Part shown: positions 1 to 64,000 of the stretch, piece by piece
How the letters are laid out: each line of letters opens with the position of its first letter
How positions within the stretch are numbered: the stretch's first letter is position 1
DNA from: Bacteroidetes bacterium GWF2_33_16
GTDB lineage: Bacteria; Bacteroidota; Bacteroidia; Bacteroidales; UBA12077
Assembly: GCA_001768565.1 (NCBI GenBank)
Contig: MEOE01000010.1
Coordinates: 1 to 64,000 of the forward strand
Length of the DNA stretch: 64,000 nucleotides
Direction: 5' to 3'
The notes under the pieces: model-generated
Told to the model about the DNA's origin: nothing
The model's database searches: none
What the model saw: only the letters and a program-made list of their open reading frames with translations
Position numbers and translations under genes: made by a program

Positions 1-26
1 TAAATCTATCCTAAATTATTAACAAA

Positions 27-66
27 AAAAAAGAAGCTGTCCTTTTGAGACAGCCTCTTTTTTTAT
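27..66 (-). terminator. Rho-independent terminator of the AsmA-like gene
   Basis: The hairpin pairs 36-41 (gctgtc) with 49-54 (gacagc), with a 7-nt loop and flanking aaga/tctt pairs. An A-run at 24-32 reads as a U-tract on the minus strand. It lies just past the stop codon of the minus-strand gene that ends at 82. A T-run on the other side could make it work in both directions. Confidence 0.8.
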
Positions 67-81
67 TACCTATATATTTAT

Positions 82-2904
82 TTACTTATTATCACCAGAT
101 TGAAGTTTTTCAGCTTTAATTTTAGCATCTTCAACCAATTTATCAGCTTTTACGCCAGCCTCTTTTACCAGTTTATCAGCTTGTTTTTTTGCTTCTTTTT
201 TTAGTGAACTAGCTGTTTTTTCGGCAGCTACTTTTGCCAGAGGGCCTTCCTTAGCTGCTTTTTTAACTAATGCATCAGCCTTATCATTAGCTTCTTTTAG
301 CACTTTATCGGCTTCGACTTGTGCTTCTTCCTTTAATTTGGCTGCTTCTTTTTCAGCATCGTCAATTATTTTTTGTGCTTGTGCTGCCAACTCCTCTCCT
401 GCTTTTTCCTTAATCACTTCTTTCCCAGTTTCAATAAGTTGTTCTTTAGTTGATTTTGTTCCCTTGTCAGCACTTTTACCTTTACCTAGACTAATTTTGG
501 GATCGGTAGTCATTCCTGTAATTTTTGCATCAATGCTAATATTTTGTGGCTTTTCGACACTAACACCCTTATCTGCAGCTTTTCCAAGTAAACCATCAAT
601 TAAATCATTTGCAGCAGAACCAAAATATTTAGTAGGAACAGTTAAAGTAAGGTCATAATCCATAGTTTGATCCACACCATGCGAACCACCCAGTTTCAAT
701 TTAATATCTGCTGCAGAGGTTACAAACGGATCGACAATAATTCTACCATCATGAATATTAAAGCTAATATTTACATCTTTAAATGTATTATTGAAATTAT
801 CACCCAATTTAACCATATCAGTCAGTTTATTGAATGTTTTTGAATCAACTACTTGAATTTCATTTGATTGTAAACGACCATATCCTTCGATTGAATTAAG
901 AACAGGACTCATTGTAGAATCGAGCAAACTTGTATAGTCGAATTTTATGGATATTTTACCCTTGCAATTTTTTAATATTGATGCTATTTTACCAATCATA
1001 CTAAACGAATTAACTGCAGTACTGATTTCAATATCACGAATATCGAGCGACATTTTAGTTGATGGGATTTCTATATCCTGTGTATTGTATTCACCATTAA
1101 CACCTATCTTTCCATCAAGCATATTCATATTCAGATTTTCCATTACCACTTTTTTATCTTTTACAATAAATAGACCTTTCAGGTTGGTAATATCCATTTT
1201 ATCGTATAAAATATGATCAAGTGATGACTGAAGTCTGAAATCAACATTTCCTGGCACTTCAAATACAGTCATTGGCACTTCAGTTGTATCATTAACTACT
1301 ATCTCTTCTTCTGAATCAGTAAGAAACTCGTTTGCATCGATAAATTTGGAACTAAAATTAAAAACACCTTTAATTGTTTCGTCTTTTAATGCAAAAGCAA
1401 TATAGTTTTCTATTTTACCATTAAGATTAAAATCGCTTTTTCCTATTTGTGCCAAAAATGATTGAAGTTCAAGGTACTTAGGTGTAAAATTAAATGTTGT
1501 TTCAATAATTTTTACGGTTGCAGGTAAATCCTTGCTTTCGAAAATAAAATTTTTAAGCTGCAGTTTTCCTGATGCCTTGAAATCCTCATATTTTTCTTTT
1601 TCTATTGTTGAATAATTACCAGCAATATTAACATCAGCAGTAATTTCTCCATCAAGATTCACATCTTCTAAAGGAAGAACATCTTTGAAGGAGCTTAGAA
1701 TTAAATGGCCATTAATATTACCTTCAATGAAAGGATCGCTCATTGGAGTGCGGATGTGCATTGCAATATCAAAGGGATTATCGGCAACCTCCAAGTGAAA
1801 CTTATTTAGGTCAACTTTTGTGTTATCATTATTAACTCCATCATAAAACACACTTAAATCAATATTTACATTTTCGACAGATTTTGGTAGGTCGGGATAC
1901 TGAAACATAGCATTTTCGACAACCAAACGAAGATTGGCCGAAGGAGTTTGAGTTTCGGTTAATGTACCTTTAACATCACCCTCAAGAATCAAATTCCCGC
2001 TTGTTTTTAGCTGTTCAAATCCTTCCATATAGATAACTGGCACCATTGATAAAAGTGATTTAAAACTGGTTTTTTTGGTATTAAAACGCATATCTACAGT
2101 TATGTCATCATCAGGCATTTCAACCGAACCTTCGAAAGCAAGAGCAATGTCATTTAGGGAAAGGAGATTGTCTTTAAAAGTGTAAATACTTTTAACCATA
2201 TCAGCACCAATTGTAGCATCGAAACCAAATCGGGCATTTTTTAAATACCGGATTCCTCCCATTTTTACATTAATAGCATCAATTGCAGTATTAATTGAAA
2301 GATCAGAATAATCGAGACCAAAGTTGCCCTTTAATAAGAAATTTAAATTATCGAGTGATGCAACCATATCCGAGGTAGCATCATCATAAGAAATATGGGC
2401 GTTTTTAATTTGGAATTTTTTAAGTTGTAATCTAAAATCAGAAGTTTCGCCAGCTGTTTCAATTTCTTGCTCAGCAGTTGTATCTTCTAATTCTTCTGAC
2501 GGAATAGTAATATCCCAGTTGGCTGAACTATCGGCAAGTACTTTAGCTTGAATTAGTGCCTGATCTAGAATAATACCCTTAACAACAACATTTTTCTTAA
2601 TTGCACTCATCAAATCAACCTCAACATTAAATGATTTAAAGTACATTAATGTATCACCATCGAATTTCTCGATTCCGATAACTGACAACTCGTGTAAACC
2701 CAAATTAAAATCCGGAAAGCTTTTAAACAGAGATAATGAAACATCAGCAAATTCAACTTTTGCATGTACATTTTTGTTTATCTCATCTTTTACCTTAGTT
2801 AATATCTCATCTTTAAAGAAATAAGGTATAAGAATCATTAGAGCAATTATCAGCAAAAACAGAATGACTATTGATCTGAAAAACCATTTAATAAATTTTT
2901 TCAT
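82..2904 (-). CDS. AsmA-family envelope protein with C-terminal coiled-coil tail
   Basis: This 940-residue protein has one N-terminal membrane helix (about residues 8-30, after MKKFIKWFF) and a long beta-rich body with AsmA/DUF748-like features: an early KVEFADVSLSLF segment and repeated strands of the type 'VNIDLSVFYDG', 'GEITADVNIAGNYS' and 'GKIGVNGEYN'. AsmA/TamB-like proteins are periplasm-spanning and are linked to phospholipid transport or outer-membrane biogenesis. Residues about 825-940 are an Ala/Lys/Glu-rich coiled coil made of repeated 'ADKLVKEA'-like heptads, which is unusual for the family. The start is the ATG before the membrane helix; no alternative is needed. It is monocistronic with its own terminator. 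The family call is firm. The exact role is inferred from the family. Confidence 0.85.
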   Translation of the reverse strand: MKKFIKWFFRSIVILFLLIIALMILIPYFFKDEILTKVKDEINKNVHAKVEFADVSLSLFKSFPDFNLGLHELSVIGIEKFDGDTLMYFKSFNVEVDLMSAIKKNVVVKGIILDQALIQAKVLADSSANWDITIPSEELEDTTAEQEIETAGETSDFRLQLKKFQIKNAHISYDDATSDMVASLDNLNFLLKGNFGLDYSDLSINTAIDAINVKMGGIRYLKNARFGFDATIGADMVKSIYTFKDNLLSLNDIALAFEGSVEMPDDDITVDMRFNTKKTSFKSLLSMVPVIYMEGFEQLKTSGNLILEGDVKGTLTETQTPSANLRLVVENAMFQYPDLPKSVENVNIDLSVFYDGVNNDNTKVDLNKFHLEVADNPFDIAMHIRTPMSDPFIEGNINGHLILSSFKDVLPLEDVNLDGEITADVNIAGNYSTIEKEKYEDFKASGKLQLKNFIFESKDLPATVKIIETTFNFTPKYLELQSFLAQIGKSDFNLNGKIENYIAFALKDETIKGVFNFSSKFIDANEFLTDSEEEIVVNDTTEVPMTVFEVPGNVDFRLQSSLDHILYDKMDITNLKGLFIVKDKKVVMENLNMNMLDGKIGVNGEYNTQDIEIPSTKMSLDIRDIEISTAVNSFSMIGKIASILKNCKGKISIKFDYTSLLDSTMSPVLNSIEGYGRLQSNEIQVVDSKTFNKLTDMVKLGDNFNNTFKDVNISFNIHDGRIIVDPFVTSAADIKLKLGGSHGVDQTMDYDLTLTVPTKYFGSAANDLIDGLLGKAADKGVSVEKPQNISIDAKITGMTTDPKISLGKGKSADKGTKSTKEQLIETGKEVIKEKAGEELAAQAQKIIDDAEKEAAKLKEEAQVEADKVLKEANDKADALVKKAAKEGPLAKVAAEKTASSLKKEAKKQADKLVKEAGVKADKLVEDAKIKAEKLQSGDNK

Positions 2905-2936
2905 GATTATGTGGATTTAAGGATTATTATCTCAAT

Positions 2937-2944
2937 CAAAATTA
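2937..2944 (-). promoter_or_regulatory. Candidate -7 box of the AsmA-like gene
   Basis: On the minus strand this reads TAATTTTG, a match to the Bacteroidota -7 consensus TAnnTTTG, 32 bp upstream of the ATG. No clear -33 TTG element is seen. Confidence 0.4.
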
Positions 2945-2989
2945 CGAAATTTTATCGTATTACGGGTATTAAGAAATGTTAATTATGGG

Positions 2990-3031
2990 ACGGCAGTTTG
3001 TAGTTAGCAGTTGGGTAGTGAACAGTGAATA
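2990..3031. repeat. AGTT/CAGTT-rich degenerate mini-repeat
   Basis: This non-coding stretch contains ggcagtttg, agttagcagttggg and gtgaacagtgaat. It resembles the segment at 26181-26213 (gtgaactgtgaacagttgg...). Such AGTT-rich intergenic debris is familiar in Bacteroidota genomes. No coding potential is seen. Confidence 0.45.
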
Positions 3032-3153
3032 AATTGAAATAAGCTAAAGATAGATGTTTTGAGCTAAGATTAAGGAATCAAAATTATATCAACTTAGAAA
3101 TATAAATTTTGAAATACAAATTATCAATTTAGTAATGATTGAATATTTTTTTA

Positions 3154-3161
3154 TATATTTG
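3154..3161 (+). promoter_or_regulatory. -7 box of the tRNA-Arg gene
   Basis: TATATTTG matches the Bacteroidota -7 consensus TAnnTTTG exactly and ends 11 bp before the first tRNA base. This is a plausible distance for transcription starting at or just before the tRNA. Confidence 0.65.
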
Positions 3162-3172
3162 CAGCCACAATT

Positions 3173-3245
3173 GAATCTGTAGCATAATGGATAGTGCATC
3201 TGGCTACGGACCAGAAGGTTGGGGGTTCGAGTCCCTCCAGGTTCA
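3173..3245 (+). tRNA. tRNA-Arg (anticodon ACG)
   Basis: A full cloverleaf can be drawn. The acceptor stem GAATCTG (3173-3179) pairs with CAGGTTC (3238-3244), with discriminator A at 3245. The D stem is GCAT/GTGC. The anticodon stem TCTGG/CCAGA encloses loop CTACGGA with anticodon ACG at 3206-3208. The T stem GGGGG/CCCTC encloses TTCGAGT. CCA is not encoded. An A34 anticodon reading CGN codons implies inosine modification by TadA. Confidence 0.95.
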
Positions 3246-3276
3246 CAAAAAACCGCTAAATTTAGCGGTTTTTTGT
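3245..3276 (+). terminator. Terminator of tRNA-Arg
   Basis: A perfect palindrome follows the tRNA directly: aaccgctaaa at 3251-3260 pairs with tttagcggtt at 3261-3270. It is flanked by an A-run and a T-run, so it can act on either strand. Confidence 0.85.
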
Positions 3277-3319
3277 ATTTAAATATAGCCGATTGATTTA
3301 TTAAATAGTACCAAGTATC

Positions 3320-3367
3320 AATTCATTTGAATTAAATAATCCAATAATTTGAATAATTGAATGAATT
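3320..3367. repeat. Inverted repeat upstream of the 3396 gene
   Basis: The arms aattcatttgaatt (3320-3333) and aattgaatgaatt (3355-3367) are near-perfect inverted copies. Between them ATAATTTG (3344-3351) resembles a -7 box for the gene starting at 3396. It may be an operator or simply AT-rich symmetry. Confidence 0.35.
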
Positions 3368-3395
3368 CTAATAACTTTAGTATAAAATTACCGAA

Positions 3396-4064
3396 ATGCT
3401 AAACAGCCTAAAACCCATAAATATTCCTCCTTATTTAGAACAGGAGATTAACAAGAAATTTTGTTTAATTAATAATATAAGAGCTAAATTTTTTACTATT
3501 GCTCTAGTTGTTTATGCTCTGTTTATAACCTCTTACGATGTAGTTTTTAGTCAAAGAATTAGACAACAAGATGATTTTATAAGTCAATTTAGATTGGACC
3601 TGATTTTAATTGTTTTCTCCGTAATATTTACAATTTATGTTTATTTTAACCAGGTAAAATCAGTAAAACATATCAGATCATACCATAGAACAATTCATAC
3701 AATAATCTCGTTTTTTGTAATGTGCTGGGGTGCAGCAAGAGCATGTAATTCATCATTTAGTAATGAGATTATTGTACAAGTATATCTAACATCAATTTTT
3801 ATTACTGCTTTTGTATTTTATTTTCCATTTTTTAATTATCTGGTGCAGCTTATATTAAGTGTTTTCTTCTATATTTTTATTGGTTTATACTACCAAATTG
3901 AAATTAACCTTATTTTTAATTTTGCTATTTTTAATTTCATATTAATAATCTTTGCGTTTTTAATTTCCCGTCTGCTTATACACCAAAAAACAGAGTTCTT
4001 TTTAAAAGAATATGAGATAAACAGATTAAAAGACGAGAAACTGTTTGCTAATGGACAAAAATAA
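3396..4064 (+). CDS. Six-helix integral membrane protein, sensor-like, no output domain
   Basis: This 222-residue protein has about six hydrophobic helices: near residues 30-50 (FFTIALVVYALFITSYDVVF), 64-84, 98-116, 127-148, 150-170 and 172-192. A short charged cytoplasmic tail (EYEINRLKDEKLFANGQK) follows. The layout resembles the N-terminal membrane module of sensor kinases or diguanylate cyclases, where such a tail leads into the catalytic domain. Here the protein stops, and a terminator follows one base after the stop. It is either a stand-alone sensor module, a truncated sensor, or an unrelated membrane protein. I do not recognise a named family. Confidence 0.8.
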   Translation: MLNSLKPINIPPYLEQEINKKFCLINNIRAKFFTIALVVYALFITSYDVVFSQRIRQQDDFISQFRLDLILIVFSVIFTIYVYFNQVKSVKHIRSYHRTIHTIISFFVMCWGAARACNSSFSNEIIVQVYLTSIFITAFVFYFPFFNYLVQLILSVFFYIFIGLYYQIEINLIFNFAIFNFILIIFAFLISRLLIHQKTEFFLKEYEINRLKDEKLFANGQK

Positions 4065-4065
4065 A

Positions 4066-4090
4066 AAAACCGGAATAATTCCGGTTTTCT
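4066..4090. terminator. Bidirectional terminator between convergent genes
   Basis: The stem aaaaccggaat (4066-4076) pairs with attccggtttt (4078-4088), with A-runs and T-runs on both sides. It sits between the stop at 4064 (plus) and the stop at 4093 (minus), so it can serve both genes. Confidence 0.85.
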
Positions 4091-4092
4091 GT

Positions 4093-7000
4093 TTATACTC
4101 TAACACCAAAAATAATAATATCATCTACCTGCTCCCACTTACCTCTCCATTTGTCAATATTTGTATTAAGTAATTCGCGTTGTTCAGCCATAGGATTCTG
4201 ATGAATCTCCTGTAAGAATTCTTTGAAGTTCTTTGTTTTGAATTTTTGTCCATCTTCACCACCAAACTGATCCTGATAACCATCGGAGAAAATATAGAAT
4301 ACATCTCCTTTTTGCAGGTCTATTTCGTTATTTGTAAATGAATCTTTCTCTTTAACATAAATACCAATAGGCATGCGGTCAGCTTTAAATTCCATAAGCT
4401 CATTATTTCGGAACATGTACATTGGATTATATGCACCGGCATACTGTAATTTCATATTTTCAAGATCAACAATGCACAGAGCTATATCCATACCATCTTT
4501 TGCTTCTCCTTCTTTACCTGTTTGCGAAAGTGTTCTTTTAACATCGGCACGTAAATGAGTTAGTATATCGCTTGCATGCTTAACTTCGTGCTTATTAACA
4601 ATTTCGTTTATAAAAGACACTCCCAACATACTCATAAATGCACCAGGAACACCATGTCCGGTACAATCGGCTGCAATAAGTACAAGCAAATTATCTTTTT
4701 TAGTAAACCAATAAAAATCGCCACTAACGATATCTCGCGGGCGAAATAATATAAAATGTTCTGGCAGCACTTCCTGAGCATACTCTTTCGAAGGAAGAAC
4801 AGCTGTTTGAATACGTTTAGCATATTCAATACTATCGGTAATGCTTTTATTTTTCTCGGCAATTTCGTCGCGTTGCAATAATATTTCATCTTTCTGCTTA
4901 ACAACCTCTTCAGTTCGTTCTTTAACAATTTGTTCTAGACGAATTTTTTCGAGTCGCAACTTTCGAGTATATAATTTAACTGTAATTACGATAACACCAA
5001 TAGCCATTAAAAAATATAATAGAACAGCCCAAACAGTTCTATACCATGGTGGTAAAATAGAAAATTGATACTCAGCTATTTCGCTCTCAATACCATAAAT
5101 ATTTTGAGCTTTTATTTTAAAAATATACGAACCTTCGTTAAGGTTTGTATATTCTTTGTAGGTTTTAATATCCCAATTCGACCAATCATCTTCAAAACCT
5201 TCTAGTTTATAACTATATTTCAATTCTTCGGTTGGAAAATATGGTGAAGAATAATAAAATGTGATATTGTTGTGTTTAAAGTCCTGAACACTCTTTAAAT
5301 AATCCGGTTGCCTAACAGATACAATTAAGCTGCTTGTGTCAGCATAGTTTGTGCCCCAGAATAAAACTGAGTCGACAGAAATATTTACTTTTCGTATTAA
5401 GCTAGTATAAGCATAATTATTATCTACTTTCTTGTTTGGATTATAATATATAGCCTCTGTTGATGAAGAGAACCATGCTCCACCATCTGATTCAGGTGTA
5501 ATATTTTGAAAACCAAATTTTTTGATTCTTTTGAAAGGAAGATCTATAATTGTTATCTGATCATTATTTCTAATTATTTTTTCAATATACTCCAGGTTAT
5601 TATCATTACTATATTTATTAGCCTGTTTTGACAAGATCCAAAAAATGGAATCGTTTTCCATACGTAATCTACTAATAAAATCGTTTCTATTATAGAGAAT
5701 TTCACCAAATCCTTTATATTTCATAATACTATCTGTATTCTGGTCGTAGTAATAGATTCCTTCTCTTGTAGTAATAATAATTTCGTTGTTAATATTAAAT
5801 AAATTATTATTGTTAAGTGCAGGTAAACCATCATTTAAATCATAATTTCGAATGTTATTTTTTTCTACTTTTAGTATACCATTCAATGCTGTTCCAAGCC
5901 ACAAATTACCATCATTATCTTCGACGATTGATTCAATAGTGTATTTAAAACTACCAACTTTACCCTTATCTTGCCATATGCCATTATTATATTCAAGATA
6001 TGCTAACCCACCCAAATGCCCCACATATAATTTATTCTTATCAATTTTTGATTGGTATGTAATTCTGGTATCATATTCTTCATTCGAGATTCTAATAATT
6101 TTTGAACTATTTAACAACTCAAATACACCATTTTGATTAGCAATTATTAATTTTTTTTGATTGTTTGAGGTAGTAAAGTGATTAAAATTCCAAACAATTA
6201 ATTCGATTGGGGCACGATTGAATTTTGGTAAATTATTCTTATCGAAAACTAAATAGTAAAGTCCATTGGTTGTAGCAATATACAAGGTATTATTGAAGTT
6301 GATAATATCGTTTATTATTCCATCAATTCCATGACTTGGATTAAAGTTTGTAAAAGGCGAGTTTATTTCTACCCTCGAAATACCATTATTTAATGCTAAC
6401 CACAACACTCCATCCTTACCTTGATGTGATGAAATAACTGTATTGTCTTTCCATCCCACGTTTTTATCGAGGTGATATAGAATTTCTCCCTGGTTATTTG
6501 CAACAATAAAGCCATTCTGGATTGTAGAAAACCCAAAAGTACCATCGTTTAATTTTATTCCTTGATATAACATTGAATTACTCAATGTTTCAGATAAATT
6601 TTTAAAGTTTTTATTGATATTAGCTACTTTTTCTGACTTTCCTGTTTCTGTGTCATATAAAAAACATCCCTGTCCAATTGTTCCGATTAAGATTTCTGCA
6701 TCTGAAAAGGGTAACATTACAAAAATATCCATATCTTTATAATAACTCCCTCCAATAGCATCAACAACTGAATCATTTTCAATAACTTTCAGACCCCTAT
6801 AATCACCCCAGTATAATTTGCTATTGATGAAAAAACTAATAAATCCACCTTCCACATTATTATACTGTTTAATAAGTTTCTTATTATTAAACACATATAT
6901 ATACTTGCTCGAACAAAAATAAACATCATTATTTTGTATGTAGACTTTCCAAACATCCTTAAAAGATTCTTTGATACTGGAAGTAAGTGAATGATATTTT

Positions 7001-7335
7001 TGTCGGCCTTCTTTATCAGGAGCTAGATATCCTATTTCATCTACTCCTCCAACATAAACTATACCTAAAGAATCTGCTGCTAATGACCTTATTATGGAAT
7101 TATTCGCATTTGGTATTTGTGTCCAATTTACACCATCAAATTCGAGAATAGCTTGATTGTTTCCAAAATAAACCACCCCCCTATTGTCTATACAAACTGC
7201 CCAATTTTGTTCGGCAGCATTATATTCGTCTTTTGTATAATTTTTAATGAATGGAATACCTGTTTTATTAATCTGGGCTATATTAGGACTAAGCTGAGTT
7301 AAAATTGCAAATACAATAATTATTAGCTTTTTCAT
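4093..7335 (-). CDS. Two-component-regulator-propeller / Y_Y_Y sensor with SpoIIE-type phosphatase domain
   Basis: This 1080-residue protein starts with a signal peptide ending before Gln (LSPNIAQ). A periplasmic beta-propeller follows, with repeats such as 'DGVLWLALNNGISRVE' and 'DGNLWLGTALNGILKVE'. A Y_Y_Y domain lies at about 690-755 (YSYKLEGFEDDWSNW), one membrane helix at about 760-785, a coiled coil at about 790-840, and a PP2C-like SpoIIE domain at the C-terminus. Visible metal-binding motifs are SGDFYWF (about 868), AADCTGHGVPGAF (about 881) and SDGYQDQFGG. These architectures sense an extracellular signal and dephosphorylate a Ser/Thr regulator, often an anti-anti-sigma factor, in the cytoplasm. 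No partner STAS protein is in the window. The target is unknown. Confidence 0.9.
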   Translation of the reverse strand: MKKLIIIVFAILTQLSPNIAQINKTGIPFIKNYTKDEYNAAEQNWAVCIDNRGVVYFGNNQAILEFDGVNWTQIPNANNSIIRSLAADSLGIVYVGGVDEIGYLAPDKEGRQKYHSLTSSIKESFKDVWKVYIQNNDVYFCSSKYIYVFNNKKLIKQYNNVEGGFISFFINSKLYWGDYRGLKVIENDSVVDAIGGSYYKDMDIFVMLPFSDAEILIGTIGQGCFLYDTETGKSEKVANINKNFKNLSETLSNSMLYQGIKLNDGTFGFSTIQNGFIVANNQGEILYHLDKNVGWKDNTVISSHQGKDGVLWLALNNGISRVEINSPFTNFNPSHGIDGIINDIINFNNTLYIATTNGLYYLVFDKNNLPKFNRAPIELIVWNFNHFTTSNNQKKLIIANQNGVFELLNSSKIIRISNEEYDTRITYQSKIDKNKLYVGHLGGLAYLEYNNGIWQDKGKVGSFKYTIESIVEDNDGNLWLGTALNGILKVEKNNIRNYDLNDGLPALNNNNLFNINNEIIITTREGIYYYDQNTDSIMKYKGFGEILYNRNDFISRLRMENDSIFWILSKQANKYSNDNNLEYIEKIIRNNDQITIIDLPFKRIKKFGFQNITPESDGGAWFSSSTEAIYYNPNKKVDNNYAYTSLIRKVNISVDSVLFWGTNYADTSSLIVSVRQPDYLKSVQDFKHNNITFYYSSPYFPTEELKYSYKLEGFEDDWSNWDIKTYKEYTNLNEGSYIFKIKAQNIYGIESEIAEYQFSILPPWYRTVWAVLLYFLMAIGVIVITVKLYTRKLRLEKIRLEQIVKERTEEVVKQKDEILLQRDEIAEKNKSITDSIEYAKRIQTAVLPSKEYAQEVLPEHFILFRPRDIVSGDFYWFTKKDNLLVLIAADCTGHGVPGAFMSMLGVSFINEIVNKHEVKHASDILTHLRADVKRTLSQTGKEGEAKDGMDIALCIVDLENMKLQYAGAYNPMYMFRNNELMEFKADRMPIGIYVKEKDSFTNNEIDLQKGDVFYIFSDGYQDQFGGEDGQKFKTKNFKEFLQEIHQNPMAEQRELLNTNIDKWRGKWEQVDDIIIFGVRV

Positions 7336-7380
7336 GATTATTCTAAATTATATTGCTAAAAAACATATAAATATAAAACA

Positions 7381-7413
7381 AAAAGACAAAATACTAAAAA
7401 GTATTTTGTCTTA
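7381..7413 (-). terminator. Terminator of the giant Ig-repeat gene
   Basis: The stem aagacaaaatact (7383-7395) pairs with agtattttgtctt (7400-7412) around an aaaa loop. Read on the minus strand it is followed by a T-rich run. It lies between the stop codon of the upstream gene (7435) and the start at 7335. Confidence 0.85.
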
Positions 7414-7434
7414 ATGCTAATAAAATTCTATTTT

Positions 7435-10400
7435 TTATTTGTTAACGAACACTTTTCTCATATGAATGTTGCCATCAATAGTTAATTTAACAACAAACAC
7501 TCCAGACGATTCATTTACAGGAACCACGTTTTTTGTGAAGTTTTCCATTGGTAAATTTACAACCGGCAAACCAATAACGTTATAAATTTCAACTTGTCCA
7601 TCTTTGAATCGAATATTCTCAGGATTATTAACTTCGATAACAATTGCACCCTGAATTGAATAAATTGCCACCTGGTATTGTTTAATATCATCGATACCGG
7701 TTGATGGATTGTATGTAATACTAAACTCATTTGCAGTAGTATTTGAATTACCAACTAAATCAGTAACTGTGCCAGCTGCAATACTAATTGTAACTATACC
7801 CTGATTTGTGGCTGTCACAGAGGCTGTAAATACTATACTGTCGGATGTTGTTAGGCTGGTTAGTGTACCGTTGGCTATTACTATATCTGAATTATCAAAT
7901 CCTTTTATCTGTTCAGTAAATGTTACTACTACAGTGAAATTAGCATTGGTAGTTGTGCTTCCGGCAGATGATGTTATAACTAATGAAGGAGCTGTTCCAT
8001 CATATAAAATTGAGAACTGAGTAGCAGCAGCATTTCCATTTCCGGCCAAATCTTCTGCAATATCAGCAGCAATATTCAAGGTAACTTCACCGCTATTAGT
8101 TGGTGTAAGTATTGCTGAGTATACATTTTCAATGTTCGATAATCCTGAAAGAACTCCATTTACAACAATAATATCGTCAATTTCAAAGCCAGTGATACTT
8201 TCGCTAAATGTTATAGTTATTGGTATTGAAATACTATTTGTAGGACTAGATTGAGTTGACTCAATAATTATTGTTGGATTAGTAATGTCATAATAAACTG
8301 TAAACTGAGTTGCCTGTATATTCCCATTTCCTACAGCATCGATTGCTACATTTGCTTGAACATCAACTGCAACAATTCCCTCGCCTGATGGTATAATTGT
8401 TAAAGTATAAACATTATCTGTATTTGCAAAATCAGCAATTGTTCCATTAGTAACCGATATATCATCAGATACAAATCCTGTAACAGGTTCGCTAAATGTT
8501 ATGGTTATTGGTATAGAATTACTGTTAGTATTACCTGAAATAGTTGAAGTAATTTCTACTGTTGGGGCTGTTCCATCATAGGTTAAAGATATTTCATTTG
8601 ATGCAGCGTTTCCATTTCCGGCCAAATCAAATACAGCATTTGCAGCTATATTTACAGTTACTACACCATCTGTTGGCAATAGTGTTGCTGTATAAGTATT
8701 TCCATATCCAAGCAGATTAGTAATAGTACCATTAACAACCGTAAAATCAATTTCATTAATAGCTGCTATATTTTCGCTAAATGTTATTGTCAGTGGTATT
8801 GAACTATTATTTGTTGGACTGCTTACCGTGGTTTCAATTACAACTGTAGGAATGGTACCATCATAAGTAATTGAATATTGAGTTGCAGCGTAATTTGGAT
8901 TTCCAAACAAGTCGTTGGCTACATTTGCAGGGACATCAATTGTAATTGGCCCATCAATTGTTGGAATTAGTATTATCGAGTAAATATTACCCACATTAGT
9001 CATAACGCCTGAAATAGTAGCATTTGTAATAACTATCTCGGTAGATTCAAACCCAGTAATAGGTTCACTAAATGTTATATTTATTGGAATATTTGAATTA
9101 TTTGTTGGATTTGATTCTAAGGATGAAATACTAACAGACGGAGGACCATTTTCAGAAATAATTGAGAATTGAGTAGCTGCAGTATTATTATTTCCGGCAG
9201 CATCATGTGCAGCACCAGAAGCAACATCTACAGTACAAGTACCATCTCCATCGGGCACAAGTGTAAATGAATATATTTTGCCATTTTGTGTCAGATTTTG
9301 AACACTACCATTTGCAACTACTATATCTATTATATCAAATCCAGAAACAAGTTCACTAAATGTAACTGTAATAGGTATTGCCAGATTTGTTGTTGGACTT
9401 GATTCGGTAGATTCAATTACCACTGTTGGGTTTACATTGTCGTATACAACCATGAACTCAGTTGCTGCAACATTATCATTCCCGGCTATGTCCTTAGTAA
9501 CCCCTGCCGAAATATTAACTGTTACCTCGCCAGTATCGGCTGGAGTAACATTTAATGTAAATACAATACTATCGTTGGTAGTATTCATTGCTAAAGAACT
9601 ACCATTTCCAAAAGTAACATCGGATAACGCGAAATTGGTAACACGCTCGCTAAATGTTATTGTAACAGGAATTGGAGATACATTTGTATAACCTACTATA
9701 ACTGATGTTATTGTAACTGTTGGAGCAGTACCATCATATGTAATCTCAAATGTATTAGAAGCGGTATTACCATTAGAATAAACATTTATTACTTTATTTT
9801 CAGGAATTGAAACTGTTACAAGTCCATCTTGTGAAGGAGCTAATGTTACAGTATATGTAGAACCTGAACCCACCAAATAATCAACAGATCCGCCTACTAC
9901 AAAAAAATCTGCTATTTCCAATCCGGTTACTGATTCAGTGAAAACAATGTCCAGAATTATTGATGTTAAACTTGTTGGACTTGTTGTAATAGATGAAATG
10001 GTAACATCTGGTCTAGGTCCGGCATATACAATACTAAATTGAGTAGCTGTAGTATTTCCATTACCAGCAATGTCGGTCAAAACACCAGCACTAATATCAA
10101 CGGTTATTGTAGCAACCGAAGTTGCAGTAATATCAGCAGTAAATGAAATACTATCAGTTGTTGTTAAATTAGATACATTTCCATTAGCTACAGTTATATC
10201 TCCAAAAACAAAGTTCTTAACTTTTTCACTAAATGTAATCGCAATTTCAAATATATCTTCATAGGTTGGATCAGGTTCATTGCTAGAAATAATTACTGTT
10301 GGAGCAGTAATATCGTATACAATACTAAATGTATTCGATACGAGATTTAAATTACCTACCTGATCGATAGCAACACCAGCTGCAACACTCAAGTAAACAG

Positions 10401-13400
10401 CACCATTGCTTGATGGTGATAGTGTTAAAGTATAAACATTTCCGCTACCAGCAAAGCCAGAAACAGAACCATTTGTTACACTAATATCTCCCTCAATAAA
10501 TCCAGTGACATTTTCGCTAAACGTAATTGTAATAGGTATAGCAGAACTATTGGTTGGACTACTTTGAGTTGATGTAATTTCAACCAATGGTGGAGTATTA
10601 TCAAATGTAACCTGAATTGTATCAGATCGATTATTTGGATTACCAATTGAAGAACTTGTTACTTTATTTTCGGGTACATAGGCAGTTACTAAACCAGAAG
10701 CTGTGGGTACAAGTGATGCAGTAAATACAATATAATCAGTAGTTTGCAAATTAGTTACTGTACCATTTGTTGTTACAAAGTCATTGGTTTCAAATCCATT
10801 CACTGACTCACTAAATGTAATTGTAATAGGTAGCGGAGTTGTATTTGTTGGATTTGCCCCTGAGTATAACAGATCTACAGTAGTATTTACACCTGCATAT
10901 TCGATGGTAAACTGGGTTGCAGCAATATTTGGATTTCCTGCAACATCATATGCTGCAGCAGCATTTATATCTACTTTTACTGTACCAACAGTTACTGGAT
11001 AAATATCAGATGTAAATGTTTTGTTATCTGATGTCTGTAAGTTTGAAGCAGTACCGTTTGTAACAATTAAATCACTAAGATCAAAATTTGTTACTTCTTC
11101 GATAAATGTAATTGTAACTTCGAATGGAGAAACAAGTACTGGACCGGGTGCAGAGGTTATTGTTACGGTTGGACTTATGTTATCATGTTTTATAACCAAA
11201 TTTGTTGGAGCCAGATTATTGTTTCCAGCCAAATCTTTAGCTACTCCAGCAATGCATCCAATTGTTACAGAAGTATTAGCATTAGCAGTTATTGCGACTT
11301 CAAATAGTATACTATCAGTAGTTGTACAACTAACTTTTACACCATTTGTAACATCAATATCACCAATTGCAAATCCAGAGACTCTTTCGCTGAATTGGAA
11401 TTCAATTTCAAGAGCTGTATTATTTGTTGGATTTGGTGTAACAGAAGTTATTGCTAGTGTTGGAGCTGTACCATCATATGTTAAAGATAACTCATCAGCT
11501 GCAGTATTTGTATTTCCTGCAGCATCAGAAGCAACACCAGCGGCAACATTAACAGTAACCTCTCCATCGGTAGTTGGAGTTATGAGTACAGTATATGTTG
11601 TGCCAGATCCAGCAAAAACAGATTTAGTACCATGCACAACAGTTATTTCACTTTCGTCAAATCCTGTAACACTCTCGCTAAAGGTTATGGTGGCAGTAAA
11701 TGCACTATTTAACGGGCTTGTTTTATTAGATGTAATTGTAACTGTTGGCTGAATATTATCATAGGTTCGTATAATTATATTAGATGCAGAATTTAGATTA
11801 CCAGCCATATCCTGACAAACACCTGCAGTAACCTGAACACTCACTGATCCATTTAAAACAGGTGTAATTTGTACAGTAAAATTACTATCATTAACTGTCG
11901 TAAAGTTACCTTTTGTGCCATTATCAGCAGAAATATCATTAATATCGAAATTCTGAATCTTTTCGCTAAAGGAGATATTAACTGTAAATGCTCCGTTAAC
12001 GTTTGCAGGTGCTGTGGTTGAAAGCGTAACTGTCGGAGCCACAATATCGGCAGTTGTAAACGACCATGCTGAAGGGCCAGAAAGACCTGCATAATTATTA
12101 TTTGAAGCATCGCGTAAAGCTCCAGCAGCAATTTCGACATAGTATTTGGTTTTACTGCTGAAATCAATACCAGGGTTTATTGTGATTGTGTTTGTACTAC
12201 CTCCCGTGACCTTTACTACATCATCAATCGCAATAGTTTCATGTGTAGTTCCTAAAATATTCTTTATAACAACATCTCCTGTATTAACATTTACGATTTC
12301 GTTAAATGTAATTTTAAGATCTGAAGTAACAGCTACACCTGTTGAATCATTTTTAGGAATAAAACTTGTAGCAACAGGTGGTGCTATATCTTTGGTTGTA
12401 AAGTTCCATGTTGCAGGCGAAGATATGCCTGCAAATGGATTGGAACCATCGGTAAAAGCACCGGCATCAATTAATACATAATAACCAGTTTCGCCTACTA
12501 GATTTGAATCTAAATCAATGGTAATAATTGCTGTACCTTCTCCAGTAACATTGGTTGATGTAACAGCCATGTTTTCAACTGTAGAGTTATCTGAAGATTT
12601 TTTTACAACAATGTTACCTGTACCTTTATTAACATTTTCGCTGAATGTAATTACCAAATTAGCATTTAACTCAATACCAATTGCATTATCAGCTGGAGTT
12701 GTTGACAATATATAAGGAGAATTAGCATCAATAGATGTAAAATTCCAAGTTGAATTACCTGTAATACCGGCAAAATTATTACCTGCATTATCTTTAAAAG
12801 CAGTGTTTGCAATTTCAACATAATAACCTTTGTTACTAGCAAAATCATTTGGGTTGATTGTTATTGTTGATGTCCCTGAACCAGTAACAGATCCAACAGC
12901 TATTGTTTGGAATACTGAATTATCTGAAGTGTGTTTTATTACAATATTTTCAGTACCTACTTTAACCACTTCATTAAATATAATTTCGAGATTTGAAGTA
13001 AGTGGAACACCTGTAGCACCATTAGACGGAGTAAATGCAGAAACTGTAGGTGCAGCATTATCATATGTTATCGAATACTGAGTTGCCGCATTATTTGTAT
13101 TTCCGGCATTATCAGATGCAATACCTGCAGCTACATTAACGGTTACTAAACCAGCAGCTGTTGGCGTAATGCTTGAAGTCCAGGAACGATTTGCTACCAC
13201 AGGTGTAATGGTGCCTGCAGTTCCATTTCCAACTGTTATATCACCTGTAGCAAAGCCAGAAATATCCTCATTAAATGTAATAGTAACTGTAAATGGGCTA
13301 TTTTTTGTCGGATCAGTTTCAGTTGAACTTATGGTAACATTTGGTTTTGTACCATCATAAGTCCTTGACAATTGTAAAGCTGCAGTATTTGTATTACCAG

Positions 13401-15177
13401 CCAAATCAGTAATTTTATCTACAGCAAAATCTACTGTTACGGTTCCATCTATTGTTGGAGTAATACTAACGTCCCAATTTGTAGCATCAAATTTTGTTAA
13501 ACCCGATGGACTGCCATTGCCAACTGTTATGTCATCAAGAGTTAAACTACTTTCATTAATATTCTCGGAGAATGAAATTCTAACTGTGAATGGTTTATCT
13601 TTTGTTGGATTTGAAGCAGTTGAAGATAATGATACTGTAGGTTGCTGATCATCAAAAGTTGTTGAAATAGTATTAGACAAAGTATTTGCATTTGTTGCCG
13701 CATCTTGAGCTACACCAGCCAATACCTTAACTGTAACTGCACCATCCGTTGTAGGTGTTATTGTTGCAGAATAGGTAGTTCCTGAACCACTAAAACCAGA
13801 AACTGAAGCATTTGTAACGGTTATATCGTCCGAAATAAATCCGGAAACACTTTCGGTAAATGTAAAAGTAACTGAAAATGCAGCTTTGGTATACGCAGGA
13901 ACTTCTGATGTAAGTAATACATCTGGTGAAGTTCCATCGTATGTTCTTGAATAAGGAGTTGCAGCAGTATTCGTATTTCCAGCCAGGTCGGTACATACTC
14001 CTGCATTAATATTTATGGTAACTAGTCCGTCTGCTGCTGGTGTAGCATTAAATGTAAAGACAATGCTATCGGTTGTACTAACAGCAGATAATGAACAATT
14101 CGTTTTGGTAATATCGGTTGAGGCAAATTTTGAAACCCGTTCGCTGAATGTAATAGTAACCGGAATAACTGCATTTGTGGGATTAGATGCAGTGGATTCA
14201 ATTAAAACTGATGGGCGAGTACCATCAATGCCAGTAAAATCGCCTAGACTTGTTAAGCCTGATTTATATGCATAATTTGATGAATAAGTGACAGGCGAAA
14301 ATAAGGTTCGTGTTGATTCTAAATACTTGGCATTATATATACTCGCTTCTGTTCCCTCAATATCAGAATCAAGATAATAATAATAAAAAATTAGATTTGG
14401 AGTTGTTATTCCTGATGAAGAAACCGAAAAATAACGGGTTAAATATTCAGATAAGCTGCCATTAAGTGGATATTTATCATCAGTCACTTTAATACTAATA
14501 TATGCAGGAGGAGTAACGGTAGTTCCAGTACTTAAAGAAATAACTGCACGAGAATATTCGGGAGTACCAGTAACCTCTCCAATTGGAAATGTAAATGACC
14601 CCGTTGTACTAAATTCTTTCCGCATTGTTCCTGTACCATTGGTAACAATCATACGTGTTGTACCGAAGCTACCTGTAACAGAACCTGATGGCCCAATGGT
14701 TAGATTATTATTATAAAGATTTATATTTCCATTTGTTAATGCCAACACACCATTAATATAGGAACTACTTGACAGTGATAGTCCAGAAGTATTATTCAAA
14801 GTTAATTTCTCGAAATTGGTAAATTGGCTACCTCCAATTGATTGCAAGGTTGTACCATTAAATAAAACTTCACCATCGGCATCAACATTTATTAAAACAT
14901 TATTTGTGGCATTATTTGTCCAGCTACCCTGGAGTTTTATTTTACCATCGAGATCGATTCTGCCATCAGTTAAACTATATGTTTTGTTTGTAAAATTTGC
15001 ACTGGTAGCATCACCTGTAATATTTATAATAGCACCTGTATTAACAAGTATTCGGGCTCCATTATTGGTTACGCCTTTTTGTGCGAAAACAAAAGGCATA
15101 TGCAAAAGACCACAAATAAATAATAGCGTGATTATTTTTGCACTTTTTGATCTAAAATTTGGCTGGATAAAGATCAT
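7435..15177 (-). CDS. Giant secreted protein with 22 Ig-like repeats and T9SS sorting domain
   Basis: This 2580-residue protein has a signal peptide ending HMPFVFAQ. An N-terminal region of about 320 residues is rich in beta-solenoid-like sequence ('LTNGNINLYNNNLTIGPSGSVTG' style). Then come 22 repeats of about 95-100 residues. Nineteen follow the pattern 'PTVxITSxxxxPTNxxxIPITITFSExV ... GVVTVNIAAGVAxDxAGNxNxAA' (bacterial Ig-like). Three consecutive ones (repeats 5-7) are SbsA_Ig-like ('NGATGVPLTSNLEIIFNEVV', 'GYYVEIANTAFKDNAGN'). The last 75 or so residues (YQVAIYSIQGAIVIEV ... GVFVVKLTIDGNIHMRKVFVNK) are a type A T9SS C-terminal sorting domain. It should be exported through T9SS and attached to the cell surface or released. 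An adhesion or matrix role is inferred from the Ig-repeat architecture. Confidence 0.92.
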   Translation of the reverse strand: MIFIQPNFRSKSAKIITLLFICGLLHMPFVFAQKGVTNNGARILVNTGAIINITGDATSANFTNKTYSLTDGRIDLDGKIKLQGSWTNNATNNVLINVDADGEVLFNGTTLQSIGGSQFTNFEKLTLNNTSGLSLSSSSYINGVLALTNGNINLYNNNLTIGPSGSVTGSFGTTRMIVTNGTGTMRKEFSTTGSFTFPIGEVTGTPEYSRAVISLSTGTTVTPPAYISIKVTDDKYPLNGSLSEYLTRYFSVSSSGITTPNLIFYYYYLDSDIEGTEASIYNAKYLESTRTLFSPVTYSSNYAYKSGLTSLGDFTGIDGTRPSVLIESTASNPTNAVIPVTITFSERVSKFASTDITKTNCSLSAVSTTDSIVFTFNATPAADGLVTININAGVCTDLAGNTNTAATPYSRTYDGTSPDVLLTSEVPAYTKAAFSVTFTFTESVSGFISDDITVTNASVSGFSGSGTTYSATITPTTDGAVTVKVLAGVAQDAATNANTLSNTISTTFDDQQPTVSLSSTASNPTKDKPFTVRISFSENINESSLTLDDITVGNGSPSGLTKFDATNWDVSITPTIDGTVTVDFAVDKITDLAGNTNTAALQLSRTYDGTKPNVTISSTETDPTKNSPFTVTITFNEDISGFATGDITVGNGTAGTITPVVANRSWTSSITPTAAGLVTVNVAAGIASDNAGNTNNAATQYSITYDNAAPTVSAFTPSNGATGVPLTSNLEIIFNEVVKVGTENIVIKHTSDNSVFQTIAVGSVTGSGTSTITINPNDFASNKGYYVEIANTAFKDNAGNNFAGITGNSTWNFTSIDANSPYILSTTPADNAIGIELNANLVITFSENVNKGTGNIVVKKSSDNSTVENMAVTSTNVTGEGTAIITIDLDSNLVGETGYYVLIDAGAFTDGSNPFAGISSPATWNFTTKDIAPPVATSFIPKNDSTGVAVTSDLKITFNEIVNVNTGDVVIKNILGTTHETIAIDDVVKVTGGSTNTITINPGIDFSSKTKYYVEIAAGALRDASNNNYAGLSGPSAWSFTTADIVAPTVTLSTTAPANVNGAFTVNISFSEKIQNFDINDISADNGTKGNFTTVNDSNFTVQITPVLNGSVSVQVTAGVCQDMAGNLNSASNIIIRTYDNIQPTVTITSNKTSPLNSAFTATITFSESVTGFDESEITVVHGTKSVFAGSGTTYTVLITPTTDGEVTVNVAAGVASDAAGNTNTAADELSLTYDGTAPTLAITSVTPNPTNNTALEIEFQFSERVSGFAIGDIDVTNGVKVSCTTTDSILFEVAITANANTSVTIGCIAGVAKDLAGNNNLAPTNLVIKHDNISPTVTITSAPGPVLVSPFEVTITFIEEVTNFDLSDLIVTNGTASNLQTSDNKTFTSDIYPVTVGTVKVDINAAAAYDVAGNPNIAATQFTIEYAGVNTTVDLLYSGANPTNTTPLPITITFSESVNGFETNDFVTTNGTVTNLQTTDYIVFTASLVPTASGLVTAYVPENKVTSSSIGNPNNRSDTIQVTFDNTPPLVEITSTQSSPTNSSAIPITITFSENVTGFIEGDISVTNGSVSGFAGSGNVYTLTLSPSSNGAVYLSVAAGVAIDQVGNLNLVSNTFSIVYDITAPTVIISSNEPDPTYEDIFEIAITFSEKVKNFVFGDITVANGNVSNLTTTDSISFTADITATSVATITVDISAGVLTDIAGNGNTTATQFSIVYAGPRPDVTISSITTSPTSLTSIILDIVFTESVTGLEIADFFVVGGSVDYLVGSGSTYTVTLAPSQDGLVTVSIPENKVINVYSNGNTASNTFEITYDGTAPTVTITSVIVGYTNVSPIPVTITFSERVTNFALSDVTFGNGSSLAMNTTNDSIVFTLNVTPADTGEVTVNISAGVTKDIAGNDNVAATEFMVVYDNVNPTVVIESTESSPTTNLAIPITVTFSELVSGFDIIDIVVANGSVQNLTQNGKIYSFTLVPDGDGTCTVDVASGAAHDAAGNNNTAATQFSIISENGPPSVSISSLESNPTNNSNIPINITFSEPITGFESTEIVITNATISGVMTNVGNIYSIILIPTIDGPITIDVPANVANDLFGNPNYAATQYSITYDGTIPTVVIETTVSSPTNNSSIPLTITFSENIAAINEIDFTVVNGTITNLLGYGNTYTATLLPTDGVVTVNIAANAVFDLAGNGNAASNEISLTYDGTAPTVEITSTISGNTNSNSIPITITFSEPVTGFVSDDISVTNGTIADFANTDNVYTLTIIPSGEGIVAVDVQANVAIDAVGNGNIQATQFTVYYDITNPTIIIESTQSSPTNSISIPITITFSESITGFEIDDIIVVNGVLSGLSNIENVYSAILTPTNSGEVTLNIAADIAEDLAGNGNAAATQFSILYDGTAPSLVITSSAGSTTTNANFTVVVTFTEQIKGFDNSDIVIANGTLTSLTTSDSIVFTASVTATNQGIVTISIAAGTVTDLVGNSNTTANEFSITYNPSTGIDDIKQYQVAIYSIQGAIVIEVNNPENIRFKDGQVEIYNVIGLPVVNLPMENFTKNVVPVNESSGVFVVKLTIDGNIHMRKVFVNK

Positions 15178-15224
15178 AATAGTATGTATTAATTTTTATT
15201 CTTTATAAATATATCAATTAATAA

Positions 15225-17819
15225 TTATTTTTCCTTTAATGATTCAATTTCTTTAATAAGTAGTTCAATTTGTTTTTGCTGCGCATCGATTTGCTGTTGT
15301 TGCTCTTTTATTGCATTTACAAGAACAGGCACAACATTATCATAAGTTAAGGTTAGATAATCATCTTCACCTACGCTAATTACTTCTGGTAAAACTTCCT
15401 GCATTTCTTGTGCTATAAATCCCACCTGTCGTTTGCCAGGATCATTAATCCAATTAAAGTATACACCATTCATCTTAAGCACTTTATCTAATGCATTCGG
15501 TACTGTTTCTATGTTGGTTTTTAGTCTTTTATCAGAAGAATGCGTCCAACCAGATGAGGAATAATACCCATTAGTAGATCCACTATAAACTCGTAGAATA
15601 TTTGTTGTAGTAGCACTAGGGTTTCCATTTATACCAACCTGATCAGTTGAAAAATTCCCAGTAATTAAATTACTCGAACCAATTCGAAGCATATTTGATT
15701 CTGTTACTCTTGCAGGATATACCGCACTACCGGCATTATTTCCAATATATATATTATAACTACCAGTTACCCAATTCCCGGCTGTACGACCAACAAAGGT
15801 ATTATTACTTCCAATATTTTCTTTACCGGTCTGATCTCCAATAAAAACATTGTATGATCCAGAACCAGCTCCAGAACCTGTCATCCATCCGATCATGGTA
15901 TTTTGATGTCCTCTAAAATCTTTTCCGGCAGCATTTCCCACAAAAAGATTTCGATAACCGTTAGAATTCTTTCCACTATAAATACCAATAGCAACAATGT
16001 CGCTAATTGTGTTATACTGAGAATTCTTAATTCCTTCACCAGCATTAGTTCCAATGAATACACAATCGCTTACACTGGTAGCGCTATCTAAGAGTATTCC
16101 AGCATTATTACCCAAGAACAAAGATCTATAAACAGTTATACTTGTTTTTACCATTCCTGTAAGTGCATTATCTCCCATTATAACGGATGATTGTACTGTT
16201 GAGGTCACATCATCTGCACAATTATTTCCAATAGCTACATTATTTTGGGTCACTCCCGAACTATTATTTTTAAATGTATTGTTACCTATAAAAACATTGT
16301 AAGCCCCACTTGTATTTGACTTTCCTGAATAGTACCCTATAAATACATTTTGACTACCAGTTTGATTTGAATATCCACTACGTTCTCCTAAAAAAATATT
16401 ATAACTACCATCATTATTATAGCCAGCATAATATCCCATAAATGCGTTAGAGGATCCAGTGTTTGTATAACCAGCATATGGGCCATAGAAAGCATTATAA
16501 TTACCTGTATTTGTTGTTCCTGCACGATACCCGAAAAATGAGTTATTTGATCCGGAACTATTCATACCTGCCTGAAAACCAATCATAGTATTATAACCTG
16601 TTGTTGTATTTGACTTTCCAGCAGCCTCACCAATAAAAACATTATAATGGCCATATGTATTTGAATAACCTGCTGAGTCACCAACAAACACATTTTTTTG
16701 TCCATAGGTATTGGAATAACCTGAAAGATTACCTATAAAAACATTATTTGCACCATATGTCAATGAATGACCTGAGCCATATCCAAGGGCAGTGTTTCTG
16801 GATCCGGAGGTATTAGATGCATCGGTACTATACCCAGATTCATATCCAATATATGTATTATATGTTCCGGTTCGAACATTATAACCGGCTCGATATCCCA
16901 TATACGTATTAAAACTCGGATCGGATGTTGTTGCATAACCTGATTTATAACCACTCTGATATCCTAAATATGTATTATATCCACCTGATCTATTATTAAA
17001 ACCTGCACTATCACCAATAAAAACATTTCGTGATCCTTCAATATTATACTTACCAGCCATATACCCCAGGAAAATATTATATAAACCAGTAGTTAAAAGT
17101 CCACTTTCGTGTCCAATAAAATAGTTTTCGGGTGTTAAGCTCATAAAACTAGTAGCAGTAGTCTTGGTTGGTGTTCTTCCACTAACTGCAAAACCCCCAA
17201 TAGCTCCTTTTGTGCTTCCTTCATTAACATAAACCCTTGTACTATCGGGTCGAACTAATAAGTAGGGTTCTGCCCCTTTGGTTGGTGTTCGTCCACTTAC
17301 TGCAAAACCTCCAACGGCTCCTTTTGCTAATGAAGTATCAATGATTACCTGAGCTCCATCAGGAAATACAACAAAAACAGCTTTGCCATATTTATCTTTA
17401 ACTACAAATAAAGTATCTGAATCAAGGAAAGTTGCATCTGCTCTTACTTCAAGTTTACTGTTTGGATTACTTGAGCCAATCCCTAATCTGTAATTCAAAT
17501 TAGAAGTATAAAGCTTAGTGCCATTTGTAAGCCAGATACCTTCGGCACTGGCGTCTTTCCATCCAGTTCCATCATATAAATAAAGCTTTTTAATGTTGGT
17601 ATCATAAACTACCAATCCAGCCTGTGGGCTTGAAATTGCATTGCGCTGAGTTGTAGAAAGACGGGGAAATAGTAATCCCTTGGTAATTGATTTTACATCG
17701 AGCACAGCACATGCCTGAGGTGAATATGTATCATCATCGGTAATGGCAACGTTTTGCGCATTAATTTGCGTTACAGCAATAAACATAATCGCTAGTAACA
17801 GTAAGCTAAGTTTTTTCAT
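15225..17819 (-). CDS. Fibre paralogue 1: type A N-domain, 17-residue head, S74 chaperone
   Basis: This 864-residue protein has a signal peptide (residues 1-22, cut ...NAQ). The type A domain (AITDDDTYSPQACAVLDVKS, then a 'YDGTGWKD' segment) is followed by a LGIGSSNPNSKLEV link. Two stalk units carry GGFAVSGRTPTK (about 166-181 and 204-219; the residue after KG is Ala in both). The head begins at NYFIGHESG (about 232) and carries some 25 repeats of the form A-G-Y-x-N-T-x-G-x-x-N-V-F-I-G. A peptidase S74 chaperone starts at SSDKRLKTNI (about 762), continues with VGFIAQEMQEVLPEV, and ends in a coiled coil (EQQQQIDAQQKQIEL). In S74 domains the Ser of the Ser-Asp pair is where the chaperone cuts itself off after the trimer folds. 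There is no sorting domain and no clear terminator before the giant Ig gene 47 bp downstream, so read-through is possible. Confidence 0.92.
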   Translation of the reverse strand: MKKLSLLLLAIMFIAVTQINAQNVAITDDDTYSPQACAVLDVKSITKGLLFPRLSTTQRNAISSPQAGLVVYDTNIKKLYLYDGTGWKDASAEGIWLTNGTKLYTSNLNYRLGIGSSNPNSKLEVRADATFLDSDTLFVVKDKYGKAVFVVFPDGAQVIIDTSLAKGAVGGFAVSGRTPTKGAEPYLLVRPDSTRVYVNEGSTKGAIGGFAVSGRTPTKTTATSFMSLTPENYFIGHESGLLTTGLYNIFLGYMAGKYNIEGSRNVFIGDSAGFNNRSGGYNTYLGYQSGYKSGYATTSDPSFNTYMGYRAGYNVRTGTYNTYIGYESGYSTDASNTSGSRNTALGYGSGHSLTYGANNVFIGNLSGYSNTYGQKNVFVGDSAGYSNTYGHYNVFIGEAAGKSNTTTGYNTMIGFQAGMNSSGSNNSFFGYRAGTTNTGNYNAFYGPYAGYTNTGSSNAFMGYYAGYNNDGSYNIFLGERSGYSNQTGSQNVFIGYYSGKSNTSGAYNVFIGNNTFKNNSSGVTQNNVAIGNNCADDVTSTVQSSVIMGDNALTGMVKTSITVYRSLFLGNNAGILLDSATSVSDCVFIGTNAGEGIKNSQYNTISDIVAIGIYSGKNSNGYRNLFVGNAAGKDFRGHQNTMIGWMTGSGAGSGSYNVFIGDQTGKENIGSNNTFVGRTAGNWVTGSYNIYIGNNAGSAVYPARVTESNMLRIGSSNLITGNFSTDQVGINGNPSATTTNILRVYSGSTNGYYSSSGWTHSSDKRLKTNIETVPNALDKVLKMNGVYFNWINDPGKRQVGFIAQEMQEVLPEVISVGEDDYLTLTYDNVVPVLVNAIKEQQQQIDAQQKQIELLIKEIESLKEK

Positions 17820-17868
17820 ATAATAGTTTTTTTGTTTCTCTCGATAATCAAATTTGAGTTACTATATA

Positions 17869-19953
17869 TTAATATTTTATGCAATGTCCTACCACCCTAC
17901 CATGATTAAACTGGATCCAAACGGAACAAAAAGTTGTTCCATTTTGTGAATCACCAAAATGTATTTCATAACCCCAGAAATCATCTGCTATTTCTGCAAT
18001 AAGGTACTTATCTTCAGGAAGCACTTCGCCTGATCTGCCTACAGTGTTTGTACCTTCTTTCCCATTATACCAAAAAGAGAGCTGATTAGTAGAGTTATTT
18101 TGTAGCCATATCATATTACCACTCATCACAAGATCAAAATTGTTTATTGAAGCAATTACTCCATCACCATTCAAATTAATAATAGTCATAGAAACTCCAT
18201 TTACATTACCAGTTAACGAACCCGAAAAAGACGTTGCTGAAACTGCTCCAATAATATTTAAATTTCCATTAACTTTTAATTTATAAGTAGCATCAGGTGT
18301 AGTGCCTATAGCAACATTACCTATATTATAGTAAATATTACTACCTGATGTAGTCCACTGAGAGCTTATAATACTTGTTCCACCAATTTTATAACTACCT
18401 GTTACATTAATATCACCAACAACATCTAATTTATATAAAGGATTCATTGTACCTAAACCAACCCTTGATAAAAAGAAATCTCCATAAATTAGTGGAGTTC
18501 CAGATGAATTTGCTATATAAAGTCTGTCATCTACAGTGCTTGTTGTTCCAGCATTATTGCCAATAAAAACATTTCCAGATCCATTTCCAACGTAATATCC
18601 TGCATTCACTCCTATTGCCACATTATTGTTTGCCCCTTCTATAGTTCTTCCTGCATTTGTACCAACAAATGTATTACCAGCACCACTAGGGCTAGAAGGA
18701 TTATAATCTCCAGAGACATTCCCACCCCTTCCAGCATCTGTTCCAATAAATGTGTTATTACCACCATTTTCGTGTATCCATCCTGCATTACAACCCAAAA
18801 ATACATTACCCTGCCCTGTTAAAGTAAAATGACCGGCATTAACACCTATCATGGTTAAAAATCCAGTTGTAGTATTATGTCCCCCAGCGCCAACTCCCAT
18901 AAATACATTGTATGTACCAGAAGTATTGTTTGAACCTGCTGAATTGCCAACAAAAGTATTGTATCCACCTCCATAGTTTGAATATCCAGCCCGGTAACCA
19001 ATAATTATATTTTCCATGCCAGAATAATTTGCATATCCGGCATGGTATCCCATAAATAGATTTCTATAACCTGAGGTATTGCTATAACCAGTGCTGTCTC
19101 CAATAAATACATTTCGTGAACCAGTTGTATTGTTTCTGCCTGCTTTATATCCAAAGAAGGTGTTATATAAACCAGTTGTTTTTATACCACTTTCGTGTCC
19201 AATAAAGTAGTTATCGGGTGTTAAATCAAGAAAGTTTACTGAAGTACCTTTTGTTGGAGTTCTGCCACTAACAGCAAATCCCCCAACAGTTCCTTTGGTA
19301 AGTGATTCATCATTAACATAAACCCGGGTACTATCAGGTGTAGAAAGAAAATAGTTATTCTGAAAACTCTTTGTAGGTGTTCGTCCACTTACCGCAAAAC
19401 CGCCAACCATGCCCTTGCCAGACAAGGTATCGTTAATATACACTCTTGTACTATCGGGAGTTACTCTGAAATACTCAAATTCTTCGCCTAGTTTTGTAGG
19501 TGTTCGGCCGCTTACTGCAAAACCGCCCACAGTACCTTTAGCGCCATCAGAAACAGTAACTTTTACCCCATCGTTATAAACAGCAAAGATTGTATCACCT
19601 TCGGCATTTGCCACAGCAAACAACGCCGTTCCTGATCCAGCCGTTGCGTTCATGTGTGGAATACCTATCCAGATTAATCCATTATAATACATAAAGCTAT
19701 TTAACGACTTATCAAATACGAGAAGACCTAAGGCAGGATTAGAAATATTTTTCCGTTGTGTTGAATCCAACCGAGGAATGAGCATTCCTTTGTTTAAAGA
19801 CTTTACATCAAGCATAGCAGAACTTTCTGCTGTATATAAATCATCGTCGGTTACGGCTACATTTTGAGCTGCAAGTTGTGACACAATTGTTGTATTGCAA
19901 ATTGAAAGAAAAACTAGAATTAATATAAATTTGCAAAGTAAATGTTTTTTCAT
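17869..19953 (-). CDS. Fibre paralogue 2: type A N-domain, 17-residue head, unique C-terminus
   Basis: This 694-residue protein has a signal peptide (cut near SQLAAQ), the type A domain (DDDLYTAESSAMLDVKS, FMYYNGLIW), and a 'FAVYNDGVKVTV' strand. Three GGFAVSGRTPTK units follow (about 137-152, 179-194, 220-235; residues after KG are T, M, T). The head is short, with about 14 repeats of the 17-residue type starting at NYFIGHESG. Then come GIG/VAIG-type linkers ('DVVGDINVTGSYKIGG'), and a terminal domain of about 80 residues ending in WIQFNHGRVVGHCIKY. That terminal domain is not S74, and I do not recognise it. Only 49 bp separate it from paralogue 1 with no hairpin between, so the two may be co-transcribed. 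Confidence 0.9.
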   Translation of the reverse strand: MKKHLLCKFILILVFLSICNTTIVSQLAAQNVAVTDDDLYTAESSAMLDVKSLNKGMLIPRLDSTQRKNISNPALGLLVFDKSLNSFMYYNGLIWIGIPHMNATAGSGTALFAVANAEGDTIFAVYNDGVKVTVSDGAKGTVGGFAVSGRTPTKLGEEFEYFRVTPDSTRVYINDTLSGKGMVGGFAVSGRTPTKSFQNNYFLSTPDSTRVYVNDESLTKGTVGGFAVSGRTPTKGTSVNFLDLTPDNYFIGHESGIKTTGLYNTFFGYKAGRNNTTGSRNVFIGDSTGYSNTSGYRNLFMGYHAGYANYSGMENIIIGYRAGYSNYGGGYNTFVGNSAGSNNTSGTYNVFMGVGAGGHNTTTGFLTMIGVNAGHFTLTGQGNVFLGCNAGWIHENGGNNTFIGTDAGRGGNVSGDYNPSSPSGAGNTFVGTNAGRTIEGANNNVAIGVNAGYYVGNGSGNVFIGNNAGTTSTVDDRLYIANSSGTPLIYGDFFLSRVGLGTMNPLYKLDVVGDINVTGSYKIGGTSIISSQWTTSGSNIYYNIGNVAIGTTPDATYKLKVNGNLNIIGAVSATSFSGSLTGNVNGVSMTIINLNGDGVIASINNFDLVMSGNMIWLQNNSTNQLSFWYNGKEGTNTVGRSGEVLPEDKYLIAEIADDFWGYEIHFGDSQNGTTFCSVWIQFNHGRVVGHCIKY

Positions 19954-20100
19954 GTATTCTGATTAATCAAAAATCAACAGAAACTAATAAATACCTTACT
20001 GCTGTAAGCATGAAATAGAAGGCTGCTTGAGAGTTTATTATATGTTAGCTTAACAAAATATTCAATATTCAACTAAATTTCCGATATTTAAATTTATAAG

Positions 20101-20118
20101 TCAAGTCGTTAATCAAAT
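20101..20118 (-). promoter_or_regulatory. Shared upstream motif (copy 1), paralogue 2
   Basis: On the minus strand this reads ATTTGATTAACGACTTGA, about 148 bp upstream of the ATG at 19953. The same 18-bp motif stands 62-96 bp upstream of three other type A genes. About 20 bp downstream of its second TTGA element both this copy and the one at 22973 have GAAATTTAGT, so the element may contain the -33 region of a shared promoter. Confidence 0.5.
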
Positions 20119-20148
20119 AATATGAACTGTTTATCAAAATTATTAATA

Positions 20149-20180
20149 CCCCTTTTTTAGTTTGGATTTATCAAAAAAGG
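20149..20180 (-). terminator. Weak terminator-like hairpin downstream of paralogue 3
   Basis: The sequence ccttttttt-like arm at 20151-20158 pairs with aaaaaagg at 20173-20180 (8 bp, about 14-nt loop). No strong U-tract follows on the minus strand, so the call is tentative. Confidence 0.35.
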
Positions 20181-20197
20181 TAAATACTATTCGATTG

Positions 20198-22894
20198 TTA
20201 TTTCTTTAGTAAATTTTCAATTTCAATAAGTCTTGCTTTAAGCAAATCTATTTCGGATTGTTGAGTTTGAATTATTTTTTGTTGATCTTGAATGGCTTTA
20301 AGCATAGGTATTGTTAATTTTTCATACATAACACCCTCTGGTTGGTTATCCTTATATGCTACCAATAATTTATTAACCAAATCGACTTCTTCAGCTATTA
20401 GGCCATATTGAATATCTGATGGTGTTGTATTTTTATAATTATAAATCACAGGCCTTAAATTATACAACCAATCATAATTATTTAGACTTAAAACATTTTC
20501 TTTATATCTAATTGAGGAGGCATTGACACCACCAACTTCACCCGAGGAAGTAACATACAAATATCTTGGAGAGGTTACAGAATGGTTAAAAGGTTCATTA
20601 AATGTTAATGCACCAGTAACTCTGGCTGTACCAGTAACATCAAGTTTATTTGATGGTGAAGAATTACCAATACCTACATTTGAATTAAAAAAATTATAGG
20701 ATGCACCATAACCCCAGCTAAAGTATGTTCCGTTATACCAAAGCGCTTCAGTACCGTTAACTTTAAGTGCGACACCAGTAATACCAATATTAACAGATCC
20801 ATTAGTACCAGGATATAATCCAACATTTCCTTCAGAAATACTATTAACAAGAACAATATCATTGCTAGATGCGCTAGCATATCCAAAATATCCTTTTCTA
20901 CCAGCACTATACCCATCAGGATAGAATTGCATATAAAAATGGTCTGTGCCCTCTAAATTAAGTATACCTTGATTTCCTTTAATGTGAAGTGGAGCATAGG
21001 GTGTAGCTGTATTTATTCCCGTATTACCATTTTTTAGAACAGTCAGTGCATTACTTGTTACAGGGCCCATAGCGCTACCACCATTTCCATTACCAATTAC
21101 AAACAATGGATCAGCAGCTACCCAAGAAGTTTTACTATATGAAGTTGAGGTAATATTTTGCTGTCCAATAACAAAAGAAGCATAGGCATCTGCCTGAACT
21201 CCGTGACCATGCGCTATTGAAAACATTCCTGTTGCCTTTGTTTTCATATTATAAATTGGACTAAAACTATAATATTGCGATCCATGTCCATCAGAGAATG
21301 AGTAATCGCCAATGGCATAGGATCCTCTCATTGCTAATGATCCGATACCTTGACTTGTAGCATAACCTAATGATATTGACCAATCCCCAGATGCAGAACC
21401 CGGACCGAGAGCAATCGAATATAAACCGGTACTTGATGCAAAATACCCTAATGCTAAAGAGCCATCTTTACTTGAGGTAGTTTTATAGCCAATAGCTGCT
21501 GATGCATAATTACTCGCAGATGATTGGTACCCCAATGCGAGAGAATAAGTTCCTACTGCATTATTACCTAATCCGAATGAAAAAGAACCTTTTCCACTGC
21601 TATGGGATCCTTGTCCAACCGCAAAGGAGTATTCTCCTTCAGCATATGTAAAATCAGTTGCTGTACCAGAAGAATCAACTCCTGCACTACCTAAAGCATA
21701 GCTACCATAACCCTTTGCAAGGGCTCCACGACCGAATGCATAAGAATTTATATTTTTTGCCTGAGCACTATCACCAAATGCAAATGAATTGTTATTATTT
21801 GCAAGAGCCTTTCTTCCAATCGCTGTTGAATAGTCGCCTCGTGCAATTGTGCTGTATCCAAAAGCCTGTGAATAATCACCATAGGCTCTGGATTCAAATC
21901 CCAATGCTGATGAATTTAATCCTACACTATCGGGATATTGAACTATAACTCTACCAGCCATAAATGCTTCTTTATTTGGATACCATGCAATACGTGGCTC
22001 AGATGGATAAATTGTACTCGGAATAGTATTTCCTGAAACATTAAAGTAATCGCCACTTCCTTTAGTTGGTGTTCGTCCACTTACAGCAAAACCTCCTACT
22101 GTTCCTTTTGTTGTTGTTGTATCATTAATGTATATTCGAGTACTATCTGTCGATGACAGAAAGTAATTATGTAAACTTGTTTTTGTTGGCGTTCGTCCAC
22201 TTACGGCAAAACCTCCCACTGTACCTTTTGTAAAACCTTCGTTAACATACACACGAGTGCTATCAGGTGTAACTCGCAAATAATCAAACTCCCCCAACTT
22301 GGTAGGAGTGCGCCCACTAACTGCAAATCCTCCAACAGTTCCTTTTACTGCTGCTGTGTCGTTTATATAAATTCGGGTGCTATCGGGTGTAACTCTGAAA
22401 TACTGTACTTCCGCTCCTGTTTTCGTTGGTGTTCTGCCACTAACTGCAAAACCACCTACTGTACCTTTGGATCCTTCATCAACTGTTACCTTAACACCAT
22501 CATTATACACAGCAAAGACAGTATCGCCGTCATTATTGACTACAGCAAAAAGTGCTTGCCCTGCTCCAACCCCGGCATTTATCTGCGAAATAGCTTTCCA
22601 TGAGAAACCATTATAATACATGAAGCTATTTAGTGATGTATCGAAAACCAGCAAACCAGTAGCAGGAGAATTTATTAACTTACGCTGTGTAGAATCCACT
22701 CGTGGAATTAAAATACCCTTTGTTGTTGAGTTTACATCGAGCATTGCTGAAGCTGCTGCAGTATAACCATCGTCATCGGTTACAGCTACATTCTGAGAGA
22801 ATAGGTTGTTTGAAAATCCTATTGATAGAAGGATTAGACTGATAAATAGCTTGTTAATAATCTTAAAACAAACTATCCAATAATTTGATTTCAT
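20198..22894 (-). CDS. Fibre paralogue 3: type A N-domain, YadA-like head, S74-like chaperone with altered dyad
   Basis: This 898-residue protein has a signal peptide (cut ...NNLFSQ) and the type A domain (DDDGYTAAASAMLDVNS). Four GGFAVSGRTPTK units lie at about 140-277, all KGTVGG. A junction typical of this head class follows (DYFNVSG ... RIAWYPNKEAFMAGRV ... PDSVGLNS). The head (about 300-600) is YadA-like, with 14-residue repeats of the form 'AxAxGxYSxAxG' ('DYSTAIGRKALANNNNSFAFG'). The C-terminal chaperone contains SSIRYKENVLSL (about 796), where the usual Asp after the cleavage Ser is Ser, then YGLIAEEVDLVNKLLV and a coiled coil. The second and third stalk units are almost identical to those of paralogue 4, which has the other head type. 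Confidence 0.92.
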   Translation of the reverse strand: MKSNYWIVCFKIINKLFISLILLSIGFSNNLFSQNVAVTDDDGYTAAASAMLDVNSTTKGILIPRVDSTQRKLINSPATGLLVFDTSLNSFMYYNGFSWKAISQINAGVGAGQALFAVVNNDGDTVFAVYNDGVKVTVDEGSKGTVGGFAVSGRTPTKTGAEVQYFRVTPDSTRIYINDTAAVKGTVGGFAVSGRTPTKLGEFDYLRVTPDSTRVYVNEGFTKGTVGGFAVSGRTPTKTSLHNYFLSSTDSTRIYINDTTTTKGTVGGFAVSGRTPTKGSGDYFNVSGNTIPSTIYPSEPRIAWYPNKEAFMAGRVIVQYPDSVGLNSSALGFESRAYGDYSQAFGYSTIARGDYSTAIGRKALANNNNSFAFGDSAQAKNINSYAFGRGALAKGYGSYALGSAGVDSSGTATDFTYAEGEYSFAVGQGSHSSGKGSFSFGLGNNAVGTYSLALGYQSSASNYASAAIGYKTTSSKDGSLALGYFASSTGLYSIALGPGSASGDWSISLGYATSQGIGSLAMRGSYAIGDYSFSDGHGSQYYSFSPIYNMKTKATGMFSIAHGHGVQADAYASFVIGQQNITSTSYSKTSWVAADPLFVIGNGNGGSAMGPVTSNALTVLKNGNTGINTATPYAPLHIKGNQGILNLEGTDHFYMQFYPDGYSAGRKGYFGYASASSNDIVLVNSISEGNVGLYPGTNGSVNIGITGVALKVNGTEALWYNGTYFSWGYGASYNFFNSNVGIGNSSPSNKLDVTGTARVTGALTFNEPFNHSVTSPRYLYVTSSGEVGGVNASSIRYKENVLSLNNYDWLYNLRPVIYNYKNTTPSDIQYGLIAEEVDLVNKLLVAYKDNQPEGVMYEKLTIPMLKAIQDQQKIIQTQQSEIDLLKARLIEIENLLKK

Positions 22895-22972
22895 AGATTA
22901 ATAAATAAGTTAAGGATTGTAATGAAGTTATTTTGAATTATATACTAAATTTCTGATAAATTTTACTTATAA

Positions 22973-22990
22973 TCAAATCGTTAGTCAAAT
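22973..22990 (-). promoter_or_regulatory. Shared upstream motif (copy 2), paralogue 3
   Basis: On the minus strand this reads ATTTGACTAACGATTTGA, 79-96 bp upstream of the ATG at 22894. It contains two TTTGA elements 12 bp apart. GAAATTTAGT lies about 20 bp after the second, at the same place as in the copy at 20101. Confidence 0.55.
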
Positions 22991-23000
22991 TATTAATCAA

Positions 23001-23034
23001 AAAAAAACCAATTGACTAAACAATTGGTTTTTAA
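23001..23034 (-). terminator. Terminator of paralogue 4
   Basis: The stem aaaaaccaattg (23003-23014) pairs with caattggttttt (23021-23032) around actaaa. An A-run on the left gives a strong U-tract on the minus strand. It sits about 30 bp past the stop codon at 23063. Confidence 0.85.
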
Positions 23035-23062
23035 ACAAATACACAAAACACTAAATTAGGTT

Positions 23063-26000
23063 CTATTTTTTAAGTTGCACTTTAATTAATTCGATTTCTT
23101 TTTTCATTTCAAGATAATCTGTTTTTAATTGATTATTTTCATTTCTAAGATTTATAATAATGCTTTGTTGTTCCTTAATTGCTTCAACCAATACTGCAGA
23201 CATTTCGGCATAGTTTACTCCCATAAATCCATCAACTGGATTAGTAAAAACCAACTCAGGGAGCACGGGTTCAACCTCCTGAGCAATTAAGCCAATGCGA
23301 GTTCCCATTTGAGGTTCTGATTTCCATGTAAAAGAAACACCCCTTAGTTTCATCACCTTGTCAAGGCTTTTACTTAAAGTATTTATGTTTTCTTTAAATC
23401 GGATGTCGGAAGTAGCCGTTGTTAGAATACCCGTAGAAGTTTGATTTACCGGTGCTGCATACGTTCCAGAACCTATTGCAGTAAATCGAGCATTCCCAAC
23501 CACGTGAAGCGCTACTGTTGGGCCTGTTGTTCCTATGCCAACAAAGCCATTACCCTTAATAACCATTTTTGTTGATGGGTTTAAATCGCTTGCAGTTACT
23601 GTGTTAAACTGAATTTCAGACACGCCCGAACCCGTTGCAATTCCGCTTGAAAGGATTAATGTTCCTCCATTATAATTTGACATGGTTGCTTTACCTGCAA
23701 TAATTGTTAAACTTCGACCAGTACCTAATGTCCCTGTACGAGTTTCCACTCCAATAATTCTATCGGTACTTCCTCCAAATGAAAGATCATAAGATGGATT
23801 TGATGCACTGATTCCCAATCGATTATTGGTATTATCCCAATGCAAATTTGTGCTATAGGATAAAGTACTTGTTCCTACACCATCCCAAAAAGCAATTTTG
23901 GATGCGGTTCCAGTTCCTGTAGCAGTGGGGACAGTAGTTTGCATTATCTGTCCGACAGAATTAACATAAACATTTGAAGCTTCAGAAACTGTTGTTGCAT
24001 TATAAACTCCTGGTATGGTTACATTAGTTACATCGTTATTGCCAATAACAACTTGGTTTGAGGCAACAATGGTTGCACTATAGCCTATGGCAGTAGAGTT
24101 ATTGTATTCAACTAAATTAGATTGAACATTTGCACCATTCCCAATTGCCGTATTTTTTACTCCACGATTTAAAAATGAAAGTGCAAAAGCACCTATTGCA
24201 ACATTGGCAGAATCTAGGGATAAGGTCAAAGCGGCAGATCCGATAGCAACATTCTTATTCCCCGATACTAGACTATAAAGAGCAGTGGACCCAAGGGCAA
24301 CATTACCATTTCCTGTTTGATTGTTATAAAGTGACATATTACCCATAGCCACATTCCAATCACCAGAGTCATTATTCCAGAGAGCAGCAACACCTAAAGC
24401 CACGTTTGCAACTCCTGATTTATTATTATAAAGAGATTGATTTCCTATAGAAACATTATATTCCCCATCAATATTATTAATTAAAGGCATACGACCTAAC
24501 GCTACATTTCCTTTACCTATAGTATTTGATTTTAAAGCTTGCTCCCCTATTGCAGTATTCGCAAAACCGGTTGTATTTGAAAGACCTGCTTCTGAACCAA
24601 TAAAAACATTAACTGATCCTTCTTTAGGATCACCTGCACCTGCAATTGTATTCATACCTGCCTGATAACCTAGAAATACATTACGATAAACATAATCTCC
24701 ATTTAATCCAGCCTGATATCCTAAATAAACATTATAGCTTCCTCTATCAGGATCTGAACCACTCCCTTTATTATTCATGCCAGATTGATATCCAATAAAA
24801 ACATTTGATGTACCATAGGTTGTGCTCAATCCTGTTGATTCACCAATATAAACATTTTGTTGCCCATTAGTTGCGTCGCGTCCGGCTTTACTTCCAATAT
24901 AAACATTACCCCCTTGATTTTGGTGGGCTCTTCCAGCCTGAAAACCAATAAAAGTATTATCACTCCCTGTATTATTATATCCAGCTTCGTTGCCCAAAAA
25001 GGTATTCCAATTACCTCCTATATTCTGATTACCAGCCCGATGACCAATAAAGATATTTTCATATGCATTATCCGTTTTTAATCCAGCCTGAAATCCAAGA
25101 AAAATATTTCTGCTACCACTTTTTGTGTATTTACCTGCCTGGTATCCCATATATGAATTATACCTACCTGTTGTTATGCTCATGCCAGCTTCCTGACCAA
25201 TGAGGTAGTTGTTTTTAGTGATATCCATAAATTTTAAAGGATCTCCTTTGGTAGGTGTACGACCACTTACTGCAAAACCCCCTACAGTGCCTTTAGTTAT
25301 AGTATCAGACACATAAATTCGAGTACTATCCATGGTAGATAAAAAATAGCTATTTAGTTTGGTTTTTGTTGGAGTACGGCCACTCACAGCAAAACCCCCA
25401 ACAGTTCCTTTTGTAAATCCTTCGTTAACATAAACACGTGTACTATCAGGTGTTACTCGTAAATAATCGAATTCACCTAATTTAGTGGGTGTACGGCCAC
25501 TTACTGCAAACCCTCCTACAGTTCCTTTTATTGCTGCAGTATCATTGATATAAACCCGTGTACTATCGGCTGTAACTTTAAAATAATCTATTTCGGTACC
25601 GAGTTTTGTAGGAGTTCTACCACTAACTGCAAACCCACCTACTTTGCCTTTGGTTCCTTCAGGTACAGTAATTTTTACTCCATCGTTATATACCGCAAAT
25701 ATTGTATCACCAGTAGCATTTACAATTGCGAAAAGTGCTACACCAATTCCTACTGATGATGTAACTTTTGGTATTATTGTCCAAATTCCATTACTGAAAT
25801 AAAAGAAACTATTAAAATTAGTATCGTATACCATTAATCCCTCAACTGCAGTAGTTGTTAAAGTTGTACGCTGCAATGTTGTAAGTCTTGGGATAAGCAT
25901 CCCTTTTGTGGTAGATTTTACATCAAGCATAGCTGATGATTCTGCTGTATAATCATCGATATCAGTTATAGCCACATTTTGAGCTTTTGCTTCATAATTT

Positions 26001-26077
26001 ATAATTATAAAAGCAAATAAACAGACCAGAATACTTAAACTGGCTAATTTGTTAAGAAAAGAGAAGGACTTTTTCAT
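23063..26077 (-). CDS. Fibre paralogue 4: type A N-domain, 17-residue head, S74 chaperone
   Basis: This 1004-residue protein has a signal peptide (cut ...YEAKAQ) and the type A domain (DIDDYTAESSAMLDVKS). Four GGFAVSGRTPTK units lie at about 140-277 (after KG: K, T, T, T). The head opens with YLIGQEAGMS. It carries 17-residue repeats that shift partway to a second flavour, 'NVAIGxxAL-x-N-x-G-x-GNVALG' (about 500-640). A 'LGISASNPSYDLSFGG' / 'GIGTTGPTVALHVVG' linker follows. The S74 chaperone starts at TSDIRFKENI (about 892), with IGLIAQEVEPVLPELV and a coiled-coil end. The Ser-Asp self-cleavage pair is present. The cap is close in sequence to that of paralogue 11 (TSDIRLKENV, IGFIAQEVQKVLPELV) although that gene has the other head and N-domain. 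Confidence 0.92.
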   Translation of the reverse strand: MKKSFSFLNKLASLSILVCLFAFIIINYEAKAQNVAITDIDDYTAESSAMLDVKSTTKGMLIPRLTTLQRTTLTTTAVEGLMVYDTNFNSFFYFSNGIWTIIPKVTSSVGIGVALFAIVNATGDTIFAVYNDGVKITVPEGTKGKVGGFAVSGRTPTKLGTEIDYFKVTADSTRVYINDTAAIKGTVGGFAVSGRTPTKLGEFDYLRVTPDSTRVYVNEGFTKGTVGGFAVSGRTPTKTKLNSYFLSTMDSTRIYVSDTITKGTVGGFAVSGRTPTKGDPLKFMDITKNNYLIGQEAGMSITTGRYNSYMGYQAGKYTKSGSRNIFLGFQAGLKTDNAYENIFIGHRAGNQNIGGNWNTFLGNEAGYNNTGSDNTFIGFQAGRAHQNQGGNVYIGSKAGRDATNGQQNVYIGESTGLSTTYGTSNVFIGYQSGMNNKGSGSDPDRGSYNVYLGYQAGLNGDYVYRNVFLGYQAGMNTIAGAGDPKEGSVNVFIGSEAGLSNTTGFANTAIGEQALKSNTIGKGNVALGRMPLINNIDGEYNVSIGNQSLYNNKSGVANVALGVAALWNNDSGDWNVAMGNMSLYNNQTGNGNVALGSTALYSLVSGNKNVAIGSAALTLSLDSANVAIGAFALSFLNRGVKNTAIGNGANVQSNLVEYNNSTAIGYSATIVASNQVVIGNNDVTNVTIPGVYNATTVSEASNVYVNSVGQIMQTTVPTATGTGTASKIAFWDGVGTSTLSYSTNLHWDNTNNRLGISASNPSYDLSFGGSTDRIIGVETRTGTLGTGRSLTIIAGKATMSNYNGGTLILSSGIATGSGVSEIQFNTVTASDLNPSTKMVIKGNGFVGIGTTGPTVALHVVGNARFTAIGSGTYAAPVNQTSTGILTTATSDIRFKENINTLSKSLDKVMKLRGVSFTWKSEPQMGTRIGLIAQEVEPVLPELVFTNPVDGFMGVNYAEMSAVLVEAIKEQQSIIINLRNENNQLKTDYLEMKKEIELIKVQLKK

Positions 26078-26139
26078 ATTATTGATTTAATTTTATTACC
26101 CAATACCAAAATTCAAATTATTACTTTTTAATATAATTA

Positions 26140-26157
26140 TCAAATCGTTAGTCAATA
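26140..26157 (-). promoter_or_regulatory. Shared upstream motif (copy 3), paralogue 4
   Basis: On the minus strand this reads TATTGACTAACGATTTGA, 63-80 bp upstream of the ATG at 26077. The second TTTG is followed after 19 bp by ATAATTTG, which would fit a -33/-7 pair of a Bacteroidota promoter. Confidence 0.55.
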
Positions 26158-26180
26158 AAAAAGACGATTTGGTAAAAAAG

Positions 26181-26225
26181 GTGAACTGTGAACAGTTGGA
26201 AGTTTGCAGCTGGAAGGAACCAGTA
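26181..26225. repeat. CAGTT/GAAC-rich degenerate mini-repeat
   Basis: The text gtgaactgtgaacagttgg followed by agtttgcagctgg resembles the non-coding repeat at 2990-3031. It occupies the gap between paralogues 4 and 5. No terminator hairpin is seen here. Confidence 0.4.
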
Positions 26226-26250
26226 ATTTCAATATTCACTATTTACCTTT

Positions 26251-28776
26251 TTACTTCTCTCTAATCACCGCTTTAATAGTTTCAATTTCGGTCTTTAAAC
26301 CTTCTAACTGATCAAGCCGTTTTTTTAATTCTGTATTCTCCTTTTTTAATTGTTCAATTTGGATTTGTTGTTCTTTGGTTCCTTCTAATAATATTGCCGA
26401 AAGTTTATCATATGCCACTGCTTTATAGCCATTATCATCAGTAATCACCAACTCGGGGAAAATTTTTTCGACATCTTGAGCAATAACTCCAATATGCGTT
26501 TTGTCATCAAAATTCATATTTTTAAATTCGTTCTGATTCCATTCGTATCGCACAGCTGAAATCTTTAATAAATCACTTAAAATATTATTTAAAGGTGAAA
26601 CATTTTTTTTATAACGTAAATCAGAAGAACTCCACGAACCTGTTGCATAGGCATTTCCAGCAACGTATAATTTATATGTAGAGCTTCGATTCGTTGCATC
26701 TGCAATTGTAATTGCCCTTGCAAAATAGTTGTAAGTTCCACCATATCCCCAGCTAAAATATGTTCCATCGAACCATAATGTTTCTGTGCCATTCGTTCGT
26801 AATGCAACACCTGTTAAGTTCTTATTAAAATTGGCAGTACCGGCAACGTCAAGTTTGTAAGAAGTACTTGTTGTTCCGATACCCACATTTCCAGATAATG
26901 TAGCAAAGTAAGCTCCCGCGGTAGACCTTGCTGTACCTGTAACATCAAGTTTATAGGTTGTACTAGTAGCACCGATTCCTACATTTCCTGAGGTTGTGGC
27001 TAAATATGTTGATGATGTTGTACGTGCCGTTCCACTCACATCCAAATAATAGGTTGGGCTAGGATTTAGAATTCCCATTTTACCATTTTTTAAAATAGTT
27101 AATGCATTTGATGGAGTACCAGAAAAACCATTACCAATAACAAATAGAGGATCAGTCATTATTATATTGTACATATCACCCGATTCGATATTATCATAAC
27201 CAAGCACAGTTGACCATGCAGAATAGGCAAAAGTATAATTTCCGATACAGATTGATGATTTTCCTATTGCGTATGCACCCATGCCAATAGCAACAGAATT
27301 TTCATTTAATGCAGATGCATGTTCACCAAAGGCAATACTTTTTAATCCTGATGCAGATGCTTCTGTTCCAAATGCAATGGAATTTTCACCACTGGCTGTT
27401 GTGTAAGTGGGCAAATAAGGAGGTAAGGTTGAATTACCACCCGTACCAACTGCAAATGCATTCTTATTTGTGGCTTTAACTCTATAACCAATAGCTGTAG
27501 AATTAAGCCCTGAAGCAGTTACATCATAACCAGAAGTTAAAGAATAATTACCAGAAGCCTCACCTCCGAATGATTTACTATAGTCACCTGATGCAGTTCC
27601 GTTAACAGAAAATGATTGCAAACCAGAAGCAATTGCTGCATTACCTATTGCTACAGCAAAATCTCCACTTGCTATGGATAATCTGCCAAAGGAATAACTA
27701 TAAGAATTGTTGGCAGTTACCTGGTCTCCTAGTGCAAAAGAGTAACTTGCTAAGGCTTTTGCATTTTGGCCAAATGCAAATGAATTATCATTATTTGCAA
27801 TTGCCAGATAACCAATTGCAGTAGAATAATTACCGCGTGCTTTTGCCTCATATCCAAATGCTTGTGAATAATTACCCTTTGCCATTGAATGGTATCCTGT
27901 TACAAATGAATTTAATCCTACACTATCAGGAGCCAATACCTGAACCCTGCCAGCTAAAAATGCTTCTTTCTTTGGATACCATGCAATTCGAGCATCGCTG
28001 GTTATTTTGTCGGCACTGCTACCTGATGAAATATTAAAATAGTCGTCGGGTATAAAACCTGCTTTGGTTGGTGTACGTCCGCTTACAGCAAAGCCTCCGA
28101 CTTTTCCTTTGCTTGCAGTTGAGTCGATATAAATGCGGGTACTATCTCTGTTTACTATAAAATAATCTTTTATTCCATATTCTTTAGTAGGGGTACGACC
28201 ACTAACAGCAAATCCACCAACTTTACCTTTGGCACCAATGGAATCATTTACATATATTCTTGTACTATCTGGTGTTACTCTAAAATACTCAACATTTCCA
28301 CCCTCTTTGGTTGGAGTACGGCCACTTACAGCAAATCCGCCGACTTTTCCTTTGGCATCAGGATCGACAAACACTTTTACACCATCGGGGTAAACTGCAA
28401 AAACAGTATCGCCAGAAGCATTCACTACTGCAAATAATGCTTCGCCAGCACCTGTATCGGTTATTAACTGGGGAATACTTGTCCAGACGGTGCCGTTATA
28501 ATACATAAATTTCATTAAATCCGTATCAAAAACCATTAGTCCTTGAGCAGGGCTAACAATACTATTTCGTTGGGTTGTTGTTAACCGTGGAACCAACAAA
28601 CCTTTTGTTGTTGATTTAACATCAAGCATAGCTGAGGTATTTGCTGTATACGATTCATCATCAGTTATGGTAACATTCTGAGCTTTCAAATCTGAAGTTA
28701 AAATACTACTGATGAAACATATTAAAATCATACTTAAAAAAAATATGATTTGGCTTAATTTATTAGCTATATTCAT
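26251..28776 (-). CDS. Fibre paralogue 5: type A N-domain, YadA-like head, S74 chaperone
   Basis: This 841-residue protein has a signal peptide (cut ...SDLKAQ) and the type A domain (DDESYTANTSAMLDVKS). Three GGFAVSGRTPTK units lie at about 140-236, all KGKVGG. The YadA-type junction follows (DYFNISSG ... RIAWYPKKEAFLAGRV). The head has 14-residue repeats ('NYSTAIGYLAIANNDNSFAFG'). Next come three tandem 'GNVGIGxTSTxYKLDVxGTARxT' linkers (about 565-660), a distinctive local triplication. The S74 chaperone contains SSDLRYKKNVSPL (about 717) and IGVIAQDVEKIFPELV, with a long coiled coil at the end. The segment 'ALRTNGTETLWFDGTYFSWGYGG' before the cap is nearly the same as in paralogue 3. Confidence 0.92.
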   Translation of the reverse strand: MNIANKLSQIIFFLSMILICFISSILTSDLKAQNVTITDDESYTANTSAMLDVKSTTKGLLVPRLTTTQRNSIVSPAQGLMVFDTDLMKFMYYNGTVWTSIPQLITDTGAGEALFAVVNASGDTVFAVYPDGVKVFVDPDAKGKVGGFAVSGRTPTKEGGNVEYFRVTPDSTRIYVNDSIGAKGKVGGFAVSGRTPTKEYGIKDYFIVNRDSTRIYIDSTASKGKVGGFAVSGRTPTKAGFIPDDYFNISSGSSADKITSDARIAWYPKKEAFLAGRVQVLAPDSVGLNSFVTGYHSMAKGNYSQAFGYEAKARGNYSTAIGYLAIANNDNSFAFGQNAKALASYSFALGDQVTANNSYSYSFGRLSIASGDFAVAIGNAAIASGLQSFSVNGTASGDYSKSFGGEASGNYSLTSGYDVTASGLNSTAIGYRVKATNKNAFAVGTGGNSTLPPYLPTYTTASGENSIAFGTEASASGLKSIAFGEHASALNENSVAIGMGAYAIGKSSICIGNYTFAYSAWSTVLGYDNIESGDMYNIIMTDPLFVIGNGFSGTPSNALTILKNGKMGILNPSPTYYLDVSGTARTTSSTYLATTSGNVGIGATSTTYKLDVTGTARSTAGAYFATLSGNVGIGTTSTSYKLDVAGTANFNKNLTGVALRTNGTETLWFDGTYFSWGYGGTYNYFARAITIADATNRSSTYKLYVAGNAYATGSWSSSDLRYKKNVSPLNNILSDLLKISAVRYEWNQNEFKNMNFDDKTHIGVIAQDVEKIFPELVITDDNGYKAVAYDKLSAILLEGTKEQQIQIEQLKKENTELKKRLDQLEGLKTEIETIKAVIREK

Positions 28777-28837
28777 GATATTTTATTTTAGTATTGTTAA
28801 AAATTATTTGATAAGTTATAACATCAAAAAACAAAAG

Positions 28838-28855
28838 TCAAATCGTTGGTCAAAT
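28838..28855 (-). promoter_or_regulatory. Shared upstream motif (copy 4), paralogue 5
   Basis: On the minus strand this reads ATTTGACCAACGATTTGA, 62-79 bp upstream of the ATG at 28776. TAACTTAT follows the second TTTG after 20 bp, as expected for a -7 region. Confidence 0.55.
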
Positions 28856-28894
28856 AAGCCACAACTTATATAAAGATCGATTAAAACTAAAAAT

Positions 28895-28934
28895 AAAGGA
28901 CCTGTAAAATACTAATTTACAGGTCCTTTTTTTG
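28895..28934 (-). terminator. Terminator of paralogue 6
   Basis: The perfect stem aaaggacctgtaaa (28895-28908) pairs with tttacaggtccttt (28916-28929) around a 7-nt loop. It lies 28 bp past the stop codon at 28957 and is strong in both directions. Confidence 0.9.
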
Positions 28935-28956
28935 ATAAATTAATTATAATTAGTTG

Positions 28957-31900
28957 CTATTTTTCCAATTTATCGAGTCGCTTATTTATATCTAATAATT
29001 GATTTTTAAGTTCCATATTTTCGGATCTTAAGGATTTTATTTCTGTTTGCTGTTCCTGAATCGCTTTTGTTAAGACAGGAACTAATGCCGAATAGTTAAT
29101 TCCTAAAGTCTGTTTTTCGTCATCGCCAACATCCACAATATCTGGTAAAATTAGTTGAACTTCCTGTGCAATTAGACCAAGTCTCTTATTTTTATTTGTT
29201 TTGTCTTTCCAATCGAAACTAACTGGTCTGAGCATTAATATATGCTTTAAACCATACTCAATATCAATAATGTTGTCTTTTAATCTTATATCGGAGGTTT
29301 GAATAGCTCCATCAATTGCATATACTACCTGCCATCTCTTTGATGAAGAACCTAATTGTGAAGTATCATCAGCAAATGGGTATAATGATCCAAAAACAGT
29401 TAAATCCCCGGTATTTCCTATCACTAACCGATTATTAAACCAAGAAGTTCCATCATTATAAGCAAACTCAAAATTATTAAGCTTATTATGAAAAATATCC
29501 CATCTTTTTATTACCGTTTCGACTGACCCAAAACTTATTCTTGAAAAACTATATGAATCACCTTTTCCTTTAAGATATATGTTTGCAGAACCTATGGTAT
29601 CAGCAATGGATAATTCAACATTCTGAGGGTGTGTATTAATTCCTATCATGCCATTAAACCTTAGTAGATTATTTTCAAAATTACCCCATATTAATGCTTT
29701 AGATGAATCAACCTCAGTATTTTCAATATATAATTTGTTAGAACCAATTTCATTAAATCCTGATTTATTTCCAATAAAAACATTTCCAGATCCTGTTGAG
29801 TTTCGTCCTGCATAATTACCCAGAATAACATTTTGTGTTCCTAAGATATAAGTATCGGCGGCATAATTACCAATAATTAAATTATCATAACCATAATACA
29901 TATTACTACCAGCGTTAAATCCAATTAGCACATTGTTATATCCAGTTGTGTTAAAATAACCACTATACGCACCTAAAAATACATTACCATATCCTTCAGT
30001 ATTATAATGTCCACTTTCATGCCCAATAATTGTACTATTACTACCTGTAATGTTTTCTGCACCGGTTCTATTACCTAAATAAACATTAGCTAATCCGTCA
30101 GTATTTTTTTCGCCACTATTATTCCCAATAAATATATTGGAGGAACTAGTTTGGCTGGATGCTCCTGCATAAGCTCCAAAAAATATATTATCAGATCCTT
30201 CAGTATTACTCCAACCACAATATGAACCAATAAAAATATTATGATTGCCAATTGTATTATTCCACCCTGTGTTACTCCCCATAAATACATTACGAAACCC
30301 TTCCGTATTATAATAACCACACCAGTTACCTACAAAAACATTCTGATATCCTGATGTATTAAAATATCCTGATGTTGCACCAATAATTACATTGGCCCTA
30401 CCTGATGTGTTCGCATATCCAACTCTATCACCTATAAAAACGTTATATCTTCCATCATAATTTGAATAACCTGCCGAGTCTCCAATAAAAATGTTTTTAT
30501 AACCTACTGTATTTGAATATCCAGAATTATTTCCAAAGAATACATTACTATTTCCTGATTCGCTATTATATCCTGATTTATATCCTAAGAATATATTTTG
30601 ACTTCCTGAAATATTAGCAAAGCCTGATTTATTCCCGATAAATATATTATTATCAGCAGTTGTGTTTGTATATCCAGAACTATCACCAAAGAAGATATTG
30701 TTGGAACCAAATTCATTTTTATATCCTGCAAACGATCCCAAGAAAATATTTTTACTCCCTGAAATATTATTCCAACCCGACTGATTTCCAAGAAATACAT
30801 TTTCTGATCCAACTGTATTGCTTTTTCCACACCAATTACCAACAAAAACATTGCTGCTACCTGTTGTGTTTGAAATACCCGTTGTTGCACCAATAGCAAC
30901 ATTATTCATCCCTTCAGTATTAGATCGACCCGATCTTTCGCCAATAAATACATTATAAAGTCCGTTAATATTACTATATCCACTTTCGTTTCCAATAAAC
31001 ACGTTTCTATAACCTTCTGTATTACTCCATCCGGATTGATTACCAATAAATACATTTCGACTTCCGGTAGTATTATAATAACCACACCAATTACCAACAA
31101 AAACATTGTATAGTCCTGTAGTATTATAATATCCGGATGTAGATCCAATTAAAACATTTCCCAAACCTGTTGTATTTGATTTTCCCGTTTTTTGTCCTAC
31201 AAAAACATTATATCTACCATTAATGTTACCATAACCACTTTCATTTCCAATAAATACATTTTGATAACCTATTGTATTGGATGTTCCAGAATTGTTACCC
31301 ATAAATATATTATAATATCCATTTTCGTTATAATAACCTGAGGAATCTCCAATAAAAATATTGCTATTTCCAACTGAGTTTATATAACCCGAATAATAAC
31401 CTAAAAATGTATTACGATTTCCAGTTGTATTAGAATATCCTGCATTAAACCCCATAAAAGAATTATACAATCCTTCTGTATTTGATTTTCCAGCTTCGTG
31501 TCCAATAAAATAGTTACTTTTAGTAAGGTCCATTAGCTTAGAAATTTCATTTTTAGTTGGAGTTCTGCCACTTACAGCAAATCCACCAACTTTGCCTTTT
31601 GAATCTAACGAATCACTAATATAAATTCTGGTACTATCTTTATTTACAGTAAGGTAGTCTTTTATTAATCCTTTTGTTGGTGTACGACCACTCACTGCAA
31701 AACCACCTACTTTACCTTTTGCTCCTAACGAATCATTAACATAAATACGAGTGCTGTCTGGCGTAACTCTGAAATATTCAACAGTTTCGCCCGCTTTTGC
31801 TGGAGTTCGTCCACTAACGGCAAATCCACCAACTTTTCCTTTCGCATCGGGATCCACAAAAACCTTTACTCCATCAGGATAAACTGCAAATACTGTATCA

Positions 31901-32556
31901 TTGTTGGCATTAATAACCTGGAATAATGCACCTGTAGCAGATGATTTGACTTCTAATTGGCTGTTTGGATCATTTGTTCCTATACCAACATTTCCAGCAT
32001 TGTAATATAGTTTATTGCCATTTGCTGCCCATTTGCTGCTACCGTAAGGAAAAACAACCTGATTGCCATTGCTTATTTTTAAGGTATCACCTGTTAAGGT
32101 TAAGTTCTGAATTTCATTAGTTGGATTAGCATCTGCGTCATCCTTATTCTCAACATTTTGAGCATATAATGCATAAGGAACAGAAATAAGCTGCACTGTT
32201 CCTAAATCTGTAAATGTTCCGCCAGCAGGATTTGCAATTTCGGTTTTTAAATATATTTGTTGCGACCAGTTTATATTCGTAAAAACTCCTGTAATAATCG
32301 TTCCATTGCCAATTTTTGCTGTATATTGTCCATAATTATTAGTTGATACTGAATGATTCTCTGAGTAAATAACAGTTCCTGTTGAACTCCCTTGCAGTAG
32401 TGAAATTTTTACATTAATAGATGTATTTTTCACCAAATCACCTGATGAATTTCTTAATACTCCCTGATAACTAAATTTCTCAGGAACTTGGCCTATTGAC
32501 TCTAAACATATACAGACAATCACTGTCATCATAATAATAACGATTATTCTTTTCAT
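28957..32556 (-). CDS. Fibre paralogue 6: type B N-domain, very long 17-residue head, S74 chaperone
   Basis: This 1199-residue protein is the largest of the family. The signal peptide is cut ...LESIGQ. The type B domain (VPEKFSYQGVLRNSSGDLVKN ... VPYALYAQNVENKDDADANP) is followed by a GIGTNDPNSQLEV link. Three stalk units lie at about 237-334; the first reads GGFAVSGRTPAK, the only Thr-to-Ala exception in the family. The head (about 345-945) has about 35 repeats of exactly or nearly 17 residues. A 5-repeat (85-residue) superunit is marked by NVFVGNWCG at repeats 9, 14 and 24. The S74 chaperone starts at TSDIRLKDNI (about 1088), with LGLIAQEVQLILPDIV and a coiled coil. The Ser-Asp dyad is intact. 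Confidence 0.93.
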   Translation of the reverse strand: MKRIIVIIMMTVIVCICLESIGQVPEKFSYQGVLRNSSGDLVKNTSINVKISLLQGSSTGTVIYSENHSVSTNNYGQYTAKIGNGTIITGVFTNINWSQQIYLKTEIANPAGGTFTDLGTVQLISVPYALYAQNVENKDDADANPTNEIQNLTLTGDTLKISNGNQVVFPYGSSKWAANGNKLYYNAGNVGIGTNDPNSQLEVKSSATGALFQVINANNDTVFAVYPDGVKVFVDPDAKGKVGGFAVSGRTPAKAGETVEYFRVTPDSTRIYVNDSLGAKGKVGGFAVSGRTPTKGLIKDYLTVNKDSTRIYISDSLDSKGKVGGFAVSGRTPTKNEISKLMDLTKSNYFIGHEAGKSNTEGLYNSFMGFNAGYSNTTGNRNTFLGYYSGYINSVGNSNIFIGDSSGYYNENGYYNIFMGNNSGTSNTIGYQNVFIGNESGYGNINGRYNVFVGQKTGKSNTTGLGNVLIGSTSGYYNTTGLYNVFVGNWCGYYNTTGSRNVFIGNQSGWSNTEGYRNVFIGNESGYSNINGLYNVFIGERSGRSNTEGMNNVAIGATTGISNTTGSSNVFVGNWCGKSNTVGSENVFLGNQSGWNNISGSKNIFLGSFAGYKNEFGSNNIFFGDSSGYTNTTADNNIFIGNKSGFANISGSQNIFLGYKSGYNSESGNSNVFFGNNSGYSNTVGYKNIFIGDSAGYSNYDGRYNVFIGDRVGYANTSGRANVIIGATSGYFNTSGYQNVFVGNWCGYYNTEGFRNVFMGSNTGWNNTIGNHNIFIGSYCGWSNTEGSDNIFFGAYAGASSQTSSSNIFIGNNSGEKNTDGLANVYLGNRTGAENITGSNSTIIGHESGHYNTEGYGNVFLGAYSGYFNTTGYNNVLIGFNAGSNMYYGYDNLIIGNYAADTYILGTQNVILGNYAGRNSTGSGNVFIGNKSGFNEIGSNKLYIENTEVDSSKALIWGNFENNLLRFNGMIGINTHPQNVELSIADTIGSANIYLKGKGDSYSFSRISFGSVETVIKRWDIFHNKLNNFEFAYNDGTSWFNNRLVIGNTGDLTVFGSLYPFADDTSQLGSSSKRWQVVYAIDGAIQTSDIRLKDNIIDIEYGLKHILMLRPVSFDWKDKTNKNKRLGLIAQEVQLILPDIVDVGDDEKQTLGINYSALVPVLTKAIQEQQTEIKSLRSENMELKNQLLDINKRLDKLEK

Positions 32557-32579
32557 ATTTTTAGGATTTTAAAGTATGT

Positions 32580-32605
32580 AACAAATTACAAAAAAGACCT
32601 GAAAA
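32580..32605. repeat. 26-bp intergenic repeat, copy 1
   Basis: This 26-bp sequence, beginning aacaaattacaaaaaagacc and ending tgaaaa, is identical to 37078-37103. It covers the promoter-proximal region of paralogue 6 and the left arm of the terminator of paralogue 7. Confidence 0.8.
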
Positions 32606-32629
32606 TCAAAATTTTGCAGGTCTTTTTTT
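32588..32629 (-). terminator. Terminator of paralogue 7
   Basis: The stem aaaaaagacctg (32590-32601) pairs with caggtctttttt (32617-32628), with possible extra pairing of aaaat/atttt inside. It sits about 25 bp past the stop codon at 32654 and overlaps the promoter region of the next gene. Confidence 0.85.
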
Positions 32630-32653
32630 GATAAAAATTAAATAACTAAATAT

Positions 32654-35200
32654 CTATTTTTCAAGATTTTCGAGGCGCTTAGTTATTTCAAGTAATTGTT
32701 TCTTTAACTCCATATTTTCAAGTATAAGCTCCTGAACTGCCATTAGTGATACACCAGCAACATCAGATGCAGACAGGGCTTTATTTACGTCAACATTTTT
32801 TTTGTCACCTGTACCAAATGCACTATAAAAATCTTCAGAAAATGGTCCAATATGGAACTCCTCAGTATCTTTATAGTACCATCCATTTAATTCTAACCCT
32901 ATTATTCTTGCAAATAACTCGGATTTGTCTATTTCGACAAACCTGTCTTTTAATGTTTTTGACGATGTACTTGTCCAGGTTCCACCACTTGTTAAATATG
33001 CTCCATTTCCATTGGTAGCATCGGTTCCGACCTGAAATGGAAATGAAGTACCAAGTTTATGAAAGGCTATTTTATCATTAGCAAAATCACCATAAATTAG
33101 TGGATTTGTAAACTCTTCAGAGTTCTCTATAATGAGTTTATTGAAAAGTGAAGTTGCTTCATAAGCCACCTTATAACCAATAAGAACATTATTTGAACCA
33201 TTTAGATCAACAGCAGCTTCTGCACCAATAATAACATTATTTTTACTACCACCATTATTGATACCAGAATTACCATAATTGGCTAAATACCCAATCATTA
33301 CATTCGATTCTCCCGACTGATTGCGATTTCCAGATTCAACACCAATATAGACATTCTGAAATCCATTCATATTTTTCGAACCACTTCCTTTACCGATAAA
33401 TGTATTTCTTCCTCCTGTAGTATTGATCTGTCCCGATTCACATCCTAAAAAAGTATTAAACGGAGCATCCTGATTATCACGCCCTGCCTCAGAACCAATA
33501 AATGTATTTGCACTTGCAGTATTTGAATAACCAGCCTGGTATCCAACTAAAACACAATTATCAGCATTTGTGCTTGAAAAACCTGCCTGAAATCCATAAT
33601 AACTATTGTAACGTCCTTTTTGCCATACAGCAGGCAAATTATTTCCAATATTATTATACCCCGATTGATAACCTATAAAAGTATTATATTGTCCAACTGT
33701 GTTCGAAAATCCACTTTTATAGCCAATAAAAATGTTATAATTACCTTCTATATTACTATATCCAGCATTGTATCCAACAAAAGAATTATAGATACCAGTA
33801 GTATTGCTTTTTCCAGATTCGTGACCTATAAAATAATTCAGTTTTGTTAAATCGATAAATTTCTGACCTGCCGTTTTTGTTGGAGTGCGGCCACTTACAG
33901 CAAATCCGCCTACTTTGCCCTTTGTAAGGAAAGTATCGTTTACATAAACACGAGTACTGTCTTGATTTACAAAGAAATACTCATTAGTAAATCCTTTTGT
34001 CGGAGTGCGACCACTCACTGCAAAACCACCAACTTTGCCTTTAGAAGTCAAAGTGTCGTTTATATAAATGCGGGTACTATCTTTATTGATATAAAAATAA
34101 TCCTTAATTACCCCTTTTGTTGGTGTGCGACCACTAACTGCAAAACCGCCGACCTTACCTTTACCATTGTACGAATCGTTTACATATACCCTGGTACTAT
34201 CGGGTGTAACTCTGAAATATTCAACAGTTTCACCTAGTTTTGTAGGGGTACGACCACTTACAGCAAATCCACCAACTTTGCCTTTAGCATCAGGATCGAC
34301 AAATACTTTTACTCCATCAGGATAAACCGCAAAAACTGTATCGTTATTGGCATTTATTACCTGAAATAAGGCTCCTGTAGCCGATGACTTTATTTCGAGC
34401 TTACTTGTTGGATCATTGGTTCCTATACCAACATTTCCAGTATTATAATATAGTTTATTGCCATTTGTTGCCCACTTGCTGCTATCGTAAGGAAAGACAA
34501 CATGGTTTCCATTACTGATTCTTAAGGTATCACCTGTTAATGTTAGGCTTTGTAATTCGTTTGTTGGGTTATTGTCTGCATCATTAACTCCATCCTGTAA
34601 TGGACTCAAATCAACCGTATTTCCTCCTGATATTGAAAGATCAGTATTGGTTAAATTTAATGTTTGATTATCTGTATTAACCCCTGAAAAAGGAGCTAAA
34701 TCAATTGCTGTTGGATTTGTTTTATTTGTAATGGTTAGCGTATTTCCAGTTAGATTCAAATCCTGAATTTCATTTACAGGATCTGCATCGGCATCATCTT
34801 TATTTGCCACATTTTTAGCATACAAGGCATACGGAACAGCAATAAGTTGTGATGTTCCCATATCAACAAACGTTCCGCCAACCGGATTTGCAACTTCAGT
34901 TTTTAAAAAAAATTGTTGCGACCAATCAATGGATGTAAAAACGTTTGTAGCATCTGTTCCTCCACCAATCTGAATTGTAAACTGGCCGTAGTTATTGGTT
35001 GCTACTGCATGATTTTCTGAGTACTGGACTGCACCTGTCGTACTACCTTGTAATAGTGAAACCCGAACTGTAATTGATGTGTTTTTTATCAATTCACCTG
35101 ACGAATTTCTAATAACTCCTTGGTAATTAAATTTCTCTGGTACCTGAGAATAACAGGTAATACTAGAAAACAATAATAGTCCAATTACAATTTTTCTCAT
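32654..35200 (-). CDS. Fibre paralogue 7: type B N-domain, 17-residue head, S74-variant cap
   Basis: This 848-residue protein has a signal peptide (cut ...ITCYSQ), the type B domain, and three Asp-rich 'DADxDPxNELQ' units with 'LSISGGNTVDLSPLQDG' (about 140-230). Four GGFAVSGRTPTK units follow (about 302-440), all KGKVGG. The head is short, with about 13 repeats of the 17-residue type. The cap begins TSSKTLKDRFVEI (about 747), then GPFSEDFYSAFGTGDKK and DVAGVSLMAVQEL, ending in a coiled coil. This is the second S74-like class found in fibre proteins. It lacks the Asp after Ser and the 'GFIAQEV' signature. The stalk is nearly identical in protein sequence to that of paralogue 13, 18 kb away, while head repeats and caps differ. 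Confidence 0.92.
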   Translation of the reverse strand: MRKIVIGLLLFSSITCYSQVPEKFNYQGVIRNSSGELIKNTSITVRVSLLQGSTTGAVQYSENHAVATNNYGQFTIQIGGGTDATNVFTSIDWSQQFFLKTEVANPVGGTFVDMGTSQLIAVPYALYAKNVANKDDADADPVNEIQDLNLTGNTLTITNKTNPTAIDLAPFSGVNTDNQTLNLTNTDLSISGGNTVDLSPLQDGVNDADNNPTNELQSLTLTGDTLRISNGNHVVFPYDSSKWATNGNKLYYNTGNVGIGTNDPTSKLEIKSSATGALFQVINANNDTVFAVYPDGVKVFVDPDAKGKVGGFAVSGRTPTKLGETVEYFRVTPDSTRVYVNDSYNGKGKVGGFAVSGRTPTKGVIKDYFYINKDSTRIYINDTLTSKGKVGGFAVSGRTPTKGFTNEYFFVNQDSTRVYVNDTFLTKGKVGGFAVSGRTPTKTAGQKFIDLTKLNYFIGHESGKSNTTGIYNSFVGYNAGYSNIEGNYNIFIGYKSGFSNTVGQYNTFIGYQSGYNNIGNNLPAVWQKGRYNSYYGFQAGFSSTNADNCVLVGYQAGYSNTASANTFIGSEAGRDNQDAPFNTFLGCESGQINTTGGRNTFIGKGSGSKNMNGFQNVYIGVESGNRNQSGESNVMIGYLANYGNSGINNGGSKNNVIIGAEAAVDLNGSNNVLIGYKVAYEATSLFNKLIIENSEEFTNPLIYGDFANDKIAFHKLGTSFPFQVGTDATNGNGAYLTSGGTWTSTSSKTLKDRFVEIDKSELFARIIGLELNGWYYKDTEEFHIGPFSEDFYSAFGTGDKKNVDVNKALSASDVAGVSLMAVQELILENMELKKQLLEITKRLENLEK

Positions 35201-35226
35201 TTTATATTTTTTTTTAAATAATATAT

Positions 35227-35234
35227 CGAAGATA
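35227..35234 (-). promoter_or_regulatory. -7 box of paralogue 7
   Basis: TATCTTCG on the minus strand, 27 bp upstream of the ATG, is close to the consensus TAnnTTTG. The box directly follows the terminator of the next gene. The same box and context (cgaagata...actgccag) recur at 40110-40117. Confidence 0.5.
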
Positions 35235-35275
35235 AAAAAACTGCCAGAAAATTATAACTATCTGACAGTTTTTTG
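35234..35275 (-). terminator. Terminator of paralogue 8
   Basis: The arms aaaaaactg (35235-35243) and cagttttt (35266-35273) pair, with further partial pairing of ccaga/tctga inside. It lies about 43 bp past the stop codon at 35318 and abuts the promoter box of paralogue 7. Confidence 0.7.
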
Positions 35276-35317
35276 TTTAAACTATTTTAAAAATAAATTA
35301 ATCATCAACCAAAAAGT

Positions 35318-37054
35318 CTACCAGGTTACAAAAGATTTCCAAATAGCACCGGTATAAATATATAAACCATCAGGATTCGTTGAATGGCCTTTTAATCGTA
35401 TAATATCTCCTTCACCCGGTGATGCAGGATAAGTACTCATACTTCCAAGATTAAGTATTTTATTAATGTTTACCATATCTTTTGAAAAATCACCATAAAT
35501 GAGAGGTGTTGATGTATTTGAATTATCTATAATAAGTAAATTAGAACCCGTTGCGGTTCCTCCGGCATTATATCCTAAAAAAACATTTCCAGAACCTGTT
35601 GCATTATATCCGGCACCATTTCCGATCATTGTGTTATTTGGTCCATTTTTCTGATAGCCACCTGCTTTATTTCCTATAAGCACATTTCCAATCGTTGTAT
35701 CATTGCTTGCACCACTACCTTCGCCAATATAAATATTGTCATATCCTTTTGTATTATTCATTCCGGCAGCATTACCAACAAAAACATTATTGTTACAAAT
35801 CGTGCTTTTCCATCCCGCAAGCGGACCTATAAAAACATTGTTACTACCGTTTGATAATTCTTTTCCTGATTCAACTCCAATAAAAACATTGTTTGTTGAG
35901 CCTGCACTTGATGCCCCGGAACGGTATCCGATATAAACATTATTCCAGCCTGTTGTATTACCTCTTCCACTTTGATATCCAAGAAAGGTATTATAGTGAG
36001 CAAACCGTGAATCAAGACCACCAATATTGCTGTAACCACTCTCAAATCCTAAAAAAACATTGTAATTTCCATTATTTTCATAACCTGCCCACGAACCGAT
36101 CATAACATTCTCATTTCCTTTTTGCGAAAGCATACCAGATTTGTAGCCTAAAAAAAGGTTGTTTGTACCTGTGGTATTTATTCCACTTTCATGTCCAATA
36201 AAATAATTATCTTTAAAAAGATTTAGCAAACTATTAACGCTTTCTTTTGTTGGAGTACGTCCGCTAACAGCAAACCCTCCTATATTTCCTTTTGTACTGG
36301 TATTAAAAGTTACACGCGTACTATCTGGAGTTACAAATAAATAATCTTTTACAATCCCTTTTGTAGGAGTGCGTCCGCTAACTGCAAATCCTCCCACTGC
36401 ACCCTTGAAATTGGATGTGTCATTAACATATATCCTTGTGCTATCAAGTGTAACTCTAAAATAATCTTCTTCGATAGCTTTTGTTGGTGTACGGCCACTT
36501 ACTGCAAAACCGCCGACTGCGCCTTTTGAACCTTGGTCAACAATTACTTTTACACCATCAGGAAAAACAGCAAAAATAACATTTCCTTGTCGATCCTTTA
36601 CTGCAAACAAGGTGTCATTGTCAGTAAGATAAATTGTACTCTTATCAAGTGTTTTTGCTTTACCAGAATAAAGCGAATAGGGAACAGAAATTAATTGAAT
36701 TGTTCCCATATCAATAAATGTTCCTCCTGCAGGATTAGCAATTTCGGTTTTAAGATAAATCTCTTCTGACCAGTCGATTGCAAAATAATTTCCTGACTGA
36801 GCAACTCCATTGCCTACCCTCACAGCAAACTGACCATAGCTATTTGTATTTATTGAATGAGTTTCAGAATATAGCTCAGTAATTGTCACTCCTGGTTTTA
36901 TTAAAGAAGTTCTGACATTTATTGCTGTGTTTTTAACTAGTTCTCCTGATGAATTTCGTAAAACACCTTGGTAATTAAAGGTCTGTGAACCTTGGCCAAT
37001 TGCATTCAACGAGAAGTACATTGCCCAAATGCAAAAAACAAGTTTTCTTTTCAT
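35318..37054 (-). CDS. Fibre paralogue 8: type B N-domain, short 17-residue head, no chaperone
   Basis: This 578-residue protein is the smallest intact member. The signal peptide is cut ...NAIGQ. A type B domain ends VPYSLYSGKAKTLDKSTIYL. Instead of Asp-rich units there is a 'DTLFAVKDRQGNVIFAVFPDG' strand pair. Three GGFAVSGRTPTK units follow (about 175-270; after KG: A, A, N). The head has about 13 repeats of the 17-residue type. The protein ends in a short segment, TYPASPGEGDIIRLKGHS ... GLYIYTGAIWKSFVTW, a 'label-like' cap common in Bacteroidota repeat proteins. No S74 domain or coiled coil is present. Positions 36642-36751 are identical to 42141-42250 in paralogue 10, which has the other head and an S74 cap. 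Confidence 0.92.
   Translation of the reverse strand: MKRKLVFCIWAMYFSLNAIGQGSQTFNYQGVLRNSSGELVKNTAINVRTSLIKPGVTITELYSETHSINTNSYGQFAVRVGNGVAQSGNYFAIDWSEEIYLKTEIANPAGGTFIDMGTIQLISVPYSLYSGKAKTLDKSTIYLTDNDTLFAVKDRQGNVIFAVFPDGVKVIVDQGSKGAVGGFAVSGRTPTKAIEEDYFRVTLDSTRIYVNDTSNFKGAVGGFAVSGRTPTKGIVKDYLFVTPDSTRVTFNTSTKGNIGGFAVSGRTPTKESVNSLLNLFKDNYFIGHESGINTTGTNNLFLGYKSGMLSQKGNENVMIGSWAGYENNGNYNVFLGFESGYSNIGGLDSRFAHYNTFLGYQSGRGNTTGWNNVYIGYRSGASSAGSTNNVFIGVESGKELSNGSNNVFIGPLAGWKSTICNNNVFVGNAAGMNNTKGYDNIYIGEGSGASNDTTIGNVLIGNKAGGYQKNGPNNTMIGNGAGYNATGSGNVFLGYNAGGTATGSNLLIIDNSNTSTPLIYGDFSKDMVNINKILNLGSMSTYPASPGEGDIIRLKGHSTNPDGLYIYTGAIWKSFVTW
36642..36751. repeat. 110-bp identical tract shared by paralogues 8 and 10, copy 1
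   Basis: All 110 bases match 42141-42250 in the same orientation by direct comparison. The bases on either side differ (tactc|ttatcaag versus tacta|ttatcaag; cggtttt|aag versus cggtttt|tat). The tract codes for the end of the type B domain (...GTFIDMGTIQLISVPYSLYS...). Confidence 0.9.
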
Positions 37055-37077
37055 TGCAATAGTTATTTAAAAGTACC

Positions 37078-37103
37078 AACAAATTACAAAAAAGACCTGA
37101 AAA
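37078..37103. repeat. 26-bp intergenic repeat, copy 2
   Basis: This is identical to 32580-32605. It covers the region 24-49 bp upstream of the ATG of paralogue 8 and the left arm of the terminator of paralogue 9. Confidence 0.8.
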
Positions 37104-37127
37104 ATAATTATTTTTCAGATCTTTTTG
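37088..37127 (-). terminator. Terminator of paralogue 9
   Basis: The arms aaaaaagacctgaaaaat and atttttcagatcttttt pair over about 17 bp with one mismatch. It lies about 23 bp past the stop codon at 37150. A short A-run follows on the minus-strand reading. Confidence 0.85.
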
Positions 37128-37149
37128 ATCAACTAACTCCTTTTAAATT

Positions 37150-40089
37150 TTATTTTTTAAGATTTTCAAGAAAAGACTTTATTTCGTTAATTTGCTTTCT
37201 GAGCAAATTATTTTCTTCCCTTATCAGTTCAATTTCTGATTGCTGTTTGCTTATTATATCCTGGTTTTCCTTCTTTAATTCAATAATCTGAAGTTGAAGG
37301 TTCTCTACTGTTTCAAGGGTTTCGAATTGCATTCGGGTTAGGTTTACCCCATTTTTCTCATCTTTTGCAGAAGTTATCCAAGGTAGATGTCCATTGGTTT
37401 TGATAAATTCTTCAACTTTTATGGGTTCTAAATAGCTGTTGTATTCTGGTTTAAATACATAGTCAGGTTTAGTATATTTTGTTATACTAGGGCTTGCACC
37501 ATAAAAAATATCTCCAGTAATTCTTGCATCACCCTCAACATGTAGTTTTTTATCGGGAGCCTTTGTTCCGATACCGATTCTCCCATCTTTTAATACTGTT
37601 AATGCGTTTGACCTAGCGTTGTCGGATAAACCATTTCCAATAATGAAAAGGGGATCAGCCGAAACCCATGCAGTAGATGAGTTAGAGGTTGTGTCGTTAA
37701 ACATACCAACTACCAAACTAGCGTATGAGTTTGCTTTTACTTGAGATCCAATTACAGTAGAAAAAGACCCGCTTGCTATAGAAGAAAATCCCATAGCTGT
37801 AGCATTTAATCCGCTGGCAGTTGTAGCATTTCCTATGGTTGTTGAAAAAATTCCACTTGCATATGTATAATTTCCCAGCGCTAATGAGGACGCTCCGTCA
37901 GCAGTACTAAAAGATCCGATGGCTATGGAATGATTTCCGTTTGCCCAAAGTTTTCTCCCTATAGTAGTTGAAAAATCTCCAATCGCGGTTGTTTCAAATC
38001 CCAAAGCTGTAGCACATAATCCAGTGGCCCTTGTCGCGTTTCCCAAGGTTGTAGAAAATACTCCTGAAGCTACAGTATAGTTTCCTAATGCAAATGAACT
38101 GGGACCGCTGGCAGTATTTTCCAATCCAAAAGCAAAAGAATTATGTGCACTGGCGGTTGTTCCTTTTCCAATAGCTATTGAATTATTACCTTGTGCTTTA
38201 TTACCCCGACCTATTGCAATGGAATAGTCTTCTGCGGCTATATTGGCAGAACCAAAAGCGAAAGAAAGTTTCCCAGTAGCCTGAGAGCTCATTCCGAAAG
38301 CGTATGAATAATCTCCACTTGCAACTGTTGGACCTGTTATTGAACCGTATTCATCGATACCGAATGAACCCATCGCAAAACTATTTTTTCCCGATGCATT
38401 CGCATGAGAACCTAAGGCGTATGAATTTTCTCCATTGGAAATAGCTGAATCGCCAAATGCAAACGAATTCAAACCCTGAGTCTGTGCATAATTACCAAAT
38501 GCAAATGAATTGCTTGAATTGGCTATAGCATTATTCCCTATTGCCGTTGAATTCAATCCTAACGATTGTGCTTCATATCCCATTGCCTGTGAATAATTAC
38601 CCATAGCAATAGTTCTATAACCCAATGATGTAGAATTGGTTCCAACACTATCGGCTGAACCAATATGTACTTCACCAGCCAGAAATGCAGCTTTCACAGG
38701 ATACCATAATATTCGTGCTTCACTTTCAATTGATTCCAATTTCTTATTTCCCGAAATATTAAAATAATCATTTATATCGCCCTGTTTTGTAGGTGTTCGG
38801 CCACTTACTGCAAAACCTCCTACTTTTCCTTTGGATGATATAGAATCACTAATATATATTCGGGTACTATCTTTGTTAACCGTAAAATAGTCTTTTGTAC
38901 CACCCTTGGTTGGTGTTCGGCCACTTACTGCAAAACCACCTACTTTACCCTTTGCCCCTATGGAATCATTGACATAAATACGAGTACTATCGGGTGTAAC
39001 CCTAAAATATTCAACTTTGCCACCTAATTTTGTTGGAGTACGACCACTCACTGCAAATCCGCCAACAGTTCCTTTTGAGTCCGAATCTACAAACACTTTA
39101 ACTCCATCTGGATAAACTGCAAAAACGGTATCATTATTGGCATTAATTACCTGGAATAAAGCACCTGTCGTACTGGTTGATTTAACTTCAAGCTTACTTG
39201 TTGGATCAGATGATCCAATTCCAATGTTTCCTGTATTATAAAATAATTTATTTCCATTAACTGACCAGCGACTACTATCATATGGAAATACGACCTGATT
39301 TCCATTGCTTATCTTAAGAGTATCTCCTGTTAATATAAGGTTTTGCAATTCGTTTGCCGAACTTATATCTAAATCAATAGGAAGTTTTACAAAACCTCCA
39401 TTGGACAAATAAATAGAATCATTAGATATTGATATTGCCTGAAGTTCATTTGTTGGATCTGCATCAGCATCTGTATAACCATCCTGAATTGTAACCAGAT
39501 TAACCATATTTCCTCCTGTAATACTCAATTCTGTACCCAATAAATTTAGGTTTTGATTATCGGTATTGGTTCCGGCATAGGGAGCTAAATCAATGGCTGT
39601 AGCGCCTGAATTGTTAGTTATTTTTAATGTATTGCCTGTTAAATTCAGGTCTTGTATCTCATTAGAAGGATCTGCATCAGCATCATCTTTATTTTCTACA
39701 TTTTTTGCATACAAAGCATACGGAACAGACAAAAGCTGCACCGTTCCCATATCTACAAATGTGCCACCAGCAGGATTTGCAACTTCGGTTTTTATGAACA
39801 TTAATTGCGACCAGTCAATTGTTGTATATGAACCAGAAATTAATGTTCCGGCACCTACAAATACATTAAACTGACCATAATTGTTCGTACTCACAGAATG
39901 ATTTTCTGAGTATTGAATTGTACCTGAAGAACTACCTTGCAGTAAGTATATTTTAACTGTAATGGAGGCATTTTTTACTAAATCTCCTGAAGAATTCCTT
40001 AGTAATCCCTGATAATTAAATTTGTCAGGTACCTGAGAAAAAGAAGTTATACTAATGAATAAAAACAATCCGATTATAAATTTTTTCAT
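37150..40089 (-). CDS. Fibre paralogue 9: type B N-domain, YadA-like head, coiled-coil tail
   Basis: This 979-residue protein has a signal peptide (cut ...ITSFSQ), the type B domain, and four Asp-rich 'DADADPxNE(I/L)Q' units (about 140-260). Three GGFAVSGRTPTK units follow (about 335-435; after KG: T, K, K). The YadA junction is DYFNISG ... RILWYPVKAAFLAGEV. The head of 14-residue repeats is long (about 470-800), with 'ASGVFSTTLGNATxATGLCATALGF'-type units repeated. The tail from about 870 is not S74. It reads KPDYVFKPEYNSYLEPIKVEEF..NGHLPW and ends in a long coiled coil, a common C-terminus of Bacteroidota head-repeat proteins. The AIG-rich head and D-rich neck suggest a trimeric stalk-and-head fibre. 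Confidence 0.92.
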   Translation of the reverse strand: MKKFIIGLFLFISITSFSQVPDKFNYQGLLRNSSGDLVKNASITVKIYLLQGSSSGTIQYSENHSVSTNNYGQFNVFVGAGTLISGSYTTIDWSQLMFIKTEVANPAGGTFVDMGTVQLLSVPYALYAKNVENKDDADADPSNEIQDLNLTGNTLKITNNSGATAIDLAPYAGTNTDNQNLNLLGTELSITGGNMVNLVTIQDGYTDADADPTNELQAISISNDSIYLSNGGFVKLPIDLDISSANELQNLILTGDTLKISNGNQVVFPYDSSRWSVNGNKLFYNTGNIGIGSSDPTSKLEVKSTSTTGALFQVINANNDTVFAVYPDGVKVFVDSDSKGTVGGFAVSGRTPTKLGGKVEYFRVTPDSTRIYVNDSIGAKGKVGGFAVSGRTPTKGGTKDYFTVNKDSTRIYISDSISSKGKVGGFAVSGRTPTKQGDINDYFNISGNKKLESIESEARILWYPVKAAFLAGEVHIGSADSVGTNSTSLGYRTIAMGNYSQAMGYEAQSLGLNSTAIGNNAIANSSNSFAFGNYAQTQGLNSFAFGDSAISNGENSYALGSHANASGKNSFAMGSFGIDEYGSITGPTVASGDYSYAFGMSSQATGKLSFAFGSANIAAEDYSIAIGRGNKAQGNNSIAIGKGTTASAHNSFAFGLENTASGPSSFALGNYTVASGVFSTTLGNATRATGLCATALGFETTAIGDFSTTIGRKLWANGNHSIAIGSFSTADGASSLALGNYTYASGIFSTTIGNATTASGLNATAMGFSSIASGSFSTVIGSQVKANSYASLVVGMFNDTTSNSSTAWVSADPLFIIGNGLSDNARSNALTVLKDGRIGIGTKAPDKKLHVEGDARITGDIFYGASPSITKYTKPDYVFKPEYNSYLEPIKVEEFIKTNGHLPWITSAKDEKNGVNLTRMQFETLETVENLQLQIIELKKENQDIISKQQSEIELIREENNLLRKQINEIKSFLENLKK

Positions 40090-40109
40090 AATTTAATTTT
40101 AAATGATCT

Positions 40110-40117
40110 CGAAGATA
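40110..40117 (-). promoter_or_regulatory. -7 box of paralogue 9
   Basis: TATCTTCG on the minus strand, 21 bp upstream of the ATG at 40089. The surrounding sequence (tcgaagataaaa.aactgccaga) matches that at 35226-35248, so the promoter/terminator junction was duplicated. Confidence 0.5.
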
Positions 40118-40121
40118 AAAC

Positions 40122-40154
40122 AACTGCCAGATATTAAATCAATATCTGGCAGTT
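40122..40154 (-). terminator. Terminator of paralogue 10
   Basis: The perfect stem aactgccagatatt (40122-40135) pairs with aatatctggcagtt (40141-40154) around a 5-nt loop. On the minus strand it is followed by GTTTTATC. It lies 24 bp past the stop codon at 40178. Confidence 0.85.
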
Positions 40155-40177
40155 ATTTAATAAAGTATGTTTTTAAA

Positions 40178-42553
40178 CTACTTTTTAAGTATACTCATAA
40201 CTTCGTTTAATTGGTTTTGAAGATGAATAACCTGTTTTTCAAGATCCTGAACTTTTTTATGCTCTTCTTTTAAAGCCTCAACTAAAAGCGATGTAACAGG
40301 AGCATATTGAATTGAATAATTTGTTTGCTCATTACCTACAACGACTTCGGGTAAAACACCTATAACTTCCTGTGCAATAAACCCAATCTGTTTTTCGCTG
40401 CTGGATGGATCATTCCAATCAAAGGTAACACCTCTAAGCTTAAGAACTTTATCCAAAGCCCCATCAATTGTTTCTATATTTTTCTTCAATCTGCCATCGC
40501 TATCACTTGCCCAAGCCTGGTTACCGCCAGCTTTTCCATGTACATAAAACTTGTAACCTGCGTCACGTTTTGTTTTTACTGATGCATTATATCTTGTATC
40601 AGGATTGGTTATTGTATTATCACCAGGTACACCAGCCCAACCTATAACAGTAGTGCCATCTTTTAATATTGTTAATGCATTTCTACGTCCTACCAAAGGA
40701 TGACTTGATCCATTTCCCAAAACAAACAATGGATCATCTTCGTACCAATCAATATATGAAAAAGGTGTAGTATTATCATAATAATTAATATCCCTGTGAC
40801 TATAAATTGTATCATTTGATCTGCCAAGCACAATAGAACGGTATGAATGAGCCATCACACCTTCACCTGCAGCAGTTGTATTATAGCCAACAGCTTCTGC
40901 ACCCAGCCATGCGGTATTTTCATTACGATGTGCTTTTGAACCCCATCCCCATGCTGTGGAACCATAACCTGTGGCTTTAGAATAATGGCCCCATGCAGTA
41001 GAACCAAAACCCGAAGCAACTGTATAATCTCCAAAAGCTGTGCTATTGTTACCCGAAGCTACAGTACCACTTCCAAAAGCTGTAGCAGCATCACCAGAAG
41101 CAGTATTTGTAAGTTCCAGATTTGTAAATCGAGCTCCTCCCCAGGTCATTGATGAACGACCACTGGCTGTGTTTCTATATCCCAGAGCAATTGCGTAACG
41201 ACCGCTGGCAATTGTTCCAAACCCCATAGCTGTGGAATTATCACCTGTAATGGTGGTTGTAGTTCCTGTCCCAATTGAAAATGAATTTAAACCATATGAT
41301 TTAGCACCCAATCCCATTGCAAATGAGTATTGTCCCAATGCTTCTGTTGATATTGCTAACGAAACACCTGTTGAGTCGCGTCCACCAGCTCCAAAAGCAA
41401 AACTTCCGTTTGCAGTAGCAATAGCACCGTTTCCAAAGGCATAACTACCCGATCCGGCTGCAAATGCATTTCGACCAATTGCATAAGAATTAGATGATGT
41501 AGATCCGGTTGAAGCCCCATCTCCAATAGCATAGGTACCTGCTCCTCTCGCAATTGCATTATTACCAAATGCAAATGAATTTAACCCTTTTGCAATGACA
41601 TTTCTCCCAATTGCTGTTGAATAATCGTTTCGGGTTATGGCCTGGTAACCTAATGCCTGCGACCAATCACCAATAGCCTTAGATTCGTAACCAATAGCCA
41701 TTGAGTTTGTTCCAATGCTATCAGCTGATTCTATTAATACTCGACCCGCTAAAAATGCTTCCTTTCTTGGATACCAGACAATTCTTGCTTCACTGGGATT
41801 AATAATTTCAATATTCTGATATCCCGAAATATTAAAATAATTAGCAGATTGCTTTTCTTTTGTTGGTGTGCGGCCACTTACAGCAAAACCACCTACCGAT
41901 CCCTTTGTAGAAGCTGTATCATTAATATAAATTATTGTACTGTCCAAGGTTACCCTAAAATAATCCTCCTCCAAGGCCTTGGTTGGTGTGCGGCCACTAA
42001 CAGCGAAGCCTCCCACAGATCCTTTTGTAACTTGATTAACAATTACTTTTACACCATCCGGAAAAACAGCAAAAATCACATTTCCCTGACGATCCTTTAC
42101 GGCAAACAAGGTATCGTTGTCGGTAAGATAAATCGTACTATTATCAAGTGTTTTTGCTTTACCAGAATAAAGCGAATAGGGAACAGAAATTAATTGAATT
42201 GTTCCCATATCAATAAATGTTCCTCCTGCAGGATTAGCAATTTCGGTTTTTATATACATTTCTGTTGACCAATCGATATCTGAAAAACTACCTGTAAATA
42301 TGCTTCCGGCTCCTACCTTTACTGAAAATTGTCCAAAATTGTTTGTAGTAACGGAGTGATTTTCAGAATACATTAAAGTATCAGTAGAGTTTCCCTGCAG
42401 CAGAGATAATTTAACAGTTACACTTGTATTTTTTACTAGTTCTCCGGAGGAATTTCTAATTACTCCCTGATAATTAAACTTTTCTGGAACTTGCGAAAAC
42501 AAGCTCATCGAAGTTAAAACACCAATAATTAAAAGCAGAATTTTTGTTTTCAT
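40178..42553 (-). CDS. Fibre paralogue 10: type B N-domain, YadA-like head, S74 chaperone
   Basis: This 791-residue protein has a signal peptide (cut ...SMSLFSQ). Its type B domain shares the tract described at 42141-42250 with paralogue 8. It has only two GGFAVSGRTPTK units (about 174-189, 215-230), both KGSVGG. The YadA junction is YFNISG ... RIVWYPRKEAFLAGRV. The head (about 265-570) has 14-residue repeats, including an unusual run of Trp-containing units ('GSTAWGHYSKATGYGSTAWGWGSKA'). The S74 chaperone starts at SDSDGRLKKNIETI (about 686), with IGFIAQEVIGVLPEVV and a coiled coil. The Ser-Asp dyad is present. The gene is monocistronic with its own terminator. Confidence 0.92.
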   Translation of the reverse strand: MKTKILLLIIGVLTSMSLFSQVPEKFNYQGVIRNSSGELVKNTSVTVKLSLLQGNSTDTLMYSENHSVTTNNFGQFSVKVGAGSIFTGSFSDIDWSTEMYIKTEIANPAGGTFIDMGTIQLISVPYSLYSGKAKTLDNSTIYLTDNDTLFAVKDRQGNVIFAVFPDGVKVIVNQVTKGSVGGFAVSGRTPTKALEEDYFRVTLDSTIIYINDTASTKGSVGGFAVSGRTPTKEKQSANYFNISGYQNIEIINPSEARIVWYPRKEAFLAGRVLIESADSIGTNSMAIGYESKAIGDWSQALGYQAITRNDYSTAIGRNVIAKGLNSFAFGNNAIARGAGTYAIGDGASTGSTSSNSYAIGRNAFAAGSGSYAFGNGAIATANGSFAFGAGGRDSTGVSLAISTEALGQYSFAMGLGAKSYGLNSFSIGTGTTTTITGDNSTAMGFGTIASGRYAIALGYRNTASGRSSMTWGGARFTNLELTNTASGDAATAFGSGTVASGNNSTAFGDYTVASGFGSTAWGHYSKATGYGSTAWGWGSKAHRNENTAWLGAEAVGYNTTAAGEGVMAHSYRSIVLGRSNDTIYSHRDINYYDNTTPFSYIDWYEDDPLFVLGNGSSHPLVGRRNALTILKDGTTVIGWAGVPGDNTITNPDTRYNASVKTKRDAGYKFYVHGKAGGNQAWASDSDGRLKKNIETIDGALDKVLKLRGVTFDWNDPSSSEKQIGFIAQEVIGVLPEVVVGNEQTNYSIQYAPVTSLLVEALKEEHKKVQDLEKQVIHLQNQLNEVMSILKK
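42141..42250. repeat. 110-bp identical tract shared by paralogues 8 and 10, copy 2
   Basis: This is identical over 110 bases to 36642-36751. Upstream and downstream sequence diverges at once, including within codons of otherwise conserved residues. The pattern fits gene conversion or a short recombination tract. Confidence 0.9.
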
Positions 42554-42599
42554 ATTTAATAATTTTATAACCTTACCATGATAACGGTTATAAAATTAC

Positions 42600-42634
42600 A
42601 AAAAAAAAAGAAAGCGAATGCTTCCTTTTTAAAC
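42600..42634 (-). terminator. Terminator of paralogue 11
   Basis: The stem aaagaaagc pairs with gcttccttt around gaat (about 42607-42629), with an A-run of ten bases on the left that gives a strong U-tract on the minus strand. It lies about 25 bp past the stop codon at 42658. Confidence 0.75.
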
Positions 42635-42657
42635 AATCATTTTATCCTATACAATTC

Positions 42658-45633
42658 TTACTTATTTTCAAGTTTAGTTATTCGTTCAAGTAATTGTTGA
42701 TTTAAGATATTTAGCTTTTCAATCTGGTTTTGCTGTTCTTTAACCGCTTCAACTAAAACAGCTGTCATCTCTGCATAGTTAACCCCAAAATATCCATCTG
42801 TGGGATTTACAAATACAAGCTCGGGCAATACTTTCTGAACTTCTTGTGCAATAAATCCTATTTTGGTTGTTGTATTTTCATCAGATTTCCAGTTAAAATT
42901 TACTCCCCGAAGCTGCAAAACTTTGTTTAATCCATTGGAAAGAGTTGTAACATTCTCTTTTAACCGTATATCAGAGGTTGCAGTAGTAAGAGTACCATCA
43001 GCCGTTCTATTTACAGGCCCCAAATATATACCTGATGCAATAGCCCTTATTCTAGCATTACCATTAACATCGAGCATTTCTATTGGAGCATCGTGCCCAA
43101 TAGCAACCTTGCCATTTTTGAGAATTGTAAACGCATTTGCTCTTGCTGCCGTAGAAGATCCATTGCCAATTACAAATATTGGATCTGATACAAGCCAATT
43201 TGAATTATTTCCGGCAATTATATTGTATCTACCTATTACCATTGATAAGTATGATTGAGCGGTTGTCTCCATTCCAAAAGTTGCTGTTCCAAAAGTAGTG
43301 GCAACTGTTTTATATCCTGTTGCAAATGAATATGAACCACTTGAAGTAGATTGAGATCCTGCAGCCAAAGATGCAAAACCGCTGGCCAATGTTGCATATC
43401 CAATAGAGAATGCACCTTGTCCGCTAGCTTTTGTTTGGTCGTTGGCCGAAAATGATGCTACACCCGAAGCTTTTGTCCATCTTCCGGTTGCTAGTGCAAC
43501 ATTTCCAGAAGCAGTGTCCTGATAACCAATTGCAATTGCGTCGTTAAATGTTGCTATTGAACCATTTCCAATAGTTATCGTATTTAATGCACTTGAAGTG
43601 GAACTATTACCTAATGAAATTGAATAGGCACCAGTAGCATTGGTATTATATCCCAAGGCCATTGAATAATCAGCTGTTGATTCGTTATTTGCCCCCAAAG
43701 ATGTTGCTCCCGGACCACTCGATGTGTTATTATAGCCAATTGCAGTTGAAATATTTCCACTTGCAGTGTTAGATCTTCCGATTGAAACAGCTGTTGTCCC
43801 TGTAGCAGTTGTTCTTTCGCCTAAAGCAACAGCAAACCACCCATTAGATGTGGTGGCTCTAAATCCAATGGCAGTAGAATAAATTGATCCGGCGACACTT
43901 TCAAATCCCAAAGCAGTTGCACCATTTGCAGTAACAGAGCTTTTATATCCAATAGCGGTTCCTGCCCAGTTAAAAGATTTACATTGATAACCCAAGGTAA
44001 GTGAATAATCACCGGCTGTTGTATCCTGTGTTCCAATGGCAAAGGCACCTTTTTTTGTTGCTACTGATCCCATCCCAAAAGCATAAGAATAATTACCTGT
44101 TGCTTTCGTTGCCGAAGTGGCAACACCCATTGAGTCAACACCAGTGGAACCAATAGCAAAACTTCGTAAACCTTTTGCCAGAGCTGCTGTTCCAATTGCA
44201 TATGAACCACTATCCTGCGCAACTGAATAGTTTCCAAAAGCATAAGATTCATTCCCAATAGCATTAGCCCTATTTCCAATCGCGGTAGAATTTTTTCCTT
44301 TTGCACGTGCTGCATATCCTAATGCTTGCGAATAATCACCTATTGACTTACTTTCAAAGCCTGTAGCCATTGAGTTTGTTCCAACACTATCTGGACTCTC
44401 AATTAAAATCCTACCAGTTAAGAAAGCTTCTTTTTTTGGATACCAAAGTATTCTTGGTTCACTACCAACTGTTTCAACTACTGAACTACCTGAAATATTA
44501 AAATAATCATTCGTAGAACTCAATTTTGTTGGTGTTCTTCCACTAACAGCAAATCCTCCTACCGATCCTTTTGAAGCAGAAGAAATAGAATCGTTTATAT
44601 AAACCCTTGTGCTATCTCCATTTATAAATAAATAATCCTTATTATTTCCTTTTGTAGGAGTACGGCCGCTAACAGCAAATCCACCAACAGAACCCTTCGA
44701 TGATAAAGTATCATTAATGTAGATTCGTGTGCTATCATATGTAACTCTAAAGTAATCAACTTTTGCACCTGCTTTTGTTGGAGTTCTACCACTTACAGCA
44801 AAGCCACCAACACTGCCTTTGGCAGAAGGATCAACAAACACTTTTACTCCATCAGGGTAAACGGCAAAAACAGTATCATTATTGGCATTTATTACCTGAA
44901 AAAGAGCTCCAGTGCCCGATGATTTTACTTCAAGCTTACTTGTTGGGTCAGAGGTACCAATACCTACATTACCTGTGTTAAAATATAATTTGTTGCCATT
45001 TGTTGCCCATTTGCTGCTATCATAAGGAAATACAACCTGGTTTCCATTACTGATTCTTAAAGTATCACCAATTAACATAAGGTTCTGCAATTCATTTGTG
45101 GGATTAGCATCTGCATCATTTACCTGATCAATTGGTAATTTAATAAAACCGCCGTTACTTAAATAAATTGTATCGTTTGATATAGTTAAGATTTGTATTT
45201 CATTTGCAGGATCGGCATCTGCATCATCCTTATTTCCAACATTTTTTGCATAAAGTGCATAGGGAACTGTTAACAATTGTACTGAGCCCATATCTGTAAA
45301 CGCACCATCAGCAGGGTATGCAATTTCTGTTTTCAAATACATTTCAGTTGACCAATCAATACTAGAAAAACTACCTGAAAGCAAAGTCCCTGCTCCTATA
45401 TTTACTGAAAATTGACCAAAATTAGTTGTAGTAGTTGTATGACCTTCAGAATACTTCAAAGAACCAGTAGCGCTTCCCTGTAATAGCGAAACCTTAATAA
45501 TTACATTCGTGTTCCTTACTAAATCACCAGAGGAATTTCTAATTACTCCCTGATAATTAAATAACTCTTGTATTTGAGAATACCCAAAATTGAATATAAC
45601 TGCTAAGAGCAATGTAAATATTAGTTTTTTCAT
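42658..45633 (-). CDS. Fibre paralogue 11: type B N-domain, YadA-like head, S74 chaperone
   Basis: This is a 991-residue protein. The frame opens further upstream (to 45723), but the ATG at 45631-45633 gives a proper signal peptide (MKKLIFTLLLAVIFNFGYSQ) and is chosen as the start. The type B domain and two Asp-rich units precede three GGFAVSGRTPTK units (about 270-370), all KGSVGG. The Ser of KGSVGG is coded TCG, TCT and AGT in the three units. The YadA junction is DYFNISG ... RILWYPKKEAFLTGRI. A long 14-residue-repeat head (about 410-790) follows. The S74 chaperone starts at TSDIRLKENVTTL (about 889), with IGFIAQEVQKVLPELV and a coiled coil. The cap matches that of paralogue 4 closely. Confidence 0.92.
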   Translation of the reverse strand: MKKLIFTLLLAVIFNFGYSQIQELFNYQGVIRNSSGDLVRNTNVIIKVSLLQGSATGSLKYSEGHTTTTTNFGQFSVNIGAGTLLSGSFSSIDWSTEMYLKTEIAYPADGAFTDMGSVQLLTVPYALYAKNVGNKDDADADPANEIQILTISNDTIYLSNGGFIKLPIDQVNDADANPTNELQNLMLIGDTLRISNGNQVVFPYDSSKWATNGNKLYFNTGNVGIGTSDPTSKLEVKSSGTGALFQVINANNDTVFAVYPDGVKVFVDPSAKGSVGGFAVSGRTPTKAGAKVDYFRVTYDSTRIYINDTLSSKGSVGGFAVSGRTPTKGNNKDYLFINGDSTRVYINDSISSASKGSVGGFAVSGRTPTKLSSTNDYFNISGSSVVETVGSEPRILWYPKKEAFLTGRILIESPDSVGTNSMATGFESKSIGDYSQALGYAARAKGKNSTAIGNRANAIGNESYAFGNYSVAQDSGSYAIGTAALAKGLRSFAIGSTGVDSMGVATSATKATGNYSYAFGMGSVATKKGAFAIGTQDTTAGDYSLTLGYQCKSFNWAGTAIGYKSSVTANGATALGFESVAGSIYSTAIGFRATTSNGWFAVALGERTTATGTTAVSIGRSNTASGNISTAIGYNNTSSGPGATSLGANNESTADYSMALGYNTNATGAYSISLGNSSTSSALNTITIGNGSIATFNDAIAIGYQDTASGNVALATGRWTKASGVASFSANDQTKASGQGAFSIGYATLASGFASLAAGSQSTSSGSYSFATGYKTVATTFGTATFGMETTAQSYLSMVIGRYNIIAGNNSNWLVSDPIFVIGNGSSTAARANAFTILKNGKVAIGHDAPIEMLDVNGNARIRAIASGIYLGPVNRTADGTLTTATSDIRLKENVTTLSNGLNKVLQLRGVNFNWKSDENTTTKIGFIAQEVQKVLPELVFVNPTDGYFGVNYAEMTAVLVEAVKEQQNQIEKLNILNQQLLERITKLENK

Positions 45634-45764
45634 CTTATTAGGTTTAATTGGATTAATTTTAAATAAGACAAAATAAATCGAATTCGGTTCACCTAATTGT
45701 ATTATTTTTAAAGGCCAACTCACTTTTAATTTTTATTGCTATAAATAAGATAGTTATACTATTT

Positions 45765-48362
45765 CTATTTTGTTCTTTTAACTGGTTTTTTTATTGGTTT
45801 TATTACATCTTTTTTAGGAGGAACAAGTTTCCACGTAAATCTGCCAACTTCTGTTCCTTCAAGCATCTGCCTTACAGCAATTGTATAGTTTCGATTTTTA
45901 AATTTCTCTGGAATATGAAGAAATAAGTTTAAAGGGGTCTTGGAATTAGCTCTGAATTGGATATTTTCTAATTTTGATTCTCCTAAGGGTTTTATAGGAG
46001 CAAATCCAACTTTTCTCTTTTTATTATGCAACACATAAGGAGATCCCTTAAATACTGTTTTTTTCCATACTATAGGAATTTGTAGTAAAACCTTTACATC
46101 TTTTGGAAGTTTAGAAATCACCTCAAGGCTCATTCTTTGGTCTCTATCAGGTAATCCGGGAGAAAAGAAATCAAGCCTTAACCAGCCTTTTTTAGGCAAT
46201 CCGTTTTGTCCTGGTGTTGGTTCATTATTATTAATAGGATCTTCTTCCTGAATTGGATCTGGATCAGGAGCTTGGACATTTTCAGGTTCTTCGTCTGGAA
46301 CAGGGCTTGTTGAGCTTTTCTTCATTTCAACAATATCGAAGTTTTTCCATGTTACATTATTATTCTCACGTATATATCTACAATATTTGTCCCAATCCCA
46401 GTCTGGAATATTTCTTGGATCTGGTCCGGGATCTTCATCAGAATTTACAACAGCCACAAAACAATAATGACCGGTAGCACTTGTAGGTGTCCATTCTAAC
46501 TTATTACTCACAGTAAGAATTTCGCCGATTGGTATAGGATAAGGAAAATCGGTTTCTCCAATATAATTCATAAGCGAAGGTGTAATAAGTGTTGAAGGAA
46601 CAGAATAAAAAGCATGTACTTTAGCATTTGTTGGTTCTGCACCTCCCTGATTCAAAATTCGGAAGTATAAATAATTAATCTGATCTTTTGTTGCATTCTC
46701 GCTTAAGTCATCTCTGTTTCGGTTTGTAACATTTAGTTCTCCATACTCAGCTTGTGGATCAGTTACTTCGCTTGTTCTGTTTATTACATCAGGGCTCCAT
46801 GAAATAAACCCCGCATGAGGTAATCCTTCATCACCAATAAAATCGCGTAAATAGATATCTGGCAATAAGTTTAAACTTTGTGATGTAAATTTCTGCAGAT
46901 CTGGCATGTATATTTCTAAGGTTTCATAAATAGAACCAGTAATATGGTTTGATAATTGAGTCCCATTAATTGAATTGCGAAGAATTTTTCTAATTTGCCC
47001 TGGACTAAATCTATAACCCTGATTGGCAACAGCTAGACTTTGCATCTGTAAAACTACTCCTGCAATTATCGCAGCGGCTCCTGAAGTTCCTCCAAATAAA
47101 TTTGGCTCATCGGTATAAGTACCTGTCGCACCTAGCGAATCAGACGATAACGTTTTAATACCTTCGCCCCATGCATAGCAATCTATACGGTCGCCAAAAG
47201 GAGCCCATGGCATTTTTGCATGAGTAGTTTCATAACCCGCCTGAGAGCAAAGTGATGATTGTGCTGCTGTTACAATAATTGCTCCTGAATCCTTAAAATC
47301 TGGGTTTGGGTCAGCAACTGTTGATGGTTTTAAAATGACTTTTCCTCCTACTTCAAAATCAGTAAAATTAACACAAGAAGTAACACCATCCCCATTTCCT
47401 CCGGGTTCAATAACAATTATTCCTAATGCAGTTGCAAGTCTAATGGCTTCATATTCCAGGTTATTTATTTCAATTGGAACATCGCAAGGTGTACCTGAAT
47501 ACTCTGCTGAAGTGGTTGCTTCAATTAGAAGAACATCTCCAAAACTTAAATATTCTAAACTTTTTAAAATAGCATTGGCAACAGTATCACCAAAATGTGA
47601 AATAACATTCATATTCGAATTTGGAGCTATTCCAATACAACCAATTCCATTATCTTTTGCACCAACAATTCCTATTACAGAAGTACCATGCGCGCGATTT
47701 GCATCATCATTAGAGCCCCATAATAAGTTCGTTAATGGTAAATTTAAGTCTACATGATCTAAGGTCCATCCAGTTTCAATATCGATAAAATTAATACCTG
47801 CACCATCGTCACCGACAAGTGAACTGTCCCAAACAGTTTTTGCAGAAATCCCATCTGGAGCGGCATCTAAATATTTTTGGTATGGATCCTCAGGTAAATT
47901 AGCATATATCTCATCTGTATATGATACTGCTGGTTGTGAATATTTTTTCAATATGCTTGATGATTTTATATTTTTCCATTTTGCCAGATCCTCAATAATT
48001 GATTGGGGATTTATTTCAACTGGACATATAATTTTAAAATACTGAAAGAAGTTACCATCTTTATATGAAGAATCCATCTCTTTGGCTTTAGCAACTAATT
48101 TCATTAATTTTTCCGGTTTAATACTAGTAAATAAAGGACTAATAGCAATACCGGGATATTTTTTAATTAATTGCTCCCAGTCACCAACCTGGAAATCTTT
48201 AATATATTTTGAGACATCAGAACTATAGGGTAATTTAATATGGTCGTGAAAACGCACCACAAGTTGAGTTCTGTAATCATGTCTTAAGAGGGTTGATCTT
48301 TTATTTGTTCTTCTCTTTTTTTCTCTAGTAGATACTTTTTTAAGGTTTACATTTGTTTTCAT
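45765..48362 (-). CDS. Subtilisin-family (S8) serine protease inside the fibre array
   Basis: This 865-residue protein has the S8 catalytic triad: Asp in INFIDIETGW (about 195), His in RAHGTSVIG (about 224), Ser in FGGTSGAAA (about 426). The oxyanion Asn lies in EPGGNGDG. Long regions flank the domain: an N-terminal part of about 170 residues, a C-terminal part with 'PDIYLRDFIGDEG', and an acidic Pro/Glu/Asp linker (about 690-730) before a last beta domain and a basic tail (KKPVKRTK). The N-terminus is strongly basic (KREKKRRTNKRS-like) with no hydrophobic segment, so no signal peptide is visible and no T9SS domain is present. Its place between paralogues 11 and 12 suggests a link to the fibres. 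A processing role is only inference. Confidence 0.88.
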   Translation of the reverse strand: MKTNVNLKKVSTREKKRRTNKRSTLLRHDYRTQLVVRFHDHIKLPYSSDVSKYIKDFQVGDWEQLIKKYPGIAISPLFTSIKPEKLMKLVAKAKEMDSSYKDGNFFQYFKIICPVEINPQSIIEDLAKWKNIKSSSILKKYSQPAVSYTDEIYANLPEDPYQKYLDAAPDGISAKTVWDSSLVGDDGAGINFIDIETGWTLDHVDLNLPLTNLLWGSNDDANRAHGTSVIGIVGAKDNGIGCIGIAPNSNMNVISHFGDTVANAILKSLEYLSFGDVLLIEATTSAEYSGTPCDVPIEINNLEYEAIRLATALGIIVIEPGGNGDGVTSCVNFTDFEVGGKVILKPSTVADPNPDFKDSGAIIVTAAQSSLCSQAGYETTHAKMPWAPFGDRIDCYAWGEGIKTLSSDSLGATGTYTDEPNLFGGTSGAAAIIAGVVLQMQSLAVANQGYRFSPGQIRKILRNSINGTQLSNHITGSIYETLEIYMPDLQKFTSQSLNLLPDIYLRDFIGDEGLPHAGFISWSPDVINRTSEVTDPQAEYGELNVTNRNRDDLSENATKDQINYLYFRILNQGGAEPTNAKVHAFYSVPSTLITPSLMNYIGETDFPYPIPIGEILTVSNKLEWTPTSATGHYCFVAVVNSDEDPGPDPRNIPDWDWDKYCRYIRENNNVTWKNFDIVEMKKSSTSPVPDEEPENVQAPDPDPIQEEDPINNNEPTPGQNGLPKKGWLRLDFFSPGLPDRDQRMSLEVISKLPKDVKVLLQIPIVWKKTVFKGSPYVLHNKKRKVGFAPIKPLGESKLENIQFRANSKTPLNLFLHIPEKFKNRNYTIAVRQMLEGTEVGRFTWKLVPPKKDVIKPIKKPVKRTK

Positions 48363-48433
48363 TTAATTTTCTTTTTGGGTTACTGTAATTTGTTTAATAA
48401 TATCAATTCAAATAATTATCATTACGATTGAAA

Positions 48434-51289
48434 TTAATTAGCTGATGGTTGTATCATTTGAAAATTAGTCCCATCATAAACAGCCATAATAATACTTCCA
48501 GCTTCAATATAACCAGAAATTGGATCAGTATCATGTTTTGCTTTTAATGATTTTGCACCCAGAGAATTAACATTAACAGTGCAATCGTTAACATTGGCTG
48601 AATTTGCTTTAAAAATAATTACCATACCAGCAACATATGCAGAAACTCCTTGAATAGTAACAACGTATGCATCAGACGATTCCAAATCAACTCCATAATT
48701 AAATGATCCATTAGTTGTAGTTTTACCATTAATTGTCAACTGTTGGTTAGTTACTGTTGCATTAAACTCTCCATATATTATTGATTTTGTTCTTGCGGTT
48801 GCTTCATTTGTTCTATCCTGATTATCGATAAAAAGTTTATTACTTCCTGTTTCATAATACCCAGCTCTATAGCCCAAAAAAACATTATTTGTTCCTATTA
48901 TGTTATTATACCCGGCATCGGTTCCTAAAAACAAGTTAAAACCACCATCGGTATGTAAAATACCAGATCTATATCCAATAAATGTATTATAATGACCTGT
49001 TTTCTGTGCATTACCTGATTTATAACCAATAAAAGTGCAATAATTACCTGTACTATCAGAATAGCCTGCCTGGTATCCAATAAAAGTATTATGTGTACCT
49101 GCATATTCATTGTATCCAGTTTGGTACCCGATATAAACATTATAAATAGGTGGAGAACTAATCTTTATCGGATTTTTTCCACTACCAGCATTATGGCCAA
49201 TGTATACATTGCTTCTTCCAGTCATATTGTTATATCCTGTTGAGTCTCCAATATAGATATTATTATTACCCATATTTGCCGGGCCTTCATAATCACCATA
49301 ATTTGTATAACCTGCTTTATATCCAATAAATACATTTTTACTTCCCCTATATGTTGATCTACCCGCCTGATAGCCAATAAATGCATTGTTGTTACCCTCG
49401 TCATTTGTAAAACCTGCCTCATAGCCAATAAATGCATTATTCTTGCCTAATGAGTTTTTGTGACCTGATCTGAAACCAATAAATGCATTAAACTCCCCAT
49501 TTGAATTATTTTTTCCACTCCCATTACCCAGAAAAATATTTTGTTGTCCTGAATCATTAAAATATCCGGCACTATCACCCAAAAAAACATTATTCGACCC
49601 ATTCGAATTTTTATAACCAGCCAAATGTCCCAAAAAAGTATTGTTATTTCCACCCGAATTAGTATAACCGCTCATAAAACCCAAGAAAACATTATTTTCT
49701 CCATGATCATTATTACGACCACTTTCATAACCAACAAATGAATTATATTTTCCGCTAATGTTTTTGCTTCCACTATTATGACCAATAAAATAGTTTTCTT
49801 TTGTCATATCCATAAATTTTGTTGGATCTCCTTTTGTTGGAGTTCTTCCACTTACAGCAAATCCACCAACTTTTCCTTTTGTAATCGAAGTATCATTAAC
49901 ATATATGCGTGTACTATCACTATTAATAAACAACAATTCATTTCCACTACCTTTTGTAGGAGTACGGCCACTTACGGCAAATCCACCAACACTTCCCTTT
50001 GATGCCAGTGAATCGTTTATATAAATTCGTGTGCTATCTTTATTTATAGAAAAATAATCTCTTAAAATTCCCTTTGTTGGTGTTCGTCCACTTACTGCAA
50101 ACCCGCCTACTTTCCCTTTGGTTGTTAGTGAATCATTAACATAAATCCTTGTGCTATCGGGTGTAACTCTAAAATATTCAACACTTCCTCCTAATTTAGT
50201 GGGAGTGCGACCACTTACAGCAAAACCACCAACAGTTCCTTTAGCTGTTGGATCGACAAATACTTTTACTCCATCAGGATAAACAGCAAAAACAGTATCG
50301 TTATTGGCATTTATTACCTGAAATAATGCACCTGTAGTACTTGTTGATTTTACTTCAAGCTTACTCATTGGGTCGTTGGTTCCTATTCCTACATTGCCAG
50401 TATTATAATAAAGCTTATTCCCATTTGCTGCCCATTTGCTGCTATCATAGGGAAATACAACCTGGTTTCCATTGCTCATCTTTAAGGTATCACCAGTTAA
50501 AGTAAGGTTTTGTAATTCGTTTGCAGGATCTGAATCTGCATCGTTCACTCCATCCTGAAGCGGGCTCAAATCCACTGTATTTCCTCCTGAAATACTTAAT
50601 ATCGTTTCATTTAAACTTAATTGCTGTTCATCGGTATTTGTTCCAGTAAAAGCAGCCAGATTTATTTCGGTTGGGTTTGATTTTCTTGTTATTGTTAAAA
50701 CATTATTCGTAAGATTTAAATCCTGAATTTCGTTTGTTGAGTCATTATCAGCATCATCAACTCCATCCTGCAAAATACCAAGATCAATTGTATTCCCTTT
50801 TGAGATTGATAGATTTACACCTTCAAGAGTCAAATTCTGAATTTCATTCAACGAGTCAGCATCGGCATCATTTTTATTTAATACTTCGTTGGCATACATA
50901 GCATACGGAACAGCTAATAATTGACTAGTTCCCATACTTGTTAATCCACTACCTGTATTTACTTCTATCTTCACAAATTTATCAGACACTGTCCAATTTA
51001 TATCCGAAAAAGTACCAATATCGCTGCTTCCATTGCCAATAATTAAATCAACCTGTCCATAATTATTAGTTATTTTGGCATGTTGTTCCCGATAAATGGT
51101 TGTGCCCGATAGAGAACTATCGATTATCGAAATTTGAACAGTTACACTTTGATTTTTAATAAGTTCGCCGGCATTATTTCGTAATACAGCCTGATAATTG
51201 AACTTATTTGGTACTTGTGCATATACAGATACAGTAAGAATGCACCATACCATGATTACAAACGAACACGCTATCTTTCTCATATTCAA
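48434..51289 (-). CDS. Fibre paralogue 12: type B N-domain, 17-residue head, phage-tail-like C-terminus
   Basis: This 951-residue protein has a signal peptide (cut ...SVYAQ) and a type B variant (VPNKFNYQAVLRNNAGELIKN ... VPYAMYANEV). Four Asp-rich units follow (ADADSLNEIQ, DDADNDSTNEIQ and others, about 135-275). Four GGFAVSGRTPTK units lie at about 350-485 (after KG: T, K, S, K). The head has about 18 repeats of the 17-residue type from NYFIGHNSG. The C-terminal 105 residues (GVDLESSDAYVVTIQGVSAY VAGMVIIFKANSANVNDC ... GAKSLK) resemble a domain found at the ends of phage tail fibres, not S74. No coiled coil is seen. Shares of the stalk resemble paralogues 9 and 13. Confidence 0.9.
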   Translation of the reverse strand: MNMRKIACSFVIMVWCILTVSVYAQVPNKFNYQAVLRNNAGELIKNQSVTVQISIIDSSLSGTTIYREQHAKITNNYGQVDLIIGNGSSDIGTFSDINWTVSDKFVKIEVNTGSGLTSMGTSQLLAVPYAMYANEVLNKNDADADSLNEIQNLTLEGVNLSISKGNTIDLGILQDGVDDADNDSTNEIQDLNLTNNVLTITRKSNPTEINLAAFTGTNTDEQQLSLNETILSISGGNTVDLSPLQDGVNDADSDPANELQNLTLTGDTLKMSNGNQVVFPYDSSKWAANGNKLYYNTGNVGIGTNDPMSKLEVKSTSTTGALFQVINANNDTVFAVYPDGVKVFVDPTAKGTVGGFAVSGRTPTKLGGSVEYFRVTPDSTRIYVNDSLTTKGKVGGFAVSGRTPTKGILRDYFSINKDSTRIYINDSLASKGSVGGFAVSGRTPTKGSGNELLFINSDSTRIYVNDTSITKGKVGGFAVSGRTPTKGDPTKFMDMTKENYFIGHNSGSKNISGKYNSFVGYESGRNNDHGENNVFLGFMSGYTNSGGNNNTFLGHLAGYKNSNGSNNVFLGDSAGYFNDSGQQNIFLGNGSGKNNSNGEFNAFIGFRSGHKNSLGKNNAFIGYEAGFTNDEGNNNAFIGYQAGRSTYRGSKNVFIGYKAGYTNYGDYEGPANMGNNNIYIGDSTGYNNMTGRSNVYIGHNAGSGKNPIKISSPPIYNVYIGYQTGYNEYAGTHNTFIGYQAGYSDSTGNYCTFIGYKSGNAQKTGHYNTFIGYRSGILHTDGGFNLFLGTDAGYNNIIGTNNVFLGYRAGYYETGSNKLFIDNQDRTNEATARTKSIIYGEFNATVTNQQLTINGKTTTNGSFNYGVDLESSDAYVVTIQGVSAYVAGMVIIFKANSANVNDCTVNVNSLGAKSLKAKHDTDPISGYIEAGSIIMAVYDGTNFQMIQPSAN

Positions 51290-51308
51290 TGAATTTAAAA
51301 TTAATGAA

Positions 51309-51339
51309 TAAAGATAACGTTTTATATACTAATAATCAA
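51309..51339 (-). promoter_or_regulatory. Promoter of paralogue 12
   Basis: On the minus strand TTG (51337-51339) is followed after 20 bp by TATCTTTA (51309-51316), close to the Bacteroidota pattern TTG-N19-21-TAnnTTTG. The box ends 20 bp upstream of the ATG. Confidence 0.6.
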
Positions 51340-51381
51340 GAGGAATTATTAATCGTAAGAACTTAAAAATAATCGCATAAG

Positions 51382-54300
51382 TTATTCAATAATTGTGATA
51401 TACCAACTCATTCCAGGTATTCCAGAAGAAAAAGTTGAATCTGAAGCATTCTGAATTTTAATAATTACAGTATCATTAGCAATAACTCGCCCATAACTAA
51501 CTACAATTCCATCAGGTAAATCAGTAGCTGGAGTAACCATAACTGTAGCATCGGTTTTTGCTCCACTTACTGTAAAAGATGGATAAATAAATGAAGCAAA
51601 AGGCAGTATCTGTCCAGTTCCAACACTCGTATAAGTATGTTTAATAATATTATTAATTGTCGATCCATTAGTTCCAAATTGCATTGTCCCATTAACACTC
51701 AAATTATTTGAATATGGATCTATACCTATCCCTAATTTATTATAAACAATTAACTTCCTGTTATCAAATTCTCCATATATAAGATTAATTGTATCATTGT
51801 TTGAAATTGATAATTTATTATCACCATTTACACTTCTTCCAGCCATATATCCGATAACAACATTATTATTTCCTGATTCAACATTTATTCCAGCTCTAGC
51901 TCCAATAAATGTATTATTATTACCAGAAAGGCTATTTAAACCAGCTTCTCTTCCTACAAAAACATTATGATCTCCTGTTTTATGTTTCCAGCCTGAAGCC
52001 CTACCTAAAAAAACATTGTAAAACCCAGTGGTATTATCATGTCCTGATTCAACACCCAAAAAGATATTTGAACCTCCCGATAAATTACTAGAACCTGATG
52101 AATTCCCAAGAAAGATATTTTGATGTCCATCAACATTACTAATACCTGCTTGACTACCAATAAACAAGTTAGAAATTCCTTCTGTATTTGATTGACCTGC
52201 TTCAGATCCAATAAAAGTATTTTCGTGTCCTAATGTGTTATTATATCCTGACTGATAACCTAGAAATGTATTACTATAACCACTCGAAGCTTTTGCTCCA
52301 GATTGATTGCCAATATAAACATTTTGATAACCTGAAGAAATATTAAAACCCGCTTCAGATCCAATAAGAACATTTTTTGATCCTGTATTATTTGAATAAC
52401 CAGCTCTATAGCCCATCATAACATTATTATTACCTATGGTATTTGTATATCCAGCCTGGTATCCATTAAAAACATTAAAACCTCCATAGGAATTATTGTA
52501 CCCTGCATAATAACCCATAAAGATATTATATGCACCTGAAAGATTATTATAACCACTTCGGTTACCAATAAATACATTCGAATTACCAGATGTATTTGAA
52601 AAGCCACTTCTATTACCAATAAAAATACTTGAATCACCATTAGCATTGTTGTATCCAGCGAGATTTCCTATAAATACATTATTTGAACCAGTAAAATTTT
52701 TATAACCAGCCTTATCTCCATAAAATGAGTTTTCATGGCCTGATACATTTTTAAATCCTGCAGAGTCACCAACAAAAGTGTTATAACTTCCTGTTGAGTT
52801 TTGTAAACCAGCAAAACTACCTAGGAACGTGTTGTTTATTCCAGTTGTATTAGAGAAACCACTATTATATCCCACAAAAGTGTTATAATTTCCTTCCTGA
52901 TTTATGTAACCAGATTGATACCCAATAAATAGGTTTCCTTTGCCCGAATTAGTATAATAACCACTCTGATAACCAATAAATGAATTACTTTCTCCATTCA
53001 GAAGAGAATATCCACTTTGATAACCAAGAGTTGAATTATACTTACCTGTTGTAATTTTCTGACCACTTTCATGACCAATAAAATAATTGGCTTTTGTTAA
53101 ATCAATAAATTTCTGACCAACGCTTTTTGTAGGTGTTCGGCCGCTAACTGCAAATCCGCCTACCTTACCTTTTGTTAATGAAGTATCGCTTACATAAACG
53201 CGTGTACTGTCTTGGTTTACGAAGAAATATTCATTTGTAAAACCTTTAGTTGGGGTTCGTCCGCTTACAGCAAAGCCACCAACTTTTCCTTTGGAAGTTA
53301 AAGTGTCGTTTATATAAAAACGGGTACTGTCTTTATTGATGTAGAAATAATCCTTAATTACTCCTTTAGTAGGCGTGCGGCCACTTACTGCAAAACCACC
53401 AACCTTACCTTTACTATTGTACGAATCGTTTACATAAACCCTGGTACTATCGGGTGTAACTCTAAAATATTCGACAGTTTCACTTAGTTTTGTAGGAGTA
53501 CGACCACTAACAGCAAATCCACCAACTTTACCTTTTGCATCCGGATCGACAAATACTTTTACTCCATCGGGATAAACTGCAAATACAGTATCGTTATTGG
53601 CATTTATAACTTGAAATAAAGCTCCTGTAGCCGATGATTTAACTTCTAATTTACTTGCAGGATCATTTGTACCAATTCCAACATTGCCTGTGTTATAATA
53701 CATTTTATCGCCATTTAATGCCCAACGGCTGCTATCGTATGGAAATATTACCTGATTTCCATTACTTATTCTTAAGGTATCTCCAGTTAAGATCAGATTC
53801 TGAATTTCATTTGTTGAATTAGTATCTGCATCATTTACTCCATCCTGAATGGGACTTAAATCGACTGTATTACCTGCTGAAATGCTTAAATTTGTTCCCG
53901 TTAGTGTTAAAATCTGGTTATCAGTATTTGTTCCAATGTATTGAGCTAAACTTATTTGTGTAGGGTTCTCTTTATTGGTTATTGATAAAACATTTGCTGT
54001 TAAATCTAAATCCTGCAGTTCATTAGTCGAGTCAGAATCGGCATCCTCAGGAAGCTTTACAAAGCCTCCATTGCTTAAATAAATGGTATCATTAGAAATT
54101 GATATCACTTGTAACTCATTACTTGGATTTGCATCTGCGTCATCTTTATTTTCTACATCTTTTGCGTATAATGCGTATGGAACAGAAACAATTTGGGATG
54201 TTCCAAGATCAGTAAATCCTGTTTGGTTATAAACTGCAACTTTCATGAATTTTGGTTGATTTGCCCAATCTATCGAAAGGAAATCTCCAATTTCGTAATT

Positions 54301-54555
54301 ACCTGTTCCTACCTGCAAACTAAAAACACCATAATTGTTGGTAGTTCCACTATGAATCTCGCTATAAATAGTTGTACCTGAAATTGATTCATCGAGGATT
54401 GAAATACGTATTGTTACAGTTTCGTTTTTAATTAAGTCCCCCGAACTATTTCTAATTACCGCTTGATAATTAATAGCTTGTGGAATCTGACCCGTCAAGC
54501 ATAAAGGCATGATATTCAGCAATATAAATCTTATGGTATAATGTATTTTTTTCAT
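51382..54555 (-). CDS. Fibre paralogue 13: type B N-domain, long 17-residue head, unusual C-terminus
   Basis: This 1057-residue protein has a hydrophobic signal (IRFILLNIMPLCLTGQ) and a type B variant (IPQAINYQAVIRNSSGDLIKN). Four Asp-rich units follow (DDADANPSNELQ and others, about 135-285). Four GGFAVSGRTPTK units lie at about 338-475, all KGKVGG. The head has about 25 repeats of the 17-residue type from NYFIGHESG. The C-terminal domain (IIKHTYTSVGTGQILPFASF ... DGIVVSYGRV ... ISWYITIIE-like end) is a beta-sandwich-like cap, not S74. I recall similar ends in Bacteroidota secreted proteins ('LPDGxxIxYGRV') but cannot name the family. Its stalk is almost the same as that of paralogue 7. Confidence 0.9.
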   Translation of the reverse strand: MKKIHYTIRFILLNIMPLCLTGQIPQAINYQAVIRNSSGDLIKNETVTIRISILDESISGTTIYSEIHSGTTNNYGVFSLQVGTGNYEIGDFLSIDWANQPKFMKVAVYNQTGFTDLGTSQIVSVPYALYAKDVENKDDADANPSNELQVISISNDTIYLSNGGFVKLPEDADSDSTNELQDLDLTANVLSITNKENPTQISLAQYIGTNTDNQILTLTGTNLSISAGNTVDLSPIQDGVNDADTNSTNEIQNLILTGDTLRISNGNQVIFPYDSSRWALNGDKMYYNTGNVGIGTNDPASKLEVKSSATGALFQVINANNDTVFAVYPDGVKVFVDPDAKGKVGGFAVSGRTPTKLSETVEYFRVTPDSTRVYVNDSYNSKGKVGGFAVSGRTPTKGVIKDYFYINKDSTRFYINDTLTSKGKVGGFAVSGRTPTKGFTNEYFFVNQDSTRVYVSDTSLTKGKVGGFAVSGRTPTKSVGQKFIDLTKANYFIGHESGQKITTGKYNSTLGYQSGYSLLNGESNSFIGYQSGYYTNSGKGNLFIGYQSGYINQEGNYNTFVGYNSGFSNTTGINNTFLGSFAGLQNSTGSYNTFVGDSAGFKNVSGHENSFYGDKAGYKNFTGSNNVFIGNLAGYNNANGDSSIFIGNRSGFSNTSGNSNVFIGNRSGYNNLSGAYNIFMGYYAGYNNSYGGFNVFNGYQAGYTNTIGNNNVMMGYRAGYSNNTGSKNVLIGSEAGFNISSGYQNVYIGNQSGAKASSGYSNTFLGYQSGYNNTLGHENTFIGSEAGQSNTEGISNLFIGSQAGISNVDGHQNIFLGNSSGSSNLSGGSNIFLGVESGHDNTTGFYNVFLGRASGWKHKTGDHNVFVGREAGLNSLSGNNNTFIGARAGINVESGNNNVVIGYMAGRSVNGDNKLSISNNDTINLIYGEFDNRKLIVYNKLGIGIDPYSNNLSVNGTMQFGTNGSTINNIIKHTYTSVGTGQILPFASFIYPSFTVSGAKTDATVMVTPATDLPDGIVVSYGRVIANDTVIIKIQNASDSTFSSGIPGMSWYITIIE

Positions 54556-54607
54556 ATTCCAACATTTTTAAATAAAAGAGTAATTTATCTTTTTTTATTA
54601 TAAAAAT

Positions 54608-54615
54608 CAAATATA
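54608..54615 (-). promoter_or_regulatory. -7 box of paralogue 13
   Basis: TATATTTG on the minus strand matches TAnnTTTG exactly, 53 bp upstream of the ATG at 54555. Confidence 0.45.
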
Positions 54616-54836
54616 AACCATCACTAAGATTTATAATTAGTATAAAAAACTTCATTCAATAAAGTTCTGCAGGCAATTGAAACAAAAGAAATTCATTTAC
54701 TTAATAGTATTTTTTTTCCCGTGATTTGTTATAGTAATTTGTCATTTTCTTTTTTAACAATTGATGGTACTCTTACCTTTCTTTTATTGCTTTAACCAAT
54801 AAAAACCTGTTGGATTCATTCGCTTTAATAAATAAT

Positions 54837-55452
54837 TGTTTCAATTGCATCTCCACTCTGGTATCCAATAAAATAATTTGCTCTAGTTAGATCAAAAAAA
54901 ATTTGGAATTAATATCTAGTTTGAGTTCCACCGCTAATTGCAAAACCACCCACTTATCCTTTTCTATTAGGATTGGCTATTACCTTCGCTACTTCGTAAA
55001 AAACGACAAAAACAATATTGCCTTGTTTGTCCTTTACTGCATATAAGGTATAGGTAAACTAAAGCAAATCTTTATCTAAATTTGCAGCAGTTTAATAAAG
55101 CGAATAAGAAATGTTCATTAATTATTTAATAAATCAGGTATCGGTATATACTTGCACTTGTTACTCCAGGTTATGTCTGAAAAACACCTAATTACTGGTT
55201 CCATTAACCGTTAGTGAAGTTATTAATCCATAATAATTTGCAGTTAGCATATAGCTCCCAATACAAAAAAGAGCCACTTGTTGAACCTTCAATTATAGAT
55301 ACTTGAATTTTGCTGATTGATTCTTGATAATTTCGCCTGTACTATTTCTTAGTACAGCCTGACAATTTAATTATTCGTGTAATTGTGTATAATTATTTTC
55401 AAAAAGAAACATCATAAAAGCAAAAACTAAAATGAGTATTCTTTCTTGACAT
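54837..55452 (-). pseudogene. Decayed, truncated fibre paralogue (14th copy)
   Basis: On the minus strand pieces of the family can be read in different frames. There is a hydrophobic leader near 55400-55452 (ILILVFAFMMFLF). LNCQAVLRNSTGEIIKNQSA (about 55310-55370) corresponds to the type B domain. YAVKDKQGNIVFVVF (about 55005-55045) corresponds to KDRQGNVIFAVF of paralogues 8 and 10. KG-stop-VGGFAISGGTQT (about 54920-54965) is the stalk motif with an in-frame TAA before it and another soon after. DLTRANYFIGYQSG (about 54850-54893) is the start of a 17-residue head. Frameshifts and stops run throughout, and the head and cap are gone. It is a single-stalk-unit relic. Only AT-rich sequence without clear features follows from 55453 to the next promoter. 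Confidence 0.85.
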
Positions 55453-55713
55453 GAAATTAATTTTTAAAACAGTATTGAAGATTATTCTGAATGAATAATG
55501 AAATCAAATTAATTTATAAAAATATATCTAATAATTAATCAGAAAAAAGGTTACGGCTTAAAAAAGCGAAATCAATAGGGTAAATTCTATTCAATCATTA
55601 ATACCACAAATAATATATTTATAACAATTTGAATTATTTATCGTAAAAATCGTAATTGAGCACAATATTTGTACTAGAAAAATTGTGTTTATAATTAATA
55701 TTGAATTTTAGAT

Positions 55714-55721
55714 TATATTTG
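55714..55721 (+). promoter_or_regulatory. -7 box of the YD-repeat gene
   Basis: TATATTTG matches TAnnTTTG exactly, 34 bp before the ATG at 55755. Its place supports that ATG, not an upstream TTG, as the start. Confidence 0.5.
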
Positions 55722-55754
55722 ATAATTATTATTTTAATTGAAAAAGTTAATTCA

Positions 55755-56729
55755 ATGATGAAACATATACTATACTTGCTAGTTTTGTTGATTCCTATTG
55801 GCAGTTTAAATGCTCAAATACCAGGGGAAACAAAATGGAAACAAAACATTGTTAAAAATAAAATTTATACTCAATCACAATGGAATCATAAATACGAAAA
55901 GGGTAAACCTAAAAAAGATGGGTATAAAAATTTCTCTAAGAAATACGATAAAAAAGGAAATGTAATAGAAGAAATTTATTATTCGTCGGGCAAAGCTGGC
56001 AGTATTGATCAAAAACTTAGCTATAAGTACGATAATAAAGAAAATAAGATTGAATATCTTAGTACAAAAGGAGCCGATGGAAAAATCCATTTTAAGCAAA
56101 ATATAACATACGATAATTTTGATAATAAAATCAGAGAAGAAAGATTTAATGGTAGCGAATATGAAATAATTAAATATAATTATGACTCTAAAAATAGACT
56201 CCAGGAGATAATTAAAACCGATACTAATAATAATATATTGCAAATTCGTGCTTTTGAATATACTGGTAACAAATCAACCATTAACATTCTTAGTAAGGAT
56301 AAAAGATCTTTAGGTAAAATAATAAATACCTATGATAAAAACGATAACATTATAGAATCCTTTGAGTACGATGTTAATGGAAAAGTTACTGAACAATATT
56401 ATTATGTTTTTCAGGATAAAAAATTAACTCAGAAAACAAAATATATTTTTGAGAATTTTAATTATATGGAGACATATTCATATGATAATTTAGGAAACCT
56501 TGTTGAAGTAAAACGAGAGCAACCGAAAGGGAATAATTATATTAACAATATTTATAAGTATGATTCTAATGGGAACCTTATTGAAGAGCAATGGTACGAT
56601 GATGATCCATCGGAATATTCTCAAAAAACATACCTTTATAATTCAAAAGGATTGCTAGAGAAGGTAGAAGTTTATTATGCTGCTTATAAATACAGAATGC
56701 AATACAGATACGAATATAAAACATACTAA
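55755..56729 (+). CDS. Secreted YD/RHS-like repeat protein
   Basis: This protein of about 324 residues starts at the ATG ATG pair (55755/55758). The frame is open from a TTG at 55701, but the ATG gives a clean signal peptide (MKHILYLLVLLIPIGSLNAQ) and lies after a -7 box. The mature part consists of loose repeats of about 20-25 residues of the form 'Y-D-x-x-G-N-x-I-E-E-x-Y' ('YDKKGNVIEEIYYSSG', 'YKYDSNGNLIEEQWYDDD'), as in RHS/YD-repeat proteins. It lacks the RHS core, shell length and any toxin domain, so it is a small exported repeat protein of unknown role. Confidence 0.8.
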   Translation: MMKHILYLLVLLIPIGSLNAQIPGETKWKQNIVKNKIYTQSQWNHKYEKGKPKKDGYKNFSKKYDKKGNVIEEIYYSSGKAGSIDQKLSYKYDNKENKIEYLSTKGADGKIHFKQNITYDNFDNKIREERFNGSEYEIIKYNYDSKNRLQEIIKTDTNNNILQIRAFEYTGNKSTINILSKDKRSLGKIINTYDKNDNIIESFEYDVNGKVTEQYYYVFQDKKLTQKTKYIFENFNYMETYSYDNLGNLVEVKREQPKGNNYINNIYKYDSNGNLIEEQWYDDDPSEYSQKTYLYNSKGLLEKVEVYYAAYKYRMQYRYEYKTY

Positions 56730-56749
56730 ATAAAGATCCTGTTTTTGAT

Positions 56750-56792
56750 ATACACCCCAACTATTGAACACAATAATTGGGGCATTTTTTAA
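56750..56792 (+). terminator. Terminator of the YD-repeat gene
   Basis: The stem ccccaactattg (56755-56766) pairs with caataattgggg (56771-56782) with one mismatch, followed by cattttttt on the plus strand. It lies between the convergent stops at 56729 and 56795. Confidence 0.8.
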
Positions 56793-56794
56793 TA

Positions 56795-57703
56795 TTAATC
56801 GTATTTATTTAAATCAAGTGTTTTATCACGAGGACCAGGTCTCAATTCGATTAATTCGACTTCGAAAATTGTAGATGTGTAAGGTGGAATAATTCCAGTA
56901 GATGAACCAGATTCTCCAAATCCAATTTGAGATGGTAATATAAAGATAGATCTTTCACCTTCTTTCATACGACCAATAGCTTCTTCTAAACCAGTAATAA
57001 CCTGCCATTTTTTACCATAAACAAACTGAAAGGGAGAATTTCGTCTTTTTGTTGAATCAAAAAATTTCCCATTTAAAAACTTCCCTTCATAATGAACAGT
57101 AACAGTATCTCCAACTTGAACCGACTCTCCATCACCCTGTTTAATCGTTACATGAAATAATCCTGAAGATGTTGGTTCCATTTCTAGTTTTTCCTGTTCA
57201 ATAAATTGACGTAAGATTACCTTTTCGTAATCACCAAAATCTTCAATCCAATGCAAAAAAGCTTCTTTCTCACGATAAAAATCATTCTCTGTTTGAACTT
57301 CAATTATATCAATAGTTACTTTCATTTCGCTGCTGGAAAGCAAAAATTGAGGAACCGTAGTCTCTAGTGTTTTGCCAAAAAAATCGTTGGTAGAAATTAT
57401 AAATGTCGCCTTTTCGTCCTGTGCAAGCATAAGAAAACATTCATCAATTGAACCAGGAAATGATGGATCTGTAATCTGAAGTTTTCTTCGTCCCTCAAAA
57501 AATACCGAATCATTCATAGTTAAATACAAAATATCCGCTGTAATATAATCGCCAGGTTTAGCTTTTTGACTACTCTCGCCAAATTTTTCAAGTTTATAAT
57601 AGAATCCTGATTTTGATTTTTTATATCCGGGGTATTTTGAAAAATAATCACATGAACTTAAAAAAACAATGGCAATCAGAAGTATAATAAAATTTCGATT
57701 CAT
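56795..57703 (-). CDS. FKBP-type peptidyl-prolyl isomerase lipoprotein (double domain)
   Basis: This 302-residue protein has a lipoprotein signal (lipobox LSSC, Cys at about 18). An N-terminal degenerate FKBP-like region (about 45-140, GDYITADILYLTMNDSVFF) is followed by a canonical FKBP domain (about 195-295). That domain shows GDTVTVHYEGKFLNGKFFDS, VITGLEEAIGRMKEGERS, and GFGESGSSTGIIPPYTSTIFEVELIEL. It should catalyse proline isomerisation in secreted proteins, anchored to an envelope membrane. It lies next to another FKBP lipoprotein and a DHH phosphoesterase, a gene order I recall from Bacteroidota genomes. A -7 box is present upstream. Confidence 0.88.
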   Translation of the reverse strand: MNRNFIILLIAIVFLSSCDYFSKYPGYKKSKSGFYYKLEKFGESSQKAKPGDYITADILYLTMNDSVFFEGRRKLQITDPSFPGSIDECFLMLAQDEKATFIISTNDFFGKTLETTVPQFLLSSSEMKVTIDIIEVQTENDFYREKEAFLHWIEDFGDYEKVILRQFIEQEKLEMEPTSSGLFHVTIKQGDGESVQVGDTVTVHYEGKFLNGKFFDSTKRRNSPFQFVYGKKWQVITGLEEAIGRMKEGERSIFILPSQIGFGESGSSTGIIPPYTSTIFEVELIELRPGPRDKTLDLNKYD

Positions 57704-57728
57704 GTTTTCTGTTTTATTTGTATTTTTT

Positions 57729-57736
57729 CAAAGATA
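57729..57736 (-). promoter_or_regulatory. -7 box of the 302-residue FKBP gene
   Basis: TATCTTTG on the minus strand matches TAnnTTTG exactly and ends 26 bp upstream of the ATG at 57703, inside the 83-bp gap to the upstream FKBP gene. Confidence 0.55.
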
Positions 57737-57786
57737 GTTATTTTATGAAAATATTATATCGAATTGGTTTACAATTAATATGAAAA

Positions 57787-58320
57787 TCATTGCCCTACCA
57801 TCACAAGTTCTATATCATAAACAATAATTGCTCTTCCCGGAATTTTATCACCATCACCAATTAATCCATGCGCCAAATGCGGAGGCAAAATAAGACGGGC
57901 TTTACACCCTTCATCGAGCAATAATACACCTTCTTCTAAACCAGCTTCAACTCCACCCTGCCCTGCCCGGAAAATTTTTGCACCTGTACTGTCAGAACTA
58001 TAAATAAGCGACCCATCTATTAACCAAGTCTTATAATTTAGCTTTATCAAGTCGTTTTTCTTAACCATTTTTCCGTTACCAGGCTTATAAATCATATATC
58101 TTAAGCCACTTTGACTTTGGTTCATCTCCCAGCCTCTTCGGTTAATAAATTGCTGAATATTTTCAGCATCTTTATCAATAAGCACCTTGTTTATTTTCTC
58201 AAGTTTCTGTTTATAGTCCTTGGGAAGATTATGCTCCTCATCTTTTTTGTTTGTGCATGTAAACAAAAAAACAGTTACAAAAACAAAAAAAACAAATGTA
58301 TTTGCTTTTCTAAAAGTCAT
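57787..58320 (-). CDS. FKBP-type peptidyl-prolyl isomerase lipoprotein, GldI-like
   Basis: This 177-residue protein has a lipoprotein signal (VFLFTCTN, Cys at about 22). A linker (KLEKINKVLIDKDAENIQQF) resembles the start of GldI-type proteins. An FKBP domain follows at about 90-175 (VKKNDLIKLNYKTWLIDGSLIYSSD ... AGLEEGVLLLDEGCKARLILPPHLAHGLIGDGDKIPGRAIIVYDIELV). GldI is the gliding-motility-associated prolyl isomerase of Flavobacterium, thought to fold secreted proteins. Motility function here is not shown by the sequence. Its start overlaps the end of the DHH gene by 11 bp, so the two are translationally coupled. Confidence 0.85.
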   Translation of the reverse strand: MTFRKANTFVFFVFVTVFLFTCTNKKDEEHNLPKDYKQKLEKINKVLIDKDAENIQQFINRRGWEMNQSQSGLRYMIYKPGNGKMVKKNDLIKLNYKTWLIDGSLIYSSDSTGAKIFRAGQGGVEAGLEEGVLLLDEGCKARLILPPHLAHGLIGDGDKIPGRAIIVYDIELVMVGQ

Positions 58321-59338
58321 AGTTAAGCTCTGTTTTATATTGAGGCAATAGGTCGCGGAATTTCTTCAGCGTTTCTTCGAAAGATGAAAATGAATAACCA
58401 CCGGCTGCATTTAAATGTCCTCCTCCATTAAAATGATCTTCCGCTATTTTGTTAACTGCAAAATTACCTTTGGATCTGAAAGATATTTTTATGTTTTTAT
58501 CATTCTCAATAAAAATAGCAGTAAATCTTATTCCTTTTATCGAAAGCGGATAATTGACGAAACCCTCGGTATCGCCTGGCGAGAAATTAAACTCCTTAAT
58601 GTCTTTTTTTGTAAGACTGATAAAAGCAGTTCTATACTCAGGAAAAACTTCCATTTTATTATACAAGCAATAACCCAGGAGACGCATTCTATCTATCGAA
58701 AAGTTATCATATACATTCCAATAAATGCGGTCTTTATTTATACCTAAACCAATTAGCTTAGATACCACAGAATATGTATATGGATTTGATGAGTTATAAT
58801 TAAACGAACCTGTATCTGTCATAATGCCACAGTAAATGCATTCGGCGATATCCTGATCCATTAAACTTTCATCATCCATACTTTCTATAATATGAAAAAT
58901 CATTTCAGCTGTTGAGCTATATTTGGTATCAGAAATAACTAAATCAGCAAAATCGCTTGGATCAGGATGATGATCTATCATCACTTTTTTCCCTTTTGCT
59001 TCCTTAAGGTATTTTTCTAATCCTTCGGTTCGCTCAGGATCATTAAAATCAACAATAAAAATTAAATCGGCAGCATTTAAAGCATTTAATACAGTTCCTG
59101 TATTTCTTTTATAAACAGTTACTTTATCATTTCCGGGCATCCAATGAAGAAACTCAGGATAATCGTTGGGCGAAACCATAAAGGGTTGTTTTCCTTTTTT
59201 TACAAGATAATGAAATAAAGCCAGCATCGATCCAATAGCATCTCCATCCGGATTATAATGAGTTATTATTAATGGTTTTTCAGATTTTTCAATTTGAATT
59301 TTCAGTTCTGAAATTATTTTTTGGGCTATATCTTTCAC
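58310..59338 (-). CDS. DHH-family phosphoesterase, NrnA-like
   Basis: This 342-residue protein has the DHH phosphoesterase motifs: HYNPDGDAIGSM (about 24), IVDFNDPERTEGL (about 96), MIDHHPDPSDF (the DHH motif, about 121), GIMTDTGSF (about 170), and a C-terminal DHHA1 domain with GGGHLNAAGGYSF (about 311). NrnA enzymes break down nanoRNA and pAp or cyclic dinucleotide products in the cytoplasm using manganese. All metal-binding Asp/His residues are visible. It is the first gene of a unit with the 177-residue FKBP lipoprotein, divergent from ndk. Confidence 0.92.
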   Translation of the reverse strand: MKDIAQKIISELKIQIEKSEKPLIITHYNPDGDAIGSMLALFHYLVKKGKQPFMVSPNDYPEFLHWMPGNDKVTVYKRNTGTVLNALNAADLIFIVDFNDPERTEGLEKYLKEAKGKKVMIDHHPDPSDFADLVISDTKYSSTAEMIFHIIESMDDESLMDQDIAECIYCGIMTDTGSFNYNSSNPYTYSVVSKLIGLGINKDRIYWNVYDNFSIDRMRLLGYCLYNKMEVFPEYRTAFISLTKKDIKEFNFSPGDTEGFVNYPLSIKGIRFTAIFIENDKNIKISFRSKGNFAVNKIAEDHFNGGGHLNAAGGYSFSSFEETLKKFRDLLPQYKTELNYDF

Positions 59339-59369
59339 TTATAGATTCGTTATTAAAATTCACAATTAT

Positions 59370-59377
59370 CAAAGATA
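59370..59377 (-). promoter_or_regulatory. -7 box of the DHH/FKBP unit
   Basis: TATCTTTG on the minus strand matches TAnnTTTG exactly, 32 bp upstream of the ATG at 59338, in the divergent gap to ndk. Confidence 0.55.
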
Positions 59378-59418
59378 AAATAATCTGTCCAGAATTAAAG
59401 TTAATAGTAAAAATTTTA

Positions 59419-59426
59419 TATCTTCG
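59419..59426 (+). promoter_or_regulatory. -7 box of ndk
   Basis: TATCTTCG is close to TAnnTTTG and ends 25 bp before the ATG of ndk. The gap of 113 bp between the divergent genes holds both promoters. Confidence 0.5.
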
Positions 59427-59451
59427 ATAGTAGAACATAAATATTACAACT

Positions 59452-59871
59452 ATGCCATTAGGATATACATTTGCCATGATAAAACCTCAAGCTTGTAGGA
59501 GAAATCATGTAGGTCCCATTTTAGCCATGATAAATCAAGCCGGATTTAGAATTTCAGCAATCAGATCAACAAAACTTACAGTAGATGAAGCACAAAAATT
59601 TTATGAGGTACATCGTGGAAAACCATTTTACGAAGGTCTTGTTGAGTTTATGAGCTCTGGACCTATAGTTGCATTATTACTCGAAAAAGAGAACGCAATT
59701 GAAGATTTTCGCAAGTTAATAGGTAATACCGATCCTGAAAAAGCTGAAGAAGGGACTATCCGTAAAATGTTTGCCGAATCGTTGCAACGCAATGCCATTC
59801 ATGGATCTGATTCTGTTGAGAATGCTGCACGCGAAGCCGACTTTTTCTTTAACCAAAGAGAACGGTATTAG
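59452..59871 (+). CDS. ndk: Nucleoside-diphosphate kinase
   Basis: This 139-residue protein has the usual length for the family. It transfers the gamma-phosphate between nucleoside triphosphates through a phospho-His. The catalytic His is His117 in NAIHGSDS. Other signatures are AMIKPQA (Lys-Pro nucleotide site, with Gln where Asp is more common), GPIVALLLEKENAI, and IGNTDPEKAEEGTIRKMFA. It is monocistronic, divergent from the DHH phosphoesterase gene. It has no obvious terminator, and only AGTT-rich repeats follow. Confidence 0.97.
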   Translation: MPLGYTFAMIKPQACRRNHVGPILAMINQAGFRISAIRSTKLTVDEAQKFYEVHRGKPFYEGLVEFMSSGPIVALLLEKENAIEDFRKLIGNTDPEKAEEGTIRKMFAESLQRNAIHGSDSVENAAREADFFFNQRERY

Positions 59872-59930
59872 GAGTTTTGAGTTTTGAATCCTGAAGTTTA
59901 AAGTTTGAAGTCTGCCAATCAAGAATCAAT
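59870..59930. repeat. AGTTTTGA-type degenerate mini-repeat after ndk
   Basis: Tandem-like agttttgagttttgaatcc and aagtttaaagtttgaagtct follow the ndk stop directly. This is the same kind of intergenic repeat as at 2990 and 26181. The rest of 59930-60217 shows no gene; a hairpin is listed separately. Confidence 0.4.
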
Positions 59931-60121
59931 AAAGCTAGGTTATATATTGAATGGTTTGTAATTGTATTTATTAAATTGATGATAATAGTGCTTCAAACTT
60001 TATGCTAGTTTCATTGGTTTCTTGACATTTTAAATTATCTTTCAACTTTACAAAGGGCTGGTTTCTCCCAATTTTCAGGTGCTGCACAAAAATCCCGCAC
60101 TTTTTATATAATGAAATCGTT

Positions 60122-60141
60122 AGCAGGCATTACTGTCTGCT
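60122..60141. repeat. Short hairpin upstream of the beta-barrel gene
   Basis: The arms agcaggca (60122-60129) and tgtctgct (60134-60141) pair over 8 bp (one G-T) around ttac. No U-tract follows, so it is not a typical terminator. The preceding text is tgaaatcgttagc. An inverted 8-bp match (gcagacag) occurs at 61054-61061 past the gene. Confidence 0.35.
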
Positions 60142-60217
60142 CGTAGAAAGAACATTCTTTAAAATAAATCATCAAAAAAGAATATGAAAAAAGTTTAATC
60201 AAATAATAATTTAGAAA

Positions 60218-60985
60218 ATGAAAACGAAAATATTTTTAATTGCATTTACAGTTCTATTAAATTTGTCATCTAACGCCCAAATAAAATGGGGACTATATGG
60301 TGGTGGTTCTATGTTGGAATACCAAGACTTATCATCGCAATTAGACATAGGAGATGCAGGAACTATTTCTTTTAATACTGATTTTTCAAACACCATGTCA
60401 TATAATTTGGGTTTATTTATTGAATTTGGACTCTTTAAAAATTTGTTACTAGAAACAGGTATCTTTTCAGGGAATAAAGGATTTGAACTAATACAAAAGG
60501 TAATTACAGAAGAATTAGGGCCTATAGATGTAAATGGAGATCCTTTATGGGATTATACTAAAAAAGCTTATTATAATTATACATATAAAATGCCTTATAT
60601 AGGAATTCCAATTATATTTAATTATTATGTTGTGAATAAACGTTTTAAATTTTATATATCAATAGGACAAAAGCTTGGATGGTGTTTTAACAGTGAAACT
60701 ACAAATAATTTATTGAGCAGTTCTGGAAGTGGACATGGTGATGTTCCCAATAGTGCTACGGTAGTAGAAAAAGAATTACCAAACATAGACATAATTGTTG
60801 GAGAAGATGGTGCATTTAAATCATTTCATTATGATTTAGTTTGTGGAGGGGGAATAGGTTTAGGTAGTTTCTATTTGGTTTATAATTATGACTATGGTTT
60901 ACTAAATAACTCGCAAATAGATATATTGGAATTTAAAAGCAGGGTACATAATATTAGCTTAAAAATCGACCTGTCTAAAAATTAG
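60218..60985 (+). CDS. Outer-membrane beta-barrel protein, PorT/OmpW-like family
   Basis: This 255-residue protein has a signal peptide (MKTKIFLIAFTVLLNLSSNAQ, Gln-rule cleavage). It has alternating amphipathic strands typical of small Bacteroidota outer-membrane barrels ('IKWGLYGGGSMLEYQ', 'YNLGLFIEFGLFKNLLLETG', 'MPYIGIPIIFNYYVVNKRFKFYISIG', 'YDLVCGGGIGLGSFYLVYNYDYGL') and ends in a strand closing LKIDLSKN. The exact function is unknown. It stands alone between AGTT-rich or hairpin-containing gaps with no clear partner. Confidence 0.8.
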   Translation: MKTKIFLIAFTVLLNLSSNAQIKWGLYGGGSMLEYQDLSSQLDIGDAGTISFNTDFSNTMSYNLGLFIEFGLFKNLLLETGIFSGNKGFELIQKVITEELGPIDVNGDPLWDYTKKAYYNYTYKMPYIGIPIIFNYYVVNKRFKFYISIGQKLGWCFNSETTNNLLSSSGSGHGDVPNSATVVEKELPNIDIIVGEDGAFKSFHYDLVCGGGIGLGSFYLVYNYDYGLLNNSQIDILEFKSRVHNISLKIDLSKN

Positions 60986-61145
60986 AAATAATGGCTTCTT
61001 AATAAGCTCTTGACCAGCAGGAAAGTTTTTACTATTTTTAAACTTGGTTAGTGGCAGACAGAATGGCTGGGCAATAACAATAGCTATCTGTATGCATCTA
61101 TACTACAACATTAAATTCTAATATTAACTCATAATTCATCAAAAT

Positions 61146-61430
61146 ATGATTTCTGCATGTGGTTTAATTTGTACTGATTGTCCTTTTTATAATAATCCTT
61201 GTTTGGGTTGTTATAAGGTTGAGGGAAAAACATTTTGGGCAATTGATCATTTACCTGGGAAAATATGCCCTTTGTTCGATTGCTCAATAAACCAGAAGAG
61301 TTTTTCGAATTGTGGAGATTGTAATGAGCTACCTTGCCAAAAATTTACTGATTTAAAAGATCCTTCTATTTCTGAAGAAGAGCATAAAACTTCAATAGGA
61401 AAAAGGGTTGAAATATTGACAAAAAAGTAG
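61146..61430 (+). CDS. DUF3795 cysteine-rich small protein
   Basis: This 94-residue protein has the pattern of DUF3795: CGLICTDCPFYNNPCLGCYK at the start, CPLFDCSINQ in the middle, and NCGDCNELPCQKF near the end (ten cysteines). The cysteines suggest metal binding (Zn or Fe-S). It is cytoplasmic, with no signal peptide. Its stop and the stop of the convergent DUF721 gene are 3 bp apart, without a terminator. Function is unknown. Confidence 0.85.
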   Translation: MISACGLICTDCPFYNNPCLGCYKVEGKTFWAIDHLPGKICPLFDCSINQKSFSNCGDCNELPCQKFTDLKDPSISEEEHKTSIGKRVEILTKK

Positions 61431-61433
61431 TGC

Positions 61434-61724
61434 CTATTTTAGTATTATCTCATCAATTAAAATTTCTCCAGCCTTATCGTTTAGAGCTTTTCTCAGACCA
61501 TCACGCAAAAGAAATAGCTCATTTCGAATAATTGATGAATTTAGCTTTACAAATAATTTGCGGTCTTTAATAAAAATTTCACGGGTAGAGTGAGCAATGG
61601 TTTTACCTACAATCTCATCCCACGAACGGATTAGTCTAACTTCTTTAAGCTTACCATCTATTTTTAATGCTTTGAGATATTCATTTACAACTGCATCTAT
61701 TTTTTGTGTATTATTTTTACGCAT
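61434..61724 (-). CDS. DUF721 / DciA-like protein
   Basis: This 96-residue protein contains the DUF721 pattern: VVNEYLKALKIDGKLKEVRLIRSWDEIVG (start), then VGKTIAHSTREIFIKDRKLFVKLNSSIIRNEL. DciA of other bacteria carries the same domain and assists loading of the replicative helicase. The start lies 12 bp after the recF stop, so the two are probably co-transcribed, as is common in Bacteroidota. It is short for DciA, so function is by family only. Confidence 0.85.
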   Translation of the reverse strand: MRKNNTQKIDAVVNEYLKALKIDGKLKEVRLIRSWDEIVGKTIAHSTREIFIKDRKLFVKLNSSIIRNELFLLRDGLRKALNDKAGEILIDEIILK

Positions 61725-61736
61725 GATAAACTTGTA

Positions 61737-62852
61737 TTATTCTACTTTACTAATTGCCACATTTCCATTCGACTCAATTATAAACAAACTATGATCAATA
61801 TCAATTTCGCGTAATATAGGTTCAAGTCTATCTTGGTTTGTATCGGTTATAAAAATCTGACCAAAATGATGCTCAGCAACAAGCTCGATTATTTGTCTAA
61901 CTCTTTGTTTATCGAACTTATCGAATATATCATCGAGTAATAGTACAGGATTTAAACCACTTATTTGCTTAATAAAATCAAATTGCGCCAATTTAAGCGA
62001 AACAAGTAAGGTTTTCTGCTGTCCTTGGGAGCCTGCTTTTTTTATCGGAAATCCATTTAACGAAAGCGTTAAATCATCCTTATGTATTCCTATTGTGGTA
62101 TACTGCAACATTCGATCCCTATCAATAGAATTTTTTAACAAATCTTTAAATTCACCTTCGTATAATTGCGAATCATAAATCAAATCAACTTTTTCGCGGT
62201 TTTCAGAAATGCGATTATAATAATCCTGAAATATAGGTATCAGATTCTCAACAAATTTTACTCTTGTCGAATGTATCTTTTCCCCTAATCCAATTAGTTG
62301 ATCATCCCATATTTCCAGTGATTCTAAATCAAAATTACGAGTTTGATAGAAATCTTTTAAAAGTTTATTTCGTTGAGCCAGCGCTCTATTATAACGTATT
62401 AGTTGGTCAAGGTAGTCTTTATCGTATTGCGAAATAACACTATCCATAAATCGACGTCGTTCTTCGCTACCTTCTAGTATGAGACTATTATCCAAAGGAG
62501 AAATCATAACAATGGGCAACAAACCAATATGATCCGACAGCTTCTCGTATTCCTTTTTATTACGTTTAAATATTTTCTTTTTTGTTCTTTTTAATCCACA
62601 ATAAATATCCTCGGTATTTTCATTTCGGGTATATTCGCCCTGAATAACAAAAAAATCTTCGTCGTACTTAATGTTTTGAATATCTATTGGATTAAGATAA
62701 CTCTTGCACATTGAAAGGTAATAAATTGCATCGAGCAGGTTTGTTTTACCAACTCCGTTGCGACCAATAAAACAGTTTATCTTTGCTGAGAAATTTATTT
62801 CAAGCTCATTATAATTCTTAAAATTGATGACTGACAGCTTTTTTAAATACAT
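61737..62852 (-). CDS. recF: DNA replication and repair protein RecF
   Basis: This 371-residue protein has the normal RecF length. The Walker A motif GRNGVGKTNLLDAIYYLS (about 29-46), the ABC signature GSQGQQKTLLVSLKLAQ (about 270) and Walker B PVLLLDDIFDKFD (about 295-308) are present. RecF is an SMC-like ATPase that helps RecOR load RecA at gaps. The start is the ATG at 62850-62852. The gene forms an operon with the DUF721 gene, divergent from the TPR gene. Confidence 0.96.
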   Translation of the reverse strand: MYLKKLSVINFKNYNELEINFSAKINCFIGRNGVGKTNLLDAIYYLSMCKSYLNPIDIQNIKYDEDFFVIQGEYTRNENTEDIYCGLKRTKKKIFKRNKKEYEKLSDHIGLLPIVMISPLDNSLILEGSEERRRFMDSVISQYDKDYLDQLIRYNRALAQRNKLLKDFYQTRNFDLESLEIWDDQLIGLGEKIHSTRVKFVENLIPIFQDYYNRISENREKVDLIYDSQLYEGEFKDLLKNSIDRDRMLQYTTIGIHKDDLTLSLNGFPIKKAGSQGQQKTLLVSLKLAQFDFIKQISGLNPVLLLDDIFDKFDKQRVRQIIELVAEHHFGQIFITDTNQDRLEPILREIDIDHSLFIIESNGNVAISKVE

Positions 62853-62869
62853 GCTAATGCTACTTTTTG

Positions 62870-62877
62870 CAAAGATT
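62870..62877 (-). promoter_or_regulatory. -7 box candidate of recF-DUF721
   Basis: AATCTTTG on the minus strand has one mismatch to TAnnTTTG and ends 18 bp before the recF ATG. Confidence 0.4.
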
Positions 62878-62963
62878 TGATTTATTAATCAGAATTAAAA
62901 AATATACGTCACATAAATATCAATTTTTATAAACAAAATATTTTAAAAATTATCCAAAAGAAT

Positions 62964-62971
62964 TACATTTG
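62964..62971 (+). promoter_or_regulatory. -7 box of the TPR gene
   Basis: TACATTTG matches TAnnTTTG exactly, 46 bp upstream of the ATG at 63017. Confidence 0.5.
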
Positions 62972-63016
62972 CGGTTCATAAATTTCAGGAAAAATATTTA
63001 ATAATTGTAAAATACG

Positions 63017-63706
63017 ATGAGCAAAAAGAAATTATCAAACCAGGATCAGTTCGAATCAGTTGAAAACGCATTAAGTAAAACAGAACATTATATTGAGGAA
63101 AATCAGAAAAGTCTTACCATAATTATTTTGGCTATAGTAATTATAATTGGTGGTTATTTGGGATATAAACGTTTTGTTGTTGTTCCTCAAGAGAATGAAG
63201 CTTTAGCTCAAATGTGGATGGCAGAACAATATTTTGCTCGCGACTCTTTTAATCTTGCACTTAACGGAGATGGAAACTATTTAGGTTTTCTAAATATAAT
63301 AGATGATTATAGTATTACTAAATCAGCTAATCTTGCAAGTTATTATGCTGGTATAAGTTACTTACATATGGGTCAATACGAGAAAGCAATCGAGTATTTA
63401 AAGAAATTCGAATCTAAAGACAAGATGATTGCTCCTATTGCTTATGGAGCAATTGGTGATGCTAATATGGAACTTAATAATACGAAGGAAGCATTAACAT
63501 TTTATAAAAAGGCAGCAAATGATTTTACTAATAACTTCACTACTCCTTTGTATCTGTTAAAAGTTGGTTTTGTTTACGAGCAAATGGGCGATTTTGAAGA
63601 AGCAATAAAAGTTTACCAGCGTATTCAAAGCGAATTTCCAAATTCAACTGAAGGGCGCCAGATTGAAAAATATATAGCGCAAGCTGAATTATTAATGAAA
63701 AAATAA
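63017..63706 (+). CDS. Membrane-anchored tetratricopeptide-repeat protein
   Basis: This 229-residue protein has a short charged N-terminus, one membrane helix (about 32-54, SLTIIILAIVIIIGGYLGYK), and then TPR units: 'ASYYAGISYLHMGQYEKAIEYLKKF', 'APIAYGAIGDANMELNNTKEALTFYKKAAND' and 'FVYEQMGDFEEAIKVYQRIQSEFP'. The layout resembles YfgM-like proteins of the secretion or envelope machinery. It precedes ribH as in other Bacteroidota, and the terminator between them suggests separate transcripts. The role is unknown. Confidence 0.85.
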   Translation: MSKKKLSNQDQFESVENALSKTEHYIEENQKSLTIIILAIVIIIGGYLGYKRFVVVPQENEALAQMWMAEQYFARDSFNLALNGDGNYLGFLNIIDDYSITKSANLASYYAGISYLHMGQYEKAIEYLKKFESKDKMIAPIAYGAIGDANMELNNTKEALTFYKKAANDFTNNFTTPLYLLKVGFVYEQMGDFEEAIKVYQRIQSEFPNSTEGRQIEKYIAQAELLMKK

Positions 63707-63730
63707 AAAAATATTTGAAATAATAAATAA

Positions 63731-63758
63731 TAGATCCTGAGAAATCAGGATTTTTTAT
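63731..63758 (+). terminator. Terminator of the TPR gene
   Basis: The stem atcctga (63734-63740) pairs with tcaggat (63745-63751) around gaaa, followed by ttttt. Confidence 0.85.
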
Positions 63759-63792
63759 TTGTATAGTTTAATTTTGAAGAAAAAATAATATT

Positions 63793-64000
63793 ATGGCTAC
63801 AAATTTAAAAAACCTGTCAGATTACGATATCAAATCAGTTCCCTCAGCTGCTGGTATGCGCTTTGGAATTGTCGTTGCCGAATGGAACACAGATATAACG
63901 AATTCTTTACTTAAAGGAGCTCACGAAACACTAATAAAAAATGGAGCTAAAGAAGACGACATACTTGTTAAATTTGTTCCTGGTAGTATTGAATTAACTT
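63793..64000 (+). CDS. ribH: 6,7-dimethyl-8-ribityllumazine synthase (5' part only)
   Basis: The ATG at 63793 opens a frame of 69 residues that runs off the window edge. It reads [20 protein letters not shown], then [20 protein letters not shown], and [10 protein letters not shown]. These are the lumazine synthase signatures: 'VVAEWN...IT..LL.GA' at the N-terminus and 'VPGSIEL' (the usual VPGSxELP). The enzyme makes 6,7-dimethyl-8-ribityllumazine for riboflavin. The rest of the gene, including the catalytic His region, is outside the window. Confidence 0.92.

Follow-up and report, generated by a model that had tools for sequence, protein, structure and literature searches.

A five-unit block occurs three times in the 17-residue-repeat head of a putative cell-surface fibre protein of Bacteroidetes bacterium GWF2_33_16

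Here we report a gene of Bacteroidetes bacterium GWF2_33_16 whose product, probably a secreted fibre protein, carries a head in which one ordered block of five 17-residue units occurs three times (units 6-10, 11-15 and 21-25), as was confirmed by sequence comparison of the units within the head and with related heads. The gene lies in the first 64,000 nucleotides of contig MEOE01000010.1 (assembly GCA_001768565.1), the whole stretch of DNA that was analysed and that is called the window below. We consider it probable that the protein is a secreted fibre of the MAT-like kind and that its head was lengthened by tandem copying of ten layers and then of five. Block copying is a real but fairly ordinary route to longer adhesins of such a kind, and for BpaC the growth of a beta-roll head by block expansion has already been published (PMC9543794). 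How a repeat fibre may grow longer can be read from this head, and collinear relatives with a single block let the copying steps be ordered and tested.

Gene and protein layout

The gene belongs to a series of similar genes that share its orientation; further similar genes are carried by another contig of the same genome (C14). The protein (1199 aa; Table 1) consists, in this order, of a signal-peptide-like start, an N-terminal domain, a stalk, a head, a short link and a Peptidase_S74 tail. In a Pfam scan the tail matched Peptidase_S74 (PF13884) with 55.6 bits, above the curated cut-off of 22, and its SDIRLK fits the SDxxxK motif. The N-terminal part matched positions 5-78 of the 162 positions of the Bdello_MAT_N model (NF053851) with an E-value of 2.4e-6 and 27.4 bits (31.9 in another scan), the cut-off being 60 bits. 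Such matches are weak but recurrent, with 11 places in the genome of this bacterium, and none of the 19 genomes yielded one above the curated cut-off. A stretch of about 590 nt that contains the stalk is 78-80% identical to three neighbouring genes.

An earlier note on this sequence had described about 35 units of 17 residues in the largest head of the window, and both parts of the description held: 34 consecutive full units are followed by one unit in shifted register, which closes the head, and among the eight open reading frames (ORFs) of the window that pass the 17-residue-unit criterion the present one has the most units.

Table 1. Coordinates of the fibre gene and its parts in the window.
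Feature	Position	Strand	Basis
Fibre gene	28957..32556	-	ORF call and family matches; 1199 aa, ATG start
N-terminal domain, weak Bdello_MAT_N (NF053851) match	32293..32511	-	31.9 bits, cut-off 60
Stalk, three GKVGGFAVSGRTPxK repeats	31516..31938 (limits approximate)	-	Sequence and comparison with neighbouring genes
Head, 34 full 17-aa units, aa 348-925	29782..31515	-	Unit parsing
Five-unit block copy 1, units 6-10, aa 433-517, NWCG in unit 9	31006..31260	-	
Five-unit block copy 2, units 11-15, aa 518-602, NWCG in unit 14	30751..31005	-	Inferred tandem copy of copy 1
Five-unit block copy 3, units 21-25, aa 688-772, NWCG in unit 24	30241..30495	-	
Units 19-28, inferred 510-bp tandem copy of 4-10 and 16-18	30088..30597 (right edge uncertain)	-	
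C-terminal tail with Peptidase_S74 (PF13884) at aa 1088-1141	28960..29679	-	

The five-unit block

Unit parsing agreed with the earlier note in placing NWCG in units 9, 14 and 24, which are 5 and 10 units apart. The proposal that the neighbouring units match in order was likewise borne out, units 6-10, 11-15 and 21-25 being copies of one ordered block. The block with NWCG occurs once in each of two collinear heads, L029:2373 (open frame of 793 aa, 23 units) and L035:5373 (open frame of 872 aa, 22 units), both from other genomes of the genus. When the single-copy blocks were scanned as templates over 31 positions of the head, positions 21, 6 and 11 ranked first with either of them, with scores of 32.7, 31.1 and 24.9 followed by 10.4 for the next position, and of 27.4, 24.8 and 22.9 followed by 8.1 with the other template. 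None of 5000 shuffles reached the third-best score, whether the NWCG unit was included or not, and the same three positions still led, with a smaller drop after them, when this unit was left out. Position 21 alone gave p = 0.0034 and 0.0004 with the two templates (0.023 and 0.010 without the NWCG unit), and position 11 alone was weaker (p = 0.046 and 0.010; without the NWCG unit 0.28 and 0.029). The three block pairs share 58, 53 and 51 of 85 residues and 175, 175 and 158 of 255 nucleotides; the means over all unit pairs are 45% (aa) and 56% (nt).

Tests without relatives give modest support for the block repeat. In shuffles of the order of 33 units, lags of 5, 10 and 15 units had single-lag p-values of 0.031, 0.042 and 0.031 for amino acids and of 0.043, 0.13 and 0.015 for DNA. 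Correction over 20 lags left none of these significant; for all three lags taken together, p was 0.0007 (aa) and 0.0015 (DNA). Among 12 candidate periods, 5 was the only high one in the head (z = 3.95, familywise p = 0.002, 500 shuffles). No diagonal segment was significant singly with the first scoring (best p = 0.08 for aa and 0.19 for DNA), and with another scoring, applied to units 1-31, the segments gave p = 0.011 (lag 5), 0.018 (lag 15) and 0.076 (lag 10); the limit to units 1-31, this second scoring and the collapse test described below were chosen after results had been seen.

Of the 255-bp DNA period that had been proposed, the block copies themselves are upheld by the unit tests, but the nucleotide signal is weak: DNA identity at lag 255 was 0.567, compared with 0.524-0.571 at other multiples of 51, and Tandem Repeats Finder listed no 255-bp array inside the gene. 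At the protein level, small peaks of identity were found at lags of 85, 170 and 255 residues (0.474, 0.460 and 0.464, compared with 0.425-0.467 at other multiples).

Copying history

Aligned by unit order, the head matches L029:2373 over units 1-10 (z = 9.0) and L035:5373 over units 1 and 3-10 (z = 7.8). The first units are not shared by these two heads alone: L028:2536 matches units 1-5 (z = 9.9), and L035:3071, a head that lacks NWCG, matches units 1-11 (z = 7.4). A collinear opening is therefore a feature of more of the family. The tails of L035:5373 and of the present gene are reciprocal best matches among the sequences compared (50%), and in the family search of 25 genomes G016 gave the highest-ranking tail apart from that of the gene; in a blastp search with the whole head, L026:1970 came first, ahead of the two collinear heads.

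With jumps penalized most strictly, a Viterbi parse that took the two single-copy heads as references read the head as 1-9, 5, 6-10, 11-13, 4-10, 11-13 and 17-23 in reference units, the lone 5 being unit 10 of the present head, which is close to both reference units 5 and 10 (z = 2.9 and 2.6). The likely history is a tandem copy of ten units (510 bp), in which units 4-10 and 16-18 gave rise to 19-28, and then one of five units (255 bp), in which 6-10 gave rise to 11-15. It would have begun with an ancestral series of about 22-23 layers, to which the first copy would have added ten and the second five, and about three layers near the far end would have been lost.

The collapse test, which was designed after the parse had been seen, bears on the third block. 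With units 11-15 removed, a single lag-10 segment remained, in which positions 4-13 resemble positions 14-23 (p = 0.0010), and with units 6-10 removed instead the lag-10 segment had p = 0.0007; the collapsed segment consists of exactly ten adjacent units followed directly by their ten copies. Because a clear lag-10 segment is left by either removal, we attribute the third copy (units 21-25) to the ten-unit tandem copy. Growth by five-unit (255-bp) blocks, as the earlier note had it, is thus retained for the five-unit step, but the third copy is better explained by a ten-unit tandem copy; the older single-unit copying that the note saw beneath the blocks is not visible beyond the shared unit (period-1 z of 0.9 in this head).

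The right edge of the ten-unit copy is uncertain, since units 16-18 and 26-28 compared by themselves fall short of significance (p = 0.086) and units 26-32 are parsed differently when the jump cost is loosened. Within units 1-31, the glycine at position 15 is missing only in units 17 and 27, which are ten apart. In both single-copy relatives it is the first unit after the block that is without this glycine, whereas units 17 and 27 are the second units after their blocks, so an extra unit (16 and 26) may have been present before the ten-unit copy.

The copies share 51-58 of 85 residues with one another and 55-59 with the single-copy blocks, and the single-copy blocks of the two relatives share 61 with each other. 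Because the copies are as unlike each other as they are unlike the single-copy blocks, the copying appears to be old, perhaps older than the split from the species of these relatives and followed by later loss there, or the copies may have evolved fast; recent copying would have left the copies closer to one another than to the blocks of the relatives, which they are not. Where residues are shared, their codons agree at a rate of 0.52 overall; the three block pairs give 30/56, 33/51 and 27/49, the first of these, for units 6-10 and 11-15, being near the background. A tree of the five blocks did not resolve.

Three blocks could also have been present already in the common ancestor, the single-copy heads having later lost two of them, a course of events that is possible but rather doubtful. 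The mutual differences of the copies would suit it, the block identities fit early copying equally well, one loss may suffice, and the three copies of the present head stand on one side of a weak branch of the DNA tree (59/73 support). However, two different genomes share the same single-copy unit order, and clean removal of units 11-15 and 19-28 would have been needed at least once, whereas gain needs two copies.

The family of heads

In the genome sample, which contained one genome per species, the period test covered 49 of the 58 heads, those with fewer than 12 units being left out, and the survey of repeated lag segments covered 48 heads with low-scoring units dropped. The head sets were formed without the C14 genes of the bacterium's own genome (L045) and loci L052-L057, one blastp search with the tail excepted; L024, which was taken as a duplicate of G010:C174, was kept out of the head counts and retained in the pooled letter frequencies and in the rows of the structure alignment.

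Block copying is not unique to this head. A repeated segment at a lag of at least 3 units was found at an uncorrected p < 0.01 in five of 48 heads, about 0.5 being expected; these were the present head, L031:1853, L034:0, L025:0 and L041:11480, and the lags of repeated segments in the family are 3, 5, 11 and 14 units. The best period was significant in 16 of 49 heads, with a period of 1 (neighbouring units being alike) in 14 of them, of 5 in the present head and of 8 in L035:3071.

The genes of the family look like mosaics when their sequences are compared part by part. The N-terminal part of the present gene is closer to other genes (60% to L033:3204) than to the tail partner L035:5373, and L029:2373 combines a collinear head with a different tail. 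In the genes of the window, the N-terminal parts with the stalk reach 75-80% DNA identity over 590-967 nt (six best pairs), and the heads 65-74% over at most 286 nt (six best pairs). A tentative reading, which may well prove wrong, is that, in the fibre gene runs of Bacteroidales, heads of 17-residue layers are exchangeable cartridges of variable length, with stalk, head and tip being swapped by recombination and heads being lengthened by copying of multi-layer blocks; if so, reach and binding face would evolve separately from anchor and tip.

Recombination, and not tandem copying, might likewise have brought in the third block, the donor being a collinear head in a different gene or a different strain, although we think this unlikely. 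It would agree with the mosaic look of the family, in which N-terminal part, head and tail often find their best matches in different genes, and with unit 23 being nearer to single-copy unit 8 (z = 7.3) than are units 8 and 13 (4.1 and 4.1). Tandem copying, however, predicts what is found without units 11-15, two ten-unit stretches that are directly adjacent, and no donor is left in the own genome, where V-G-N-W-C-G is encoded in this gene only. The ten-unit tandem copy is preferred.

Cysteines and the NWCG motif

The open frame encodes six cysteines, two of which fall in the signal-peptide-like start; the other four form its only Cys-Gly sites (the three NWCG and one SYCG in unit 26) and all occupy unit position 8. 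DNA coding for V-G-N-W-C-G occurs in the whole genome at exactly the three NWCG places of this frame, and NWCG was found in none of the six ORFs with 17-residue units among the C14 genes (L045) and loci L052-L057. Apart from its single occurrence in each collinear head, NWCG was found once in L027:4478, in other surroundings. The motif seems to be a layer variant independent of the copying, since the relatives have it once, and not a disulphide device.

Over 1157 units from 58 heads, position 8 is occupied by A (0.487), S (0.375), T (0.10) and C (0.018), that is by A, S or T in 96% of the units and by Cys in 21, and the cysteine of NWCG most likely fills this small-residue site. Disulphides between the strands of a trimer, which the earlier note had suggested, are unsupported, and interchain bonds that lock the trimer are very unlikely: the four cysteines beyond the signal-peptide-like start do share one unit position, but Cys is rare at this A/S/T site, 12 of the 15 heads with Cys at position 8 have a single one, and three equivalent cysteines per threefold layer could not all pair. 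By analogy with solved beta-rolls, and assuming a rise of 4.8 A per layer as in BpaC (PMC9543794), unit 14 would be separated from unit 9 by about 24 A and from unit 24 by about 48 A, so that even layers five apart would be too distant for a bond within one chain.

Fold and relation to known fibres

The gene product would be exported to the cell surface and form a fibre there, probably a trimer, with a mode of action like that of the MAT fibres. Its N-terminal domain would probably hold it to the cell, the 17-residue layers of the head would stack into a beta-solenoid or beta-roll, and the S74 tail would assist folding of the trimer before cleaving itself off. A longer head would reach further from the cell, and the same side-chain pattern repeated along the shaft would offer repeated binding faces.

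Type Vc trimeric autotransporter adhesins carry a C-terminal YadA membrane anchor. No such anchor was found here, the Pfam scan of the whole protein (E <= 0.01) having given Peptidase_S74 only, at the C-terminus, and the YadA head model PF05658 matched neither the protein (E <= 0.01) nor any of 26 aligned head fragments (E <= 1); for these two reasons the protein is not classed as a type Vc autotransporter. PF05658 does match the neighbouring genes at 20198-22894 and 37150-40089.

By the order of its parts, the S74 tail and the weak N-terminal match, the protein appears to resemble the MAT superfamily of Bdellovibrio bacteriovorus. MAT proteins form trimeric cell-surface fibres in which the signal peptide is followed by a conserved, beta-rich N-terminal domain of about 130 aa, and one subgroup (13 of 21 in HD100) has an S74 tail with SDxxxK, which is self-cleaving and acts as chaperone and protease (PMC10769870). 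Both systems have the order signal peptide, N-terminal domain, long shaft and SDxxxK S74 tail, and many paralogues with differing parts (PMC10769870). In the present protein, however, the N-terminal match covers about half of the model and stays below the curated cut-off, and the word YadA is absent from the main text of the MAT study, where no 17-residue head was noticed either (PMC10769870).

A single-chain model of units 5-15 (pLDDT 84.5) has short strands along its whole length. Among the structural matches listed for it, parallel beta-helices predominate, for instance those of tailspikes and lyases (Z <= 14.2, rmsd 2.5 over 176 residues); Foldseek gave none at E <= 0.001, and none of the 50 structural matches listed is a YadA-type head. 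No relative of the head was found by sequence in the PDB, two rows with E-values of 0.22 and 0.9 looking like chance, and the 17-residue repeat had no convincing Pfam match.

The head of BpaC, which grew by expansion of a three-layer motif, would have short beta-layers and multi-layer block growth in common with the present one, but the layers of BpaC and YadA-like left-handed parallel beta-roll heads have 14 residues instead of 17, the BpaC motif has three layers instead of blocks of five and ten, and its copies are described as almost identical, whereas the block copies here are 60-68% identical (PMC9543794). That period 5 reflects selection for a structural step, such as a twist of the shaft, and not descent is very unlikely: BpaC keeps its three-layer motif, which its authors tie to its core (PMC9543794), and weaker lag-5 segments occur in L038:6426 (p = 0.017) and L043:1872 (p = 0.057, both uncorrected), but among 49 heads period 5 is the best period at familywise p < 0.05 in this head only, and the similarity tracks the unit order of outside templates.

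The 17-residue head repeat has no convincing sequence match in Pfam or among solved structures, yet it is shared by cellular fibres and phage tail proteins. Both the head and the S74 tail resemble phage proteins by sequence, with matches to tail and virion PHROGs; phage tail fibres and tailspikes with S74 tails include PHROG 4636, 6002 and 23837. Head identity was below 60% in all 36 phage records. In contrast to phage tail fibre genes, the present gene lies on a chromosome, in a series of similar genes whose products have signal-peptide-like starts.

The N-terminal parts of the neighbouring fibre genes, together with the GKVGGFAVSGRTPxK stalk, had a nucleotide identity of 75-80% in the six best pairs, and the heads and tails of these genes were far less alike. 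From sequence comparison, these N-terminal parts with stalk look as if they had been exchanged between neighbouring genes. A Pfam scan of four proteins yielded no match above the cut-off for these parts.

The Pfam scan matched the YadA head model (PF05658) to the neighbouring fibre genes 20198-22894 (-) and 37150-40089 (-), unlike the head of 28957-32556 (-), and a Pfam search found no convincing match for the 17-aa repeat of that head. The PHROGs matched by this repeat were phage virion and tail families, and the 36 matching phage records included Pelagibacter, Prochlorococcus, Synechococcus and Bacillus phages and one virus assigned to Methanosarcinales. The large open reading frame adjoining the fibre genes had no match in the PHROG search.

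Features of the window and of a related locus (L035)
Feature	Position	Strand	Remarks
ORF adjoining fibre genes	window 7435-15177	-	2580 aa
17-aa head repeat	window 29731-31515		
Stalk	window 31516-31938		GKVGGFAVSGRTPxK repeats; matched by stalks of neighbouring genes
Head-bearing open frame	L035:3072-5315	+	748 aa; genome shared with a single-copy relative

Among other heads of the family, the best period for that of L035:3072-5315 was 8 units (z = 4.0, familywise p = 0.004). Repeated segments were observed at lags of 14, 3 and 11 units in the heads of ORFs L034:1:0, L031:1:1853 and L025:-1:0 (locus, strand, 0-based offset), respectively.

Follow-up and report, generated by a model that had tools for sequence, protein, structure and literature searches.

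A 110-bp identical tract in two diverged fibre genes of a Bacteroidales bacterium as the probable footprint of recent ectopic gene conversion

How two otherwise diverged genes came to share 110 identical base pairs is the question raised by a locus on contig MEOE01000010.1 of the Bacteroidetes bacterium GWF2_33_16, of which a 64-kb stretch (positions 1 to 64,000, hereafter the window) was analysed. The two genes, here called A and B, belong to a cluster of fibre genes on the minus strand (Table 1), and three further fibre genes are found on contig 14 of the same genome. Among the 13 fibre genes of the window and these three, each of the two N-terminal domain types is found with each of the two head classes, and 7 of the 16 carry, near the C-terminal end, an S74 domain that bears the SDxxxK motif. 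Pfam detected S74 (PF13884) in B and in gene 6 and YadA head repeats (PF05658) in B, whose head matches YadA_head and solved trimeric adhesins. In most of these proteins a glutamine follows the signal peptide, a feature that PMC5837995 describes for Bacteroidota.

Table 1. Positions of the fibre genes, the identical tract and the adjoining segments in the window.
Feature	Position	Strand	Description
Fibre cluster	15225..54555	(-)	13 fibre genes plus an S8 protease gene; N-terminal domains of two types, heads of two classes
Gene A, 578 aa	35318..37054	(-)	type-1 N-terminal domain, 3 GGFAVSGR stalk repeats, 'FIGxxSG' head, non-S74 end
Gene 9 ('paralogue 9' of the earlier note), 979 aa	37150..40089	(-)	between the direct tract copies
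Gene B, 791 aa	40178..42553	(-)	type-1 N-terminal domain, 2 stalk repeats, YadA head, S74 chaperone with SDxxxK motif
Gene 11, 991 aa	42658..45633	(-)	nearest relative of B's N-terminal domain
Identical tract, copy in A	36642..36751	(-)	codons 102-138; covers the final two strands of the N-terminal domain and the first part of the linker
Identical tract, copy in B	42141..42250	(-)	codons 102-138, as in A
Older A-B affinity adjoining the tract, in A	36522..36638	(-)	codons about 139-177; 88% to B, <=73% to other genes compared
Linker segment of B	42021..42137	(-)	sister to A in segment tree (100/98)
N-terminal domain of B	42251..42490	(-)	codons 22-101; sister to gene 11 in segment tree (99/94)

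Exact-repeat comparison showed that the two copies of the tract were identical at all 110 bp, at the very coordinates given in the earlier note, and could be extended by zero bases on either side. The runner-up among the exact repeats of the window (k>=25) was 38 bp long, and in the whole genome perfect copies were confined to A and B, the next best matches (84% and 83% identical) lying on contig 14. In both genes the tract occupied nucleotides 304-413 of the coding sequence and was thus in register. The heads downstream were, as had been claimed, of different classes: B carries YadA_head and S74, and A lacks both. No close strain or relative bearing the tract was found in the genus, nor was one found in viral contigs; a scan of genome contigs returned distant fibres only, one of them from a Bacteroidetes MAG, and the nearest copy in a genus-mate was only 72% identical across about 510 bp.

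A and B aligned without gaps over codons 1-232, with differences at 184 of the 696 sites. None of the 35 informative codons in the tract carried a silent difference, compared with 62 of the 130 (48%) outside it (P about 1e-10; 1e-8 to 3e-5 with stricter regional rates), in agreement with the earlier note's statement that homologous segments elsewhere mostly differ at silent sites. The same note had called for an alignment of the two genes with a conversion test: when the aligned sites were shuffled, runs of at least 110 bp arose in 0 of 100,000 shuffles (largest 60), a result that favours conversion, and a further permutation of A and B gave 0 of 60,000. Even under the harsh bound that the whole alignment is as similar as its best flank, the probability of a maximal run of at least 110 bp was about 1e-4. 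Silent change was mildly reduced in the tract columns whichever pair was compared: in within-genome pairs from the genus these codons differed silently in 40% of cases, and those of the N-terminal flank in 48.5%. With this rate of the family's own for the tract columns, the probability of 0 of 35 was 1.5e-8, and other gene pairs differed silently at the tract codons in roughly 30-45% of cases. Because these codons are only mildly slow in other pairs, constraint alone fails to explain the lack of silent changes. Equal identity over the whole pair, which the earlier note held would speak against conversion, was not seen; silent divergence was zero within the tract and 47-65% in the N-terminal flank and the stalk, with a step at both tract ends.

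The flanks were said to diverge immediately, which is accurate base by base and incomplete in that they are homologous and asymmetric, with 27 of 60 nucleotides differing on the N-terminal side of the tract and 8 of 60 on the other. On this 3' side, A and B remained 88% identical through codons 139-178 (about 40 codons) before identity dropped to 71% in the stalk. The recent tract therefore forms the edge of an older segment that A and B share. Segment trees were built on the 35 genes that share the N-terminal type of A and B. In the tree of codons 22-101, B grouped with its neighbour on the other side, gene 11 (support 99/94), and in the tree of codons 139-178 with A (100/98), where the grouping of B with gene 11 was rejected (p 3e-7); for the N-terminal segment a grouping of A with B was disfavoured, short of formal rejection (p 0.11). 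With gene 11 as its company on one side and A on the other, B is a mosaic whose breakpoint lies close to where the tract begins, and such a conflict between segment trees is what recombination predicts.

A second cluster with three fibre genes was observed on contig 14 (G000 contig 14, 62585-69713, L069), where it has a 70-bp shared tract of its own at the same codons. Two of its genes, h1 and h2, are identical over 70 bp at codons 107-129, where the tract of A and B also lies, with silent differences at 4 of 31 codons in the tract region compared with about 40% around it. In the tract, about 17% of positions separate h1 and h2 from A and B (A versus h1, 83% identity). That A equals B and h1 nearly equals h2 while the pairs differ from each other points to exchange within pairs and argues against a conserved DNA element.

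This pair-specific identity bears most directly on the idea that selection on the DNA itself, acting on a regulatory site, an RNA element, an overlapping gene or codon usage, has kept the tract identical. The somewhat lower silent change at the tract codons in all pairs and the low GC3 of the tract (0.11) would fit such selection, but h1 and h2 hold their own version of the tract, and Rfam returned one tRNA only, far from it; we regard this explanation as very improbable. Common ancestry through a recent partial duplication, with the tract as the slowest-changing piece, is also improbable, if less so. It would account for the linker at codons 139-178, in which A and B are sisters, and the tract region is conserved at the protein level across the family; however, a duplicate does not readily show a step in silent divergence at both tract ends, from zero to the values of the N-terminal flank and stalk, and for its N-terminal domain B has gene 11 rather than A as its sister.

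Could the identity have been made by the assembler, through the merging of two slightly different copies? Contigs of several genus-mates do end inside these genes (11 of the 81 family genes in the genus are cut by contig ends), one of them on an exact 77-bp repeat. With two direct copies, nevertheless, the assembly graph would offer a single full path; the flanks are diverged, and merging could mask a few mismatches at most, not make 110 bp of identity between flanks that are 60-88% identical, so that an artefact, too, is quite improbable. Least probable of all is site-specific cassette switching of the shufflon kind with the tract as recombination site. The constant N-termini and variable heads resemble such systems, whose hallmarks are short recombination sites, cassettes in inverted orientation and a recombinase encoded close by, but every gene of the cluster has the same orientation, no recombinase gene was recognised when the open reading frames of the window were read, and the shared tracts of relatives lie at varying codons (35-57, 107-129, 200-253).

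An internal run of identity far above the divergence of the pair, in register, free of silent change, enclosed by diverged homologous sequence and placed where segment trees conflict, was very probably left by a recent ectopic gene conversion, that is, homologous recombination, between A and B, as the earlier note had proposed. We infer that the event was recent, that it used the RecA pathway and that it was a non-reciprocal rather than a reciprocal exchange. The length of the tract fits published bacterial conversion tracts, which have a median of 101 bp and an interquartile range of 33-244 bp (PMC13061034). The paralogous PE/PPE genes of Mycobacterium tuberculosis offer a parallel (PMC13061034), with short in-register tracts of that median length between diverged paralogues at distances of 1 kb and more and at a frequency that falls with divergence; there events can be placed on a strain tree, whereas here, with one genome per species, they are deduced from footprints at silent sites. 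As to direction, two indirect arguments point opposite ways: the tract of A is closer to the rest of the family than its flanks would lead one to expect (z 1.8, the second highest of 35; z 0.3 for B), a hint of transfer from B to A, and the A-like linker in a B with a gene-11-like N-terminal domain fits transfer from A to B equally well.

By the mechanism that we propose, the adjoining linker would first have been exchanged, or inherited in common, at an earlier time, and homologous recombination, probably RecA-dependent, would then have copied a stretch of about 110 bp, located where the N-terminal domain ends, from one gene to the other. The same process, acting now and then across the fibre family, would homogenise the shared N-terminal and stalk modules while the heads stay different, and in principle conversion or recombination could join old N-termini to new heads. 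The geometry for such a product is present at the locus. The tract copies lie in direct orientation 5,499 bp apart (3 x 1,833) and at the same codon position, bearing out the earlier note's estimate of about 5.5 kb and the geometry behind its suggestion that paralogue 9 could be lost. A crossover between them is predicted to delete 5,499 bp including gene 9 and, given the direct copies, the multiple of three and the shared codon position, to yield an in-frame fusion of B's N-terminus to A's head.

To see A and B among their relatives, 81 fibre genes from 12 members of the genus were surveyed and 334 pairs tested. The strongest signal was that of A and B, and pairs in G010, G006, G017 and G003 had permutation p values of 2e-4 to 1e-3; a handful of pairs thus stand out, of which A/B and the G010 pair alone clearly survived strict correction over the 334 tests. 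In G008, two adjacent genes were nearly identical over codons 20-210 and differed in their signal peptides and heads; this pair (L108, G008:C92, genes 1796-3787 and 3936-6266) is a larger and clearer mosaic than A/B. Across the survey the longest tracts lay in N-terminal or stalk modules. Exact runs of at least 60 bp were found in 8 of 98 near pairs and in 1 of 243 others (p 2.6e-4). An effect of proximity on shared tracts disappeared once overall identity was allowed for (p 0.14), and the excess of long tracts in near pairs is accordingly explained by overall similarity. One contig of G010 (C73, L095) starts at position 1 with an exact 77-bp repeat of a neighbouring fibre gene, which is probably a k-mer break in the assembly. 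The present genome is assembled in 36 contigs, and in related assemblies contig ends frequently fall within these genes, so that a number of exchanges may escape notice.

The fibres resemble the mosaic adhesive trimer (MAT) proteins of Bdellovibrio bacteriovorus (PMC10769870). In these the signal peptide is followed by a conserved N-terminal domain, rich in beta structure and about 110-130 aa long; they have long repeats, variable tips and S74 or non-S74 ends and form a large set of paralogues, and tip swapping has been proposed as their route to diversity. The NCBIfam profile Bdello_MAT_N (NF053851) matched the N-terminal domains at 28-40 bits (best 39.5 bits, E 1.2e-9), below its curated cut-off of 60 bits; it matched at 11 places in this genome and at none in 14 control genomes, and in a sample of the phylum 30 of 118 genomes had matches, none above the cut-off. 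When modelled alone, the N-terminal domain had seven beta strands (pLDDT 82); a model of residues 1-260 was poor (pLDDT 48). This beta-rich domain stands straight after the signal peptide, with no PDB relative by fold at E<=0.001 or by sequence at E<=1, and the fibres fall into S74 (SDxxxK) and non-S74 subgroups. They differ from MAT proteins in the GGFAVSGR stalk repeats, the YadA-type heads and the sub-threshold N-terminal domain, and predation, trimer formation or surface display would be conjecture for them. Layout and distant sequence similarity suggest a likeness to MAT, and family membership is not claimed. YadA-type trimeric autotransporters share the head repeats seen in B, but Pfam found no YadA membrane anchor in the genes scanned, whose C-termini are S74 chaperones or others.

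Gene conversion is an ordinary, known kind of event; the family in which it is seen here is little described. The tract of A and B provides a clean, statistically firm case of recombination within a large modular family of putative surface fibres, points to exchange in the N-terminal and stalk modules that these genes share rather than in the heads, and shows how a family related to the prey-recognition fibres of Bdellovibrio may stay mosaic. If crossovers occur there too, a new fibre could arise from an existing anchor and an existing head. It is conceivable, though on balance doubtful, that a widespread MAT-like fibre family exists outside Bdellovibrio in which recurrent conversion keeps modules interchangeable and crossovers swap heads between neighbours; this would supply a working mechanism for the 'tip swapping' so far just proposed for MAT proteins.

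Three other features were observed in and around the cluster. The S8 protease gene within it (45765-48362, minus strand) is of the subtilase type. Adjoining the cluster, a gene at 7435-15177 (minus strand) codes for a 2580-aa repeat protein with many 'SSPTNNSSIPITITFSE'-type units, as read by eye from the translation. Beside the cluster, at 54879-55439 (minus strand), lies a decayed copy of the fibre N-terminal domain, interrupted by ten in-frame stops, which is a relic of a lost fibre gene.
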